From: Erwinia endophytica
GTDB taxonomy: Bacteria; Pseudomonadota; Gammaproteobacteria; Enterobacterales; Enterobacteriaceae
NCBI RefSeq assembly: GCF_009295515.1
Contig: NZ_RQVV01000053.1
Coordinates: 186,001 to 250,000 of the forward strand
Length of the DNA: 64,000 nucleotides
Direction: 5' to 3'
The translations under genes and the position numbers were made by a program. This document shows positions 1 through 64,000 of this stretch, one piece after another. Below the pieces are notes generated by a model. That model was not told the origin of the DNA, did not search any database, and saw only the letters and a list, made by a program, of their open reading frames with translations. Numbering within the stretch: position 1 is the first letter of the stretch; each line of letters starts with the position of its first letter.

Positions 1-351
1 ACCTTACAGCAGATTGCGCAGGCAACCGCCACGGATGTCAGTTTGAAGGCGTCGCAGCTTCGCCCGCCTCAGCAGTTGGATGCGGCCCTGGTGCAACGCG
101 CGCTGACGCAGGCCGCACGTCTCGGGATCAGCGCAATGCCGATGCATACGGTGGCGGGGCATGATGCCATCAGTCTGAGTTATCACTGCCCAAGTTGCCT
201 GTTGTTTGTTCCCAGCCAGGACGGTTTGTCACATAACGAGCGCGAATTCACCGCGCAGGACGATTTGCATCGTGGACTGGATGTGTTGCTGGCGCTGCTG
301 GCTGATCTCTGTCTGCATCCTACTGCCCAGCCAGAGGTGAGCGTATGCTAA
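1..351 (+). CDS. M20-family amidohydrolase, C-terminal fragment (N-carbamoyl amino acid hydrolase/allantoate amidohydrolase-like)
   Basis: The reading frame is open from the first base, so the N-terminus lies outside the window and only about 116 C-terminal residues are visible. The motif GHDA followed by VPSQDGLSHNEREFT is the typical C-terminal metal/substrate region of the M20 Zn hydrolases that open N-carbamoyl-L-amino acids, ureidoglycine derivatives or allantoate. The stop overlaps the start of the next gene by a few bases, so it is co-translated with the two kinases downstream. The family is well supported; the substrate cannot be told from this fragment. The first base is in frame, so any start inside the window is artificial. 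Confidence 0.75.
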   Translation, partial: TLQQIAQATATDVSLKASQLRPPQQLDAALVQRALTQAARLGISAMPMHTVAGHDAISLSYHCPSCLLFVPSQDGLSHNEREFTAQDDLHRGLDVLLALLADLCLHPTAQPEVSVC

Positions 352-1274
352 GCCGTTTACAGCAGGCGCTGCATGGCTGGCAGCCGGACAGCCAATGGTC
401 GATTCAACCCGGGACTCCCGGCGTGGCGTCGCCTCATCGCCTTGCCACCGAATGGGCCGGATTTCGCTTACACAGCGGCACGCAACCACTTTATGCCAAA
501 GTATTGCAAGATGATCAGCGCCGGTTGATTGATGTCCAGCGTAGCATCGACGCCAGTCGCGCCGCAGCGGAAATCGGACTGACTCCCGCAGTGCACTATG
601 CGGATGTTGCACAAGGCGTGGTGATTTACACCGCGCTTGATACGCGCTGGCATTGGGCCCGGCTGGATCAACTGATGCAACCCCGACATTTTACGCGGCT
701 GACCCGTCTGCTTGATCAACTGCATGAAATCAACCTGGCTCTGCCATCGCGTCAGGACGACATGCGGCATCTGCGTCAGCGCTGCCGGGAAGACGGAGTG
801 ATAATGTCCGATGAGCTGAACTGGCTGGGGGAATGTGTTGATCTGGCGTGGCAGGCGCTGAATCAGCAACCGCATCCCGCCGTATTGATCCACGGCGATC
901 CGATTGCCAGCAACTGGCTGGTGAATGAACAGGGTGACTGGCAATTGCTCGACTTCGATTACGCCAGCCTGGGCGATGCCTGGTACGACATCGCGGTATT
1001 GCTGAATGAGCGCATGCTGTTTGACCATCAATGGCGTGAGGCGATTGCCGCGTGGCACGGTAAGTGTACTGAAGCCGATTATGCCCGTTGCCGGTTATAT
1101 GCGCTGGCGGATGATTATTACTGGACATTGTGGGGGCTGTGGAACGGTCATTGCAGCTCGCGCGGTCTGGAGTTTGCCAAAGTGGGACAGTGGACGTTAT
1201 TGCGGTGCCGACAGAGCGCCCGCGATAGCCGTTTTGAACGTTGGTTAGCCCTGGTGGCGGGGAGTGCGGCATGA
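345..1274 (+). CDS. Aminoglycoside/choline-kinase-like phosphotransferase (APH fold) 1
   Basis: A 309-residue cytoplasmic protein of the APH/choline kinase fold. It shows the Brenner motif HGDPIASN (residues 183-190, catalytic Asp and metal-binding Asn) and the metal-binding LLDFDYA (201-207). Such enzymes transfer phosphate from ATP to hydroxyl groups of small molecules such as choline, ethanolamine, homoserine or aminoglycosides. The ATG overlaps the stop of the amidohydrolase gene, and its own stop overlaps the next kinase start as ATGA. The N-terminal half is divergent, so the substrate cannot be assigned. The operon setting, with a hydrolase and a Na+ symporter, suggests nutrient salvage rather than antibiotic resistance; that is inference. 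Confidence 0.75.
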   Translation: MLSRLQQALHGWQPDSQWSIQPGTPGVASPHRLATEWAGFRLHSGTQPLYAKVLQDDQRRLIDVQRSIDASRAAAEIGLTPAVHYADVAQGVVIYTALDTRWHWARLDQLMQPRHFTRLTRLLDQLHEINLALPSRQDDMRHLRQRCREDGVIMSDELNWLGECVDLAWQALNQQPHPAVLIHGDPIASNWLVNEQGDWQLLDFDYASLGDAWYDIAVLLNERMLFDHQWREAIAAWHGKCTEADYARCRLYALADDYYWTLWGLWNGHCSSRGLEFAKVGQWTLLRCRQSARDSRFERWLALVAGSAA

Positions 1275-2209
1275 GTAAACGTCTGGGAGAGGCTGAAAGT
1301 TGGCAGGAGAAACGGTTGGAGCAGGCGATCGCCGCAGTACCCGCCTGGCAGTCCTGTGATATTACCTATCGTCCGGTCAGCGGCGGTATCTCTAATGCGA
1401 ACTGGCGCGTTGATGTGGCGGGCGCCGCAGGCGCCTACTTTGTCAAAATTCCCGGTGAAGGAACTGAGCGTTATATCAATCGCGATACCGCGCATGAAGC
1501 CAGCCTGAAAGCGGCGCAAACCGGTTATGGCGTGCAGGTGGTGATGTATCTGCGTGAGTTAGGTGTCGAGATTTTTGAATTTATGGCGGGGTGGCGCAGC
1601 GCATCGAATCAGGATTTTCAGCAGCGGACGATCCGCCATCGGGCGTTACAGGCGCTGAAAAGCTTCAACGATCAGCCGCCGCTGCGGCAAACTAAAACCG
1701 TTTTTGAGATGCTGGATGAACATATCGCCCAGTTACACTCGTTACCTGCCGTGTTTTCCGCTGATGCGGCCTGGCTGCATCAGCAAAGCCAGCGGGCGCG
1801 TCAGGCACTGCAGTCGGCCGGGCTGGATCTGGTGCCTTGTATGAATGACACCCTGGCCGGTAATTTTATGCTCAACCAACATGATGATATTCGGTTGGTC
1901 GATTTTGAATATGCCTCGAATAATGATCGTTGTTATGAGCTGGCATTATGGTTTGGTGAAATGTTTTTTAGTGCGGAAACAGAGTGTGAATTACTGGAGG
2001 ATTATTTCGGCAAGGTAGATAACGCCTGTTTTGCACGGGTACAACTCTATAAATTTCTCGCCGATATGAAATGGTCTGCCTGGGCGATGATTCAACATCA
2101 TCTCGCTGATATTGATTTTGATTTTTCGAAATATGGCGCGTGGAAGACCATGCGTGCCCGCAGCGTGCTCTATCATCCTGACTGGGAAAACTGGTTGCAC
2201 GCGGTGTAA
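1271..2209 (+). CDS. Choline/ethanolamine-kinase-like phosphotransferase 2
   Basis: A 312-residue protein starting at the ATG that overlaps the previous stop (ATGA); an upstream in-frame start at 1241 is less likely. It has an N-terminal nucleotide-loop SGGISNANW (37-45) typical of choline/ethanolamine kinases, and DFEYAS (211-216) for metal binding. The Brenner motif reads MNDTLAGN (191-198): the usual His is Met but the catalytic Asp and the Asn remain, so activity is plausible. It follows a kinase of a different subfamily, and the two may act on successive or alternative substrates delivered by the symporter downstream. The substrate is unknown. Confidence 0.75.
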   Translation: MSKRLGEAESWQEKRLEQAIAAVPAWQSCDITYRPVSGGISNANWRVDVAGAAGAYFVKIPGEGTERYINRDTAHEASLKAAQTGYGVQVVMYLRELGVEIFEFMAGWRSASNQDFQQRTIRHRALQALKSFNDQPPLRQTKTVFEMLDEHIAQLHSLPAVFSADAAWLHQQSQRARQALQSAGLDLVPCMNDTLAGNFMLNQHDDIRLVDFEYASNNDRCYELALWFGEMFFSAETECELLEDYFGKVDNACFARVQLYKFLADMKWSAWAMIQHHLADIDFDFSKYGAWKTMRARSVLYHPDWENWLHAV

Positions 2210-2452
2210 TGATTAAATAAACGAGATCAATCGCGCGGTATACCGTGCGCTGAAGCGTCGTTATTGCCTGTTTTTTTATCGGGAAACCCTGTTTATCTCC
2301 GTGATACGCCATGTTGCCGGACAAAAACGTCAATGTGTTGTTGCATCATGCTGGTGTTGGCGTCGATGCGTCAGCGGCTTGACGTCTGACGGATATAACA
2401 GCACCGCTAAGGGAGTGTGAAGCCATTAATTATCCATGCCGGGGAGGTTGTT

Positions 2453-2722
2453 ATGAGTTCGATGATCATGTCGCGTAGTCTGCAAGCACGAATCGGTTTA
2501 AAAAATAAAATCTTTGCCCTTTATCTGTTGGCATTATTATTACTGGCCTTGTTCCCACCGTTATATTTAAGTGTCAGTGGCAATAAACAGTTATTCCTGG
2601 GGATACCGATGCCAATTATTTACTGGTTAGCCATCGCCGCTTTTCTCGGGATCGGTTTGTGGGTGATGTATCTTGCTGAATGCGCTTTTGGGGAAATTCC
2701 CGAAGATGAGGAACTGTCATGA
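2453..2722 (+). CDS. Small two-TM membrane protein coupled to SSS symporter
   Basis: An 89-residue protein beginning at the ATG preceded by a strong GGGGAGG five bases upstream; a GTG at 2417 is a weaker alternative. It has two hydrophobic helices, around residues 19-45 and 52-75, and an acidic tail (PEDEEL). Its stop overlaps the ATG of the symporter as ATGA. Small two-helix partners beside SSS symporters are known (for example YhdT beside PanF), so an accessory subunit is likely. No catalytic motif is visible. The gap of about 240 bases before it could hold its own promoter. Confidence 0.7.
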   Translation: MSSMIMSRSLQARIGLKNKIFALYLLALLLLALFPPLYLSVSGNKQLFLGIPMPIIYWLAIAAFLGIGLWVMYLAECAFGEIPEDEELS

Positions 2723-4245
2723 ATATCTCTGCTGTTGAGCCACACTATTTTATTACCTTCGGTATGATGGGGCTGTTTTTAGCGGTGATGATCGGCGTGT
2801 TATATGCGACTAACCGGAAAAGCACCTCGTTTGCGGATTACGCGGTCGGCGGCCGGGCGTACGGTCCGTGGTATATCGCCATGAGCTATACCAACTCGTG
2901 GTGGCCTGGCGCGACGTTTACCGCGTTCTTTGCGTTGTCAGTGAGTGGGGTGATTGGTTTTTATGGCGCGGTTTACTCAACACTTGGGGTAACGGCGATG
3001 TACCTGATGGCTCGTCGAGCCTGGACATGGGGGCAACATTTTAATCTCACCACTCAACCGGATCTGCTGGGGATGCGTTACAACAGTCCGGCGGTAAAAC
3101 GCGTGGCCTCAATCATCGGTATCATCTGTGTATTTCCCTGGGTCGTGATGGGCATTCAGGCGCTGGCGCTATTGGTGGAGTTCGCCAGTTTTGGCCGTCT
3201 GGGCGTGACCAGCTGTCTGATAGCCGGGGTGCTGTTGATTCTGGTACGTCAGTACTGGACGGTTAGTATGGGAATGCGTGGTCTGATCATGACGGATATG
3301 TATCAGGGCATCATCGCTTATGGGCTGGGGGCGCTGGTGTGTGTGATCCTGCTGTTTACTGGCGATCATGGCTATAGCCAGCTGGCCAGTTTGCCGCCGA
3401 ATATGTTGCAAATCCCTGGTGCCGCAGGCAGTCATTATGGTCGCTGGTATATGTTCAGTCTGATTTTTACCGGTGTGGTCGGTTCAATGTGCTGGCCGAT
3501 GAGTTTTCAGCGGATCTACACCGCCAGCGGTATTCGGGCGGTGAAAAAGGGAACCCTGTTAACCATCCTGTTAGTTGGCGGTTTCTATGCGATTTTAATG
3601 CTGTTCGCTACGGCGGTCAGCCAGGAGCCCGGTGTACAGGCTAATCCACAGCAGGGCTTCTTTACTGCACTGTTTGAACAGGGTGGCCCATGGTTGCTGG
3701 CTATTGCGTTGGTGATTGTGCTGGCGGCCAGTATTGGCCATGTCGATGGCTGTGTCCAGGTGTGTGGTACGCAGTTTGCCAATGACCTCGCGACATGGAA
3801 TCAACCCCGTAGTGATCGTCAACTGACCGTACTGGCGAAATCCGGCATGGTGGTATTTATTATCGCTGCCGCCTTGCTGGCTTATCTGACCTTTAACTAT
3901 TCACGTCTGCAACTGCTGGCACAGATTTCCTATCAGGGCATTATTCAACTGGCGGTACCGTTGTTTTTCGGCATATTCAGCCGTTTTGGCAACAAGCAGG
4001 GAGCCTTGCTGGGCATGGTGACCGGGATTGTTATCGCCATTGTGTTAACGGTGTTTTTCCCGGATGACATTCCAGTGCTGGGATCGTTGACCAGCGGCAT
4101 TGTGGGCCTGGCCGGCAACGTGGCGGCATTCATCGTTTGCGGGGTGATGTTCAAAACTGATGCCACGGAGAAAAAACGGGTAGAGGCGCTGTTTGCACTG
4201 GCGGATGGTCCGGCACAACTGCCTGGTAAAGCCGTATTGAGTTAA
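2719..4245 (+). CDS. Sodium:solute symporter (SSS family)
   Basis: A 508-residue inner-membrane carrier with about 13 hydrophobic segments. The N-terminal signature, with a RKSTSFADYAVGGR-type loop followed by a Trp/Pro-rich helix (NSWWPGATFTAFFALS), is characteristic of the SSS family, which uses Na+ to import sugars, amino acids, pantothenate, choline-like compounds or urea. It is translationally coupled to the small membrane protein upstream and ends the operon at a strong terminator. Following two kinases and an amidohydrolase, it probably imports a compound that is then phosphorylated or hydrolysed. The substrate is not determinable by eye. Confidence 0.85.
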   Translation: MNISAVEPHYFITFGMMGLFLAVMIGVLYATNRKSTSFADYAVGGRAYGPWYIAMSYTNSWWPGATFTAFFALSVSGVIGFYGAVYSTLGVTAMYLMARRAWTWGQHFNLTTQPDLLGMRYNSPAVKRVASIIGIICVFPWVVMGIQALALLVEFASFGRLGVTSCLIAGVLLILVRQYWTVSMGMRGLIMTDMYQGIIAYGLGALVCVILLFTGDHGYSQLASLPPNMLQIPGAAGSHYGRWYMFSLIFTGVVGSMCWPMSFQRIYTASGIRAVKKGTLLTILLVGGFYAILMLFATAVSQEPGVQANPQQGFFTALFEQGGPWLLAIALVIVLAASIGHVDGCVQVCGTQFANDLATWNQPRSDRQLTVLAKSGMVVFIIAAALLAYLTFNYSRLQLLAQISYQGIIQLAVPLFFGIFSRFGNKQGALLGMVTGIVIAIVLTVFFPDDIPVLGSLTSGIVGLAGNVAAFIVCGVMFKTDATEKKRVEALFALADGPAQLPGKAVLS

Positions 4246-4268
4246 CCAGAAGCATTAAGCTGCATGAC

Positions 4269-4296
4269 ACGGGCCGGGTGATGGCCCGTTTTTTTG
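4269..4296 (+). terminator. Rho-independent terminator after the symporter gene
   Basis: A perfect 7-bp stem ACGGGCC / GGCCCGT with a 7-base loop, followed directly by a run of eight T. It closes the 0-4.2 kb operon. Confidence 0.9.
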
Positions 4297-4681
4297 TGCC
4301 TTAATTCTGACGGCGTGACCCACAATGAGTGTGCATGGTGGCGATGATGGATGTTATTATGACATTAAATGTTATTAAAATGTTTAGAAATTAACATTTA
4401 CTCGGGTATCATCAGGAAGATGAAATAATGATGCTATCGCCATCATCCTTCACGCCGCAAGCGCAGTCTGCATTATTAACTGATCTATTGGTTGTTTGCC
4501 GGACGCGTGATCCGCCCTGGCTACCTGAACCGGTTAGGACCCGCGCCGACGTGGCGCAAAAACGCTGTTGGTGTGTTGTCCCGCCATACAAATGATTTGG
4601 TGAGTCTCTGAGAGGGAATGGCTGATTTTAACTGGCAGATCATGTGGGTGAGAAACGTGCTGCCTTGCAATTGGATGAACA
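4297..4681 (+). other. Leader/intergenic region before the Na+/H+ antiporter gene
   Basis: This stretch between the terminator and the antiporter ATG is A+T rich in its first 130 bases (likely promoter region) and more mixed later. No convincing ORF is present; the frame at 4618-4821 merely overlaps the antiporter start. I looked for a known metal or pH riboswitch and did not find a consensus I could defend. A long 5' leader remains possible. Confidence 0.4.
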
Positions 4682-6343
4682 ATGGAAAGTGTTTTTACCA
4701 TCTTAGTGCTATTAACCACCGTAGGCTTATCCGGATTTGTAACCCGCGTTATCGCTCTAAAGTTACCTCTTCCGCTGATTCAGATCTTGTTGGGCTGTGT
4801 ACTGGCATGGCCGGGTTTTAGCCTGCATGTTACCTTTGATCCTGAGTTTTTCATGATGCTGTTTATCCCACCGTTACTGTTTGCTGATGCCTGGCGTATC
4901 CCGAAGCGTGAGTTCTTCAGGCAACGAGGCGCTATCCTGGCGTTGGCGTTGGGCCTGGCGTTGGTGACTGTACCGGTTATCGGTTATTCGGTTCATGCGT
5001 TAATCCCGGCGATACCACTGTCGGTGGCTTTCGCGTTGGCCGCGGTGCTGGCGCCAACCGATGCGGTCGCTTTATCGGGGATTGCCGGTAAAGGCGCAAT
5101 ACCCAGTAATCTGCGGCATATTCTGGAAGGCGAAGCGTTGATGAATGACGCATCGGGCCTGGTGGCGCTGAGGTTTGCCATCGCAGCGGCCATGACCGGC
5201 GTTTTTTCACTGCGTCATGCGTTTCTCAGTTTTGTGATGATTGCGGTTGGCGGACTGGCGATTGGGGCGGCGATAGGCTGGCTTTCTATTGTGCTCTCCA
5301 GTTGGTTTAAAAAGCGGGCGAGCGATGAAGATCCGGCTGCGGGGGTCATCATGATGCTACTGCTGCCGTTTGCCGCATACCTGTCGGCTGAACGGGCCGG
5401 ATGTTCGGGGATACTTGCGGCAGTAGCGGCTGGCATGATGATGAATTACCAGAGCCTGCGAGCGGATATGTCAATTGTGACGCGTCTGCGGATCAGGGGA
5501 ACCTGGGGGATGATCGAGTTCGTCTTTAATGGTATGACCTTTATTTTGTTAGGGTTACAGCTTCCGCACATTATCGGCTCGGCACTGATCGCCGCTGAAG
5601 CACAGGGCTATACGCATATGGTGGTACTCATTGGCTACGTGTTGCTGGTGCTGATGATGTTGCACTTATTGCGCTTTGGCTGGATGTGGGGATTGCGCTG
5701 GCTTGCCCGGCGTCGTAGACAACGCAATGCCACCGATCTGGCAGTGAGCGGCTGGCGTCCGTTAATCATTATGACCCTTGGCGGCGTCCGTGGCGCGGTA
5801 ACACTGGCGGGCGCACTGTCTTTGCCTATTTTATTACCGGATGGCATGCCTTTTCCCGGGCGTGAAATGGCTATTTTTATCGCATCAGGCACGATTCTCT
5901 GTTCGTTACTGGTGGCGATTGTTGGATTGCCAATGGTATTACACGGCGTGAGTGGCAAAGAGGATGGGCTCGCGGCTGAGGAACGTTATGCGCGTATTGA
6001 AGCCGCGCAGGCCGCCATTCGGGCACTGGCTGAGACTCATGATCAGATTAAGGTGGGACTGGATGAGTCGGCAACGGTGCGGGTAGCCGATTGTTTCGCC
6101 CGAGTCATGGATCTTTACCGACGGCATCTGGAAGTGCTTGGCGCGGACCAGACCGCAGATGAAATGGCCCGTCTTGATGATCAGGTAGATATCAAACTGC
6201 GTACCCGGGGATTGCAGGCACAGCGAGCTGAGCTGTTGCGGTTGCGCAGGCGCCAGAAGATCAATGATGAAACGCTGAACAAGTTACTTGCTGAAATTGA
6301 TTTGGCGGAAGCCGCACTCTTCACTCGATCGCGTACAGTCTAA
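4682..6343 (+). CDS. CPA1-family Na+/H+ antiporter (NhaP/YjcE-like)
   Basis: A 553-residue inner-membrane protein with about 12 hydrophobic segments in the first 410 residues and a charged cytoplasmic C-terminal tail of about 130 residues rich in Arg/Glu, probably helical. The segment APTDAVALSG followed by EGEALMNDASGLVALR carries the ion-binding Asp residues of the CPA1 (a_cpa1) family. Its length matches E. coli YjcE (549 aa), and the family exchanges Na+ (or K+) for protons in pH and salt homeostasis. It is a single gene, preceded by a long leader and followed after about 80 bases by the nucleotide-carrier-like gene. Confidence 0.85.
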   Translation: MESVFTILVLLTTVGLSGFVTRVIALKLPLPLIQILLGCVLAWPGFSLHVTFDPEFFMMLFIPPLLFADAWRIPKREFFRQRGAILALALGLALVTVPVIGYSVHALIPAIPLSVAFALAAVLAPTDAVALSGIAGKGAIPSNLRHILEGEALMNDASGLVALRFAIAAAMTGVFSLRHAFLSFVMIAVGGLAIGAAIGWLSIVLSSWFKKRASDEDPAAGVIMMLLLPFAAYLSAERAGCSGILAAVAAGMMMNYQSLRADMSIVTRLRIRGTWGMIEFVFNGMTFILLGLQLPHIIGSALIAAEAQGYTHMVVLIGYVLLVLMMLHLLRFGWMWGLRWLARRRRQRNATDLAVSGWRPLIIMTLGGVRGAVTLAGALSLPILLPDGMPFPGREMAIFIASGTILCSLLVAIVGLPMVLHGVSGKEDGLAAEERYARIEAAQAAIRALAETHDQIKVGLDESATVRVADCFARVMDLYRRHLEVLGADQTADEMARLDDQVDIKLRTRGLQAQRAELLRLRRRQKINDETLNKLLAEIDLAEAALFTRSRTV

Positions 6344-6421
6344 AGAGAGGGCAGAGTCCGATTTTACCGTCGCGGTCACGATGTTATGCGGTCTGGCAGG
6401 CAGATTGTCGAGAGAGATGCT

Positions 6422-7750
6422 ATGCAAACAGCCTTGAATAAAGCGGTGAAAAATCGGCTGGTAAGACTGACCCAGCTGGCTGGAGTTCGGCAGGAAGAGC
6501 TGCGACCGCTATGCTGGTGCGGGGTGTATATTTTCTGTGTGCTGTCAGCTTACTATGTTATCCGTCCCGTGCGTGACGCGTTTGGTAGTGCGAATGGAGC
6601 GGAGGATCTCCAGTGGTTGTTCAGCGCCACGCTTATCGCCATGCTGGTGTGCAATTTGCCGTTCGCTGCGTTGTCGCGCCGCCTCTCTCGCCAGCGGGCC
6701 ATCACCCTGTTTTATCGTTTTTTCATCGCCTGCCTGTTGCTGTTCGCCTTGCTGATCTCTGTGCTCAATGCTCCGGGGCGTCTCTGGCTGGGACGTGTAT
6801 TTTTTGTCTGGGTATCCGTATTTAATCTGTATGTGGTGTCCATTTTTTGGATGCTGATAGTCGATATTTTTGACAGCGACCGTGGCAAACGCCTGTTCGC
6901 GCTGATGGCTGCCGGCGCTACGTTGGGCGCTATAGCCGGCTCGCTGTTTACCATCACGTTGGTCAAAGTGGCAGGACCGGCAGGGTTGTTTTTATTGGCT
7001 GCCGTTCTGCTGGAATTAGCGGTCTGTTGCGTCCGACGCCTGACGCATTTAGCACCGCAGTTGCGTCATCCGTCCCGGCGTGTGGACGAAAATGACGGAC
7101 GACCGCTGGGGGGCGGCATCCTGAGCGGCATTGGCCACACGTTTCGCTCGCCTTATCTGCTGAATATTTGTCTTTACATGATATTGTTCTCGGTGACGTC
7201 GACGTTTCTCTATTTCCGTCAGGCGGAACTGGCGCGGCACGCGTTCTCTAATGATGGTGCCCGCTCCACGTTTTTCGCCAGCCTGGACTTGCTGGTCAAT
7301 GTGTTGACTCTCACGGTGCAAATCCTGGCCACCGGTCAGTTGCTGAGTCGTTTTGGCACCACCGCCGTGTTGATTATTCTGCCGGTACTGACTGTCGTGG
7401 GCTTTCTGGCGCTGGCATGGCAACCGTCACTGTTGGCTCTGGCTCTCTTTTCCGTCGTGCGGCGTGCCAGTAACTTCGCCATTGCCCGACCAACACGGGA
7501 GCTGTTGTTTACCGTGCTGAATCGGGAAGACAAATACAAAGCTAAAAGTTTTATCGATACCGCGGTTTATCGGGCGGGGGATCAGGTTGGCGCATGGAGC
7601 TGGACTGCGGCTGGCATGCTCGGCAGTTCCGGACCGGTATGGCTGTGGCTTGCCGTGCCGTTATCGGTATTCTGGCTGCTTAACAGCCTGTGGCTGGGGC
7701 AGCGGCAACAGCGTTTGGCATCGGCGCCTCAGGCGAATGCCCCGAGATAG
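6422..7750 (+). CDS. ATP/ADP-translocase-like (Tlc/NTP-NDP exchange type) membrane carrier
   Basis: A membrane protein of about 443 residues with around 11-12 TM segments. The N-terminal motif SAYYVIRPVRDAFG and the intracellular DIFDSDRGKRLFALMAAGATLGAIAG resemble bacterial NTP/NDP exchange transporter (TLC) relatives, which are distantly MFS-like. The start at 6422 has an AGAGAG five bases upstream; an in-frame ATG at 6386 would add 12 residues. True nucleotide exchangers are typical of intracellular bacteria; free-living homologues have unknown substrates, so nucleotide transport should not be assumed. No operon partner is evident. Confidence 0.65.
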   Translation: MQTALNKAVKNRLVRLTQLAGVRQEELRPLCWCGVYIFCVLSAYYVIRPVRDAFGSANGAEDLQWLFSATLIAMLVCNLPFAALSRRLSRQRAITLFYRFFIACLLLFALLISVLNAPGRLWLGRVFFVWVSVFNLYVVSIFWMLIVDIFDSDRGKRLFALMAAGATLGAIAGSLFTITLVKVAGPAGLFLLAAVLLELAVCCVRRLTHLAPQLRHPSRRVDENDGRPLGGGILSGIGHTFRSPYLLNICLYMILFSVTSTFLYFRQAELARHAFSNDGARSTFFASLDLLVNVLTLTVQILATGQLLSRFGTTAVLIILPVLTVVGFLALAWQPSLLALALFSVVRRASNFAIARPTRELLFTVLNREDKYKAKSFIDTAVYRAGDQVGAWSWTAAGMLGSSGPVWLWLAVPLSVFWLLNSLWLGQRQQRLASAPQANAPR

Positions 7751-7955
7751 GTCATGATGAAAACGATTATCTCAGACCCGGTACCCCCATGATCAGCGGC
7801 ACCCTCCCGATATGACTTTTACCATTTTTGTCTGCTATCGCTATAGTGCCCAGAAAATTTATAATTAATTGATATATATAAGTTAAAAATTTATTTTTAT
7901 GTGTCGTTGTCATTTGACAAGGGGGGCGCCAAAGCCTGGGTTATCCAGGTAACAT

Positions 7956-7973
7956 TCGTGATGTTCATCACAT
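7956..7973 (+). promoter_or_regulatory. CRP-like site upstream of the cupin gene
   Basis: The sequence CGTGATGTTCATCACA contains the half-sites GTGA and TCAC spaced by six bases, close to the CRP consensus TGTGA-N6-TCACA. It lies about 45 bases before the ATG at 8018, a plausible position for regulating the cupin gene by carbon status. Match by eye only. Confidence 0.5.
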
Positions 7974-8017
7974 TAAACAGCGCCCATTGGGCCCGTAAAT
8001 GCTGTACGGAGGTCGAT

Positions 8018-8617
8018 ATGGCAATGTGTTCACGTCGGGATTTTATGCGGTTCATCTCTTGCCTGGCCGCGAGCGCGCCGGTATTGCTGCAAGCGGCGAC
8101 GCAAACAAATTCAGCCGCGACAATGCAGGCGCAACGCTTACCGTTGGAAGCCAATGGCTGGGTGCCTAATAACCCACATCTACCGGTATTGCTTTATCGT
8201 CATGTGCTTAGTGGCGCAACGGCAGCGGTGGCGGGTACCGAAGCCTTGTTCGAACGTACCGGCTGGCCGCCTCAGTGGGTGGCCAGCGTTTACCCTTTCC
8301 ACCATTACCACAGTACCGCGCATGAAGTCCTGGGTTTCGTCAGCGGCGAGGCTCGCCTGATGTTGGGCGGGCCCGGTGGACATGAGGTCACCGTGCAGGC
8401 TGGCGATGTGGCGTTGCTACCTGCTGGCACGGGGCATTGCAATTTGGCGAGCAGTGATGATTTCGTTGTCGTCGGTGCTTATCCACCCCGGCAGGATTGG
8501 GATATATGCCGGGAGCCGCCCTCTAAAGCCATGCTGGAGCGTATCGCGCATCTGCCGTTTCCGCACAGCGATCCTGTCTATGGTGTGCAGGGGCCATTGC
8601 GGCAGGCGTGGAGCTGA
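8018..8617 (+). CDS. Cupin-domain protein (YjlB-like) with Tat-type signal
   Basis: A 199-residue protein beginning at the ATG with GGAGG six bases upstream; the longer in-frame ORF from 7901 lacks such a site. The N-terminus has a twin-arginine pattern SRRDFMRF followed by a hydrophobic stretch and a small-residue end (LLQAAT), suggesting Tat export. The body contains the cupin metal motif [16 protein letters not shown] and the second motif with PAGTGH, as in YjlB-type cupins, a family of unknown reaction. An exported cupin implies a folded metalloprotein sent to the periplasm. A CRP-like site precedes the gene. Confidence 0.75.
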
Positions 8618-8791
8618 GTGGCGTTTCACTCACACATGATATCTGTCGTCCTGAGCTCGCTGTTGTGGAGGCGATCGCTCCGTGCTGCATCTTTGCAGGC
8701 TATCCCGAAGCACAACAGTGCGAGTGAGAGGGGTAAAAACGGCGGGGTAACTCAGACACACAGCCACCGGAAATCGCAGAGGAGGAATGTT

Positions 8792-9496
8792 ATGTCGCGC
8801 ATGGCGAGCACGCTTTTTTTATCCTGTTTATTGCTTCTGACGGGCTGTCGTCATGCTTTGGCAGAACCCTTACCGCGTATCGGCATCATTGGTGCCGGGG
8901 AGATGGGGGGAACGCTGGGACGGCTGTGGGTCAACGCGGGTTATTCGGTATTTTTCGCTTCCCGCCATCCCCAGGAATTAAAGCCGCTGGTCAGCTCGCT
9001 GGGGCCTCGCGCTCAGGCCGGATCACCGTTGCAGGCGGCGCAATACGGCGATGTAGTGGTGATGGCGGTACCTTATGGCGCGCTGCCTGTGCTGGGGAAA
9101 CAACTGGCCGGAACCCTGCGGGGGAAGGTGGTGCTGGATGTCGCCAACCCTTATCCACAGCGGGACGGGGACATCGCCCGGCAGGCGTTGCAGACAGGCA
9201 GTGGTATCTATAGCGCGCGTTTGTTCCCCGGCGCGCGATGGGTTCGCGGGTTTAATTCGCTGGCGGCATCCAGCCTGGCGGCCACGGCACATCAAACCGG
9301 TGAGGAGGCGGTGGCTGTGCCGCTGGCGGGCGATGATAAAGGCGCGCTGGATACAGTAGCCCAATTGACTACGGCTGCCGGTTTTACCCCCGTGGTAGTA
9401 GGAGGGTTGGCAGCCGCGGCTTTGTTTCAGCCTGGCGGACCGCTGTTTTTGCACACCCTGACCGCAGATGAACTCAATCATGCCATTGACCGCTAA
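8792..9496 (+). CDS. Predicted lipoprotein with NAD(P)-binding Rossmann domain (F420-dependent NADP reductase-like)
   Basis: A 234-residue protein starting at the ATG with GGAGGAA seven bases upstream. The first 19 residues form a lipoprotein signal ending LLTGC (Cys19), followed by a Rossmann domain with IGIIGAGEMGGTLG, SRHP at the end of the second strand (NADP-type), and VVLDVANPYP. This matches the NADPH-dependent F420-reductase / NAD-binding-2 family, which is normally cytoplasmic. The lipobox would place the enzyme at the envelope, next to a Tat-exported cupin gene, which is unusual. It may alternatively be retained in the cytoplasm if the signal is not functional. Confidence 0.7.
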   Translation: MSRMASTLFLSCLLLLTGCRHALAEPLPRIGIIGAGEMGGTLGRLWVNAGYSVFFASRHPQELKPLVSSLGPRAQAGSPLQAAQYGDVVVMAVPYGALPVLGKQLAGTLRGKVVLDVANPYPQRDGDIARQALQTGSGIYSARLFPGARWVRGFNSLAASSLAATAHQTGEEAVAVPLAGDDKGALDTVAQLTTAAGFTPVVVGGLAAAALFQPGGPLFLHTLTADELNHAIDR

Positions 9497-9505
9497 AACC
9501 GTTTT

Positions 9506-9523
9506 AAGTGATCTTGATCACGG
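9506..9523 (+). promoter_or_regulatory. CRP-like site upstream of idnO
   Basis: AAGTGATCTTGATCACGG contains GTGA and TCAC half-sites separated by six bases, near-palindromic and close to the CRP consensus. It lies about 100 bases before the idnO ATG, as expected for a catabolite-controlled sugar acid gene. Confidence 0.55.
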
Positions 9524-9624
9524 TTTACTCAGGCCAAAACTCGTGTGATAGGCAGCATATCATCACCCCGTTGCCTTGCCTTACGCGAGCTCACCGTAGC
9601 CTGAAGACCTGGAGCAGGAATATA

Positions 9625-10389
9625 ATGAGTAAATTATTCAGCTTAGAAAATAAACGCATTTTAGTGACTGGTGCGGCTCAGGGCATTGGCTTTACGATGG
9701 CGCAGGGGCTGGCGGAGCATGGCGCTGAGATCATTATTAACGGCACCTCGCCAGAGCGGGCTGAAAACGCGGCGATGAAGCTGCGTGATGAGGGCTACAC
9801 CGCGCATGTATCGGTATTTGACGTTTCCAATGCGCTCGCTGTTGAAACGGCCATTGAGAAGATTGAACGCCATATCGGCCCGATTGATGTGTTGTTCAAT
9901 AATGCGGGTATTCAGCGGCGTCACCCTTTTACCGAATTTCCGCTTGAAGAGTGGAACCAAATTATCGCCACTAATCAGACCGGCGTATTTCTGGTTTCTC
10001 AGGCGGTGGCGAAAAAAATGATTGCCCGTAAGGCGGGGAAAATCATCAATATCTGCTCAATGCAAAGCGAATTGGGGCGCGATACTATTACCCCGTATGC
10101 TGCCGCCAAGGGAGCGGTAAAAATGCTGACCCGCAGCATGAGCGTGGAGCTGGCTCGTTATAATATTCAGGTGAACGGTATCGCGCCGGGTTATTTTGAT
10201 ACGCCAATGACCAAAGCGCTGGTGGATAACCCGCAATTCACCGACTGGCTGTGCAAACGCACGCCCGCCGCCCGTTGGGGTGAACCACAAGAACTGGTGG
10301 GCGCCGCTGTTTTTTTGTCATCGCGGGCGTCTGATTTTGTCAATGGCCATCTGCTATTTGTCGATGGCGGCATGCTGGCAGCAGTGTAA
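9625..10389 (+). CDS. idnO: Gluconate 5-dehydrogenase
   Basis: A 254-residue short-chain dehydrogenase starting at the ATG preceded by GGAGCAGGAA; the longer frame from 9508 has no such site. It has the TGAAQGIG nucleotide loop (about residues 16-23), NNAG, a catalytic Ser followed by Tyr-x3-Lys (PYAAAKG), and a C-terminal FVDGGM. The protein matches gluconate 5-dehydrogenase (IdnO), which interconverts 5-ketogluconate and gluconate in L-idonate catabolism. Immediately downstream is a broken gluconate kinase, so the local pathway is incomplete and gluconate would have to be phosphorylated by another kinase. A CRP-like site lies upstream. Confidence 0.85.
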   Translation: MSKLFSLENKRILVTGAAQGIGFTMAQGLAEHGAEIIINGTSPERAENAAMKLRDEGYTAHVSVFDVSNALAVETAIEKIERHIGPIDVLFNNAGIQRRHPFTEFPLEEWNQIIATNQTGVFLVSQAVAKKMIARKAGKIINICSMQSELGRDTITPYAAAKGAVKMLTRSMSVELARYNIQVNGIAPGYFDTPMTKALVDNPQFTDWLCKRTPAARWGEPQELVGAAVFLSSRASDFVNGHLLFVDGGMLAAV

Positions 10390-10406
10390 TTGGCGGGGAA
10401 CGGAGC

Positions 10407-10605
10407 ATGGCAGGTCAATGCATCATCGTGATGGGGGCGGGTAGCGGGAAATCATCGGTGGGCGCAGCGCGGGCTAATGCGCTACAGGTGAAGTTTATTG
10501 ATGGCGACGACTTACATCCGCGTCAGAATATTATCAAATGGCCGCGGGCCAGGCGCTGAATGACGATGATTGTCTGCCATGGTTGGGCCGGCTGTCAGGA
10601 GAACT
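10407..10605 (+). pseudogene. Gluconate kinase remnant (idnK/gntK-like)
   Basis: Starting at the ATG at 10407 the frame encodes IIVMGAGSGKSS and FIDGDDLHPRQNI, clear gluconokinase signatures. The Walker A loop is one residue short compared with GVSGSGKS. Near 10535 a one-base loss shifts the frame; the expected continuation MAAGQALNDDDCLPWLGRL is readable in another frame, while the original frame stops at 10559. Homology fades after about 10605. The gene is therefore dead. Its position after idnO indicates a former idn operon, probably cut by the insertion of the IS1-like element that follows. Confidence 0.8.
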
Positions 10606-10739
10606 GGCGGTGATTTTCCCTCAGGAGTTGCATCGTCCAATGTGTACTCTGGGCGAGCCGTCACCGTTGCGAAAAATTGTGGTGAAAATAGCTAGCCTGT
10701 TACTGGTTGCGTAACAGGGGTGATGTGTGGGGCCGGCCC

Positions 10740-11254
10740 TGCCGCCATTGAACTTCACGCGGGTCATGCCCGTGCCGGGCATCAACATTATTGCTGTCAG
10801 GCACGCAGCCGAAGCGTTCAACTTGAATATAAATACCGAGCCTGCCAGCAGGGCATGAAGGATCAGATCATTGATCTTGCCATGAATAATGCTGGCATCC
10901 GCGACACCGCACGAGCATTGCTAATGCCGTTGCGCGCACGCTAAAAAACTTTCGCCGAAAAACGTCACCTCTCTTCCACTGGATAATCTGCGCATTGGCG
11001 AAGTGGATGAAATGTGGTCATTTTTCGGGGGAGCTTTCAGGTTTTAATGTGGCCTTATGGTGTGCCGATAATTTCAGTGCTTATGACGGGTTACCGAATG
11101 AAAAGCACATCACAGGTAAGCTTTACACACCACGAATTGAGCGTGAAAACCGGAACCTGACTGAACCGCAAGACAACTGGGGTCCTCAACATCAGCTGAA
11201 ATGCATGACAGGATCATTGGTACGTTTATCGAGCGTGAGCATTATGCAGCGTAA
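10740..11254 (+). mobile_element. Degraded IS1-family element (insA/insB remnants)
   Basis: The frame around 10760-10930 encodes AGHQHYCCQ, YKYRACQQG and QIIDLAMNNAGIRDTARAL, matching the IS1 InsA protein. Further on, LDNLRIGEVDEMWSFFG (about 10975-11028), then LYTPRIERENRNL (near 11122-11160) and HDRIIGTFIEREHYAA ending in a stop at 11252-11254 match pieces of InsB in different frames. Internal deletions and frameshifts make it inactive. I could not identify intact terminal inverted repeats or a target duplication. It marks the left edge of the ceramide-type gene block. Confidence 0.75.
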
Positions 11255-11530
11255 TACTCATCACCATATTGAATACATAACCCATTTCAGTAACTGACAC
11301 ATATCACGACACTGAGAGACGCCATGGAACGGAAAGACCTGCCAGATCGAGACCGATGGTTGTCATCTTCATGATGAACGTTTCCGGTCATTAAATGATC
11401 GCGTTTTATACGCTGTGTCATTTAAATTGGGGCGTCTATTTCATCAGGCGCGTGTATTGGTGAGCGATGTTACCCGATGATTATTTTTGTTGCCAGGGCA
11501 ACATCGCGGAAGGATTTTTGTGTCGCGGTA
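11255..11530 (+). other. Non-coding or decayed segment right of the IS1 remnant
   Basis: No intact gene is visible. On the plus strand a frame of about 48 codons ends at a TGA at 11478-11480 and includes the residues HDERFRSLNDRVLYAVSFK; it lacks a start and I do not recognise it, so it may be debris of a gene. The segment lies downstream of the minus-strand ceramide operon and should contain its transcription end, but no clear hairpin-plus-T-run was found. Confidence 0.35.
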
Positions 11531-12703
11531 TTAATCTTTCAGTGCAGCAAAGGCCCGAATAATAGTATCGATTTCTTCTTCGCTGTGCGCCGCATTAACG
11601 CTACAACGCAGCAGAGTAATGCCTGATGGTGCAGCAGGGGGTAAAACGAGATTGACATACACCCCATTGGATATCAAGTCGCGCCAGAGGCGCAGTCCAT
11701 CTTCTTTCGAGCCAATCATTACCGGGACAACAGGACTGATCCGTGGGCCCAGCTCATAACCGAGTTCAGCCAGACCGCGATAGAGTCTGTGTGCGTTACT
11801 CCAAAGTTTGTCACGCAGGCCTGGATTTTGCGCGATAGTTCTTAAAGAAGAACGCACAGAGGCGATACTGGATGGTGAGGGTGACGCAGTAAAAATGTAA
11901 GGACGGCTGCTATAACGTAAAACGTCCATGGCTTTAGCGCCGACGGCAAATCCGCCGATAGAGGCTAAACTCTTGCTAAAGGTACCCAGTATAATATCAA
12001 CATCCTGCTCAACACCCAGCTCTTCGGCAAGGCCGCGGCCAGTCGCGCCCATAACCCCGAAGGAGTGCGCTTCATCCACGAGCAAATAACCACCAAGACG
12101 GCGTTTGATATCGACAATTTCGACCAACGGAGCAACATCGCCCAGCATGCTATAAATGCCTTCAACGATAATTATCGCTTCACGCGCTTTCTCACCCAGG
12201 CGCAGCATACGGCGCTCCAAATCTTGCGCGTCATTGTGGCGGAAACGAATAATTTGTGCGCCGCCTAAAGCGCAAGCGTCATAGATGCTGGCATGAGAGT
12301 CTTCGTCTATCAATACGATGGCGTCAGGACCAGCAAGCGTGCTGATCACGCCCAGATTAGCGGTATAACCGGTTGAGAATACAATGGCGCTGGGACGATC
12401 AAAAAAAGCGGCCAGCTCTTGCTCCAAAGCAAGGTGAGAGCCATAACTACCGTTAGCCATACGTGAACCGGTTGTTCCGGTGCCTTGAGCGGCTAAGGCC
12501 GCCTGGCCGTCAGCAATCGCCTGGGTATTGAAAGTCAGCCCCATGTAGTTATTGGTGCCTGCCAGGACAACCTTCTTATCGCCAATACGCCCTTCGGTGG
12601 CTGAATAGATCTCATCAATACAGGTGCCGAATGGATTCAGGCCGGATGTCTGGAATTTTTCACGCTCGCCAGCAAGTCGCGCAAATTTGTCATACAGACC
12701 CAT
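11531..12703 (-). CDS. spt: Serine palmitoyltransferase-like alpha-oxoamine synthase (first step of ceramide synthesis)
   Basis: A 390-residue PLP enzyme of the alpha-oxoamine synthase family, which condenses an amino acid with an acyl thioester and releases CO2. Visible are DEDSHAS (His138 stacking on PLP), LLVDEAHSFGVMG (DEAH at 210-213) and TFSKSLASIGG with the Schiff-base Lys244. The start at 12703 (MGLYDKF) matches the N-terminus of bacterial serine palmitoyltransferases; a longer frame to 12760 would overlap the ACP gene heavily. The gene overlaps the end of the ACP gene by 14 bases. KBL or BioF are alternatives by fold, but the neighbours (ACP, epimerase-type reductase, acyl-AMP ligase, N-acyltransferase) match the Caulobacter ceramide cluster. 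Expected product: 3-ketosphinganine. Confidence 0.8.
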   Translation of the reverse strand: MGLYDKFARLAGEREKFQTSGLNPFGTCIDEIYSATEGRIGDKKVVLAGTNNYMGLTFNTQAIADGQAALAAQGTGTTGSRMANGSYGSHLALEQELAAFFDRPSAIVFSTGYTANLGVISTLAGPDAIVLIDEDSHASIYDACALGGAQIIRFRHNDAQDLERRMLRLGEKAREAIIIVEGIYSMLGDVAPLVEIVDIKRRLGGYLLVDEAHSFGVMGATGRGLAEELGVEQDVDIILGTFSKSLASIGGFAVGAKAMDVLRYSSRPYIFTASPSPSSIASVRSSLRTIAQNPGLRDKLWSNAHRLYRGLAELGYELGPRISPVVPVMIGSKEDGLRLWRDLISNGVYVNLVLPPAAPSGITLLRCSVNAAHSEEEIDTIIRAFAALKD

Positions 12704-12950
12704 TAGTACTCTCCATATGTGGGAGTAGGGCATCCAGCAATTGCTCAGGCGTTCTGACATTCAGCAGGATATTAATCGGGATAGAAATATCCAGCTTGTC
12801 TTCTAACATCATCAACAGGTTCATGACTTTTATGGACTCCAGACCAAGATCATTGACGAGGTCACTGTCAGGCTTTATCTCTTGATTGCCTGTGGCCATA
12901 CCTTGTAAACACTCGAGGATATAATCCATCAAAACTTCACGATTTAACAT
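12690..12950 (-). CDS. Acyl carrier protein dedicated to the sphingolipid operon
   Basis: An 86-residue acyl carrier protein. The phosphopantetheine site is the Ser of DLGLESIKVMNLL (Ser39), with the usual four-helix pattern and acidic character. I take the ATG at 12950; an in-frame start at 12998 would overlap the preceding gene and is less like an ACP N-terminus. It sits between the reductase gene and the serine palmitoyltransferase-like gene, both close-packed, so it is part of one minus-strand transcript. In the Caulobacter pathway a dedicated ACP carries the acyl group used by the condensing or N-acylating enzyme; the same role is inferred here. Confidence 0.85.
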   Translation of the reverse strand: MLNREVLMDYILECLQGMATGNQEIKPDSDLVNDLGLESIKVMNLLMMLEDKLDISIPINILLNVRTPEQLLDALLPHMESTNGSV

Positions 12951-12981
12951 AGAAACTCTTATATACCTATGATCATAATAA

Positions 12982-13896
12982 TTAAAATAGTCTGTCACGC
13001 AGCGCGTGTTCCAGACTTATTTTAGGAAACCAGTTAATTGAATTGGACAAATCGTTATTGCTTGCTGACCAGTCACTATGGGTTAATTCGCGGATTTTAC
13101 TGCGAGTTAGCATCGGTTCCTGTCTGACTAAACGGCTCGATAACGTGCTGATATCAGCAATTATTTTAAGCAAAGGTAGAGGAATTCCGATTAACCGTAC
13201 TGGAGCATGACGTACTGCGCTACCGATTTCTTGCAGGCGTGTCCAATTATACCCCCCCGCCACACCGTCACATAATTCATATGGATGATTATGCGATGGA
13301 GAAACGGTTAACCATTGCCCAACCGCTTCAGCTAAATCACTCACATGAAGAAATGATAGCTGTGAGTCAGGCGCACCAAGCTGTGGAAGTACACCACGGA
13401 GAAGCCAACTGAACAAGGGCTTCAACTCTTTATCGCCCGGCCCATAAACTGCGGTTGGGCGAAAAATGCCAAGAGAAATATTCGCGGCTGCCATTATTAA
13501 TTTTTGTTCGGCAACGTGTTTTGAATTCGCGTACCAGGACAGTTCAGGGTGACGGGCAGCAAGCGAGGACATAAATAGAAAACGCTTACAATTGCCGCTT
13601 TCTCTGGCGGCTTGCATCAAATGCAGGCTGCCTGTCACATTACACTCAGTGAAAGTTTCTTCCTTGCTTCCACGAACTTGCCCTGCGCAATGGACAACAT
13701 ATTCAGCATCGCGCACCAGCTCCGAAAGCGATTTTTTATCTTCTAACGCTCCCTGTACCCAAACCACATTGTTGTTTGAGGAGCGACGTGCGCGTCTGGT
13801 CAAAGCACGTACAGTGAACCCGCGTGAAAGCAGATTATCAACAATGTGCCTGCCGATAAATCCGGTCACACCTGTCACTGCGACCGTTTTTGTCAT
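12982..13896 (-). CDS. cerR: NAD-dependent epimerase/dehydratase-type reductase, CerR-like
   Basis: A 304-residue extended short-chain dehydrogenase with the nucleotide loop GVTGFIG (9-15) and the catalytic pair Tyr122-x3-Lys126 (YANSK). In bacterial ceramide synthesis an enzyme of this type (CerR) reduces the 3-keto group of 3-ketoceramide. The ATG overlaps the stop of the acyl-AMP ligase gene (ATGA), so both are co-translated, and 31 bases separate its stop from the ACP start. A sugar-nucleotide epimerase function cannot be excluded from the fold alone, but no glycan genes are nearby and the lipid context is consistent. Confidence 0.75.
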   Translation of the reverse strand: MTKTVAVTGVTGFIGRHIVDNLLSRGFTVRALTRRARRSSNNNVVWVQGALEDKKSLSELVRDAEYVVHCAGQVRGSKEETFTECNVTGSLHLMQAARESGNCKRFLFMSSLAARHPELSWYANSKHVAEQKLIMAAANISLGIFRPTAVYGPGDKELKPLFSWLLRGVLPQLGAPDSQLSFLHVSDLAEAVGQWLTVSPSHNHPYELCDGVAGGYNWTRLQEIGSAVRHAPVRLIGIPLPLLKIIADISTLSSRLVRQEPMLTRSKIRELTHSDWSASNNDLSNSINWFPKISLEHALRDRLF

Positions 13897-15635
13897 TGTG
13901 CATAGCCTGCTAATTGTAACTGCGGACCAATTAATTCAGTCAGATAACGTTTTCTGGCCTCAGCCCGTGCAGGTTTCCCTGATGACGTCCGCGGAATACT
14001 ATGGGGAGGCATCAGTACAATATCGACAGCAACGCTGAATTCACTTTGAATGCGCGATGTCAGAGAGTGGATAATTTGCTCCCGACGTTCTTCAGAACTC
14101 ACCCGGCACTGGATCTGCAAAATGATTCTGGCGCCTTCATCGTGATCCTGGGAGGTCACAAAGGCGATTGCGTCACCAGGACGGATTTCTGGTTCTGATT
14201 CCGCGACATATTCAATATCCTGAGGCCAAATATTACGACCACGAATAATAATCAGATCTTTTTTACGGCCCGTTACGTACAGGTTTCCGTCCAGCATATA
14301 ACCTAAATCGCCGGTATCCATCCACCCCTGGCGTTGGATTTGTTGCTGGGATGTCGTATCGTGGAAATAGCCCCTCATCAGGCTGGGGCCAGAAATACAG
14401 ATATGACCGACTTCCCGTTCTGGCAGCGGCGCGCCTGTTTCGCTACGAATTTCAATATGATGGCCAGGTAGCGCTTTGCCACAGTTGACGAAAGTGGCCG
14501 TCGCCCGCGTATTTTGAGTTGGGGCAACCGCTTTACGGTTATACTCCAGACTGTCACGGTCAATCACGTTGACGCGTGGACCTGATGAGGCATCAAAAAA
14601 ACTCACGGCCAGCGTGTTTTCGGCCAGACCATAGCATGGTCTAAAGGCATCGCCATTAAACTGTACCTGACTGAAATGCTCACTGAATTTATTTAATAAT
14701 TCAGCAGGAATGGGCTCAGCGCCAACTCCGGCAATACGCCAACTGGAAAGATCTAATTCGGCTAATTCTGTCTCGTTGCTGCGACGCAGGCAAATATCGT
14801 AACCAAATGGCGGAGAAACAGAGACGGTTGCACGGTTCTTGGTGATCAATTTAAGCCACTGCATTGGACGCATGGCAAAATCCTGGGTCCGCAAATAGTC
14901 AACGGAGAGCTGTGTCGCCATTGGCGTCAGGACAAAACCAACCAGGCCCATATCATGATAGAAAGGCAACCAGGAAACACAGCGATCACCCGCGCGTACT
15001 TTAATACCATCGTGACTAATCGCTCGCAAGTTAGCCATGACAGAACGTTGGGTTATTATCACACCGCGAGGAAAACGCGTGCTTCCAGACGTATATTGCA
15101 GATAAGCAATATTGTCAGGTGAAGGAGGTTGCAGTACGACATCCTTTTCAGGCAGAGCATTGAAGTCTGCATTACTGAGGATATGTATAGGCTGCGCTTC
15201 AGCACTGCGTGCAGAGCTAATTAACGGCAACCATTCATCACTGCTGATAATAGCCGAAGGATTGCAGCTATTTAATAGCCCCTGGAGCTTTTCGATATAA
15301 GAAGCGCTTTGCCCAATACCCATAGGGATAGCAAGGGGAACGGCAACCAACCCTGCATATTGACAAGCAAAAAAGGCTTCCACAAAGCCAACACTGGTTT
15401 CAGCGATTAGCGCGACACGGTCACCTTTATTGAGGTTCAGTGATAATAGACGACGCGCACCCGTAATCGCCCGCTCGCGTAGCGTGTGATAAGGCAGCGC
15501 AGCCAGAAGTTGATTACGTCTGTCGTAAAAATTCATCCCTGTACTTCCTTGGGCGGCATAATCTAAAGCATCCACCAAAGTCGGGAAATCCGCATAACGC
15601 AAGGGAAGAGAGTGAATGGAACTTGTTTTATACAT
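13893..15635 (-). CDS. Fatty-acyl-AMP ligase / acyl-ACP synthetase
   Basis: A 580-residue ANL-superfamily adenylating enzyme. It has the AMP-binding loop YTSGSTRFPRG (181-191), GYMLDGNLYVTGRKKDLIIIRG-type hinge sequence, and the C-terminal catalytic Lys in RTSSGKPAR. The hinge with GRNIWPQDIE is typical of fatty-acyl-AMP ligases, which pass acyl chains to an ACP rather than to CoA; a dedicated ACP gene lies two genes downstream. The start is set at the ATG at 15635; another in-frame ATG at 15656 would add seven residues, and neither has a strong ribosome-binding site. First gene of the minus-strand operon. Corresponds in position and family to the acyl-CoA/ACP synthetase of the Caulobacter ceramide cluster. 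Confidence 0.8.
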   Translation of the reverse strand: MYKTSSIHSLPLRYADFPTLVDALDYAAQGSTGMNFYDRRNQLLAALPYHTLRERAITGARRLLSLNLNKGDRVALIAETSVGFVEAFFACQYAGLVAVPLAIPMGIGQSASYIEKLQGLLNSCNPSAIISSDEWLPLISSARSAEAQPIHILSNADFNALPEKDVVLQPPSPDNIAYLQYTSGSTRFPRGVIITQRSVMANLRAISHDGIKVRAGDRCVSWLPFYHDMGLVGFVLTPMATQLSVDYLRTQDFAMRPMQWLKLITKNRATVSVSPPFGYDICLRRSNETELAELDLSSWRIAGVGAEPIPAELLNKFSEHFSQVQFNGDAFRPCYGLAENTLAVSFFDASSGPRVNVIDRDSLEYNRKAVAPTQNTRATATFVNCGKALPGHHIEIRSETGAPLPEREVGHICISGPSLMRGYFHDTTSQQQIQRQGWMDTGDLGYMLDGNLYVTGRKKDLIIIRGRNIWPQDIEYVAESEPEIRPGDAIAFVTSQDHDEGARIILQIQCRVSSEERREQIIHSLTSRIQSEFSVAVDIVLMPPHSIPRTSSGKPARAEARKRYLTELIGPQLQLAGYAQ

Positions 15636-16443
15636 ATTACAACATGACCATAACATTAATTTATTAACGACAAATAATACAGACTCTTAGTGATGCGAGA
15701 AGTAGAGTTTTTGTAAGAATTTGTATAGTAGTAATGCGACACTTGTTATTGATACTATAAATAACTTAATGGATTATCTTATCTGACGGCATCTTGAATG
15801 GCTAGTGTTTATGAGGTCCCACCATAAAAATGGTATGGTGTTTTCGCCAAAACAGCATTAAGTGGTAAAAGAGAGTAGGGCCTCTCAGGATGGCGCTGAT
15901 GGCTGATGTATCGCATTATATGCCTAATGCGCGGAGAGCTGTCCTCGGCATAATTTTTATTTGGCGCTTATTTTGGTGAAAAATTGACTCAATAGAGTCC
16001 AAATATTCAAATAACAGGAAAGTGTCCAGCCGATAACTCTCCAGTCTCTTACTCAGGGAATGACGGGAATGCAGCCAATGCGCCAGCAATTCGAAGCAGA
16101 ATGGGAGATATCTCATTTTGCTTAAAAATCTGCCGTTAATGTTACTTCTGACTTGTTGAGGTCTGGAGGAATAATGTATTGCATCTGTTCTGACAACAGC
16201 ATTGCGATGAAGGGGATATGTCCATAACGTATGATTATATTTAAATCTAATAATCACCCATCGTTACTAATGCGGTATTTATTTGAAATGTTTTTGTCAG
16301 AATTAGGTAAGGCATTATTGCTTTTTCTGTTTCCAGCAAGGTGGGTAAGGACAAAATATCAATAGCTCACATACTGGATAATGTAGACAGATTCATTGTG
16401 TGTTTTTTCAGTATATTTTTTATAGATAGATATAAGGGTGTTT
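15636..16443. other. Divergent intergenic region between the two ceramide gene arms
   Basis: About 800 A+T-rich bases separate the acyl-AMP ligase (minus) from the N-acyltransferase (plus) and must carry both promoters. Apart from one doubtful minus-strand frame (15916-16257, listed separately) no gene is seen. A short imperfect repeat CCACCATAAAAATGGTATGG lies near 15829-15848. The low G+C compared with flanking core genes fits horizontally acquired DNA. Confidence 0.4.
15916..16257 (-). CDS. Doubtful small ORF in the divergent region
   Basis: A 113-codon frame within the A+T-rich divergent region. The product would be basic, rich in Arg, His and Leu, with no motif I recognise, no signal peptide and no clear ribosome-binding site. 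It may be a real small gene, a decayed fragment, or chance. I report it only because it occupies an otherwise long gap. Confidence 0.2.
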   Translation of the reverse strand: MIIRFKYNHTLWTYPLHRNAVVRTDAIHYSSRPQQVRSNINGRFLSKMRYLPFCFELLAHWLHSRHSLSKRLESYRLDTFLLFEYLDSIESIFHQNKRQIKIMPRTALRALGI

Positions 16444-17568
16444 ATGTTTCGCATTGAAAAAGTCGTGGATAAGCGTGATCTCAAGGAATTTATAGCTTTT
16501 CCGTCTTCACTGTATCACGGTGATCCTAACTGGATTGATCCCTTGTATCTGGAACGCTTAGAGCACCTTTCTGAGAAAAACCCAAGCAGTGAACATATAG
16601 AGTGGCAGGCATGGGTAGCCAAAAAAGGGGAGCAGGTTGTCGGCAGGATAACGGCGCAAATTGATACATTGCACCGCGAACTTTATGGTGAGGATACCGG
16701 GCATTTTGGCATGATTGATGCCATTGATGATCCTGAAGTTTTCAGCGCACTATTTGCCGCAGCAGAAGCGTGGTTGAAGTCTAAAGGCGCGACAAAAATC
16801 ACTGGCCCCTTTAGCCTTAATATCAACCAGGAGAGTGGCTTGTTGATTGATGGTTTTGATACGCCACCTTCAGCGTTAATGGTTCATGGTAAACCTTATT
16901 ATGGCACCAGGGTAGAGCAGCAGGGGTATACCCAGGGGATAGATTTACTGGCTTATTGGATGAAGCGAACAGACCTGCATTTTTCTCCGTCATTAAACAA
17001 ACTCATGGCAAATGTGCGCAAAAAAGTGACCATCCGCCGTCTGGATCGTAAGCGGTTTAATGAAGAAATGCAGGTGTTACGGGAGATCTTTAACTCTGGA
17101 TGGCAGAATAATTGGGGATTTGTGCCTTTTACTGAGCACGAGTTTGCTACCATGGGAGAACAGTTAAAGTTCCTGGTACCGGATGACCTGATTTATGTTG
17201 CGGAAATAGATTCTGTTCCTGTGGCGTTTATCGTTGGTTTGCCAAATATTAATGAGGCGATCTCGGGTCTGAATGGGCGTTTGTTTCCTTTTGGCTGGGC
17301 TAAGTTACTGTGGCGTCTGAAGGTGAGTGGGGTGCGAACCGCCCGAGTGCCACTGATGGGGGTGCGCCATGAGTATCATTTCAGTCGTATGGGACCCGTC
17401 ATTGCCCTGCTACTTATTGAAGCGTTACGTGATCCCTTCGCGAAGCGGAATATTGATGCTTTAGAGATGTCCTGGATCTTAGAGACCAATACCGGTATGC
17501 GAACTATCCTGGAGAAAATTGGTGCGGTCCCTTATAAGCGTTATCGTTTGTACGAAAAACATCTCTAA
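16444..17568 (+). CDS. bcerS: GNAT-fold N-acyltransferase, bacterial ceramide synthase-like
   Basis: A 374-residue protein starting at the ATG with AAGGG five bases upstream (a GTG at 16438 is an alternative). It reads as a large GNAT-type acyltransferase: the N-terminal region with YHGDPNWIDPL, the segment RITAQID, then GPFSLNINQESGLLIDGFDTPP, and a C-terminal half with ALEMSWILETNTGMRTILEKIGA. This arrangement is characteristic of the soluble bacterial ceramide synthase group represented in Caulobacter, which N-acylates the sphingoid base and is unrelated to eukaryotic ceramide synthases. It is divergent from the spt-acp-cerR-ligase operon and is followed 28 bases later by a DgkA-type kinase. 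Substrate specificity is inferred from context. Confidence 0.7.
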   Translation: MFRIEKVVDKRDLKEFIAFPSSLYHGDPNWIDPLYLERLEHLSEKNPSSEHIEWQAWVAKKGEQVVGRITAQIDTLHRELYGEDTGHFGMIDAIDDPEVFSALFAAAEAWLKSKGATKITGPFSLNINQESGLLIDGFDTPPSALMVHGKPYYGTRVEQQGYTQGIDLLAYWMKRTDLHFSPSLNKLMANVRKKVTIRRLDRKRFNEEMQVLREIFNSGWQNNWGFVPFTEHEFATMGEQLKFLVPDDLIYVAEIDSVPVAFIVGLPNINEAISGLNGRLFPFGWAKLLWRLKVSGVRTARVPLMGVRHEYHFSRMGPVIALLLIEALRDPFAKRNIDALEMSWILETNTGMRTILEKIGAVPYKRYRLYEKHL

Positions 17569-17596
17569 CTAAAATATGTTATAAGAGAAAACGTTG

Positions 17597-17956
17597 ATGT
17601 CACTTGAAAAGAGGAAAGGGATCAAGCGATTAACAAGCAGCATTAATCATTCGCTGGCTGGTTTTGTTAATGCCTTGTTAACTGAGGATGCCTTTCGTCA
17701 GTTGTTTATTATTAGCGCAATATTACTGGTTATCGCACTTTTTTTGGACGTGACAAAAATAGAGCGTTTATTCTTGATTTCCAGTTGTTTTCTTTTATTG
17801 ATGGTCGAGTTACTTAACACCGCCATTGAAACGGTAATAGATCGAATTTCTTTAGATATCCATCCATTATCAAAGCGGGCAAAAGATTTGGGGGGAGCGG
17901 CACAGTTAGTTACTGTGGTGATGACCATCATAATTTGGTTAATTGTTTTGCTTTGA
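17597..17956 (+). CDS. dgkA: DgkA-family lipid kinase (candidate ceramide/diacylglycerol kinase)
   Basis: A 119-residue integral membrane kinase of the prokaryotic DgkA family. It has the EDAFRQ segment, three hydrophobic helices, and the active-site region ELLNTAIETVIDRI followed by HPLSKRAKDLGGAAQ. The family phosphorylates diacylglycerol and, in vitro, ceramide. The start is the ATG at 17597. It lies 28 bases after the ceramide-synthase-like gene, so it is probably in the same transcript. The housekeeping dgkA of enterobacteria normally lies beside lexA, making this copy likely an extra, pathway-specific enzyme that phosphorylates the ceramide or sphingoid base. That role is inference. Confidence 0.85.
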   Translation: MSLEKRKGIKRLTSSINHSLAGFVNALLTEDAFRQLFIISAILLVIALFLDVTKIERLFLISSCFLLLMVELLNTAIETVIDRISLDIHPLSKRAKDLGGAAQLVTVVMTIIIWLIVLL

Positions 17957-17963
17957 ACATTCA

Positions 17964-18031
17964 GACGGGTAGTTAATATTGTGAACAGGCATTATCTCAG
18001 ATAATGCTGATGCTCAATAAATATACCCGTC
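17964..18031. repeat. Nested inverted repeats downstream of dgkA
   Basis: An outer stem GACGGGTA (17964-17971) pairs with TACCCGTC (18024-18031). Inside it a perfect 9-bp palindrome GCATTATCT-C-AGATAATGC occupies 17989-18007. Directly after a stop codon and between convergent genes this could end transcription or protect RNA ends, but there is no T-run. Confidence 0.5.
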
Positions 18032-18147
18032 ATTCTGCAAACTATCGATGTGTTGAGGCGTAATTAGCCAACTGAATCTGAACGTGTCAGTTCATTGGTT
18101 GACGCCACCAGAGCATCCCAATAGCTATTCTCAACGTCAAGAATAAG

Positions 18148-18184
18148 ACAGCCCAGTGCATGAACAAACTATGCACTGGGCTGT
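18148..18184. terminator. Strong hairpin between convergent genes
   Basis: A perfect 14-bp inverted repeat ACAGCCCAGTGCAT / ATGCACTGGGCTGT with a 9-base loop lies between the convergent dgkA-like and thymidylate-kinase-like genes. It has no long T-run on either side, so a bidirectional terminator is likely but not certain. The rest of the 17957-18280 gap holds the nested palindrome listed separately and no gene. Confidence 0.55.
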
Positions 18185-18280
18185 GTGGTATTGATGTGAT
18201 GCGGTTAGCGCCGGTATTTTTGCTTTGTTCTTCCGCTGAGGATATATACCTGTGGCAATCTCTCATCGTGTGATTAGTGA

Positions 18281-19051
18281 TTATGCGGGTTGGTTACAGA
18301 CCACCTCTTGCTGTCTACGCTGAGAAGCTACCGCTACGGAAGATACGGCATCCAGAGCCTTTTCCAACACTTCGTTATAGGGTGCTCTGGAGTCCAGATC
18401 GAGAATCCGGGAACCGTTGTAATTAAGCTCGACCATTACCGCAATTTTATCCTGCAACTCTTCATAACTATGGTCAGGTTTACGGGCAAAAGCGGTTTCG
18501 ACATCAATATCAAGGCGAATAATTAATTCAGGACGGCATAAAGCCATTCGTTGATACAACTTGCGCTCACGTAATGCCAGTCGGGTCATCAGCCAGCCAG
18601 TCACGCGTTCGACGCCAATGCCCGGTCCGTCATAATGAAAACCTGACATTTCGGCCTGTGGAAAGCGATCACTAATCACCAATACGCCACTTTGTGCCAG
18701 ACGTTGTACTTTGCCTAAATTAGACTCACGCCACAATGAGAGCCCGTACATTATTAAGGCAGCCCAGAGAGGTGGCGCTTTGCTACTCATGCTCTGCGTT
18801 TTCTCAGATTTGGCCGCCAGGCGTCGCTCAAGCCATACCCCGATAAACGGCAAACGTTTAATTTTATCGCCGTCTTCACCGGAGATGAGCCCTAAATAGC
18901 GACGTTCAGTCACAAAATGCTTCTGCAGGTTTTTGACTAAGTCTGCTGTAAGCGTGGATTTGCCCGTGCCATCACAACCCACTACCGCAACAAGCCCTGG
19001 CACATAAGTGGGGGATGATTCGTTGTCTGTATTCACTCTGTCTGTTTGCAT
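18281..19051 (-). CDS. Thymidylate-kinase-like P-loop protein A
   Basis: A 256-residue P-loop kinase-fold protein with Walker A GCDGTGKST (25-33), DRFPQAE in mid-protein (like the DR motif of thymidylate kinases) and ARKPDH plus Glu in a LID-like position near residue 190. It shares these motifs and an extra LPFIG / KSEKTQS region with the two neighbouring proteins, so the three are paralogues. The true housekeeping tmk is normally next to holB elsewhere, so these are unlikely to serve dTMP synthesis. Their place beside sphingolipid genes suggests phosphorylation of a lipid or headgroup precursor; the substrate is unknown. Confidence 0.65.
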   Translation of the reverse strand: MQTDRVNTDNESSPTYVPGLVAVVGCDGTGKSTLTADLVKNLQKHFVTERRYLGLISGEDGDKIKRLPFIGVWLERRLAAKSEKTQSMSSKAPPLWAALIMYGLSLWRESNLGKVQRLAQSGVLVISDRFPQAEMSGFHYDGPGIGVERVTGWLMTRLALRERKLYQRMALCRPELIIRLDIDVETAFARKPDHSYEELQDKIAVMVELNYNGSRILDLDSRAPYNEVLEKALDAVSSVAVASQRRQQEVVCNQPA

Positions 19052-19093
19052 TTATATTGATATCAAAAGGTATGCACAAGCCTGAGCTTGTGA

Positions 19094-19813
19094 CTACGAA
19101 AGAGAAGTGCGAATCGCATCTAACGATTCATCGAGAATCTTACTGGCGGGTTCCCGGCCATCTAAATCAAGAATCTTTGCGCCATTAAAAGTAAGATTGG
19201 GTATGACCTTGATTTTCTCGCGCAATGCTTCGAGCTTGTGATCAGGCTTGCGTGAATACGCCGTTTGTTCGTCAACATTAAGTCGAATCAATAACAGGGG
19301 AGGATAAGAGGCCATCCACTGGTACAGTTTTTGCTCACGTTTTCTCAGCGCGCGTACCCAAAAGTTACCTCCAGTTGCTTTTGCCAACTGAGGCCCATCA
19401 AAGCGAAACCCCGCGACCTCAGCTTGCGGGTAACGATCGGTAACCAGTAATTGCCCCTGTTGAGTCTTCTTCAGCATTTTCCTGAATTTGTAGGCGCGCC
19501 AACAAGACAGTAAATAGATAACCAGAGAGGTGACATTACCTGGGGGAGCGCTGGGCCTGTCATGTACACGATCAGACTTAGCCACCAAATAGCGACCAAC
19601 ACAAGCCCCAATAATGGGTAGACTGCTGATCCATTCACCTATGCGTCCCGATGACTGCCCGAGATAAAGCTGTTGTGTCGGCCATTGCGTAGAAAGATGG
19701 CTGACTAAACTGGCAGCTAAAGTCGATTTACCAGAGCCATCACAACCGGTTATCGCAATCACACGCACAGGGGCATGGTTGGTAAAGGGGGTAATCTCTT
19801 GACTCACTTCCAA
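19094..19813 (-). CDS. Thymidylate-kinase-like P-loop protein B
   Basis: A 239-residue paralogue of proteins A and C. Walker A is GCDGSGKST (23-31); DRYPQAE and SRKPDH are conserved, followed by a conserved C-terminal pattern L-x-F/Y-NGAKILDLD. It lies 42 bases upstream of protein A on the same strand, so the two are probably co-transcribed. The gene for protein C diverges from it across a 148-base region that must carry both promoters. Function unknown; a nucleoside-monophosphate-kinase fold is well supported, the substrate is not. Confidence 0.65.
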   Translation of the reverse strand: MEVSQEITPFTNHAPVRVIAITGCDGSGKSTLAASLVSHLSTQWPTQQLYLGQSSGRIGEWISSLPIIGACVGRYLVAKSDRVHDRPSAPPGNVTSLVIYLLSCWRAYKFRKMLKKTQQGQLLVTDRYPQAEVAGFRFDGPQLAKATGGNFWVRALRKREQKLYQWMASYPPLLLIRLNVDEQTAYSRKPDHKLEALREKIKVIPNLTFNGAKILDLDGREPASKILDESLDAIRTSLS

Positions 19814-19961
19814 AAACCTAAGATTAAAAAAAGATATTGTATGCTAATTGACCCTCGACCTTCAAAATATTTTTCCCATTTAGCAATAAGAGCTACTATT
19901 GACGACTTTTCTCTTTACAAATGATATATTCTTCGAAATATATTGAGGGAGAGTATTTTTT

Positions 19962-20687
19962 ATGCATTCTAAATTCCCACCGCTAATATCGGTTATTGGC
20001 AGCGATGGTTCTGGGAAATCCACTGTTTGTGAACACCTTATTAGCTGTCTGGAAAAATATGGTCCCGCAGCTCAGGTTCACCTGGGTAAACAGGCTGGTA
20101 ATGTAGAACGTGCGGTCGTTAAGCTTCCTTTCATGGGGCGTATTCTTCGCAAGTCAATAGATAAGAATAAAACCAAGGTCGCTAAGTCTCATCCCAGCGC
20201 TTTGCCTGCTTTAGTCATTATGTCTTTTGTGGTACGCCGATTATTGCGTTTTCGGCGTATGCTGGCTTTGCGTAAACGTGGTTTCATTATATTGTCCGAT
20301 CGTTTCCCTCAAGTTCAGTTTCCTGGTGCTTATGATGGCATGCTGCTTCCTCCCAGCGTACCGGGTAATCGTTTTGTGACATGGCTGGCGGGACGTGAGA
20401 GGGCGGCTTTTTACTGGATGGCCACTCAGAAACCTGATTTAGTCATTAAACTCAATGTTGATCTTGATGTCGCCTGCGCACGTAAGCCGGATCATGAGCG
20501 AGAGTCTCTCGCCAGGAAAATAGCTATAACGCCAAAACTGACATTTGAAGGCGCAAAAATTATTGATCTTGATGCTAATAAACCGCTTGATGAGGTATTA
20601 CGTGCAGCTGAGGAAGCCGTAACGAATTTCATGGAAACGCGTGGCTATCACTATATTGATGAAGGCAAGTCTGTCGCCACCTCATAG
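19962..20687 (+). CDS. Thymidylate-kinase-like P-loop protein C
   Basis: A 241-residue third paralogue, with Walker [10 protein letters not shown] (13-21), [14 protein letters not shown], and ARKPDH with following Glu. It ends with [19 protein letters not shown], matching the C-terminal pattern of A and B. Transcribed divergently from B, and the last intact gene before a non-coding, IS-scarred stretch leading to ychF. Three tandem-type copies around one promoter region suggest local duplication and divergence rather than chance association. The substrate is unknown. Confidence 0.65.
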
Positions 20688-21550
20688 CCTTCTATCGTCA
20701 TTGTATCCAATGCCAAACCGCCGATGATGTTCGGGAAGAAGCCGTCTGTGTGAAGTGGATATCGGCTGTTTGGCCTTGTTGGACTCCCCGCCAATGAGTG
20801 GAGTGTCTGGCGTTGAGTAAACTCTCCACTCCAAGCCACATATCCGGCATCAACCCGTCAGCCGCGTAAGGGGTATTTTTATCCACCTTTTGTCACGAAA
20901 CCCTGACGCTTGCGGCGAGGATCCGTCCCTGGAGCCTCGGCTCGCGCGACAGTCTGCTTATCTACATTGCTATACTTGTAGTACTATTTGGAACCGCTAT
21001 TGAGTACCTATTTTTATCACATAATGTGACGTGATAGCGTCCTGCGTCTGGCTAACAGACAGTGTCCGTCGCGGTGATAATATCAGTATGATCAACCTTT
21101 TTCATTCGCTAAAAGCTGAACACCTTTACGGTAAAGGTGTGTTATCCGTTGGAGCGATGATGCGAGCGGCAGTGTTTAATTATCTTCGACGGCCATTATA
21201 CTTACTGGCGATGCCAGAGCCAGGAAAAGTGGGAAAGTAATTCTTATGCATTGTGAGTGGAATACATAAGCTAATTGACTTACTTCTTATAATATATTTA
21301 ATTAAATGACTTTATTTGTATTTGCAAAAAGCGACAATATGGCATTGCCAAAACAAAAACATAATTTCCAACTAAATTAATATTTAATTGGAAATTATCT
21401 CTTGCTTGTGAGTTATTTTATTGTTTTTAATGATCTTGTCCCTGATGGCGAGCTGTTGTTCACCCACATCCCGGCGCGCGTCAACCGGATTCAATACCGC
21501 TGTGGTAACATTTATGACAGCGCTGATATGGGGTTGCTTGAGACGCTATG
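20688..21550. other. Decayed region between the kinase paralogues and ychF
   Basis: No intact gene is visible in about 860 bases. It contains an IS3-like transposase fragment (listed separately) and, at about 21433-21551, a plus-strand frame ending in TGA with coding-like residues (GELLFTHIPARVNRIQY) but no start that I recognise. The segment 21241-21430 is very A+T rich. The whole looks like accumulated debris at the right edge of the accessory block. Confidence 0.4.
21082..21240 (+). mobile_element. Fragment of an IS3-family transposase (orfB C-terminal part)
   Basis: The frame encodes INLFHSLKAEHLYGK and MMRAAVFNYLRRPLY, resembling the late DDE region of IS3-group transposases (…FFHSLK-E…, …VFNYIE…Y). 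It is truncated at both sides, and the remainder after residue 55 is unrelated. No terminal repeats were recognised. Similarity judged by eye, so confidence is moderate. Confidence 0.45.
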
Positions 21551-21576
21551 AAAAAATCCACGCATTGCGTGGATTT
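21551..21576 (-). terminator. Rho-independent terminator of ychF
   Basis: A perfect 10-bp stem AAATCCACGC / GCGTGGATTT with a 3-base loop; on the minus strand it ends in a run of six T. It lies about 60 bases after the ychF stop. Confidence 0.9.
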
Positions 21577-21633
21577 ATGGTTTTTTAACGTGATTTTGAG
21601 GGGGTGAGATCGTCTGAACCCACTCAAGATTAT

Positions 21634-22725
21634 TCAGACGTTAAATAAGAAATTCATCACATCACCATCTTTCACGATGTAATCTTTGCCTTCGGATCGC
21701 ATCTTGCCGGCTTCTTTTGCACCCTGTTCACCTTTGTAGGTGATGAAATCTTCATAGCTGATCGTTTGGGCGCGGATAAAGCCTTTCTCAAAGTCGGTAT
21801 GAATTTTACCCGCGGCCTGTGGCGCTGTCGCACCAACCGGGATGGTCCAGGCACGGACTTCTTTCACACCTGCGGTGAAGTAGGTCTGCAGATTCAGCAG
21901 GGCGTAGCCCGCACGAATGACGCGGTTCAGGCCCGGTTCTTCCAGCCCCAGTTCGGCCATAAACTCCTCGCGATCCTCGTCGTCCAGCTCGGCAATATCG
22001 GATTCTACAGCGGCACACACCGGTACCACGACGGAACCTTCTTTCTCGGCAATCGCCCGCACCACGTCCAGATAAGGGTTGTTATCGAAACCGTCTTCGT
22101 TAACGTTGGCGATATACATCGTGGGCTTCAGCGTCAGAAAGCTCAGGTAGCGGATAGCGGCTTTATCTTCTTCGCTCAGATCCAGTGAACGTAGCATTCC
22201 GGCGTTTTCCAGATGCGCCCGGCATTTTTCCAGCGCGACCTGTTCGGCTTTCGCGTCTTTGTCACCGCCTTTAGCGCGTTTTTGCACACGTTGCAGCGCG
22301 CGTTCACAGGTATCCAGATCGGACAACGCCAGCTCGGTATTGATCACGTCAATATCATCAGCCGGATCGACTTTATTATTCACATGGATAATGTTGTCGT
22401 TCTCGAAACAGCGAACCACATGGCCGATCGCTTCAGTTTCGCGGATGTTGGTCAGAAACTGGTTACCCAGACCTTCACCTTTGGAAGCGCCTTTAACCAG
22501 TCCGGCGATATCCACGAACTCCATGGTCGTTGGCAGGATACGCTGCGGCTTGACGATTTCCGCCAGCTTGTCCAGACGGGGATCTGGCATTGGCACCACG
22601 CCGGTATTCGGTTCAATGGTACAGAACGGGAAGTTTGCTGCTTCGATGCCCGCTTTGGTTAACGCATTGAACAGGGTGGATTTCCCAACATTTGGCAGGC
22701 CCACAATACCGCATTTAAATCCCAT
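21634..22725 (-). CDS. ychF: Ribosome-associated ATPase YchF (Obg-family)
   Basis: A 363-residue P-loop protein of the same length as E. coli YchF. The P-loop GLPNVGKS is at 9-16, and the base-recognition motif reads NVNE instead of the GTPase NKxD, the change that makes YchF prefer ATP. A C-terminal TGS-type domain ([26 protein letters not shown]) ends the protein. It binds ribosomes and affects stress responses. In E. coli it lies beside pth; here a SulP transporter gene has come between them. Confidence 0.97.
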
Positions 22726-23072
22726 CGTTGAATCACCTTAATTTCTTAATAATCAGTGAGTTGATAGAGTCACTGAACTGTCTGAGAGTATTATTACCGC
22801 GCATTATACACGTAATTATCGACTCAATGGCGTTGTTTTCCAATTGGGGGGAAAGGATCAAAGTTGAGATCTTGTTCACATTCCACCATACTGACATAAC
22901 TTGACAATTGATGGAGAGCCTTGCTGATGCCTAGCACGTTGCTTACGCCACCCTGATTTTTCCTTCTCCCGCAACATCTGTTGCACTTCATGTCTTTCTG
23001 ACGAGTTTGACGATACTCACTTACCTGGCGGTGTTGTCACCACTGGTAGCATTATTATGATGGAAAATTAGC
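22726..23072. other. Divergent region between ychF and the SulP gene
   Basis: About 350 bases that must carry the promoters of both divergent genes. No ORF, RNA gene or strong hairpin is evident. A TTGACA lies at 22902-22907 with no -10 element that I can defend. Confidence 0.35.
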
Positions 23073-24542
23073 ATGTTCAATCTGAGCAACCTCAGCGTGG
23101 CCGGGGTAAAAAATGATATTTTGGCTGGCGCGGTTGTCTCCGTGGCCCTAATCCCTGAAGCCACCGCTTTTTCGCTGCTCGCCGGGCTGTCGCCAACGAT
23201 TGGCCTGCATACCGCTTTTATCCTTGGGCTGGTCACCGCGTTGTTTGGGGGAAAACCCGGCATGATCTCTGGCGCAGCGGGTTCTATCGTGGTCGTGCTG
23301 GTCAGTTTGATTGCAGCTCATGGTTATCAGTATGTGTTGCTGGCGACTATTTTGGCTGGGTTGATCCAGCTGCTTATTGGTCTGTTCCGACTGGGAAAAT
23401 TTATCTGCCTGGTGCCGCAGCCCGCTATTTATGGCTTTGTTAATGGCCTGGCCATTGTTATCGCGTTGGCGCAAATCCCGCTGATCAAACATCAGGGGCC
23501 ACTGACGTACAGTCTGGTGGCGCTGACCATGTTAATTGTCTGGCTGTTCCCTAAATTGAGCAAAGCTATCCCTGGCTCGCTGGCCGCTCTGATTGCTATC
23601 AGCGCTCTGGTCATCGGTTGTGGTTTGGATACCCGCCGCGTGGGCGACCTGGCGGATATCTCCGGTACTCTGCCGGCATTTCATCTGCCTGAGGTTGCGC
23701 TAAACTGGACGGCATTAAAGGTGGTGTTGCCATATTCGGTCATTATCGCCCTGGTTGGATTGATCGAATCGTTGCTGACGTTGACGGTCCTCGATGAAAT
23801 GGGGAGGAAGAAAGGTGACAGCAATAAAGAGTGCGTGGCACAGGGTATCGGTAATACCCTCTGTGGCTTTTTCGGTAGCTTTGCCGGATGCGCGATGATT
23901 GGTCAGTCGATTATCAACTTCACCTCGGGTGGACGTGGTCGTATTTCTAACCTGGTGGGGGCGTTACTCCTGATCCTGTTTGTGGTCAGTCTGTCGAAAT
24001 ATATTGCACTGTTACCGGTGGCGGCATTGGCTGGGATTATGTTGGTCGTCTGTATTAATACCTTTGAATGGCGTTCTTTCCAACGTCTGAAATGCATGCC
24101 GAAAGCCGATGCGATTATTATGATCGCGGTGACGGTGGTCACCATTTATACCGACCTGGCGATGGCAGTTATCTTCGGTATGGTTATCTCGGCACTGGTT
24201 TTTGCCTGGCAACATGTACGTATCGCTATCTTTGCGCAGGAAGAAAGTGCTGAGCAGAAGGTCTATCAACTGGAAGGGCCGTTATTCTTTGGCTCTGTCG
24301 CCCGTTTCCATGAATTGTTCCATCCGGAGAAAGACCCGCAGAAGGTGATTATCGATTTTGCCCGTACCCGGGTGATGGACTCCAGTGGGGTCGAGGCTAT
24401 CGATAAACTGACCGCTCGCTATGTCGCGGTGGGTAAAAGCGTACGCTTGCGCCATCTTAGCGCAGATTGCATCGAACTTTTAACGCAGGCAGGGCCGTTT
24501 TGCAGTCACGAACGGGATGATGCAGATTGTGCCGCGCGCTAG
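23073..24542 (+). CDS. SulP-family anion transporter with STAS domain
   Basis: A 489-residue inner-membrane protein. The first 380 residues hold 10-12 hydrophobic segments with the SulP signature (ALIPEATAFSLLAGLSPTIGLHTAF and FGGKPGMISGAAGS), and the C-terminal 90 residues form a STAS domain with VMDSSGVEAI. The family moves sulfate, bicarbonate or dicarboxylates. It is shorter than E. coli DauA (559 aa) and looks closer to BicA/YvdB-type members, so I do not name it dauA although the region is syntenic. It is inserted, in opposite orientation, between pth and ychF. Confidence 0.85.
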   Translation: MFNLSNLSVAGVKNDILAGAVVSVALIPEATAFSLLAGLSPTIGLHTAFILGLVTALFGGKPGMISGAAGSIVVVLVSLIAAHGYQYVLLATILAGLIQLLIGLFRLGKFICLVPQPAIYGFVNGLAIVIALAQIPLIKHQGPLTYSLVALTMLIVWLFPKLSKAIPGSLAALIAISALVIGCGLDTRRVGDLADISGTLPAFHLPEVALNWTALKVVLPYSVIIALVGLIESLLTLTVLDEMGRKKGDSNKECVAQGIGNTLCGFFGSFAGCAMIGQSIINFTSGGRGRISNLVGALLLILFVVSLSKYIALLPVAALAGIMLVVCINTFEWRSFQRLKCMPKADAIIMIAVTVVTIYTDLAMAVIFGMVISALVFAWQHVRIAIFAQEESAEQKVYQLEGPLFFGSVARFHELFHPEKDPQKVIIDFARTRVMDSSGVEAIDKLTARYVAVGKSVRLRHLSADCIELLTQAGPFCSHERDDADCAAR

Positions 24543-24555
24543 CCGGTAACTACCG

Positions 24556-24583
24556 GGGATAAATCCATGAGTGGGTTTATCCC
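24556..24583. terminator. Hairpin between convergent SulP and pth genes
   Basis: GGGATAAATCC pairs with GGGTTTATCCC (one G-T pair) across a short loop. It overlaps the pth stop codon and sits just after the SulP stop, so it could serve as a terminator for SulP. There is no long T-run. Confidence 0.5.
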
Positions 24584-25164
24584 GCTTTGAAACTATGCAG
24601 CCGGTTCATCGCTTTCAGGCGGTCTTCCTTCAGCCAGAGTTCGGTACAGCGCGCCGCTTCGTCTACTGCGCCATCAATCAGTTGTTGCTCGGTTGCCGGA
24701 GGTTTACCCAGTACAAACCCCACCACTTTGTTTCGGTCACCAGGATGGCCGATGCCGATCCGCAGACGATGGAAGTTTTGATTGTTCCCCAACTTGTTGA
24801 TGATGTCTTTCAGTCCGTTATGGCCGCCATGGCCGCCGCCCTGTTTGAACTTCGCCACCCCTGGCGGCAAATCCAGCTCATCATGTGCCACCAGAATCTC
24901 TTCCGGCGCGATACGGTAAAAAGTGGCCATCGCCGCCACGGCTTTACCGCTCAGGTTCATAAAGGTCGTGGGAACCAGCAAGCGGATATCTTCACCGGCA
25001 ATATTCAGTCGGGCGGTATGACCATAAAACTTACTTTCTTCTTTCAACGACTGATTGTGGCGTTCCGCCAGTAAATCGACATACCAGGCCCCGGCGTTAT
25101 GGCGCGTTGCGGCGTATTCAGCGCCGGGATTGGCCAGACCCACAATCAGTTTAATGCTATTCAC
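24577..25164 (-). CDS. pth: Peptidyl-tRNA hydrolase
   Basis: A 195-residue enzyme that releases peptides from prematurely dissociated peptidyl-tRNA. The catalytic His22 lies in [12 protein letters not shown], with Asn11 in GLANPG, the Asp of [10 protein letters not shown] and the loop [13 protein letters not shown] all present. Length and motifs match E. coli Pth. It lies in the conserved pth-ychH-prs neighbourhood, and a SulP gene separates it from its usual partner ychF. Confidence 0.97.
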
Positions 25165-25429
25165 GTCGTTCTGTTCCTGATGAGTGCATAGGGAAGGGCG
25201 CCAGTGTACTAAGAGCGGTTAAAGAACTCAAAATTGTGAGCAACAAAGCAATAATTGAATAGCGTAATAATACGTTTTCTAGCGATAAGTCAGTGTATTG
25301 CGTGTAAAAATTTGTCCAAGTTTTAGCAACAAATGTGATCTGCTGCGCAACGAATAAGTAAACCATTGCATAAAATTATGACACTACAGTGTGAGAACAC
25401 GCTTTTGCACTGATTTCCGGAGGTGAAAA

Positions 25430-25711
25430 ATGAAACGTAAACATGCCAATATTACCGGTAATTCATTGATGGCCCTGGGGCTGGTGGTGATGGTAGCTGG
25501 TATTGGTTACGCAGTATTGAATCAACTGCCACAACTACAATTGCCTCAGTTTATGACGCATAGCGCTATCTTTGGTATTTTTATCGGTGCGCTGATGTGG
25601 CTGGTGGGGGCGAGTATTAGCGGACGTGAAAAAGTGACTGATCGCTACTACTGGATCCGGCACTATGGTGATAAACGCTGTCGCCGGACGTCAAATCATC
25701 TCCAGCACTGA
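25430..25711 (+). CDS. ychH: YchH family inner-membrane stress protein
   Basis: A 93-residue protein with a strong GGAGGTG before the ATG, two hydrophobic helices (about 12-30 and 43-62) and a basic C-terminus with DRYYWIRHYGDKR. It matches YchH, a DUF2583 membrane protein linked to stress in E. coli. Its position between pth and prs, divergent from pth, is the conserved enterobacterial order. A TGTGA half-site about 95 bases upstream could belong to a CRP site but the second half is poor. Confidence 0.9.
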   Translation: MKRKHANITGNSLMALGLVVMVAGIGYAVLNQLPQLQLPQFMTHSAIFGIFIGALMWLVGASISGREKVTDRYYWIRHYGDKRCRRTSNHLQH

Positions 25712-25723
25712 GCCGCGTCATTC

Positions 25724-25747
25724 ACGCCTCCTTGCCGGAGGCGTTTT
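25724..25747 (+). terminator. Rho-independent terminator of ychH
   Basis: Perfect 8-bp stem ACGCCTCC / GGAGGCGT with a 5-base loop, followed by a short T-run. It lies 12 bases after the ychH stop. Confidence 0.85.
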
Positions 25748-25762
25748 GCTTTTCCGGTCCCT

Positions 25763-26911
25763 TCAAGATATCTCAGCGAGCGGTGATGCAACAAACAACC
25801 TCACCCGGTTTCTGCCCTGTGCTTTTGCCTGATAGAGCGCTTCATCGGCGGCAACCATCAACGAAGCAATTGGCTGATGGGGGCAGAGGCGAGTCGCTAC
25901 GCCAATACTGACGGTGTAATGAACCCCTTCCGGCCGTGCATTTTCCACCGCCCTGCGTATGTTTTCGGCATAGTCCAGTGCTTCTTTTTCACTGGCGCTG
26001 ATAATGGCGGCAAATTCTTCACCGCCCAACCGGGCAAAATATCCTGTTACAGGCATGAACGATTCCACCTGCCGACAAAAATCCATCAGTACGATGTCGC
26101 CCAGATAATGCCCGAAACAGTCATTGATGGATTTGAAGTGATCGAGATCGAACAGTATTACTGCCAATGGAAGGTTTTTTTTTAAACAAAATTTGCCCAG
26201 CTTGTTGCCTTTTTCAAACAAGGCGCGACGATTCCAGATACCGGTTAGAGGATCAAGCAGAGATGCCTGTTTGTATTTAATCTGTGTGTGTTCATTGACC
26301 ATCGCCAACATGGCGAAAGTCAGGCTAATGACCAGCATTGTCGATTCAAGAATGATGTAAATGGAGAACGTAGAGAAGCTGATGACGTTGTACCATGGGC
26401 TGGAAGTCAAGCTCATGAGCAGAATACGGACAAGATGGAGAAACAGATGGATCCACAGCAGTAGTTGCACTGGCCAGTAGGTGACGGGCAAGAGGAGACG
26501 AGAGCGGTGCAGTTCGGCGATCATCCAGGCTGTATAGATAATGCACAATATACAGTTAGCGAGATGACGGTGCCACGGAGAGTAGTAAAATGGTGGAGTC
26601 AAACAGAGCAATGTCCAAATCAGCGGGCCGAGAAGCCAGAGAACACCACTCTTTGCTCGACGAAACGAGCGAAATGCCAGCACCTGCATACTGTAAGCCA
26701 GTATCAGTAAAATATTGCTAACCACGATGGTCCAAAACATCGCTTCTGCATTACGCAGGTAAACCGCGACGACAGAGATAATCAGCGACAGGCACTGAAA
26801 ACCAAGCGCATGGTTATATTGTGACCCTTTCCAGGCGAAAACCATGATGATGCTCAGAAAAAACAGTACATACAGTTCGCATATGACAAGGGTAAAGATG
26901 TCAAATGTCAT
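25763..26911 (-). CDS. Membrane-bound diguanylate cyclase (GGDEF domain)
   Basis: A protein of about 382 residues. The first 210 residues are hydrophobic with about six to seven membrane segments (sensor/anchor region), followed by a GGDEF domain starting at DPLTGIWNRRALFE. The active-site motif reads GGEEF, an accepted catalytic variant, and no RxxD inhibitory site was noted just before it. It would make cyclic di-GMP at the membrane. I set the start at 26911 (MTFDIF, directly before the first helix); a longer frame to 26953 exists. The gene sits between ychH and prs, where dauA lies in E. coli. Confidence 0.85.
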   Translation of the reverse strand: MTFDIFTLVICELYVLFFLSIIMVFAWKGSQYNHALGFQCLSLIISVVAVYLRNAEAMFWTIVVSNILLILAYSMQVLAFRSFRRAKSGVLWLLGPLIWTLLCLTPPFYYSPWHRHLANCILCIIYTAWMIAELHRSRLLLPVTYWPVQLLLWIHLFLHLVRILLMSLTSSPWYNVISFSTFSIYIILESTMLVISLTFAMLAMVNEHTQIKYKQASLLDPLTGIWNRRALFEKGNKLGKFCLKKNLPLAVILFDLDHFKSINDCFGHYLGDIVLMDFCRQVESFMPVTGYFARLGGEEFAAIISASEKEALDYAENIRRAVENARPEGVHYTVSIGVATRLCPHQPIASLMVAADEALYQAKAQGRNRVRLFVASPLAEIS

Positions 26912-27131
26912 ATTGAGAATATTCCTGGTGGATCGATCTGAGCAAAATAGCATTAATAAATAGCGCTCAGAAGACCCTGCAGTTGTGTTTAACTGAAAAA
27001 ATGAATAAAAAGATTCAATGAATAATAATCAGTGTAAAAATCAATAAGTTAAGAAATGATTGGCGATAAGCTGCGTGGTTAATGAATAAAATCAATTAAC
27101 CCGGTTTACTGATATAAGGGGCAGGGGGCGT

Positions 27132-27157
27132 AAAAAAGGGACAGATAGTCCTGTCCC
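27132..27157 (-). terminator. Rho-independent terminator of prs
   Basis: On the minus strand GGGACAG-GACTAT-CTGTCCC is followed by six T. It lies eight bases after the prs stop. Confidence 0.9.
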
Positions 27158-27164
27158 CTCACGA

Positions 27165-28253
<1,089 letters not shown>

Positions 28254-29144
28254 TTATTGTGACGAAAGGTAGCGGTGCAGCGGCGAAATATTAACGCCTC
28301 GCGCAACAAAGCCCTGCCACTTTTTCGGCACAAGATCGAACACCTTACGGGCAGTGGACTCGGTGTCAAATTCAGCAAACACACAAGCGCCGGTTCCCGT
28401 CAGGCGCGACGGCGCGTATTCTAGCAGCCAGGAAACAAGCTGTTCAACCTCGCGAAAACGTTTTCTTACGACTGGCTCACAATCATTGTGGTAATCAGCC
28501 AGTAATAATTCACTGATTTTGCGTCGCGGCGTGTCGCGGCGCAGCGCCGGATCGTTAAATATCGCCGGGGTGGAAATATGCACGCCAGGATGAACCACCA
28601 GATACCATTTTTCGGCGGGGGAGGCAGGGGTCAGTTCTTCACCCACGCCTTCCGCAAAGGCGGCAAATCCCTGCACGAACACCGGTACGTCCGCGCCCAG
28701 CGTCAGACCCAATGCCGCCAGTTCGGCAAAACTGAAGCCTGTTTTCCAGTAATGATTCAATGCTACCAGTACCGTCGCGGCATCGGAAGATCCTCCGCCC
28801 AATCCTCCGCCCATAGGCAGTTTTTTTTCAATCGCGATAGAGGCACCCGCTTGAGGCGGCAACGTGCCGTGCAGTTGCGCCTGCTGGCGTAATAGTTGAG
28901 CGGCGCGCACGGCCAGGTTCTCTTCCTGCGGCACCCCGTCGATCGCCGTTAACAGTTTGATCGTACCGCTGTTATCGGCGGTGATGGTCAACTCGTCGCC
29001 AAAATCCAAAAACTGAAACAACGTTTGCAGATGGTGATAACCGTCGGGACGACGACCCGTCACGTAGAGGAACAGATTCAGTTTAGCGGGAGCGGGCCAT
29101 TTCGCACTGGCGGGCATGGCTGATTGAACAAGGTCGCCACTCAT
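28254..29144 (-). CDS. ispE: 4-diphosphocytidyl-2-C-methyl-D-erythritol kinase
   Basis: A 296-residue GHMP kinase of the MEP isoprenoid pathway. It has [21 protein letters not shown] near the N-terminus (substrate loop) and the ATP-binding [14 protein letters not shown] (110-123). The ATG overlaps the lolB stop by four bases, so the longer N-terminus (about 13 residues more than E. coli) is favoured by translational coupling. Order lolB-ispE-prs is conserved in enterobacteria. Confidence 0.96.
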
Positions 29145-29764
29145 TTAATAGTCCAGGTGTCCATTTTCAGTTTGATACGCTGGTTGCCTTCGTGGAGTTC
29201 CATATTGGCAGGCAGGTTCGGATTTTGCTGCGGGTCGTAGCCCAGATAGTCCACTTTCCAGTGCTGGTCATTGCGGCTGTAGTTCACTTCATGCAGGCGG
29301 TACTGAGAATCGAGCGAGTAATCGCTGGCGTCGCCCGGCAATCCCATCATCCACTGACGCAGATTGCTGAGTGGGATAGCCATTCCGGTGAGTTGCGCGA
29401 TCATTTTCTCAGCATCATTACCGACATAACGTTTGCCTTTATTGTCGACAATCTGCACGACGCTGCCCTGAACATCCAGTTGCAGTTCGGTGCTGCCAAG
29501 CGGGTTAGTCAGCAGCAGGCGATAGCGATCAGGCGCGGTCTGCTGCCAGTTAAAACGCGCGTAGACTTTCTGGCTATCAGAAAGATAGGCAAAAGCGCCA
29601 CGCGTTTGGTACTGGGTAATTTTTTGCACTTCCTGCTGGTGCTGTTGCCATTGTGGCGAGGCGATGCTCTGCCCATGCCCCTGGGGTTTATTGATGCTAC
29701 AGGCTGCCAGTAACACGCTGGCTAGCGGGAGAAGCCGCATCAGACGGCGATTCTTCATAAACAT
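29141..29764 (-). CDS. lolB: Outer-membrane lipoprotein receptor LolB
   Basis: A 207-residue lipoprotein that accepts lipoproteins from LolA and inserts them in the outer membrane. The signal peptide ends at LLAAC (Cys22), followed by [20 protein letters not shown] and [16 protein letters not shown], closely matching E. coli LolB. Two nearby ATG codons (29764, 29758) are possible starts. It is divergent from hemA across about 220 bases and coupled to ispE. Confidence 0.97.
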
Positions 29765-29988
29765 TGGGGTCAGCTCCTCAGACTCCGGTCAGGCATTCAG
29801 GCTCAAATTAACCGTTCACGCTAGCGGCCTGCCAGGGCGGCGTCAATGTTCAATTTGTATTATTTGCTGCTGATAGCTATATCTTGTTACAGCGTTCGGC
29901 GAAGGATGGCTTTTCTTGATCTCGCGCATCTTGTAGAATGCGCCTCACAAAACCCTATCAACAGTGGGATAACCGCAATCTACTCACC

Positions 29989-31245
29989 ATGACGTTGCTG
30001 GCTCTCGGAATTAATCACAAAACAGCGCCTGTTGCTCTGCGTGAACGTGTCACTTTCTCACCGGAGACGTTGGATCAGGCTCTTAACAGCTTATTGGCTC
30101 AACCGCTAGTACAGGGCGGCGTTGTGCTGTCCACGTGTAACCGGACCGAGCTATATCTTAGCGTCGAGCAGCAGGAGAATCTGCAAGAACAGTTGGTGCA
30201 ATGGTTGTGTGATTATCATCAGCTTAGTGCCGATGAGGTCCGTAAGAGCCTCTACTGGCATCGTGATGACGAAGCGGTCAGCCACCTGATGCGTGTTGCC
30301 AGTGGACTGGATTCGCTGGTACTGGGAGAGCCGCAGATCCTCGGACAGGTGAAAAAAGCGTTTGCCGATTCTCACCGTGGTCATCCGATAACCAGTGAAC
30401 TGGAAAGGATGTTCCAGAAGTCCTTCTCAGTGGCTAAACGTGTCCGCACTGAAACCGATATTGGCGCCAGTGCGGTGTCGGTTGCTTTTGCTGCCTGTAC
30501 GCTGGCACGACAGATTTTCGAATCGCTGTCGACAGTGACCGTGCTGTTGGTTGGCGCAGGCGAGACTATCGAGCTGGCGGCCCGCCATCTGCGCGAACAT
30601 GGTGTGCAGAAGCTGATCATCGCGAACCGAACGCGTGAACGAGCACAATTACTGGCTGATGAGGTCGGGGCGGAAGTGATTAGCCTGGCCGACATTGATG
30701 AGCGTCTGTCGGAAGCCGACATTATCATCAGTTCAACGGCCAGTCCGTTGCCTATTATTGGTAAGGGGATGATGGAACGAGCGCTGAAAAAACGGCGCAA
30801 TCAGCCGGTGCTGATCGTGGATATCGCGGTTCCGCGTGACGTGGAGCCGGAAGTGGGCAAGCTGGCTAATGCTTATCTCTATAGCGTTGATGACTTGCAG
30901 GCGATTATTGAAAGTAACATGGCACAGCGTAAGGCCGCTGCCTTGCAAGCCGAAAATATTGTGGAACAGGAAAGCGGTGAGTTTATGTCGTGGCTGCGGG
31001 CGCAGAGCGCGGTGGAAACCATTCGTGACTATCGTTCTCAGGCCGATCAGGTACGTAGCGAGCTTGAAGCGCGCGCCCTGGCAGCCTTGCAACAGGGGGC
31101 TTCACCGCAAGAAGTGATCCACGATATGGCCCATAAACTGACCAACCGTTTAATTCACGCACCGACCAAATCTCTTCAGCAGGCCGCCCGCGATGGGGAC
31201 ACTGAACGCCTGCATATCTTACGCGACAGCCTCGGGTTGGATTAG
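29989..31245 (+). CDS. hemA: Glutamyl-tRNA reductase
   Basis: A 418-residue enzyme, the same length as E. coli HemA when the ATG at 29989 ([14 protein letters not shown]) is used; the in-frame upstream ATG at 29938 would add 17 residues unlike the family. The catalytic Cys50 lies in [10 protein letters not shown], and the NADPH domain has [14 protein letters not shown]. It reduces glutamyl-tRNA to glutamate semialdehyde, the first committed step of tetrapyrrole synthesis. First gene of the conserved hemA-prfA-prmC-sirB2-sirB1-kdsA run. Confidence 0.98.
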
Positions 31246-31280
31246 TCTTTCTTTCTGATTAACAAGGTAAAATACCATCA

Positions 31281-32363
31281 ATGAAGTCTTCTATTGTTGC
31301 CAAACTGGTCGCCTTACAGGAGCGCCATGAAGAAGTTGAGGCGTTGCTGGGCGATGCTGGCGTAATTGCCGATCAAGAGCGTTTTCGTGCGCTGTCGCGC
31401 GAATATGCTCAGTTGACGGACGTCACTCAGTGCTTTCGCCGTTGGCAACAGACTCAGGATGACATCGCCACTGCGCAAGAGATGCTGAACGACAGCGAAA
31501 TGCGCGATATGGCGCAGGAAGAGTTGAAAGAAGCCCGCGAGGCCAGCGAACAGTTGGAACAGGAGCTACAGGTATTACTGCTGCCGAAAGATCCCGATGA
31601 TGAGCGCAACTGCTATCTGGAGGTGCGAGCCGGAACCGGTGGAGATGAAGCCGCCATTTTTGCGGGCGATCTGTTTCGCATGTATTGCCGCTATGCCGAG
31701 TCACGCCGCTGGAGAGTGGAAGTGATGAGCGCCAATGAAGGTGAGCACGGCGGTTATAAAGAAGTGATCGCCAAAGTTATCGGCGAGGGCGCCTATGGTC
31801 GTCTGAAATTCGAATCAGGCGGGCACCGCGTACAGCGTGTGCCGGAGACTGAATCGCAAGGGCGTATCCATACTTCCGCCTGTACTGTGGCGGTCATGCC
31901 GGAAGTGCCTGAAGCCGAACTGCCGGATATTAACCCGGTCGATCTGAAAATTGATACTTTCCGCTCTTCGGGTGCGGGGGGGCAGCACGTCAATACCACC
32001 GATTCCGCTATCCGTATTACCCACCTGCCAACCGGTATTGTGGTGGAGTGTCAGGACGAGCGTTCCCAGCATAAAAATAAAGCCAAAGCACTGGCGGTAT
32101 TGGGATCGCGTATCCGTGCTGCCGAGATGGCCCGCCGACAGCAGGAAGAAGCGTCCACACGCCGTAACCTGCTGGGAACCGGGGACCGTTCTGACCGTAA
32201 CCGTACCTACAATTATCCTCAGGGGCGTATTACTGATCATCGTATCAACCTGACCGTTTACCGTCTGGAAGAGGCGATGCAGGGCAAACTGGATATGCTG
32301 ATTGAGCCGGTAGTGCAGGAATATCAGGCGGATCAACTGGCTGCGCTGTCCGGACAGGAATAA
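31281..32363 (+). CDS. prfA: Peptide chain release factor 1
   Basis: A 360-residue class I release factor recognising UAA and UAG. The GGQ peptidyl-tRNA hydrolysis motif is at 233-235 within [15 protein letters not shown], the substrate of the methylase encoded next. Length equals E. coli RF1. The stop TAA shares its last base with the ATG of prmC, so the release factor and its modifying enzyme are translationally coupled. Confidence 0.98.
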
Positions 32364-33190
32364 TGGAGATCCGGCAGTGGCTACGGGCCGCGATTGCACA
32401 ACTGCCGGGCAGTGAAAGCCCGAAGCGTGATGCGGAAATCCTGCTGGCGTTTGTCACCGGAAAGTCGCGTAGTTGGTTGATCGCTTTTGATGAGACGCCG
32501 CTTAACACGGCACAACAGGAACAACTGGATCGTCTGCTGGCTCGTCGCGCGAATGGCGAGCCTGTCGCTTATCTTACTGGTGAGCGCGAATTCTGGTCTT
32601 TGTCGCTGGCTGTTTCTCCCGACACGCTGATCCCCCGCCCTGATACTGAATTGTTGGTAGAGCAGGCCCTGGCTCGCCTCCCTACTGCCGCAAAGGTGGT
32701 TGATCTGGGGACGGGGACCGGGGCGATTGCGCTGGCATTGGCCAGTGAGCGTCCTGACTGTCAGGTTATTGGCGTGGATCGGATTGCGGCGGCGGTCGAA
32801 CTGGCCCGGCGTAATGCGCAGCGTCTGGCGATTGCAAATGCGTCCTTCCGCCAGAGCAACTGGTTTAGCGCGCTGACCGGTGAGCAGTTCGCCATGATTG
32901 TCAGCAACCCGCCCTATATCGATGAAGCGGATGAACACCTGGCTCAGGGAGATGTTCGCTTCGAACCCGCGACTGCGTTAGTGGCGGCGGATAACGGTCT
33001 GTCGGACATCAAAATTATTGTCGCGGGTGCCGGACGACATTTACGGCCTGGTGGTTGGCTGTTGCTGGAACATGGCTGGCAACAGGCTGAACAAGTACGC
33101 ACTATTTTGCGCGAGAACAGGTTTTCCTCCGTGACAACCTGTCAAGATTATGGCGGCAATGACCGCGTAACCTGTGCTCAGAAACCGTAA
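32363..33190 (+). CDS. prmC: Release factor glutamine methyltransferase
   Basis: A 275-residue class I SAM methyltransferase that methylates the Gln of the GGQ motif in RF1 and RF2. The SAM loop VVDLGTGTGAIALALA and the catalytic NPPY (182-185, IVSNPPYIDEAD) are present. The ATG overlaps the prfA stop by one base. It is followed after 14 bases by sirB2. Confidence 0.98.
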   Translation: MEIRQWLRAAIAQLPGSESPKRDAEILLAFVTGKSRSWLIAFDETPLNTAQQEQLDRLLARRANGEPVAYLTGEREFWSLSLAVSPDTLIPRPDTELLVEQALARLPTAAKVVDLGTGTGAIALALASERPDCQVIGVDRIAAAVELARRNAQRLAIANASFRQSNWFSALTGEQFAMIVSNPPYIDEADEHLAQGDVRFEPATALVAADNGLSDIKIIVAGAGRHLRPGGWLLLEHGWQQAEQVRTILRENRFSSVTTCQDYGGNDRVTCAQKP

Positions 33191-33204
33191 CCGAGAGAAC
33201 TTCA

Positions 33205-33603
33205 ATGGCTGACTGGTATAGCTCCATTAAAATGCTTCATCTGCTGACGGTGGCCGTGACCACGCTGATGTTTGTACTACGCTTCTTCTGGTTGCAGACC
33301 AGCTCGACGATGCTGCAGCGTCGTTGGGTGCGTATTGTGCCGCATCTCAATGATACGTTGTTATTGCTTTCCGGTATCCTACTGGTGGTGATAACCCATT
33401 TTTATCCGTTCTCTCCGCAGGGCGCCTGGCTGACGGAGAAGCTGTTTGGCGTTATTATCTATATCGCTCTTGGGTTTATCGCTCTCGGGCGCAAACCACG
33501 CGCTCAGAAAGTACGGTGGATAGCTTTTATTGTGGCCGCTGCCGCTCTGGTGCTGATTTACCATCTGGCTACCACCAAAATGCCGTTGTTGGGGAATGTA
33601 TGA
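33205..33603 (+). CDS. sirB2: SirB2 family membrane protein
   Basis: A 132-residue protein with four hydrophobic helices, similar in length and position to E. coli SirB2 (about 130 aa), an inner-membrane protein of unclear function. The N-terminus MADWYSSIKMLHLLTV and central FPFSPQGAWLTEKL-like loop are typical. Its stop overlaps the sirB1 start (ATGA). Confidence 0.92.
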   Translation: MADWYSSIKMLHLLTVAVTTLMFVLRFFWLQTSSTMLQRRWVRIVPHLNDTLLLLSGILLVVITHFYPFSPQGAWLTEKLFGVIIYIALGFIALGRKPRAQKVRWIAFIVAAAALVLIYHLATTKMPLLGNV

Positions 33604-34409
33604 CGTCGATAGTCGATCCTGAACTCACCGTGACTTCGCTGAGCGAAGCAGTGATAGCCGCCATGGTGGCTATCCGTCCCAATTTTCCTGCTGACGAAGT
33701 GAGAAAGCAATTGGCAACGTTGGTAGAGGAAGCCCGCGCCGTTATTCCACCACAACTGGCGCAGGATCTGCAGCTGGAAAAACTGATTGAGCTGTTCTGG
33801 AAGCAGTGGGGATTTGGCGGTGCCAGCGGTGTTTACCGTCTCTCTGATACATTGTGGCTGGATAATGTACTCAAAACGCGACAGGGTACGGCGGTATCGT
33901 TAGGCATTATTTTCCTGCATATTGCGGAACAGCTGTCACTGCCGTTGATGCCGGTAATTTTCCCAACGCAGCTCATACTCAGAGCCGACTGGCTGGATGA
34001 CGAGATGTGGTTAATTAATCCTTTCAACGGTGACACGCTGGATGAGCACACGCTGGAAGTCTGGTTGAAGGGGAATATTGGCCCGGTCGCTGAACTTTAT
34101 GACGATGATCTGCAAGAAGCGGAGCCACAGTTGGTACTCAATAAAATGCTTGATACGCTGAAATCGGCGCTGATGGAAGAGAAACAGATGGAGCTGGCGC
34201 TGCAGGTTAGTCAGGTACTGGTGAATATGGACCCCGATGATCCGTATGAGATCCGTGACCGCGGGTTGATCTTCGCCCAACTGGATTGTGAGCATGTGGC
34301 GCTGAGCGATTTGACCTATTTTGTTGAACAGTGTCCTGAAGATCCGATCAGTGAAATGATTAAGCTGCAAATTTATTCGATTGAACAAAAACAGATCACC
34401 CTGCATTAA
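33600..34409 (+). CDS. sirB1: SirB1 family protein (transglutaminase-like/TPR)
   Basis: A 269-residue cytoplasmic protein starting at the ATG overlapping the sirB2 stop. The N-terminal half belongs to the transglutaminase-like SirB1 domain (FWKQWGFGGASGVYRLSDTLWLDNVLKTRQGTAVSLGIIFLHIAEQL), and the C-terminal part has a TPR-like helical repeat (…MDPDDPYEIRDRGLIFAQLD…). Function is unknown; the family is conserved between prmC and kdsA in enterobacteria. Confidence 0.92.
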   Translation: MTSIVDPELTVTSLSEAVIAAMVAIRPNFPADEVRKQLATLVEEARAVIPPQLAQDLQLEKLIELFWKQWGFGGASGVYRLSDTLWLDNVLKTRQGTAVSLGIIFLHIAEQLSLPLMPVIFPTQLILRADWLDDEMWLINPFNGDTLDEHTLEVWLKGNIGPVAELYDDDLQEAEPQLVLNKMLDTLKSALMEEKQMELALQVSQVLVNMDPDDPYEIRDRGLIFAQLDCEHVALSDLTYFVEQCPEDPISEMIKLQIYSIEQKQITLH

Positions 34410-34415
34410 ATATAA

Positions 34416-35279
<864 letters not shown>

Positions 35280-35288
35280 GGATGTTGG

Positions 35289-35315
35289 AGGCTGGCTTGC
35301 ATGCCAGCCTTTTTC
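35289..35315 (+). terminator. Rho-independent terminator after kdsA
   Basis: An 8-bp stem AGGCTGGC / GCCAGCCT with a 6-base loop and five T immediately after. Confidence 0.9.
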
Positions 35316-35332
35316 TTTGCAAGGACCCATGA

Positions 35333-35746
35333 ATGAACAAACATGCCGCACTGATATTGGTGGCGCTGCTGCTGGCAGGCTGCAGCAGCGGGGGAGAAAA
35401 TGCTTCTCACAATTCGCTGTCCGATCATAACTTTGTTCTGAAGGGCGTTGATGGTCAGGCTGTGACACCGTCGGTTGGTATCCGGCCAGGGATCAATTTT
35501 GCGCAGGACATGCGCGTCAGTGGTGTGATGTGTAATCGCTTCTTTGGCCAGGGAAAACTGCAGCATGGCAAGCTGAGCGTGCCACAGTTGTCCTCAACGC
35601 GGATGCTGTGCATCGATCCACAGTTGAACGAGTGGGAAACCATGATCGGGAAAATGCTAACGACAGGGGTAACACTGAAACTTGAGCGCCAGACCCTGAC
35701 GTTGAGCGGATCAGGCCACACTCTGGTGTATGTTGCAGATCATTGA
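35333..35746 (+). CDS. hslJ: HslJ-like META-domain lipoprotein
   Basis: A 137-residue lipoprotein with signal ending LLAGC (Cys17) and a META/HslJ domain (NFVLKGVDGQAV, GVMCNRFFGQGKL, LSSTRMLCIDPQLNEWE). HslJ of E. coli (140 aa) is a heat-inducible envelope protein linked to novobiocin resistance. It starts just after the kdsA terminator, so its promoter must overlap that hairpin region or lie within kdsA. Confidence 0.85.
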   Translation: MNKHAALILVALLLAGCSSGGENASHNSLSDHNFVLKGVDGQAVTPSVGIRPGINFAQDMRVSGVMCNRFFGQGKLQHGKLSVPQLSSTRMLCIDPQLNEWETMIGKMLTTGVTLKLERQTLTLSGSGHTLVYVADH

Positions 35747-35787
35747 TTCAGGTGCAGACTCGTACTCTGAGGTGTGCGCATCATTTA

Positions 35788-35819
35788 AAACGGCATCAGG
35801 ATTATCACTGATGCCGTTT
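35788..35819. terminator. Bidirectional terminator between hslJ and chaA
   Basis: A perfect 11-bp stem AAACGGCATCA / TGATGCCGTTT with a 10-base loop between convergent genes, with A/T-rich ends on both sides. Confidence 0.85.
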
Positions 35820-35823
35820 GCTT

Positions 35824-36921
35824 TTATAGCATGATGGTTATCAGGTAACCGGCAAACAGCGCCAAATGCGCCGCGCCGTTCAGCACGTTGGTGCGCCCGG
35901 TAGAGAACGACACCTGACAAAGCAGCAGGGCGGCCAGCATCAGGACCATCTGCGGCGGTTCCAGCCCGAAAATGAGTTGATGTCCGGTCAGTGTGGCAAT
36001 GACGGTTACCGCCGGTACGGTCAGTGAAATGGTCGCCAACACTGAGCCAAAGAACAGGTTCATCGCCCGTTGAACCTGGTTAGCCAGCACGGCTTTAATC
36101 GCCCCTAATCCTTCGGGTGAGAGGATCAGTAGCGCGACCAGGAACCCAACAAATCCTTCTGGCGCATTCAGTCTCGTCAGCAGTGACTCCAGTGGTGTGG
36201 CATCCGTTTTAGTGACCGCAATGACCGCAACCAGATGCACGATGAGCCAGAGCGTGTGCCAGAGGCTTGAGTGGGCTGAGGGCTTACCATGATGAGGATT
36301 ATCGTCATCGCTCTTATCTTCATGCTCATAAACGAACAGATTCTGGTGCGTTTTAGTCTGGATAAGTAAGAACACGCCATACATTGCGGCGGAAATGCCT
36401 GAAATCAGCAGTGCTTGAGAAACTGAAAAATTGCCGCCAGGCAAGGCATTGGGGAACACCAGCACCAGGATCCCCAGAGGAAAGAGGGCAATCAGATACT
36501 GCTTAACGCCAGCCAGGTTAACGAACTGGGTGGCAAATTTGCGTCCACCCAGCAGCAGAGCAAAACCCACCAGACCGCAAGTGACAATCATAACAATTGA
36601 ATACAAGGTATCACGCATCAGGGCGGGTGCGGCATCGCCGGTCGCCATCAATGCGGAGATCAGACTGACTTCAAGGATAACGACCGACAAGCTGAGAATG
36701 AGCGAACCGTAGGGTTCACCCAGGCGGTGGGCCAGTACATCGGCATGGCGAACCACACTGAAAGCGCTACTGAGGATAGCGACCAGCGCCAACAGATTGA
36801 TGGCGACGATCATGGTCATTGAAGTGGAATGGCCAAAGAAGCCAATAATAATCAGAGCAGCGACCGGAAGAATCAGAGTCGTCTCTTTATGGCGTGTTTT
36901 AACGCTTTCTTGCGCCGTCAT
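35824..36921 (-). CDS. chaA: Sodium-potassium/proton (calcium/proton) antiporter ChaA
   Basis: A 365-residue inner-membrane cation/proton antiporter with about 11 hydrophobic segments and the charged cytoplasmic loop EHEDKSDDDNPHHGKPSAHSS seen in E. coli ChaA (366 aa). The start at 36921 (MTAQESVKTRHKE) matches the E. coli N-terminus; ATGs at 36927 and 36930 with AGGA upstream are alternatives. The family extrudes Na+, K+ and Ca2+ at alkaline pH. It is divergent from the chaB remnant and chaC. Confidence 0.95.
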   Translation of the reverse strand: MTAQESVKTRHKETTLILPVAALIIIGFFGHSTSMTMIVAINLLALVAILSSAFSVVRHADVLAHRLGEPYGSLILSLSVVILEVSLISALMATGDAAPALMRDTLYSIVMIVTCGLVGFALLLGGRKFATQFVNLAGVKQYLIALFPLGILVLVFPNALPGGNFSVSQALLISGISAAMYGVFLLIQTKTHQNLFVYEHEDKSDDDNPHHGKPSAHSSLWHTLWLIVHLVAVIAVTKTDATPLESLLTRLNAPEGFVGFLVALLILSPEGLGAIKAVLANQVQRAMNLFFGSVLATISLTVPAVTVIATLTGHQLIFGLEPPQMVLMLAALLLCQVSFSTGRTNVLNGAAHLALFAGYLITIML

Positions 36922-36930
36922 AAGCATCAT

Positions 36931-37307
36931 TTTCCTTAAGTGGGTCCGCTGGAGTGGAGATTAGGAAGTCATCACTGGTGTTATTGTTATCATTTATCAT
37001 GGTGATATTACCAGCGGTGGAAGTGTAACGGGTAGTGGATTAAAAACGTGAACATTTTACATTGTTTTACGCTTTACAGGGTGATTGTGGTTTAAACCAC
37101 AATTAAACATCATTTTTTTCTCTATCTTTATGTCAATGTTGATTTAATTATAATTTTTATTTCTTTATTTTAACCATTTCATCGCCATTAAGTACCTCAA
37201 TTTTTGATGATAAAAACGTTCTGGTGCAGTTTTCTTATTGAAGGGTAGAAAAACATGATCTTCTCAAAGAGGGGGGCTTTGGCAAGCTAACTGAAAGGAG
37301 ATAAATC
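36931..37307. other. A+T-rich divergent region between chaA and the chaB remnant
   Basis: Strongly A+T-rich DNA (especially 37080-37200) with no ORF. It should hold the chaA promoter and the former chaB promoter. No clear operator was recognised. Confidence 0.4.
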
Positions 37308-37482
37308 ATGCCTCACAGCTCAAAATCTGCTCTTCCTGACAGTGTTAAGCATGCCTTACCGTCCCATACGCAGTAGGCTTTCAGATGAATATAAAGACCC
37401 AAAGGAGAGCCATGGCAAGGGGGCCGTGAAGAAATTAGCCACAACGTTGTCGGAGCGGTGGTTAAACACCAGTATCAAAAAA
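37308..37482 (+). pseudogene. chaB: chaB remnant (cation transport regulator)
   Basis: An AAGGAG ribosome-binding site precedes an ATG encoding 22 codons (MPHSSKSALPDSVKHALPSHTQ, then TAG at 37374) that match the N-terminus of ChaB. Downstream, DEYKDPKE appears in the +1 frame and EEISHNVVGAVVKHQYQK in the original frame (from 37428), matching the middle and C-terminal parts of ChaB. At least one stop and two frameshifts or deletions therefore inactivate it. Position between chaA and chaC is as in E. coli. Confidence 0.85.
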
Positions 37483-37620
37483 TGTGCGTCAAACTTGATT
37501 ATATAGCCTTAATTGACATATGGTCATTAACAGCAGCGAAGGCATAAGTTTCTTAAGAATTTTCAGGCACACACAATAGGCCAGGCATGGCTGAAAATAT
37601 GCATGGGCAGGAGAAGGGCA

Positions 37621-38298
37621 ATGTTAACAAGAGATTTCCTGAAAAAAGCGGATTGTAAGACGGCTTTTGGTGCTATCGAGGAATCCCTGTTATGGAGCAG
37701 TGAGCAGCGAGCTGCCTCGCTGGCTGCCACCCTGGCCTGTCGTCCGGATCAGAGTCCGGTATGGATTTTTGGCTACGGTTCGCTGATGTGGAACCCGGTG
37801 TTTGAATCCGATGAAGTGGCTGAGGGAACGTTGCAGGGCTGGCATCGCGCGTTTTGTTTGCGGTTGATTGCCGGACGCGGAACGGCGATGCGGCCAGGTA
37901 GAATGTTGGCGTTGAAAGAGGGCGGAACAACGACAGGGCTGGCCTTTCGTCTGCCGGAAGACAAGCTACACGAGGATCTGGAGCTGTTGTGGAAGCGTGA
38001 GATGGTCACCGGTTGCTATCTGCCGACCTGGTGTGAACTGACGCTGGCTGATGGTCGTAACGCCATGGCAATCGTGTTTGTGATGGACCCAAATCACGAG
38101 CTGTATGAAGCTGACTCGAGCCCGAAAACCATCGCACCGCTGATTGCCCAGGCCTGTGGGCCTCTTGGCACCAATGCCCAGTATCTTTTTTCGCTTGAAC
38201 AGGAGCTAAAAAAACGTGGATTGCATGATGATTGCCTGACCGATTTGGTACAGTACGTCCGCGATCTGCAGCAATGTTCCCATAATTTGGCAGGGTGA
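37621..38298 (+). CDS. chaC: Glutathione-specific gamma-glutamylcyclotransferase ChaC
   Basis: A 225-residue enzyme that cleaves glutathione to 5-oxoproline and Cys-Gly. It has the gamma-glutamylcyclotransferase substrate loop VWIFGYGSLMWNP and the catalytic Glu in LWKREM. The ATG at 37621 has GGAG upstream; the frame extends to 37603 without better support. It remains intact although chaB before it is broken. Confidence 0.93.
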   Translation: MLTRDFLKKADCKTAFGAIEESLLWSSEQRAASLAATLACRPDQSPVWIFGYGSLMWNPVFESDEVAEGTLQGWHRAFCLRLIAGRGTAMRPGRMLALKEGGTTTGLAFRLPEDKLHEDLELLWKREMVTGCYLPTWCELTLADGRNAMAIVFVMDPNHELYEADSSPKTIAPLIAQACGPLGTNAQYLFSLEQELKKRGLHDDCLTDLVQYVRDLQQCSHNLAG

Positions 38299-38310
38299 TC
38301 CCCCGCCATT

Positions 38311-39759
38311 TCAGCCTGGATTAACCAGCCAGGTTCCGACCCGGTTGATCTCTAACTGCTGGCTGTGCACGGTGGTAGCGGTTTGTACTTCGATCTGATA
38401 GCTTCCCGCGACCAGGTTGAGTGATGCATAACCGCTATTGTTTGGTTTCACCTCCACCGGCTTACCGTTCAGCATGATCTTCTCACTGTTGCCCAGTTTC
38501 AGGTATACCGTCGCCATAATAGGGGCGGCGGCAGATGGTGGGGCTAATGCCGCAGGGGCTTCGGCTGCCGTGACTCCCTGTTCAACGGCAGGTATCCGGG
38601 TCACCTCAGGTGGGGTTGGCTCAGGATGTGGAGCATCGTGGTTCAGCAGATTTGCCAGGACCACCACGGCGAGTACGGCCACGCCGGCGATGATCACCAC
38701 TGATTTTGACAGTTTACGGCCCGGTTGAAGGGGCACAGGTTCAGCGGTGCTTGAATTGACAGCGTTCGCCACCGGCTCTTGCTGTCGCGCTGGTTCGGCG
38801 GCGTGGGGCGACACTTTTTTCGTCACATGGGGGGCCGTGGTGACGAACTCTTCGACCGTACTGATGGGCAGTTCTATCAATGTCGCCAACTCATCAATGC
38901 TCTGCGGGCGATCCTGCGCTTTCATTGCCAGAGAATGATCGATGGCATTGAGCAGTGACAGCGAGAAGCCTTTTGGGCGTCGTTTCGTCAAGGGTTCGTA
39001 GCGATCCTCAATACAGCGTACTACGCTGACGGGCGGCGGACTGCCGGTCACCAGCGTATGCAACACGGCACCCAGCGCATAGATATCGGTCCACGGTCCT
39101 TGATCAATATCACTCTCTTCGCTGTATTGCTCAATCGGCGCATAACCCGGCTTAAGCATGATCTCGGTCTCATCGGAGAGGTTGCCAATTTCTTTACGCG
39201 CGGAACCAAAGTCCAGGAGTACCGGTAACTGATTATCCTGGATCTGAATGTTATCCAGCGAGATGTCGCGATGCAGATAGCCAGCACGGTGAATGGTGTC
39301 TATTGCGCCGAACAGAGGGGGCAGCAGATGGTGGATCCAGGCGTCGGTCAATGTTTCCGGGCTGCTTTGTTGCCACTCTTTCAGCGTGATGCCGCTATAG
39401 TAAAGGGTCCCCATATAAGCGGTGCCGTTCTCTTCCCAGAAGCGCAGCACATGCAGTAAACCCGGATGGTTGAATCGCGCCAGCAGACGGGCTTCCTGAA
39501 TAAAACTGTTCAGGCCGGCAGCAAATAGCTTCTGATGACGTTCGCTGCGCAGGACAATCGCCTGAGTTTCATTACGGGTTGCCAGAGAAATCGGCAGGTA
39601 TTCTTTGATTGCGATGGTGCGTTCAAGCAGATGGTCCCAGGCACGATAAACAATCCCGAAACCGCCCCCCCCGATCACGTCCTTAATCTCAAACTCGTTA
39701 AAACGGTAGCCAATCGGAAGGGCATTGGGCATGTTTTTCGTATGATCGTTTGCCGACAT
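38311..39759 (-). CDS. ppkA: T6SS-associated membrane Ser/Thr protein kinase (PpkA-like)
   Basis: A 482-residue Hanks-type kinase. Residues 20-290 form the kinase: glycine loop GGGGFG (30-35), Lys52, HRD (163-165) and DFG (183-185). A proline/alanine-rich linker is followed by one TM helix (353-372) and a periplasmic C-terminal domain of about 85 residues with a PEGA-like beta pattern. In T6SS this kinase type phosphorylates the FHA protein and the partner phosphatase reverses it; both genes are upstream in the same operon. Last gene of the minus-strand operon, convergent with chaC. Confidence 0.85.
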   Translation of the reverse strand: MSANDHTKNMPNALPIGYRFNEFEIKDVIGGGGFGIVYRAWDHLLERTIAIKEYLPISLATRNETQAIVLRSERHQKLFAAGLNSFIQEARLLARFNHPGLLHVLRFWEENGTAYMGTLYYSGITLKEWQQSSPETLTDAWIHHLLPPLFGAIDTIHRAGYLHRDISLDNIQIQDNQLPVLLDFGSARKEIGNLSDETEIMLKPGYAPIEQYSEESDIDQGPWTDIYALGAVLHTLVTGSPPPVSVVRCIEDRYEPLTKRRPKGFSLSLLNAIDHSLAMKAQDRPQSIDELATLIELPISTVEEFVTTAPHVTKKVSPHAAEPARQQEPVANAVNSSTAEPVPLQPGRKLSKSVVIIAGVAVLAVVVLANLLNHDAPHPEPTPPEVTRIPAVEQGVTAAEAPAALAPPSAAAPIMATVYLKLGNSEKIMLNGKPVEVKPNNSGYASLNLVAGSYQIEVQTATTVHSQQLEINRVGTWLVNPG

Positions 39760-39812
39760 AATAAATGTTCTCTAAGTGCTAACGTCTTTGTGATATCCGG
39801 GAACCGTTCGAG

Positions 39813-40766
39813 CTAGTTAACGGTGCGCCAGGCGCCAATAGCCGGATCGGCAAGGTCTGCATGCAGGTCATCAATCAGCAGCACATTAATTTTAATTTGT
39901 TGATCCACCACTGACTCCCAGGCCTTGCGCACTGCGTCTGCCTGGGTTTTCAGTACCGTTGGATCGCTAGCCAGATTTTTATCCATCTTTACCAGCAATG
40001 TGCCGTCAAATGACCAGACGTGCAAATCCGGATTAAATCTCAGCAGTAGCCAGCTGTTCGGCGCGTCTTTTTTGCTCACCACCAGACGCTGGTTGTTGGC
40101 GGCAACGATATCCAGTTCTCCGGGGGTGGGATGTAGGTTGCGCAGTGGGAACCCCGCGTAAAACTGCACGGCTATCGGTTGGGTTTTCCCGTTGACAGTC
40201 AGCGTGAGCTCGTTTTTTCCTTCCAGCCACCCTTCAGCCGAACAGCTCAGGTTTTTACCGTCCGGGATAAACAATGACTGCCCATTTTCATCCCACCAGG
40301 TACGAAAATGGCAACCGCCTGGCAGCTCGAAATACTGCAACGGAGCATTGCTGGCGGGTTGGGATAAATCCAGTGGTTCGGCATTGTAGGCCGTGGCGGC
40401 GGCAGTCGCGTCAGCGATGACAATGGGACGCCAATCCTGTGCTTTAGCCGCGGTACCGGTGGCCAGCACGGAACCGGTATCATTGGTCATCTGCCAGGGC
40501 AGTTCTTCCAGGTTATTGCACTGGTTTTGCAACAGATTACCTACGCGTGGCAGAAAGCTGGTGAGTACACTGGACTCCTCGTTTTTACCGGAAACGATGC
40601 GCAGATGCAGCGTTTCATTACACCAGTCCTTCGGTGCGTTACTCGCAACGTTATCGATATACACCTCCAGCGCCAGGCTGGGGGAATATACCACGCGATA
40701 GTCCTCAGCCTGTACGGCAGTTGGTATCAACAATGTGACAGTCGTGGCTGGCAACCAAAATCTCAT
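39813..40766 (-). CDS. Periplasmic T6SS-associated protein of unknown function (RtkS-like position)
   Basis: A 317-residue protein with a signal peptide cleaved after AVQA (residue 20) and no further TM segment. It has several Cys and a beta-rich look, with YFELPGGCHFRTWWDENGQSLFIPDG in the middle. I recognise no enzyme motif. It overlaps the phosphatase gene by four bases and lies directly before the kinase gene. In Serratia a periplasmic protein (RtkS) beside the kinase controls PpkA; a comparable role as sensor for the kinase's periplasmic domain is inference from position only. Confidence 0.6.
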   Translation of the reverse strand: MRFWLPATTVTLLIPTAVQAEDYRVVYSPSLALEVYIDNVASNAPKDWCNETLHLRIVSGKNEESSVLTSFLPRVGNLLQNQCNNLEELPWQMTNDTGSVLATGTAAKAQDWRPIVIADATAAATAYNAEPLDLSQPASNAPLQYFELPGGCHFRTWWDENGQSLFIPDGKNLSCSAEGWLEGKNELTLTVNGKTQPIAVQFYAGFPLRNLHPTPGELDIVAANNQRLVVSKKDAPNSWLLLRFNPDLHVWSFDGTLLVKMDKNLASDPTVLKTQADAVRKAWESVVDQQIKINVLLIDDLHADLADPAIGAWRTVN

Positions 40767-41557
40767 AGCGTTTCCTGGTGTGAATCCCGCGGCGGTAGAA
40801 AACGGGCAGAATCCGCCATCGATTGTAATAGTGTTATATCCTGGGGCGAACCGACCCAGATCGCCACCGCACTCAAATTATCTTTTTCTTCGCTGTGGTT
40901 GATGGCTCTCTGCATCAGCACCAGCCATTCTTCAGGCGAATTAACCATACGTAATGCTTGTTCCATTTCTTCCTGCGTCAGACTGCACCAAAAGCCATCG
41001 GTACAGATCAGGAATGCATCGCCATCTTCCAGCGGAACCACCGGGCTGTAACTGACCGACGGAAGGCCGTCCACACCGAGTGCATTATAGAGTAAATTAC
41101 TGTTAATTCCGGCATTATCAATACCTGCATCCCGCATTTGTTGTGCCAGGCTGTGATCCTGGGTTACCGAATGAATAAACCCCCGGTGAAAGTGATAAAT
41201 GCGGCTGTCACCTGCGTGCGCCCACCATGAACGCTGCAAGTCACGGTCAATAAACAGCGCGGCAATAGTGGTGCTCATGTGCTTGAAATCTTTCATATTG
41301 CGCTGTGCCTGACGTATCGCCAGATCAGCATTTTTCATCCAGCGAGCCGTGTCCCCTGGATTGATTGCTTCATCATCTGCCAGTTCAGACAGTAATGCAT
41401 TCCGTGCTATCCTGGCCGCCACGTCGCCCCCAGCCGTTCCGGCTACGCCGTCACAGACCAAAAAACAGGCGCAATGTTCGCCCAATAATACACCGGTCTC
41501 ATCCTGATTACTTTCTCGTGCTCCTGCCTGTGATGTCGCGGCATAGTTAATATTCAT
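40763..41557 (-). CDS. pppA: PP2C-type protein phosphatase (PppA-like)
   Basis: A 264-residue metal-dependent Ser/Thr phosphatase. Metal-binding motifs are seen as ESNQDE, VCDGVAGTAGG, AHAGDSRIYHF and ICTDGFW. In T6SS it dephosphorylates the FHA protein and so counteracts PpkA. Four-base overlaps join it to the FHA gene upstream and the periplasmic-protein gene downstream. Confidence 0.88.
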   Translation of the reverse strand: MNINYAATSQAGARESNQDETGVLLGEHCACFLVCDGVAGTAGGDVAARIARNALLSELADDEAINPGDTARWMKNADLAIRQAQRNMKDFKHMSTTIAALFIDRDLQRSWWAHAGDSRIYHFHRGFIHSVTQDHSLAQQMRDAGIDNAGINSNLLYNALGVDGLPSVSYSPVVPLEDGDAFLICTDGFWCSLTQEEMEQALRMVNSPEEWLVLMQRAINHSEEKDNLSAVAIWVGSPQDITLLQSMADSARFLPPRDSHQETL

Positions 41558-42720
41558 TCGTTCCCCGGCCGGTTCTGAGAATCTTTGTACTGGTTCACTT
41601 CCATGTCGTAGGCCTGCAGGAAGGCATCACCAAACAGTGTGTGGAAATCGTCTTCGATTTCTCCAGAAGTATTCTGGTAATGACGTAAAAAATAGTCCCA
41701 CATGGCGGCTTTTTTATTTGCGCTCAGCCCCATGCGAGGTAGGTTGCCGTCACGTTTTGCATGATCTTCCAGTCGCTGTGGGTTAAACGATTGCAACATG
41801 GCGGCGATAATGGCGCGGATACCCGCGATCATGCCTAATTGATGGGCCTGCAAATCGACCAGTGCATCGCGCACCGCTTGCTCGGGCGGCATAAAACCCG
41901 GCATCTGGCTCTGATAGATCTGCATTAATACTGTCTTGCCGGAGGGCAGGATCTTGAACGGGTTGTTGGCTTCGTTGAGGATCATGGTCATCTCTGCTTT
42001 CACCCCACGTTTGAGAATCGAACGTGAGGAGAGTAGGGCGACCGTTCCCTGTGAAAACAGGCTTAGCATCCGGCCGGTGACGCGCATTTGTTCTTCGGTC
42101 AATTTCGTCTCCCTGGCATGGTTATCCAGCCCCATGCCTTCCATCAGCGCGGCGATCAGACGCTGTTCATTGTTTTGGGGAACGGGGCGTTCGGCAGACG
42201 GCGCATCATGATTAACCGGGTCGATACCCAGACGGGCATCGCTCTGGCGAACCGTGCGAGTGGTGAGTGGCTCAGGGGGTGGCGAATCGACAGGACGAAC
42301 CCGAACGGCTTCCTGTTGGTGTAAAATACCCAATGGATCCAGTGGTTGCGTATCGTTATGGTTGAACAGCGTCAGTGGATCGACATGGCTGATGTTTTCG
42401 TCTGCTTCGCGTACCGGGTCGATAACAGCTATCTGATAATCGCCAATTTTCAGTACATCGCCATGCTGTACGACAACCTGATTGCCGCGCGCCAGTGGGA
42501 CTGAATTATGCACGACAGCAATCACGCTGCCGTGGTTAGTCAGCCGGCATTCGCCATTACTGGCAACGTGAACCACCGCCTGCAGACGTGAAATAGTACG
42601 ATCTGCATCCGGCAGGATCAGATCATTGTCCATACTGCGGCCTATGGTGCCGCCTGGTGGAGAAAATTCACAGGTGGTAACAGGTGCTTCGGTTCTGCTT
42701 TCAACAATGGTAAATCGCAT
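41554..42720 (-). CDS. tagH: T6SS FHA-domain protein (Fha/TagH)
   Basis: A 388-residue protein. The N-terminal FHA domain (about 1-100) has GTIGRSMDNDLILPD and TISRLQAVV, the phosphothreonine-binding residues; a proline-rich linker follows, then the C-terminal VI_FHA region (about 185-375). It is the phosphorylation target and scaffold in post-translational T6SS control. Its stop overlaps the phosphatase start by four bases. Confidence 0.87.
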   Translation of the reverse strand: MRFTIVESRTEAPVTTCEFSPPGGTIGRSMDNDLILPDADRTISRLQAVVHVASNGECRLTNHGSVIAVVHNSVPLARGNQVVVQHGDVLKIGDYQIAVIDPVREADENISHVDPLTLFNHNDTQPLDPLGILHQQEAVRVRPVDSPPPEPLTTRTVRQSDARLGIDPVNHDAPSAERPVPQNNEQRLIAALMEGMGLDNHARETKLTEEQMRVTGRMLSLFSQGTVALLSSRSILKRGVKAEMTMILNEANNPFKILPSGKTVLMQIYQSQMPGFMPPEQAVRDALVDLQAHQLGMIAGIRAIIAAMLQSFNPQRLEDHAKRDGNLPRMGLSANKKAAMWDYFLRHYQNTSGEIEDDFHTLFGDAFLQAYDMEVNQYKDSQNRPGNE

Positions 42721-42759
42721 GCACTTTTCCTGAAGCCAGGGCCATCAGGCCTGATAACT

Positions 42760-43482
42760 CTATTCAAACATTGGCGGATAGAGTCCATGTTGACCCGGTT
42801 GTGCCACTGCGGCCGGATCGAATAACTGCGAAAACAACTGTGCGGTCAGTTTGCCGCTGTGTTTGTGACTGGCAAGTGAATGGCCGTCACTTTGATTAGT
42901 CCACCAGTAGCTGGTGTATTGCATTGGGTCGAAACGCATCGCTACCTCGCGCCAGGACAGGGTACAAGGGAGGTTTTGATAACCGATGACATCCATAATA
43001 TCCGAGCGGCCAGTATCCGGTAGCGACAGGGGCGGCAGGGCCTGTAACTCATGTTCCAACTGCTGGGCAGAAAAAGGGGTGCTGACAGCACGATACAGCG
43101 CCTCTCCCAGTTGTTGAAACCAGTCGCCAGAAACCGTTAATTGCGCCGGGTGCCAGAGGCTGGCTGGCACACTTTGTAGCGCGAGTAGCGGCCAGGCGCG
43201 CCCCACACGGTCATGGGACGGTAGCAGGCAACCAATTTGCACTTGCTGCACGCCAAGGGTGGCCGGTAGAGCAAAGTTCCAGATCGGCGCGCGGCAGAAC
43301 TGAGCGCAACCCCTTTCACTGTGGTTATGCCAGTGCGCCAGACCTGTCTGAAACCAGTTTGACCAGTTAGTGACAATGTCTTCAGAGAGTCGGCGTTGCA
43401 AAAAATCACCCGTGCCTGGCAACTTGCCGTACCAACCCAGCGCATTTTTCTCTGGCATCGTGAATTTCTCCGGACTAGTCAT
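42760..43482 (-). CDS. tagF: T6SS-associated protein TagF (ImpM)
   Basis: A 240-residue protein with the TagF/ImpM signature WYGKLPGTGDFLQRRL near the N-terminus and a conserved LPSHDRVGRAWPL segment. In known systems TagF represses T6SS post-translationally. Its start overlaps the end of the shortened tssM gene by eight bases, so nothing of a missing tssM 3' end remains between them. Confidence 0.85.
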   Translation of the reverse strand: MTSPEKFTMPEKNALGWYGKLPGTGDFLQRRLSEDIVTNWSNWFQTGLAHWHNHSERGCAQFCRAPIWNFALPATLGVQQVQIGCLLPSHDRVGRAWPLLALQSVPASLWHPAQLTVSGDWFQQLGEALYRAVSTPFSAQQLEHELQALPPLSLPDTGRSDIMDVIGYQNLPCTLSWREVAMRFDPMQYTSYWWTNQSDGHSLASHKHSGKLTAQLFSQLFDPAAVAQPGQHGLYPPMFE

Positions 43483-45589
43483 CGTCAGGCGAGGTCGGTT
43501 TTGATGCGGTCATCAACGAGGTACTGACTGCATGTTGCCGTCCCATATTATCCAAATTTATAGTCATTTTTCGCTTTATTAACGCATCCTCCCGCACGAA
43601 AGGCGAGGTCTGGATTTGCCGGTCCAGCAACTGGCTAAGGTGCGAGTCAATCTGTTGGAGCTGGCGGGTGGTGACGTTACCTGGCAGCGTACGTTGCAAA
43701 TTCTGCATCACCCAACCGCGTAAAAACTCGCCGTCGTAAGTGCGTGGTTGATACAGCATCTGGTAAGCCCGCAGGGCATTACGACTGAAGTCACTGTCTT
43801 CGCCTTTATCATTACGCAGGGTGTCGGTAATGTTTTGCGCCACGCGAGGCAATAGCAGGTTTTTCAACGCGTTCTGATAAAAGCCCCAGGCCGCGTCACT
43901 AACCTGATCGCCACGGTACAAACCTCCGCGCATACTCAGCGGAGGATGCTTAAGGGAAAAACTGTCGCTTTGCGGTAAGTCGACCAGACTGTTTAAAAAG
44001 GGAAGCAGTTCCAGTATATCCCCGTGGTTATTGGCGGCCAGGCGTCGCGCTTGTTGGTTGACTGGCACCAGTCGGGTGGTAACTTGTTGTAAGTAGTGCT
44101 GATTTTTATAATAGCTGGTGGTCCACAATAGTGTGGCGGTAATCAGCGCCAGCCCGAGAGAAGCATAGCCAGCCCAGTGCAACAGGCGGTTACGATGCTC
44201 CCACGAGCGGTCGCTGCCGGCCAATCCTCTCTCCTGAAAAATCAGCTCGCTGAACAGTGAACGAATAAAATAACTCTGGCCCTTGTTGGCTGGGATAGGG
44301 GCGTTGCGATTGACGGTGTCCCAGTTAGTGATGAAAGGGTTTGAAGCCTGCGGCAATTGCAGCTTACGCGTCAGTTCACCCATAATGCGGTCAAAGGGCA
44401 ATCCTTCCTGAGTACCGCTGGTGAAAAACAGCCCACGGACTGCCCAGGGGATTTCGCCGTTTTTCGCAGTGAAAACAATGTTGAGATATTCTGCCAGCAG
44501 CGGGCGTAGCGAGGCGAATTCCTGAGGAAACAGGAAGCTGTCTGCACGTTGGACCAGGTCGTTCTCGCGGGTCATTTTATCGGCCAGATCATGCTGTAAA
44601 CGCAGAGTCAGATTGCTGAACTGTTGCTCAAACAACGTATTCAATGCCGGTTCGCTGTTACGCTCTGTTCCCCACGGGAAACTGAATCCCCAAATACTAT
44701 CACGCTGACTTTTATCCAGTCTGGCGAAATAGCTCATAAAGCCTTTCAGCAGATCGGTTTTAGTCACCATCACATATACCGGAAAGTGGATGCCGGTTTG
44801 TTGGTGCAATTCGACCATACGCTGACGTAATGACGTGGCCTGAGCGTAACGTGCTTCAGCAGAGTCGCTCAGCAAATCGGCCACGCTGATAGTCATGATA
44901 ACGCCATTGATCGGCTGGCGGGTACGGTAGCGCTTAAGCAGCGAGATGAACGTTTGCCATTCACAGGCATCCCTTGCGCGTAAGCTTTCCTGCAGAGTAT
45001 AACGGCCAGCCGTATCCAGCAGCACGGCTTCCTCAGTAAACCACCAGTCGCAGTGCCGTGTCCCGCCCACGCCCCGTAGTGCGGTTTTTCCCATACTGTC
45101 ACTCAGCGGAAATTCCAGTCCTGAGTTGAGCAGCGCGGTGGTTTTGCCCGCGCCCGGTGCGCCAACAATGATGTACCAGGGTAATTGATAGAGATATTGC
45201 GCGCTGAGACGCTGTAACCAGCCGTACTTTTTCTGTTGGCTGCCGGAAAACTGGCGTTTTCTCAGTATCATCGCCGCTTCGCTGAAGCGGGTGCTAAGGA
45301 GTTCTTCGGTGGCCGCCTGTTCGGCATGGTCCACATTATAACTCTGTAGGTTGTTCAGCAGTTTGCTATTAAACCATGCGCGGTAAAGGTGTGGGATCAA
45401 CTGAAAGATGATCCACAGAAAGTAGCACATGCCGATGGCTATCTGGCGGTTTAGCTCGCTTTCCAGCCAGTGAGTATTGCTGAAGGTGATTTGCGGGCCG
45501 ATAATCCAAATGAGTGCGGAGAGGGCGGTAATACCCAGAAAACTCCATAATAACCGGCTTAAGAACACAGTGGTAACAGTTGATGGCAT
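43475..45589 (-). CDS. tssM: Shortened T6SS membrane-complex protein TssM (IcmF-like)
   Basis: A 704-residue protein, against roughly 1,100-1,200 for usual TssM. It has two N-terminal TM helices (9-31, 51-70), a cytoplasmic NTPase-like domain with Walker A GAPGAGKT (143-150), DTAGRY (192-197) and TKTD (276-279), a third TM helix (about 469-492) and only about 210 periplasmic residues. The C-terminal beta domain that binds the TssJ lipoprotein in complete systems is absent, and no tssJ gene is in the cluster. The gene boundary is clean, overlapping tagF. It overlaps the tssL stop by one base. Confidence 0.85.
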   Translation of the reverse strand: MPSTVTTVFLSRLLWSFLGITALSALIWIIGPQITFSNTHWLESELNRQIAIGMCYFLWIIFQLIPHLYRAWFNSKLLNNLQSYNVDHAEQAATEELLSTRFSEAAMILRKRQFSGSQQKKYGWLQRLSAQYLYQLPWYIIVGAPGAGKTTALLNSGLEFPLSDSMGKTALRGVGGTRHCDWWFTEEAVLLDTAGRYTLQESLRARDACEWQTFISLLKRYRTRQPINGVIMTISVADLLSDSAEARYAQATSLRQRMVELHQQTGIHFPVYVMVTKTDLLKGFMSYFARLDKSQRDSIWGFSFPWGTERNSEPALNTLFEQQFSNLTLRLQHDLADKMTRENDLVQRADSFLFPQEFASLRPLLAEYLNIVFTAKNGEIPWAVRGLFFTSGTQEGLPFDRIMGELTRKLQLPQASNPFITNWDTVNRNAPIPANKGQSYFIRSLFSELIFQERGLAGSDRSWEHRNRLLHWAGYASLGLALITATLLWTTSYYKNQHYLQQVTTRLVPVNQQARRLAANNHGDILELLPFLNSLVDLPQSDSFSLKHPPLSMRGGLYRGDQVSDAAWGFYQNALKNLLLPRVAQNITDTLRNDKGEDSDFSRNALRAYQMLYQPRTYDGEFLRGWVMQNLQRTLPGNVTTRQLQQIDSHLSQLLDRQIQTSPFVREDALIKRKMTINLDNMGRQHAVSTSLMTASKPTSPDDD

Positions 45590-46809
45590 CAGAAATCCCC
45601 CTTCTGGCTTCCCTGCACTTCCGGCGCAGGGAAGAGGATAATCTCAACCCGGCGGTTTCGTGCGCGGTTTTCTGGACTGTCATTGGGTAACAATGGGTTG
45701 CTGTCGCCACGTCCCTCGCTTCGAATCAGATGACCTGGCGTCTGCATCTGTTGCTGCATCAATGTGCTGATACTGTGTGCCTGAGCGAGAGAGTATTCAT
45801 AGTTAGAGGCAAAGTGGCTTGAGTGTATATGCTGGTTATCGGTATAAACACTCACCAGCACTGTCCCTTTAATATTGTCGATAGCGCCAGAGACGCGGGT
45901 GATAATGGCGCGGCCTTCCGGCGTCAGATCGCTGCCGGAATGACTGAACAGCTTATCGCTGGAGATGATGACTTTACTGCCGTTGATGCGGTCGGTCACG
46001 TCCAATTGTCGGGCCGTTATCAGATCATCCAGTCGTTGGCGGATATCCAGCAGCGCCTGGGTGGCGGTGTTGCGCTTATTGATGTCGAGTTTAGGGAGTG
46101 GGATTTGCCAGATTGATCGCAGTAACGGTTCGGCGGAATTACCCAGCCGCCAGTTCAGAGTGGAATAAACCAGGCAGGCAATAAAAGCCGTGACGGTGAG
46201 ACAGGCCCAGAGTGGAATGGGAGGACGCCATAGCGTGTTCTGAGCTGAGGGCTTCAGCGCTTGCGGTGCCATAGTGGGTTGTTGTACGCCTCGGGTATCG
46301 CTGATTAATTGTGCGAGACGGCTACGGATCGCGTCGCATTGAATACGTCCTTGCTCTATCGCGCGATAGCGTCCCTCGAATCCAAGCAACAGGCAGTAGT
46401 GGATCACTTCCAGTAGCCACAGATGCTGGGCTGGCGTCTGTGAAATCCGCGAAAGTAACTGGAAGACTTTTTCTCCGCCCCAGCTTTCATTGTGGAAAGT
46501 GACCAGTAGTCCGTTGCCGGACCAGACTCCGCGAGTGCCCCATGGCGTCTGCGCGGCGGCCTCATCCAACGCACTGCACAGGCAGTAACGCGCGCCGATA
46601 ATCATATCGAAAGGTAAACCGGCTTGCTTGCTGCGGATTTCAAACTGGCGGATCTCATCGACCAGTTGTTGGCGCAGACCGCTGGGGTCGTCATGCGTGG
46701 CTGCCAGACGAATTTGCACGATGGCATTCAGCAATGGCGCGGAAGCGGCAAGTAATGGGTTCTCTTGGCCGGCATTGATAGGAATGCCAGCAGGGGATTC
46801 CAGGGTCAT
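45589..46809 (-). CDS. tssL: T6SS membrane protein TssL (DotU) with OmpA-like domain
   Basis: A 406-residue protein. The N-terminal 190 residues are a DotU/TssL cytoplasmic domain (IIGARYCLCSALDEAAAQTPWG, NESWGGEKVFQLLSR, LGFEGRYR), followed by one TM helix (about 208-225) and a periplasmic OmpA-like peptidoglycan-binding domain with LTPEGRAIITR and ENRARNRRVEI. The start is the ATG at 46809. It is an 'evolved' TssL able to anchor to the cell wall by itself, and is coupled to tssM. Confidence 0.9.
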   Translation of the reverse strand: MTLESPAGIPINAGQENPLLAASAPLLNAIVQIRLAATHDDPSGLRQQLVDEIRQFEIRSKQAGLPFDMIIGARYCLCSALDEAAAQTPWGTRGVWSGNGLLVTFHNESWGGEKVFQLLSRISQTPAQHLWLLEVIHYCLLLGFEGRYRAIEQGRIQCDAIRSRLAQLISDTRGVQQPTMAPQALKPSAQNTLWRPPIPLWACLTVTAFIACLVYSTLNWRLGNSAEPLLRSIWQIPLPKLDINKRNTATQALLDIRQRLDDLITARQLDVTDRINGSKVIISSDKLFSHSGSDLTPEGRAIITRVSGAIDNIKGTVLVSVYTDNQHIHSSHFASNYEYSLAQAHSISTLMQQQMQTPGHLIRSEGRGDSNPLLPNDSPENRARNRRVEIILFPAPEVQGSQKGDF

Positions 46810-46847
46810 CAAACTTTACTGTCTCTACAGTGCGGCACTTGCCGGGC

Positions 46848-47345
46848 CTATTCAAGGATCCAGGTTGCAGTATCGTTGTTGCGACAGGCTTTACTCTGTC
46901 CACCAACGTCGACGCAAACTTTTTTGGCATTGGGATTTTTACGTACTCGCCGACGATCACGTTTCACCGTGTCATCATATTGAGAGGCGACTACGCCAGC
47001 TTTAGGCGACACGTAACCCAGTAATTGCTCCTGGTCCACGTCTGCTATTGCCAGCCAGTGGTTTTCCACCTCACCCAATACGGTAAACGGCTTGCCATTG
47101 TTCAGGTGACGAATTAATTTACCGCCAAAATCCGGCCGATTCATTACTGAAGCATTGTATAGCGCACGGTACGTTTCGTTGATCGGTGTAAAAGATTGCG
47201 GGGCTTGCACGGCATGACGATGTGTCAGCTGTATGCCATCCACTTCCGTTGTGACAAGAGTATCATCGGTAACTGGAGGAGGAGGGGCCTTACATCCTGC
47301 AAGGGTCATGACAGCCAACAGAGTTAACGCGACGCTTATTTTCAC
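46848..47345 (-). CDS. SH3-like lipoprotein at the head of the T6SS-type operon
   Basis: A 165-residue protein with a lipoprotein signal ending TLAGC (Cys18), a proline-rich start of the mature part, a bacterial SH3-like segment (GKPFTVLGEVENHWLAIADVDQEQLLGYVSPKAG) and a basic, Cys-containing tail. It is the first gene of the operon, 38 bases before tssL. It does not resemble TssJ to me, but is the only lipoprotein in the cluster and could be the outer-membrane anchor partner; this is inference. Confidence 0.65.
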   Translation of the reverse strand: MKISVALTLLAVMTLAGCKAPPPPVTDDTLVTTEVDGIQLTHRHAVQAPQSFTPINETYRALYNASVMNRPDFGGKLIRHLNNGKPFTVLGEVENHWLAIADVDQEQLLGYVSPKAGVVASQYDDTVKRDRRRVRKNPNAKKVCVDVGGQSKACRNNDTATWILE

Positions 47346-47645
47346 TTTGATCCTCGTGAATTTAATCAGTGAGTCTTATTGTCCATGAGAAAACCCACTC
47401 TTACGCAGCCGACCGCAGGAGAAATGCGGATTCTGCGCATAAAAATCATTCAATTTTACAGAAAGATAAATATAGCGTCAGTTTACATGACGCTTTTAAG
47501 AATGGGAACCATTGTGGCATGTGACTCAGCATGTTAATGACTGTCCGGAGTGTGGCAAAAGCGTTCACCGATGTTGGCAAGATAGTGTGGTCGATAACCA
47601 GCAAGTGAATATTGCTTTAGTCAAAAGGCGGTTCCTCTATCCTGA

Positions 47646-48197
47646 TTATTCATTGCCCAATCGACCAATCAGTCCGGCAGCCCCCAGCGTATGGCCTTTC
47701 AGTCGACTCAGCAGCTCATCTCGGGTCAGTCCTTGTTGCAGGTTGTTGACAGGTAAATCGGTGGCAATCAATGTAAAAATATAGTGATGTTGGCCACCGC
47801 CCTGTGGTGGGCACGGGCCATAATAGCGGGTGGTGCCGGGCGTATTTTTACCACCGGTATAGTCTTTCCCGTTGCTCAGTTCATTCTGTGCGAAACGGTT
47901 GCGCTGGGAGGGAATGTTGTAAGCCACCAAATGATTTACGCCGAGCCCTTTCGCGCCGGTCGGATCGACAATCGTCAGGGCAAAACTCTTTGTTCCTTCC
48001 GGTGGGTTATTCCAGCTTAAGGCGGGAGAAATATTCTCGCCCGTACAACTGGTATTCCCCTTTGCCGCACCGCCAAACTTTTTAGCCAGCACGCCATTGT
48101 CATTAAAATCAGGGGACGTGAGGGTGAAAACGGGGGCTGCGCTGACAGCAGAAGTGCTCAGTAACAGAGCACAAGACAGCAAAGTTTTCTTCATCAT
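47646..48197 (-). CDS. YbhB/YbcL-family (PEBP-like) exported protein
   Basis: A 183-residue protein with a signal peptide ending AVSA (residue 20) and the PEBP fold of the YbhB/YbcL family: TSPDFNDNGVLAKKFGG, NISPALSWNNPPEGTKSFALTIVDPTG, and YYGPCPPQGGGQHHYIFTLIAT, which carries the ligand-pocket His and Pro residues. These proteins bind phosphoryl-type ligands; exported versions are periplasmic with unknown ligand. Two start ATGs lie side by side (48197, 48194). Single gene, divergent from the autotransporter. Confidence 0.85.
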   Translation of the reverse strand: MMKKTLLSCALLLSTSAVSAAPVFTLTSPDFNDNGVLAKKFGGAAKGNTSCTGENISPALSWNNPPEGTKSFALTIVDPTGAKGLGVNHLVAYNIPSQRNRFAQNELSNGKDYTGGKNTPGTTRYYGPCPPQGGGQHHYIFTLIATDLPVNNLQQGLTRDELLSRLKGHTLGAAGLIGRLGNE

Positions 48198-48567
48198 CAG
48201 TAGGTTCCTGTTAGCAAAGATCAGGGCAAAGCATGAGTCATAATGACCCGATACGCCAGCGTGTTGTTACACCGGAAGGCAGCCCAAACATCACGGATGA
48301 CGGGGTGCCTCCCCCACGCCAAAAGTGTTAAGCTGGGTTTGTCTCAAATTTGTGAGCTATCTTACATTTATATACCCGAAACCATTCGGGTAGGACAAAA
48401 GTGCCAATATCATTTTGAATAGTGCCAGCGCAGGACTCAAAGGAACGAGGCCATCAGGCCGAATTATGCGGTCTGCCTCAGTAACGGAAACTGACAGTGC
48501 GCCTGCGACTTGTCGAATGACGAGGATGTAGCGAATGCCGATTTGTCAGTCGGTCATTAATGAGGTT
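48198..48567. other. Divergent region between the PEBP gene and the inverse autotransporter gene
   Basis: About 370 bases with no convincing gene other than the possible longer N-terminus of the autotransporter (ATG at 48535). A partial inverted repeat ATACCCGAAACCATTCGGGTA lies at about 48371-48391. Promoters for both flanking genes are expected here. Confidence 0.35.
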
Positions 48568-49989
48568 ATGAGAAGAGTTCATCCACTATCGCCACTTTTT
48601 TACGGCAGTCTGATGCTGTTAGCCGCTTCTGCACAGGCGCTGACGACGGACGCTGGCGTTTCAGATGCGCCTTTTGACGATCCAGCCCGTTTCACCAGTC
48701 AGTTGCCCAACCTTGGCAGCAGTAACGCAGAGTCCGATACCGCGACTGAAAAACGCCTGGCGGAAGCGGTTAAAAGTATTGGCGAAGCCAGTATGAACAG
48801 CGATGACGATAAATCCCTGGGTAAAAATGCGGGGCAGTGGGCCTTTAATCACTTCCGTGATGAAGCGGCTCGTCGGGTAGAAAGTGAGGGCAAAGATCTG
48901 CTTTCTCCCTATGGTTATGCCAACCTGTCACTGATGGTGGATAATCACGGTAATTTTGACGGTACGTCTGCTCAGTTACTTACACCGTGGCAGGACAATG
49001 GTCGTTACCTGACCTTTAGCCAGATCGGTATTTTGCATAGTGATTATGGCCTGGTCGGCAATGCTGGTCTGGGCCAGCGTTGGCTGGTAGGCGACTGGCG
49101 AGTCGGTTACAACGCGTTTGTTGATGAGTTGTTTGAATCGAATCGGCAGCGTGGGTCGCTGGGGGCTGAAGCCTGGAGTCATTTCCTGCGCTTTTCAGCT
49201 AACTATTATCAGCCATTTTCCGGCTGGAGTGACTATTCCGCCGATGCCCAGATGCGTATGGCGCGCGGCTATGATATCACCACCCAGGGGTATCTGCCGT
49301 TTTACCAGCAACTGGGCGTTTCGGTTAGCTATGAGCAGTATTACGGCGATAATGTCGATTTGTTCAACAATGGTACCTGGGACAATAATCCCTCTGCTAT
49401 TGAGCTGGGCGTTAGCTATACCCCCGTGCCATTGTTTACCCTGAGCGCCTCGCGGAAAACCGCGAATACTGGCGAAACCCAGAATCAGTTTGTACTGAAA
49501 ATGAATTACCGGCCAGGCGTGGCGTTGAGTAAACAGTTGTCGGCTGATAATGTCGCGGAGGCGCGTTCACTTAGCGGTAGCCGCTACGATGTGGTTAACC
49601 GCAATAACTCGCCGGTGATGGCGTTCCGTCAACATAAAACGCTGTCGGTGTTCCTTGCCACGCCGCCGTGGCAGGTGCAACCGGGTGAGACCTTGCCGCT
49701 TAAACTACAGATCCGCAACAGTAATCCCATCAAAGCGATCAGTTGGCAAGGGGATACGCAGGCGCTGAGCCTGACGTCTCCGTCAAATAAAACCGATACT
49801 CAGGGCTGGAGTATTATTATTCCGGCATGGAATAACTCGCCAAACGCCACGAATGAATATCGCCTGTCGGTGACGCTGGAAGACAGTAAACAGCAGCGTG
49901 CGACCTCAAACTGGATCACCCTGAAGCTGGTATCGCCGATGACGCTGCAAAATACCCCGGATAATCAATTCGATTTGATGGCTCCCTGA
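48568..49989 (+). CDS. ychO: Inverse autotransporter / invasin-like beta-barrel protein (YchO-like)
   Basis: A protein of about 473 residues. From the ATG at 48568 (GAGG upstream) the first 25 residues form a signal peptide ending AQA; an upstream ATG at 48535 is possible. The middle is an intimin/invasin-type 12-strand beta-barrel (SPYGYANLSLMVDNHGNFDG, WLVGDWRVGYNAFVDEL, LGAEAWSHFLRFSANYYQPF, GYDITTQGYLPFYQQLGVSVSYEQYYGD). A short Ig-like tail of about 90 residues follows rather than a long passenger. Length and layout match E. coli YchO. Probably sits in the outer membrane as a short adhesin. Confidence 0.8.
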   Translation: MRRVHPLSPLFYGSLMLLAASAQALTTDAGVSDAPFDDPARFTSQLPNLGSSNAESDTATEKRLAEAVKSIGEASMNSDDDKSLGKNAGQWAFNHFRDEAARRVESEGKDLLSPYGYANLSLMVDNHGNFDGTSAQLLTPWQDNGRYLTFSQIGILHSDYGLVGNAGLGQRWLVGDWRVGYNAFVDELFESNRQRGSLGAEAWSHFLRFSANYYQPFSGWSDYSADAQMRMARGYDITTQGYLPFYQQLGVSVSYEQYYGDNVDLFNNGTWDNNPSAIELGVSYTPVPLFTLSASRKTANTGETQNQFVLKMNYRPGVALSKQLSADNVAEARSLSGSRYDVVNRNNSPVMAFRQHKTLSVFLATPPWQVQPGETLPLKLQIRNSNPIKAISWQGDTQALSLTSPSNKTDTQGWSIIIPAWNNSPNATNEYRLSVTLEDSKQQRATSNWITLKLVSPMTLQNTPDNQFDLMAP

Positions 49990-50443
49990 CCGACAGGCTG
50001 AGCACATTACTGCCATTATCTCTTTCAGTCTCTCTTTTAGTCGCGAATGACCCGATACAATAGCGTCTACTGGTCTGACCTTGCCCCCGTTTTCTGCCTT
50101 TTTTCAGTGCGTCATGCGCCAGAAAGGTGCGGTAATTGCCTGGTTTTGTAGCCAAATTTCAGATGTGATCACAAAAGCATTATTTTGTTTCATCAATGCA
50201 TAACTCTGCTTTTTTTTATTCTGCAATCCAGCCTGCATGATGGGTTTATTCACTTTTTATGCACTTTAAGTGAATGGGGCTCATCATTAACTTATTGATA
50301 TTTATTAATAAAAAAAAATTTATGCAAATAAATGCTGGCTGGCATGAACCGTGCAATTTACAGTGGAGTTCAGATGAATCTTTTTATTAACATTTTTAAA
50401 ACTTATTGATTACCTGTCAGTGGGCAGGACTAACGAGGCCGTC
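49990..50443 (+). other. Intergenic region upstream of the ast operon
   Basis: About 450 bases, A+T rich between 50160 and 50400. Apart from the sigma-54 promoter at 50340-50355 no gene is seen. NtrC and ArgR sites are expected for this operon and the segment 50250-50280 contains TTTATTCACTTTTTATGCAC, weakly like ARG-box halves, but I cannot define them with confidence. Confidence 0.4.
50340..50355 (+). promoter_or_regulatory. Sigma-54 promoter of astCADBE
   Basis: TGGCATGAACCGTGCA matches the -24/-12 consensus TGGCAC-N5-TTGCA, with the essential GG and GC doublets correctly spaced, about 90 bases before astC. It closely resembles the nitrogen-regulated astC promoter of E. coli. Confidence 0.85.
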
Positions 50444-51660
50444 ATGCAACCAGAAGTTACTCGCCAGAATTTTGATCAGTGGATGGTCCCTACCTATGCC
50501 CCGGCCAGTTTTGTCCCCGTCAGGGCGGAAGGCTCCACATTATGGGATCAGCAGGGTAATCGCTATATCGATTTTGCTGGTGGCATCGCAGTGAATGCGT
50601 TGGGTCATGCTCACCCTGATTTGCAGCAGGCGTTACAGCAACAGGCGGCAAGGTTATGGCATACCGGTAACGGTTATACTAATGAACCGATCCTGCGTCT
50701 GGCGAAGCAACTGATTGATGCGACATTCGCCGATCGAGTTTTTTTCTGTAACTCTGGTGCGGAAGCTAACGAAGCCGCACTGAAGCTGGCTCGTAAAGCT
50801 GCCCACGATGTGGTCGGCGAACAGAAAAGCGGTATCGTGGCGTTTAAAAATGCCTTCCATGGACGTACGTTGTTTACCGTTTCGGCGGGTGGGCAACCGG
50901 CCTATTCGCAAGACTTTGCCCCCTTACCCGGTGGGATCCAGCACGCTGTTTATAACGATCTGGCATCTGCTGCCGCATTGATTAATGATCAAACCTGCGC
51001 GGTGATTGTGGAGCCGATCCTGGGAGAGGGCGGCGTGATCCCTGCGGAGCCGGCCTTTCTGCGTGGTTTGCGAGAACTGTGCGATAAGCATCAGGCGTTG
51101 CTGATTTTTGATGAGGTGCAAAGCGGCGTGGGCCGTACAGGATCTCTGTATGCTTATATGCACTATGGGGTGACGCCGGATGTGCTGACCAGCGCAAAAG
51201 CACTGGGCGGTGGCTTCCCGATTGGCGCTATGTTGACCACGGAAAAATGGGGCAGCGTACTGGGGCCTGGCACTCATGGCACCACTTACGGCGGTAATCC
51301 ACTGGCTGGCGCGGTGGGAGGGAAAGTTTTCTCGCTGATTAACCGCCCGGACATGTTAGCGGGCGTGGCGTTACGTCATCAGTGGTTTATGGATGGTCTG
51401 AACGACATTAACCAACGACTGCAGGTGTTCAGTGATATTCGCGGACTGGGGCTATTGATTGGCTGCGTGCTGAAGGAAGATTACAGCGGCAAGGCGAAAT
51501 GGTTTAACCAGGCGGCGGCCCGCGAAGGTCTGATGATATTGATTGCCGGCGCCAGCGTGGTGCGTTTTGCGCCGTCGTTGATAATCAGTGAGCAGGAAGT
51601 GAAAGAGGGGCTGGTTCGTTTTGAAAAAGCGTGCCGGGCGGTGATGCGCGGGAGCGGATT

Positions 51661-51664
<4 letters not shown>
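50444..51664 (+). CDS. astC: Succinylornithine transaminase
   Basis: A 406-residue class III PLP aminotransferase of the arginine succinyltransferase (AST) pathway, converting succinylornithine to succinylglutamate semialdehyde. The start at 50444 matches the family N-terminus ([15 protein letters not shown]); PLP residues include [12 protein letters not shown] and Lys252 in [12 protein letters not shown]. First gene of the operon, 90 bases after the sigma-54 promoter, and its stop overlaps astA as ATGA. ArgD is the close paralogue but operon context settles the call. Confidence 0.97.
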
Positions 51665-55486
<3,822 letters not shown>

Positions 55487-55571
55487 ACACGGGATCCAAT
55501 ACGTGTTGTGTTACCCTGTGACGTACCTTGTGGTATTGAGGTCAAGCCGACATTCATAACAAGGAGAATCC

Positions 55572-56570
55572 ATGCAGGATTTCTTGAATCAAACTCTTTC
55601 CGGAAAGCCGCCAGCGCAGTTTTCAGGCCACAATGAGCACCTGAGCTGGCAGTGGCTGGATGAAGGGATCCTTGAAATGACCCCGCTTAACGCGTCATCA
55701 CTGGCGCTGGTTATCTCCGCAGGCATTCACGGTAATGAAACGGCACCGGTTGAAATACTGAACGCGTTGATCAACGCATTATTAGCCGGGGAGCGTCCGT
55801 TACGTTCCCGGTTACTGGTGATCCTCGGTAACCCGCAGGCTTTGCGCGAAAATAAGCGCTATCTTCGTTATGACGCCAACCGATTATTTGGTGGACGCTG
55901 GCAGCAATATGAAGACTCACCGGAAGCACGACGGGCGTGGCGGCTGGAACAGGCGCTGGAAACGTTCTGGCAGGTGGGCAACCGTGACGAAGTCCGCTGG
56001 CATCTGGATTTACATACCGCTATTCGTGGATCCTGGCATAGTCGATTCGGCGTGATGCCGCTGCGCGAAACCCCCTGGCCGGAAGATTTTCTTCACTGGC
56101 TGGCCGCTGCCGGCCTGGATGCGTTGGTCTTTCATCGTGCGCCGGGCGGCACGTTTACCCATTACAGTGCCCAACATTTTAGTGCAGCCAGTTGTACATT
56201 GGAACTGGGTAAGGCGCGGCCGTTGGGTTGCAATGACCTGGAGCAGTTTACTGCGGTGCGTGATGCGCTGGCGGCTGTATTGTCAGGCGAAGTGCTGTCT
56301 GAACCTGCCGCTCAGCCGGTGCGTTACCGGGTCTCGCAGCAGATTACTCGTCTGTCGGAAGCGTTCAGATTGCATATGAGTCATCGCACGCTCAATTTTA
56401 CCGCTTTTCCACAGGGGACCTTGTTGGCGGAAGACGGGGAAAAACGTTACTACGTGCAGCAGGCGAGGGAGTACATTCTGTTTCCTAATCCTGATGTTGC
56501 TTTGGGGCAACGCGCGGGACTCATGTTGGTGGAAGATAATGTCCATAATGAGGCGACCGGTACGGGCTGA
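55572..56570 (+). CDS. astE: Succinylglutamate desuccinylase
   Basis: A 332-residue zinc hydrolase giving glutamate and succinate, the last AST step. Zinc ligands lie in [13 protein letters not shown] and [14 protein letters not shown] precedes the ATG. Last gene of the ast operon. In E. coli spy also follows astE. Confidence 0.97.
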
Positions 56571-56950
56571 TTCTGCCGGGTGGTCGGGTCGTGAGATGTT
56601 TATTTTGCCATCATCAATATTTTCAGCCGTTATTATTTGGGGTAATCTGTCAGAATGGTTTATTACCCGCCAGAAAATCTGTTGGATGTTTACTCTATCT
56701 TTCCGGAATCTTATCGAGTATATTACATTGCATCGTCGTTTTTGTATTAATCGTTTTAAATTCATATCCTTTTGCAATTTTTCACTATAATCTTCCCATT
56801 CTCTCCATGATTGCCGTGTTTTTGTCTTTTATGCTTTCAGGGATTTACTCAGTCTCTGAGTACTTGACGTTTCGTCGCATAAACTTATTTACGACTTTGC
56901 GACAAAGAGTCGCTAGTGAGCAAAATAAGTTTCAATTCAAGGATAATATT
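56571..56950 (+). other. Upstream region of spy
   Basis: About 380 bases after astE with no independent gene; the frame running from 56591 into spy has no ribosome-binding site and is probably incidental. It contains a BaeR-like box (listed separately) and A+T-rich sequence suited to a stress promoter. Confidence 0.45.
56802..56815 (+). promoter_or_regulatory. BaeR-box-like element upstream of spy
   Basis: TCTCCATGATTGCC differs at one base from the core of the BaeR consensus TCTCCATDATTGGC. It lies about 136 bases before the spy ATG, and spy is a known target of the BaeSR and Cpx envelope stress systems. A clear CpxR pair (GTAAA-N5-GTAAA) was not found. Confidence 0.5.
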
Positions 56951-57442
56951 ATGCGTAAATTAACTTCTCTTGTTGTTGCTATGACTCTGGCCATGGGGGC
57001 GGCAAATATCGTTCACGCCGCCGATAACATCACGCCGCCGCCAGCCGGTAAAGACAAAGCCATGATGCATAAGCCACCGCATCACCCAGGTCCGTTTGCC
57101 ATGTTTGAAGGTCTGAAGCTGACTGAGGCGCAGAAACAGCAGATGCATGCGATCATGAAAGACGCTCACAAAGACATGAAACGCCCTTCTCCGGAAGAGC
57201 GCCGTGCATTGCATGACATTATCGCTTCTGATGCCTTCGACCAGACGAAAGCCGAAGCGCAGGCCAGCCAGATAGCGGCAGACAGCAAGGACCGTACACT
57301 TAACATGCTGGAAACGCAGAACAAAATGTACAATGTCCTGACGCCTGAGCAGAAGAAGCAATTCAATCAGAATTTTGAAAAACATTTGACCGAAAAGCCG
57401 CAGCATGAAGGTAAAATGCCACCTCCTCCTGCAGAAGACTAA
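56951..57442 (+). CDS. spy: Periplasmic chaperone Spy
   Basis: A 163-residue protein starting at the ATG with AAGGAT upstream. The signal peptide ends HAAD (about residue 23). The mature protein is helical and highly charged, with two LTxxQ motifs (LTEAQKQQM and LTPEQKKQF) typical of the Spy/CpxP family. Spy is an ATP-independent chaperone induced by envelope stress. The C-terminus is proline rich. Synteny with astE and nadE agrees with E. coli. Confidence 0.93.
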   Translation: MRKLTSLVVAMTLAMGAANIVHAADNITPPPAGKDKAMMHKPPHHPGPFAMFEGLKLTEAQKQQMHAIMKDAHKDMKRPSPEERRALHDIIASDAFDQTKAEAQASQIAADSKDRTLNMLETQNKMYNVLTPEQKKQFNQNFEKHLTEKPQHEGKMPPPPAED

Positions 57443-57467
57443 CCGTTCGCTGTCAGACTGAATTGAG

Positions 57468-57511
57468 ACCGCCGATGTTGTTCACCTGTTGTGGACAGCC
57501 TCGGCGGTTTT
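57468..57511 (+). terminator. Terminator after spy
   Basis: ACCGCCGA (57468-57475) pairs with TCGGCGGT (57501-57508), followed by a short T-run, with a partly paired inner loop. It separates the convergent spy and nadE genes. Confidence 0.7.
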
Positions 57512-57541
57512 ATTTATGGTGCCGGTTACTATTGGGGCGGG

Positions 57542-58369
57542 CTATTTTTTCCAGAAATCGTCGAAGACGGTAATCGGTGGTCGGCGTTTGTGTTCCGTTT
57601 TCAGATACCAGCCCTCAATAATTGTACTGGCCTTGGCATCAATGGTCTGGCCTTCGAGATAGCGGTCGATCATCTCATAAGTCACCCCCAAGGCCACTTC
57701 ATCCTGTAATCCAGGGCGGTCATCCTCCAGATCGGCTGTGGGGTGTTTGAGGTATAAATGCTCAGGGCAACCCAGTTCTTTCAACAGTTTTTTACCCTGG
57801 CCTTTATTCAGGCGAAAGATTGGGTTGATATCAGTGCCGCCATCACCGTATTTAGTGAAGAAGCCGGTTACCGCCTCAGCCGCATGATCGGTTCCCACCA
57901 CCACACCAGCCGTCATCCCCGCAATGCTGTACTGGGCCTTCATGCGTTCACGCGCTTTTTCATTGCCGCGGATATAGTCTGACAGGATGATGCCTGCGTC
58001 ACGCAACGCCTTCTCACTGGCGAGCACCGCTTCTTTGATATTAACGGTCAGCACGCGATCCGGCTTAATAAAATCAATCGCGTCCTGGCAATCCTGCTCG
58101 TCAGCTTGCACACCATAGGGCAGGCGTACGGCGATAAACTGTAGGCTTTGGTCACCGGTCTCGCTACGCAGTTCGCTGATGGCCATCTGGCTCAGCTTAC
58201 CGGTCAGGGTCGAGTCCTGGCCGCCGCTGAGGCCAAGCACCAGCGTTTTGATAAACGGGTAGGTTTTCAGATAGGCTTTGAGAAACGCAACGCTGGTCTG
58301 AATTTCCTGCTTCACGTCAATGGTGGGTTTCACACCCAGCGCTTTGATAATTTCCTGTTGCAGAGCCAT
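57542..58369 (-). CDS. nadE: NH3-dependent NAD+ synthetase
   Basis: A 275-residue enzyme, the same length as E. coli NadE, amidating deamido-NAD with ammonia. The PP-loop SGGQDS (48-53) for [19 protein letters not shown], and [26 protein letters not shown] are conserved. It stands alone between spy and a drug efflux gene. Confidence 0.98.
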
Positions 58370-58492
58370 TTACCTCTCCTCAGATTCAGTGCCTGCCCGG
58401 ACAGGGCAATGGCGAAAACATCTGCTGTAAAACTAACTCGCCAGGCGTGAAACAACAAGATTCAATGTTGCTGATTGCACGCCCTTTACTGA

Positions 58493-59686
58493 TTAATCAG
58501 TCGCTTTCGGTTTTTTTGTCAGCAGGATAAACATGGTGATTGCCAGCAAATAGCAACCGAAGATCGTTGTGGCCATGGTCAGTACCGAGGTGCCGCCAAT
58601 CCCGGTGATCGGCACTGAAATTCCGCCCAGTGTAAACATGGACACGCCCAGCACCGCAGACGCGCTTCCCGCCCGTTGCCCCTGGCTTTGCATCGCCAGT
58701 GATGCCGCCACCACGCCAACCGCACCATTACTGGCTACACTGAAGAACAGCGTCACCAGCACCAACGATAGTTCAGAATGACTCAGTCCGGCGATTAACA
58801 GGCTGGCTGACGAAATAAACGCCAGGGTCAGCGCGCCCTTCAGTACGCGGTACTCACCCCATACCGAACTGAGTCGCGCACTGGTTTGCGAGGCAATAAT
58901 CAGACCGAGGCCGTTAGCCGCGAAGCAGAAGCTGAAAGCCTGCGGGGAAAGGCCATAAATCTGTTGTAGTACAAACGGCGAGGCCCCGATATAGGCGAAC
59001 ATGCCCGACATCATAAAGCCCTGTGTCAGGCAGAAGCCCATAAATGGCCGGTATTTTACCACCTGGCCGAGGGTGGCCCATGCGGAAAAAATACTGCCCT
59101 GACTGCGTCGCTCAGCAGGGAGCGTCTCATGCAATTTCATCTTCGCCAGAACAAACAGCAGTGCGGCGATGGCGGCGATAACCACAAACAGTCCGCGCCA
59201 ATTGAACAGGGCCATCAGCACACCGCCCATTACCGGGGCGGCAATCGGTGCCAGGCCGTTCACCAGCATCAACAACGCAAAGAAGCGGGTCAAATCATGG
59301 CCACTGTACATATCGCGTGCGATAGCGCGTGACAGTACCGCACCGCCAGCGCCGGATAATCCTTCGAACAGGCGGGCGAGTAGCAACTGATGGATATTCT
59401 GCGCCAGTGCGCAACCAACGGAGGCGATCAGTAACAGAACCAGTGAGATCAGCAACGGACGGATACGGCCATACTTGTCACTCATTGGCCCGAAAATCAA
59501 CTGGCCGCCGCCGAGGCCAATCAGACCAGCAGTCAGACTAAGCTGAGCAGTAGCGGTGGGAACGTTAAGGTCTTTGGCCAGATCTGGCAGCGCCGGGAGA
59601 TAAAGATCGGTGCAAAGCGGCCCGAGTGCGGCCAGCAGGCCGAGTGTAATGGCATAGCCAAGACGATGGTGATGAGCAGGCGTCAT
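58493..59686 (-). CDS. Bcr/CflA-family MFS multidrug efflux transporter
   Basis: A 397-residue protein with 12 TM helices. The N-terminal LGLLAALGPLCTDLYLPALPDLAKDL (motif of the Bcr/CflA group), GPMSDKYGRIRPL (MFS loop 2-3) and RLFEGLSGAGGAVLSRAIARDMY identify the 12-TM drug:H+ antiporter family. The start overlaps the stop of a TetR regulator gene by four bases, so both form one autoregulated operon. The drug range is unknown. Confidence 0.88.
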   Translation of the reverse strand: MTPAHHHRLGYAITLGLLAALGPLCTDLYLPALPDLAKDLNVPTATAQLSLTAGLIGLGGGQLIFGPMSDKYGRIRPLLISLVLLLIASVGCALAQNIHQLLLARLFEGLSGAGGAVLSRAIARDMYSGHDLTRFFALLMLVNGLAPIAAPVMGGVLMALFNWRGLFVVIAAIAALLFVLAKMKLHETLPAERRSQGSIFSAWATLGQVVKYRPFMGFCLTQGFMMSGMFAYIGASPFVLQQIYGLSPQAFSFCFAANGLGLIIASQTSARLSSVWGEYRVLKGALTLAFISSASLLIAGLSHSELSLVLVTLFFSVASNGAVGVVAASLAMQSQGQRAGSASAVLGVSMFTLGGISVPITGIGGTSVLTMATTIFGCYLLAITMFILLTKKPKATD

Positions 59687-60264
59687 TTTTCCTCTGTTTT
59701 AAAAAGGAGATCATTGAATTGTTGATAGAGGGCACACAGGCGTTCCGCTGATGCTTTTTGCGGCGTCAGACGTCGCCATGATGTGCCTTCCGTGAGTACC
59801 GCCAGTACTTCCACGCAGGCACGGATATGCTCATCACTTAATTGTGGATACGCGCGTTTAAAATTTGAACAAGCGTGGGTGAACATACGGTTATCGGCCT
59901 CAATCATCATCGCCGCAACCACTGGGTTACGGGTCGCTTCGGCGGCCACTTCCATCATTAGCGCTTCGTCATCCTCGTTTAGCGCGAGTCGCCAGGCCAG
60001 CATCTCTGACATATTAATCGCAGCGGTCTTTTCCATATGTGCCAGACGGGCATCAATGATGCGTTTAACGATCTCTTCGATAATCGCATCTTTATTGGTG
60101 AAATAACGGTAGATTTGGCCAACGCTGAGCCGGGCTTCAGCCGCCAGTTGCGCCATACTGGCTCCGTGAAAGCCTTCCTTGCGAAAGCAGCGACGACCCG
60201 CTGCAATGATCTCATCCTGACGCAGGCGATGACGGGCATCGCGGGCTTCATTTGGCGCGCTCAT
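59683..60264 (-). CDS. TetR-family repressor of the efflux pump
   Basis: A 193-residue regulator with an N-terminal helix-turn-helix (FHGASMAQLAAEARLSVGQIYRYFTNKDAII, about residues 33-63) of the TetR family and a divergent ligand domain. It is first in the operon with the efflux gene (ATGA overlap) and has a perfect palindrome about 70 bases upstream, so it probably represses its own operon until a drug binds. Confidence 0.88.
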   Translation of the reverse strand: MSAPNEARDARHRLRQDEIIAAGRRCFRKEGFHGASMAQLAAEARLSVGQIYRYFTNKDAIIEEIVKRIIDARLAHMEKTAAINMSEMLAWRLALNEDDEALMMEVAAEATRNPVVAAMMIEADNRMFTHACSNFKRAYPQLSDEHIRACVEVLAVLTEGTSWRRLTPQKASAERLCALYQQFNDLLFKTEEK

Positions 60265-60334
60265 GGTTACCTCACGCTTGTACTGTATTCGCCATCAGGA
60301 CATCGTGTGCGCATGCCCATGCCCTAAACTGAGA

Positions 60335-60350
60335 GAGAATGTTCATTCTC
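60335..60350. promoter_or_regulatory. Palindromic operator for the TetR-type repressor
   Basis: GAGAATG-TT-CATTCTC is a perfect 16-bp palindrome, of the size and type bound by TetR-family proteins. It lies about 70 bases before the regulator start and 125 bases before osmE. Confidence 0.65.
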
Positions 60351-60476
60351 AAATGATGTTATTATAACGGAGTCACCCATGTTCCTGTAGGGGATTTTAT
60401 ACGTCATAAAGTTGATTAATCTACCTTTATGCTTCAGGCTTACAAAGATATGGATAACAATGAGAGGAATAAAAAT

Positions 60477-60812
60477 ATGAAGAAGTTAATGGGATTGATT
60501 GGTGCTGCAGTGGCTCTGTCTGTTTTATCTGGCTGTACAGCCTATGATCGCGCTGAAAGCTATGTGACAAAGCCGGTGGTACAGGATGTGAAAAAGGGGA
60601 TGACCCGGCAGCAGGTTCGTGATATTGCCGGGCCACCCGCGACTGAAATTACCATGGTTTATGCTCGTGGTACCTGCCAGACTTATGTGTTGGGCGAGCG
60701 TGATGGTAAACAGCAGACTTATTTCGTCAGCTATAGTGATACTGGCCGCGTCATGAACTATGGCTTCCAGAGCTGCAAAGAGTACGATACCGATCCGCAA
60801 TTATCTCATTGA
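60477..60812 (+). CDS. osmE: Osmotically inducible lipoprotein OsmE
   Basis: A 111-residue lipoprotein with a signal ending VLSGC (Cys20) and a SmpA/OmlA-like domain: [43 protein letters not shown], and the ending KEYDTDPQ, matching E. coli OsmE closely. AGAGGA precedes the ATG; the longer frame from 60429 is not needed. osmE neighbours nadE in E. coli; here the efflux operon lies between them. Confidence 0.95.
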
Positions 60813-60852
60813 TCTACGGCGGTATTTAAAGACAAACGGTCACTTAGATGTC

Positions 60853-60887
60853 ATGCCAGCCAGTAAAGCAACTGACTGGCATTTTTC
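60853..60887 (+). terminator. Rho-independent terminator of osmE
   Basis: ATGCCAGCCAGT / ACTGACTGGCAT forms a 12-bp stem with one mismatch and a 6-base loop, followed by five T. Confidence 0.88.
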
Positions 60888-61055
60888 TGCGCTTTCGGAT
60901 ACATCCAGGGCCGCTCTCGTAAAGGCCCTTTCTCTTCCTGTTGGCAGTTTCACCCTCTTAGGCATATTCTCCAGATGCTCCATCAATTATCTTGACACTG
61001 ACCGGTTACCCCGAATTATTTACAGAGCGGTATCTCGCTATGCGAATAGTTTTTG

Positions 61056-61970
61056 TTAAATCAAAACTTTTCCTACGGGGGCAGGGTTACACCATCGTTT
61101 CTTGTAATCACCAGACATAAAACCATAAGAGAAATTTAATGTTTTACGCATCTTATACGCTTCAGCATTCAGTGAGGCCAAATTTCGCCACATTAAAATA
61201 GTCCCCAGTGAATTTATATGACTATCCTGCCGGTATCCAATGTTGATGAAGTCCACAAAAAAACCGCTTTTGCTGTTAACAGACAACAACAACTGAATAC
61301 CTATCGCTTCATTACCAATGAACATCACGTCACCTTTGAAGTTAGCGTGAAATTCATTAAAGAATGATCTGTTGATTGTCTGATCTGATACTTCCTTTTT
61401 TCGTCTCGAAAAAAATAATGTTTGATATATATCGAAAATTTGGTCACCTGACATTTTGTCTACTGACAAAAAACTCCCACCAGATTTTAAAAAATTCCGA
61501 ATTTCTCTTTCGCGTGTGGTAATCGTCTTTTTCGAGAAGTCTGAATTAATATTTTTTGCGAAGGCAGCGGTCCTTTTGCTTAACAAGCCATAAGACGTGT
61601 TGATGAAAATTTTATTTTGCAGAGGATGTAGGCACTTTGATTTAAAAGGCATGATCACTTTGCTTTTTAAATCCTGACTAAATGGCAGGTAAATTGATGT
61701 TGCTGGAACCGGTAGATGGAGAATACTCCTGTTCCGGTTCTTAATGTCATTTGCAATCCAGCCATGATCAACGCAAACACTACCAAGTGTTATTCCCTTC
61801 TTTTTGTAGGAAAAGAACCTAAGCGGTGCACCATGCCGTAACATAAACGATAGAAATTCAGGTGCAGACTCACAATTATAGCCATATTCTAGACATGAAT
61901 ATTTATAATCGCTGAGTGAGCACTCATCCCAATTTAGAACCTTTGCTATTAACATAATCCATATGTTCAT
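61056..61970 (-). CDS. Mig-14-like protein (acyltransferase-like fold, antimicrobial peptide resistance family)
   Basis: A 304-residue protein with the start at 61970, where AAGGA lies five bases upstream; an ATG at 61994 is less supported. The C-terminal half with FLSVDKMSGDQIFDIYQTLF, AIGIQLLLSVNSKSGFFVDFINIGY, LNFSYGFMSGDYKKRWC resembles the Mig-14 family (about 300 aa; Salmonella Mig-14 aids resistance to antimicrobial peptides). The gene is much richer in A+T, Lys, Ile and Asn codons than its neighbours, suggesting transfer. The family call is by eye and moderate. Confidence 0.55.
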   Translation of the reverse strand: MNIWIMLIAKVLNWDECSLSDYKYSCLEYGYNCESAPEFLSFMLRHGAPLRFFSYKKKGITLGSVCVDHGWIANDIKNRNRSILHLPVPATSIYLPFSQDLKSKVIMPFKSKCLHPLQNKIFINTSYGLLSKRTAAFAKNINSDFSKKTITTREREIRNFLKSGGSFLSVDKMSGDQIFDIYQTLFFSRRKKEVSDQTINRSFFNEFHANFKGDVMFIGNEAIGIQLLLSVNSKSGFFVDFINIGYRQDSHINSLGTILMWRNLASLNAEAYKMRKTLNFSYGFMSGDYKKRWCNPAPVGKVLI

Positions 61971-62090
61971 TCGATCCTTCGATTCGCCGATCATACCATA
62001 AGGAAAAGTCTTCTACCAAGGTGGTCGATAAGGAGCGCTATCAATGTGAGTGAACATGAAGTCAGGAAGTCCAATTCTCCAGATAACAAT

Positions 62091-62124
62091 AAAACCCCCT
62101 GTCAGCGTGTTGCTCACAGGGGGT
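62091..62124 (-). terminator. Terminator of the small exported protein gene
   Basis: On the minus strand ACCCCCTGT / ACAGGGGGT forms a 9-bp stem followed by TTTTATTGTT. It lies about 125 bases beyond the stop at 62249. Confidence 0.8.
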
Positions 62125-62248
62125 GGGGACCGTCTCATTAATCAGAAAACGATCAACATTTCCGTATTCTTACCCAAGCTCAGGGTCAGCCAAACGCTCC
62201 TTAACTGACGGACATTATACCTGGGTGACTTTTTTATGTGCTTATTTA

Positions 62249-62620
62249 TTACAAGCCCGATGGGCGTGGTACTTCCAGATAACGGCCATCGATATCACGA
62301 CGATAATAGTGACCATCCTGCACATAGAATCGCTCACCGTTGTAGTCAAGCGCGTGCATATTTCCGCTGGTATGTTCAACCGGAGGCTGAACCACAACAT
62401 AAGTATTGTCGTTCTGGCGCTGGTAGTAATTACCGTTTAGCGCGTAATAGGTGAGGCCACCGATAATCACCGCTGCCGCTGCTTCCGGCAGGAAAGACAA
62501 ATGCCCTGGACCATGTCCCCCATCCGGTCCCGGACCTGGGCCCCAGCCACCTGGTTGTGCGGAAACCAGCGTGGGTGATAACAACATCAAGGCGAACAAC
62601 GTACTCGTCACCTTTTTCAT
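62249..62620 (-). CDS. Small exported Gly/Pro/Tyr-rich protein of unknown function
   Basis: A 123-residue protein from the ATG at 62620 (GGAG upstream). The signal peptide ends LVSA (residue 20), followed by a Gly/Pro-rich stretch, a hydrophobic segment (EAAAAVIIGGLTYYALNG, like an omega-shaped or TM stretch) and a tyrosine-rich tail with FYVQDGHYYRRDIDGRYLEVPRP. This pattern occurs in small enterobacterial envelope proteins of unknown function. Single gene with its own terminator. Confidence 0.7.
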   Translation of the reverse strand: MKKVTSTLFALMLLSPTLVSAQPGGWGPGPGPDGGHGPGHLSFLPEAAAAVIIGGLTYYALNGNYYQRQNDNTYVVVQPPVEHTSGNMHALDYNGERFYVQDGHYYRRDIDGRYLEVPRPSGL

Positions 62621-62757
62621 ACAGTTTCTCCTGGTCTCCTGGTTCTGACTGAGGGTAACATTACTCCGGAGCAGCCAAAATACAAGGGGCAACGGCTTCC
62701 TGTTGTCCGTTGCTTACAGCGTTTAACGTATTCTTAACCTGTCCTGCATTATCCCTT

Positions 62758-64000
62758 TCAGATTGCGTCCTGATGCGAACGGACTGTAAACCCTTGTGGA
62801 TCGACAGACAGTTTTTTTTCCGGCTGGAGCAGGGTCATTGCTATCATGCTGCCAAATGCGATAGCGGCCGTGGCGCTGAACATCGCGTTATAGCCATAAT
62901 GCTGCGCCAGCCAGCCGCAGAGCATCGGAGAGATAATCGAAGCCAGATTGGCAATGGCTAAAGTGATACCGCTATAGGTGCCGACGGTGGATTTTGGCGT
63001 AACGTCAATCACCACTGACCAGTAAACATTGTTCACCAGCGCGTTGAGTGCGTTGCCCAGCGTCATCATCAGGATTATCCCGGTGGCTGATGGCATCCAT
63101 GGGATCGCCATAAAGCACAGCGAAGTCAGTAACAGTGTGACGGCGGCAAAAACGTTACGGGCCAGGCGCAGATTATTGAAACGTCTGAGCAGCGAATCAG
63201 CGATCCTGCCGCCCAGTAGCACGGTGAAGCAGGCGCCGCTCCATGGGATCATTGCGACGTACCACAGTGAGTGCAGGTCATAGTGGAAGTTATCCTGCAA
63301 ATATTTGGGTCCCCAGGTCACTAACGTGAAGGTGACATAGAGAAAGGAAAAATAGCCCAACGCGTTGCAGACGAGGGTGCGGTTGGTGAAAAAACACCAC
63401 CATGGCAAGCGCACGGTATGCGCGTTTTGTAACTGTCCCTGAGCTATCAGGGAGCGTTCGAACAGGCTGACACGTGGCTGTTGTTCCGGCGTATCGGTGA
63501 AAATGCGGGCGAAGAGCACCATCGAGGCCAGTGAGAAAATACCCAGCAGGATGAACATTACCCGCCAGTCAGCGGTCAGTAGCAGCAGGCCAACAGCAAT
63601 TGGCGCGGTCAGCAACGCACCGACCTGCGTGCTAAGCAAGCCGATTCCCAGCGCGAATCCCCGTTCATTGTCTGGTGCCCAGTGGGCGATGGCCTTATTC
63701 ATTAACGCGTAGGCCGGGCCTTCCGCAACGCCAAACATGATGCGCATCACCGCAAAGCCCATAATGGCGGAACCGCCAAACAACGCGATGCCCAGTTCGC
63801 CAGCCCAGGCGGTAGCCATCTCCAGTAATGACCAGAGAATGCCCGCTATCAACCAGACCTTTTTCGTACCCAGACGGTCAGCAAGGAAACCGCCGCACAA
63901 TGAACCGAACAGGTAGCCAAAGCCAAAATAGCTCAGCACGACCCCAAGCTGTATTTTGCTGAAGTGAAACTCAGCCGAAATGTCATTTGCAGCAAACGAT
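62758..64000 (-). CDS. MFS anion:cation symporter family transporter, 5' end outside window
   Basis: The frame stays open to the end of the window, so the N-terminus (first helix start) is missing; a GTG at 63939 is only an internal codon. Visible are FHFSKIQLGVVLSYFGFGYLFGSLCGGFLADRLGTKKVW (helices 1-2 and the MFS loop), FGVAEGPAYALMNKAIAHWAPDNERGFALG and about 10 further helices. This is the ACS family, which imports hexuronates, galactonate, glucarate and related anions with H+ or Na+. Substrate unknown. Confidence 0.8.
   Translation of the reverse strand, partial: SFAANDISAEFHFSKIQLGVVLSYFGFGYLFGSLCGGFLADRLGTKKVWLIAGILWSLLEMATAWAGELGIALFGGSAIMGFAVMRIMFGVAEGPAYALMNKAIAHWAPDNERGFALGIGLLSTQVGALLTAPIAVGLLLLTADWRVMFILLGIFSLASMVLFARIFTDTPEQQPRVSLFERSLIAQGQLQNAHTVRLPWWCFFTNRTLVCNALGYFSFLYVTFTLVTWGPKYLQDNFHYDLHSLWYVAMIPWSGACFTVLLGGRIADSLLRRFNNLRLARNVFAAVTLLLTSLCFMAIPWMPSATGIILMMTLGNALNALVNNVYWSVVIDVTPKSTVGTYSGITLAIANLASIISPMLCGWLAQHYGYNAMFSATAAIAFGSMIAMTLLQPEKKLSVDPQGFTVRSHQDAI

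Follow-up and report, generated by a model that had tools for sequence, protein, structure and literature searches.

A probable sphingolipid island in Erwinia endophytica, with kinase-like genes beside the ceramide core

Ceramide is better known as a lipid of animal and plant cells, and to our knowledge E. coli is generally regarded as sphingolipid-free. An apparent ceramide gene set on contig NZ_RQVV01000053.1 of Erwinia endophytica raises the question of what product these genes form, and which neighboring genes take part. We analyzed a stretch of 64,000 nucleotides (the window) and consider that positions 11531-20687 are probably the biosynthetic half of a sphingolipid island of enterobacteria, one that most likely serves to make, phosphorylate and export a dihydroceramide. 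The core itself is common in E. coli and already in print for strain BL21. Beside the ceramide core lie the genes for DgkA2 and the kinase-like proteins YghR, YghS and YghT, which probably take part in forming the head group and which a first-pass annotation of this DNA had overlooked. The core is well supported; the head group and export route are what we infer from it and its neighbors.

Genes of the ceramide core

The following genes constitute the core:
11531..12703, minus strand: spt, serine palmitoyltransferase (390 aa)
12690..12950, minus strand: acpR, dedicated acyl carrier protein (86 aa)
12982..13896, minus strand: cerR, NAD-dependent ketone reductase of the pathway (304 aa)
13893..15656, minus strand: aasR, fatty acyl-AMP ligase / acyl-ACP synthetase (587 aa)
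16444..17568, plus strand: bCerS / yghO, predicted tandem-GNAT N-acyltransferase (374 aa)

All five open reading frames of the first-pass annotation are present where it placed them, and it assigned their families correctly. The motif TFSKS, in which it had located the PLP lysine of the synthase, is identical in all 29 aligned serine palmitoyltransferases (SPTs), the Erwinia copy included. Spt scores 608 bits against the SPT equivalog NF047599 of NCBIfam (cut-off 500) and is 81% identical to Spt of E. coli BL21. When the synthase was checked for a KBL/BioF-type best match among solved structures (PDB), SPTs came first (2x8u/2jg2, 384 bits, versus 205 bits for BioF/KBL). Identification of Spt as a BioF/KBL enzyme or autoinducer synthase was rejected on these family cut-offs and the structure ranking.

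AcpR is encoded directly upstream of spt, matches PF00550 (46.7 bits) and is 72% identical to its BL21 counterpart; the motif GLES(I/V) occurs in 29 of 29 aligned sequences. The reductase CerR (PF01370, 95.7 bits; 70% identity to BL21) carries the motifs GVTGFIG and YANSK, and the ligase AasR (73% identity) reaches 860 bits against the fatty acyl-AMP ligase model NF006624, for which the cut-off is 600. Thus, orthologs of the whole BL21 set (aasR, cerR, acpR, spt and cerS) are present and clustered, at 70-81% identity. Gene lengths are like those of relatives and motifs are intact where checked, and from sequence the Erwinia set is apparently complete and intact.

Records from BL21, a Rahnella plasmid and a Klebsiella plasmid match an spt start at ATG 12703 (390 aa), not 12760. 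For acpR, the two plasmid records match ATG 12950 (86 aa) and BL21 uses a later codon (82 aa). With these revised starts, aasR and cerR overlap by 4 bases and acpR and spt by 14 bases, but a gap of 31 bases separates cerR from acpR.

The divergent N-acyltransferase had been described as GNAT-type, which agrees with its predicted fold, a tandem GNAT. The assignment rests on the fold because sequence-level evidence falls short: no Pfam family is above cut-off (Acetyltransf_1 gives 18.1 bits versus 20.7), and a profile of 17 sequences matched no solved structure at E <= 1. A GNAT assignment from sequence alone was dropped for these reasons. The list of fold matches also includes Eis, FemX and N-myristoyltransferase structures, from which we draw no function.

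The gene order and the divergent yghO are the same as in the BL21(DE3) set yghO-aasR-cerR-acpR-spt (ECD_02850-02854; PMC9386255), in which yghO is named as the N-acyltransferase gene. BL21 AcpR is a phosphopantetheinylated ACP that is acylated by BL21 AasR. When BL21 Spt was expressed with Caulobacter AcpR and AasR, a product that ran like 3-oxo-sphinganine was formed, followed by compounds resembling sphinganine and ceramide that arose 'possibly by intrinsic enzymes' of the BL21 host (PMC9386255). Products that run like 3-oxo-sphinganine, sphinganine and ceramide were obtained when AcpR, AasR and an SPT were overexpressed together; single genes gave lipid profiles like the empty vector, and no product of the resident genes alone was evident (PMC9386255). 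Thus, the resident BL21 genes may be little expressed during ordinary growth. AcpR, AasR and Spt of BL21 were tested in that study, whereas CerR and YghO were proposed (PMC9386255).

The same five ceramide families, by name, occur in the phosphosphingolipid cluster CC_1168-CC_1152 of Caulobacter crescentus (PMC11324152, PMC10331486). The earlier suggestion that the five families correspond to the Caulobacter dihydroceramide set is thus borne out, with the link to Caulobacter running via BL21 as published. The Caulobacter cluster is also accompanied by a proposed flippase and second copies of LptF/LptG. It relies on the GGDG-type ceramide kinase CpgB and on additional genes for the head group, whereas enterobacterial loci have yghR/S/T and, in some cases, dgkA2. 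With the CpgB-like kinase of locus L020 as the query (a stand-in for CpgB), relatives were found in none of 28 enterobacterial loci and in three of nine non-enterobacterial loci, L020 itself included. A CpgB-like query from Pseudomonas had no match in the whole Erwinia genome, in a search run without a positive control.

Kinase-like and export genes

Position 17956, given previously as the end of the gene set, is where a sixth gene, left unnamed and encoding a DgkA-type kinase, terminates, and the island extends to 20687:
17594..17956, plus strand: dgkA2, DgkA-type integral-membrane lipid kinase, candidate ceramide kinase (120 aa)
18281..19051, minus strand: yghR ortholog, thymidylate-kinase-fold P-loop protein (256 aa)
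19094..19813, minus strand: yghS ortholog, thymidylate-kinase-like P-loop protein (239 aa; 70% identity to BL21 YghS)
19962..20687, plus strand: yghT ortholog, thymidylate-kinase-like P-loop protein (241 aa; 70% identity to BL21 YghT)

DgkA2 matches PF01219 with 106.7 bits (gathering cut-off 22.3). It resembles E. coli DgkA (PMC4703834) in family, size and the six catalytic residues Glu28, Glu69, Asn72, Glu76, Lys94 and Asp95. Unlike it, the cluster copies group in a single clade that excludes housekeeping DgkA (support 100/100) and have Leu at position 34 and Gly at position 98 (15 of 15 each), where all 16 housekeeping copies have Glu and Ser. Genomes with a cluster dgkA have two DgkA genes (nine of nine) and those without have one (five of five), counts that cover 14 of the 23 genomes with named loci. 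E. coli DgkA serves as a reagent for ceramide phosphorylation (PMC4291487). However, Leu34 could weaken DgkA2 rather than retarget it, as one proposal has Glu34 make Glu69 more basic and in this way tune the general base that acts on glyceride hydroxyls (PMC4703834).

The dgkA2 gene is present in 15 of 28 enterobacterial loci. Of the 22 named loci that could be scored, however, 10 lack it, as do the E. coli islands examined, and thus it is not essential to every version of the island. BL21 has yghR/S/T, like Erwinia, but no dgkA beside yghO. In islands from Serratia, Sodalis, Pantoea, a Rahnella plasmid and a Klebsiella plasmid, dgkA2 adjoins bCerS and the core is alike. Where wholly in view, the islands with dgkA2 elsewhere (L018, L019, L021-L027, L029, L032, L033, L038 and L043, two of them on plasmids) are in one piece, unlike that of Erwinia.

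Thymidylate kinases act on nucleotides. YghR, YghS and YghT have the thymidylate kinase fold, although their scores against PF02223 (26.2, 22.2 and 20.1 bits) are all below the gathering cut-off of 27. YghR was identified in all 37 spt-positive family genomes tested (17 genera). In a set of 246 genomes of the family, the 19 with YghR are the same 19 that have spt above cut-off, and it was found nowhere else in that set. The trio is in 27 of 28 enterobacterial loci and is also near spt in two genomes from other families, where no aasR or lptF2/G2 was found in the stretches read. One genome of the same order has a weak YghT-like match (33%), with no spt within the 19.9 kb read.

In BL21, lptG2-lptF2-ytfJ-hyp-yghQ adjoin spt. 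In Erwinia, these genes for export are in the same genome but on another contig (C1), where yghQ, lptF2 and lptG2 are full length. The ytfJ gene is split over two frames, and thus export might be impaired, although an error in the assembly might account for the split. Hyp (about 272-289 aa) has no Pfam family above cut-off and its best solved-structure match (E 1.2) is unconvincing; a CHAD-like domain was considered for it but found no support and was dropped. The following element separates spt from an unrelated SDR gene:
10772..11286, no strand assigned: decayed IS1-family transposase remnant

Among the matches listed, the remnant has distant blastn matches to plasmid IS1 in two pieces (73-80% identity), and no inverted repeats of at least 14 bases were found. 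At this site, loci L021 and L022 have ytfJ-hyp-yghQ-lptF2-lptG2. An IS1-linked rearrangement probably parted the island halves in this Erwinia genome, with the remnant beside spt as the likely break. The terminal 150 bases of C1 had no plasmid match.

Distribution of the island

The first-pass annotation had considered the gene set unusual for Enterobacterales, which proved incorrect: about three quarters of the complete E. coli genomes (4088 of 5426) carry spt, as do 37 of 392 genomes sampled from the family. Within E. coli, yghR is found more often than spt (4579 of 5426, about 84%). All 23 named enterobacterial loci have spt, acpR, hyp, yghQ, ytfJ and cerR (one cerR copy is cut). Genes for AasR, bCerS and the trio are in 22 of 23 (L028 begins at a contig end, inside cerR), and lptF2/G2 are complete in 21 of 23. 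In E. coli K-12, yghO/Q/R/S/T are all that is left of the island, and IS5 occupies the place of the other BL21 genes. Loss of the core at this site is perhaps why E. coli is regarded as sphingolipid-free. The Rahnella and Klebsiella islands are plasmid-borne; megablast of the island against plasmids gave no match, although a protein search found plasmid copies.

The BL21 sphingolipid gene set is already in print (PMC9386255). Our literature searches returned nothing joining sphingolipid, Enterobacterales and serine palmitoyltransferase, or DgkA with sphingolipids. Judged by title, none of the papers listed dealt with enterobacterial ceramide synthesis or tied yghO/Q/R/S/T to sphingolipids, though PMC9386255 names yghO; statements on K-12 or DgkA are possible in Olea-Ozuna 2021 and Stankeviciute 2022.

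Proposed pathway and alternatives

Formation of a dihydroceramide backbone when the genes are expressed is very likely, based on orthology of each step to the BL21 set. AasR would convert a free fatty acid to acyl-AMP before loading it onto AcpR, and Spt would condense acyl-AcpR with L-serine to 3-oxo-sphinganine. N-acylation by bCerS and reduction by CerR would then give dihydroceramide, by an order of steps that is disputed in print. A phosphorylated head group, for which the membrane kinase DgkA2 would phosphorylate dihydroceramide, is somewhat likely. Participation of YghR/S/T in the same pathway is probable, and these proteins may extend or modify the phosphorylated head group. Lpt-like export is fairly likely; the MOP-type flippase YghQ, LptF2/LptG2, the YtfJ-like protein and Hyp would carry the product to the outer membrane.

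A more specific possibility, to which we give little chance as it stands, is an enterobacterial phosphorylated-ceramide route unlike that of Caulobacter. A retargeted DgkA of the Glu34Leu clade (in E. coli, the housekeeping DgkA) would form dihydroceramide-1-phosphate, YghR/S/T would form a pyrophosphate or activated head group, as they are built like kinases that convert monophosphates to diphosphates, and the flippase and LptF2/G2 would deliver it to the outer membrane. If so, the K-12 orphans yghO, yghQ, yghR, yghS and yghT are leftovers of a lost lipid pathway, a concrete function hypothesis for these five genes. A working island would mean that many enterobacteria of guts, plants and insects have an outer-membrane lipid class that has rarely been sought. 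Its head-group chemistry, for which DgkA2 and the three kinase-like proteins would be responsible, would then be directly testable in the ordinary laboratory strain BL21. A role in host interaction is speculation.

It is very unlikely that the product of the five genes is a long-chain amino alcohol or N-acyl amide (e.g., a secreted signal from a BioF/KBL or autoinducer-type synthase) rather than a membrane sphingolipid. The PLP synthase family is common to BioF, KBL and autoinducer synthases and, as textbook knowledge has it, FAAL-ACP pairs occur in many natural-product pathways. However, Spt is above the cut-off of the SPT model and below those of the BioF, KBL and autoinducer models, its nearest solved structures are SPTs by about 180 bits, the product of its BL21 ortholog runs as 3-oxo-sphinganine, and the linkage to LptF2/LptG2 and a flippase suggests a lipid of the envelope. 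With the dihydroceramide core accepted, the neighboring kinases could be passengers, DgkA2 as a spare diacylglycerol kinase and YghR/S/T as nucleotide kinases. The ancestry of both families, the absence of dgkA2 from many islands and the excess of yghR over spt in E. coli are consistent with this, but we consider it unlikely. YghR accompanies spt in every spt-positive family genome tested and the linkage of the trio to spt is kept in other families, DgkA2 has its own clade with the invariant Glu34Leu and Ser98Gly changes, and the E. coli surplus fits loss of the spt part, as in K-12.

A working sphingolipid island is also preferred over one that is decaying and forms no product in Erwinia, a reading that we find quite unlikely. 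Decay would account for the IS1 remnant beside spt, the exporter half on a separate contig and ytfJ in two frames, and K-12, which lost most of the island and has IS5 at the site, is a precedent. Against it, the frame change in ytfJ may lie in the assembly, the genes in the window have the lengths of their relatives with motifs intact where checked, and C1 carries full-length copies of yghQ, lptF2 and lptG2.

Ceramide backbone genes

All five core genes of the window are, by protein comparison, orthologues of the E. coli BL21 set, with identities of 81% (Spt), 73% (AasR), 72% (AcpR) and 70% (CerR), and of 80% (299/374) between the window bCerS and BL21 YghO. The complete five-gene ceramide set proposed in the first-pass annotation is thus borne out (70–81% identity), and production of a dihydroceramide-type lipid, also proposed there, is predicted from the genes via this BL21 orthology.

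The BL21 ACP bears phosphopantetheine and is acylated by BL21 AasR (PMC9386255). BL21 Spt, together with AcpR and AasR of Caulobacter, gave a compound that runs as 3-oxo-sphinganine on TLC; the same experiments gave sphinganine-like and ceramide-like spots, ascribed “possibly by intrinsic enzymes” of BL21 (PMC9386255). The reductase is proposed to be ECD_02852 and the N-acyltransferase ECD_02850 (yghO) (PMC9386255); whether N-acylation or reduction comes first is disputed in the literature (PMC11087976). The main caution on the backbone reading is that the resident sphingolipid genes may be weakly expressed, because lipid profiles of BL21 with single genes resembled those of empty vectors (PMC9386255).

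Island make-up and a second DgkA

The gene set described in the first-pass annotation ends where a gene not named there ends:

17594–17956: dgkA2, DgkA-type lipid kinase gene (PF01219, 106.7 bits)

Past dgkA2 lie genes for the orthologues of YghR (72%), YghS (70%) and YghT (70%), all of them thymidylate-kinase-like P-loop proteins. Caulobacter has CpgB-type head-group genes, whereas an enterobacterial version has DgkA2 and the YghR/S/T trio instead. Relative to the literature examined, this wider anatomy of the enterobacterial sphingolipid island is new, as are its split in the window genome and its relics in K-12; the lipid products here are predicted from the genes.

We surveyed 23 named enterobacterial loci (L021–L043). 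Genes for spt, acpR, hyp, yghQ and ytfJ are each present in all 23, as is cerR (one copy cut), and aasR, bCerS and the three thymidylate-kinase-like genes are found in 22. Complete lptF2/lptG2 occur in 21 of the 23 (L028 has a contig end inside cerR and no lptF2/G2 within 12 kb; the locus edge cuts lptF2 in the MAG L023). The kinase gene dgkA2 is present in 12 of 22 scorable loci, and both the Rahnella and the Klebsiella plasmid islands carry it. On Pseudomonas plasmid pPNP1, the bCerS match (~6.8–8.8 kb of locus L020) is split in two, with an IS5 transposase annotated there; this island also holds a CpgB-like kinase, LptF2/G2 and a nucleotidyltransferase. In L117, from a remote relative within the order, the trio is adjoined by a protein (9371–9913) that by its motif resembles a PAP2-type phosphatase and could act on a phosphorylated lipid.

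DgkA genes were counted in 14 of the 23 locus genomes: two in every genome with a cluster dgkA (9/9) and one in every genome without (5/5). The window genome also has two. A tree of 31 DgkA sequences separates 15 cluster copies from 16 housekeeping copies by one branch (100/100 support). Glu28, Glu69, Asn72, Glu76, Lys94 and Asp95 are conserved in all 31. Cluster copies invariably have Leu at position 34 and Gly at position 98 (15/15 each), versus Glu and Ser in the housekeeping copies (16/16 each). For the E. coli enzyme, it is proposed that Glu34 makes Glu69, which acts as base on the glyceride hydroxyl to activate it, more basic (PMC4703834). E. coli DgkA also serves as an assay reagent that phosphorylates ceramide for measurement (PMC4291487). 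Given these points, the separate clade and the retained catalytic residues alongside Glu34Leu and Ser98Gly, DgkA2 may plausibly be dedicated to ceramide; alternatively, it could be a weakened enzyme.

Putative exporter genes, the island split and K-12 relics

The end of another contig of the window genome (C1) encodes a second LptF/LptG pair, a YghQ flippase (74% identity to that of E. coli), hyp and ytfJ. In Sodalis sp. dw_96 (with ytfJ inverted) and in MAG L022, these five genes come immediately after spt in the same order. Downstream of spt in the window are instead an IS1-family remnant (10772–11286) and then unrelated genes. Thus, the island probably broke between spt and ytfJ in an IS-linked event; the terminal 150 bases of C1 had no match among plasmids. 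The ytfJ homologue (L069, the C1 end, 145–833) lies in two overlapping frames, because of a frameshift or of misassembly close to the end of the contig. Portions of type VI secretion gene sets, judged by eye from translations, occur in the window (40763–47345) and beside the putative exporter genes on C1 (L069 5991–8557). The route proposed for moving phosphosphingolipids outward in Caulobacter consists of LptC2/F2/G2 and a flippase (PMC11324152); the enterobacterial components resemble it and, by analogy, may do the same.

In E. coli K-12 MG1655 we identified a remnant of the island:

L061 19044–24824: yghO, IS5 (insH9), shortened yghQ (355 codons vs 449), yghR, yghS, yghT

Where MG1655 has IS5, BL21 has aasR, cerR, acpR, spt, lptG2, lptF2, ytfJ and hyp. 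Because IS5 replaces these eight genes, we conclude that K-12 lost most of the island. Pathway loss seems to recur in E. coli, since the spt match in NZ_CP141736.1 and NZ_AP045828.1 is in two pieces with an annotated IS1A element between. In the MG1655 record, YghO is listed as a putative transcriptional regulator, whereas the structure modelled for the window orthologue is that of a tandem GNAT acyltransferase. The chlorhexidine MIC of K-12 rose two-fold when yghQ was deleted, although resistant isolates given a yghQ plasmid did not become sensitive again (PMC8170033); the MIC change hints weakly at a function in the envelope.

Distribution and possible horizontal spread

The first-pass annotation considered the pathway unusual for Enterobacterales. 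This view does not hold: among 5426 complete E. coli genomes, 4088 carry spt (4074 match the window's own spt as query), and a sample of 392 genomes of the GTDB family includes 37 with spt above the model cut-off. Within the genus, 13 of 37 genomes have spt, counting that of the window. Four congeners are in the family sample; G119 and G222 are without spt, G293 has the island in a different gene order close to ychF (the same neighbour as in the window genome), and G353 has spt ~35 kb from ychF.

In the core tree, the window's core falls in one group (support 0.99) with Sodalis sp. dw_96, Pantoea coffeiphila and the MAGs L022 and L023; E. rhapontici lies outside it. Island G+C is 0.461, versus 0.543 before and 0.520 after; 6 of 110 sliding stretches of island size have equally low G+C, and all six overlap the island. 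Related islands are plasmid-borne in Rahnella and Klebsiella. Patchy presence, the tree, low G+C and plasmid copies fit horizontal spread of the island. The E. coli version occurs on a plasmid as well: spt and yghO are both in the 354-kb E. coli plasmid record NZ_MG591698.1.
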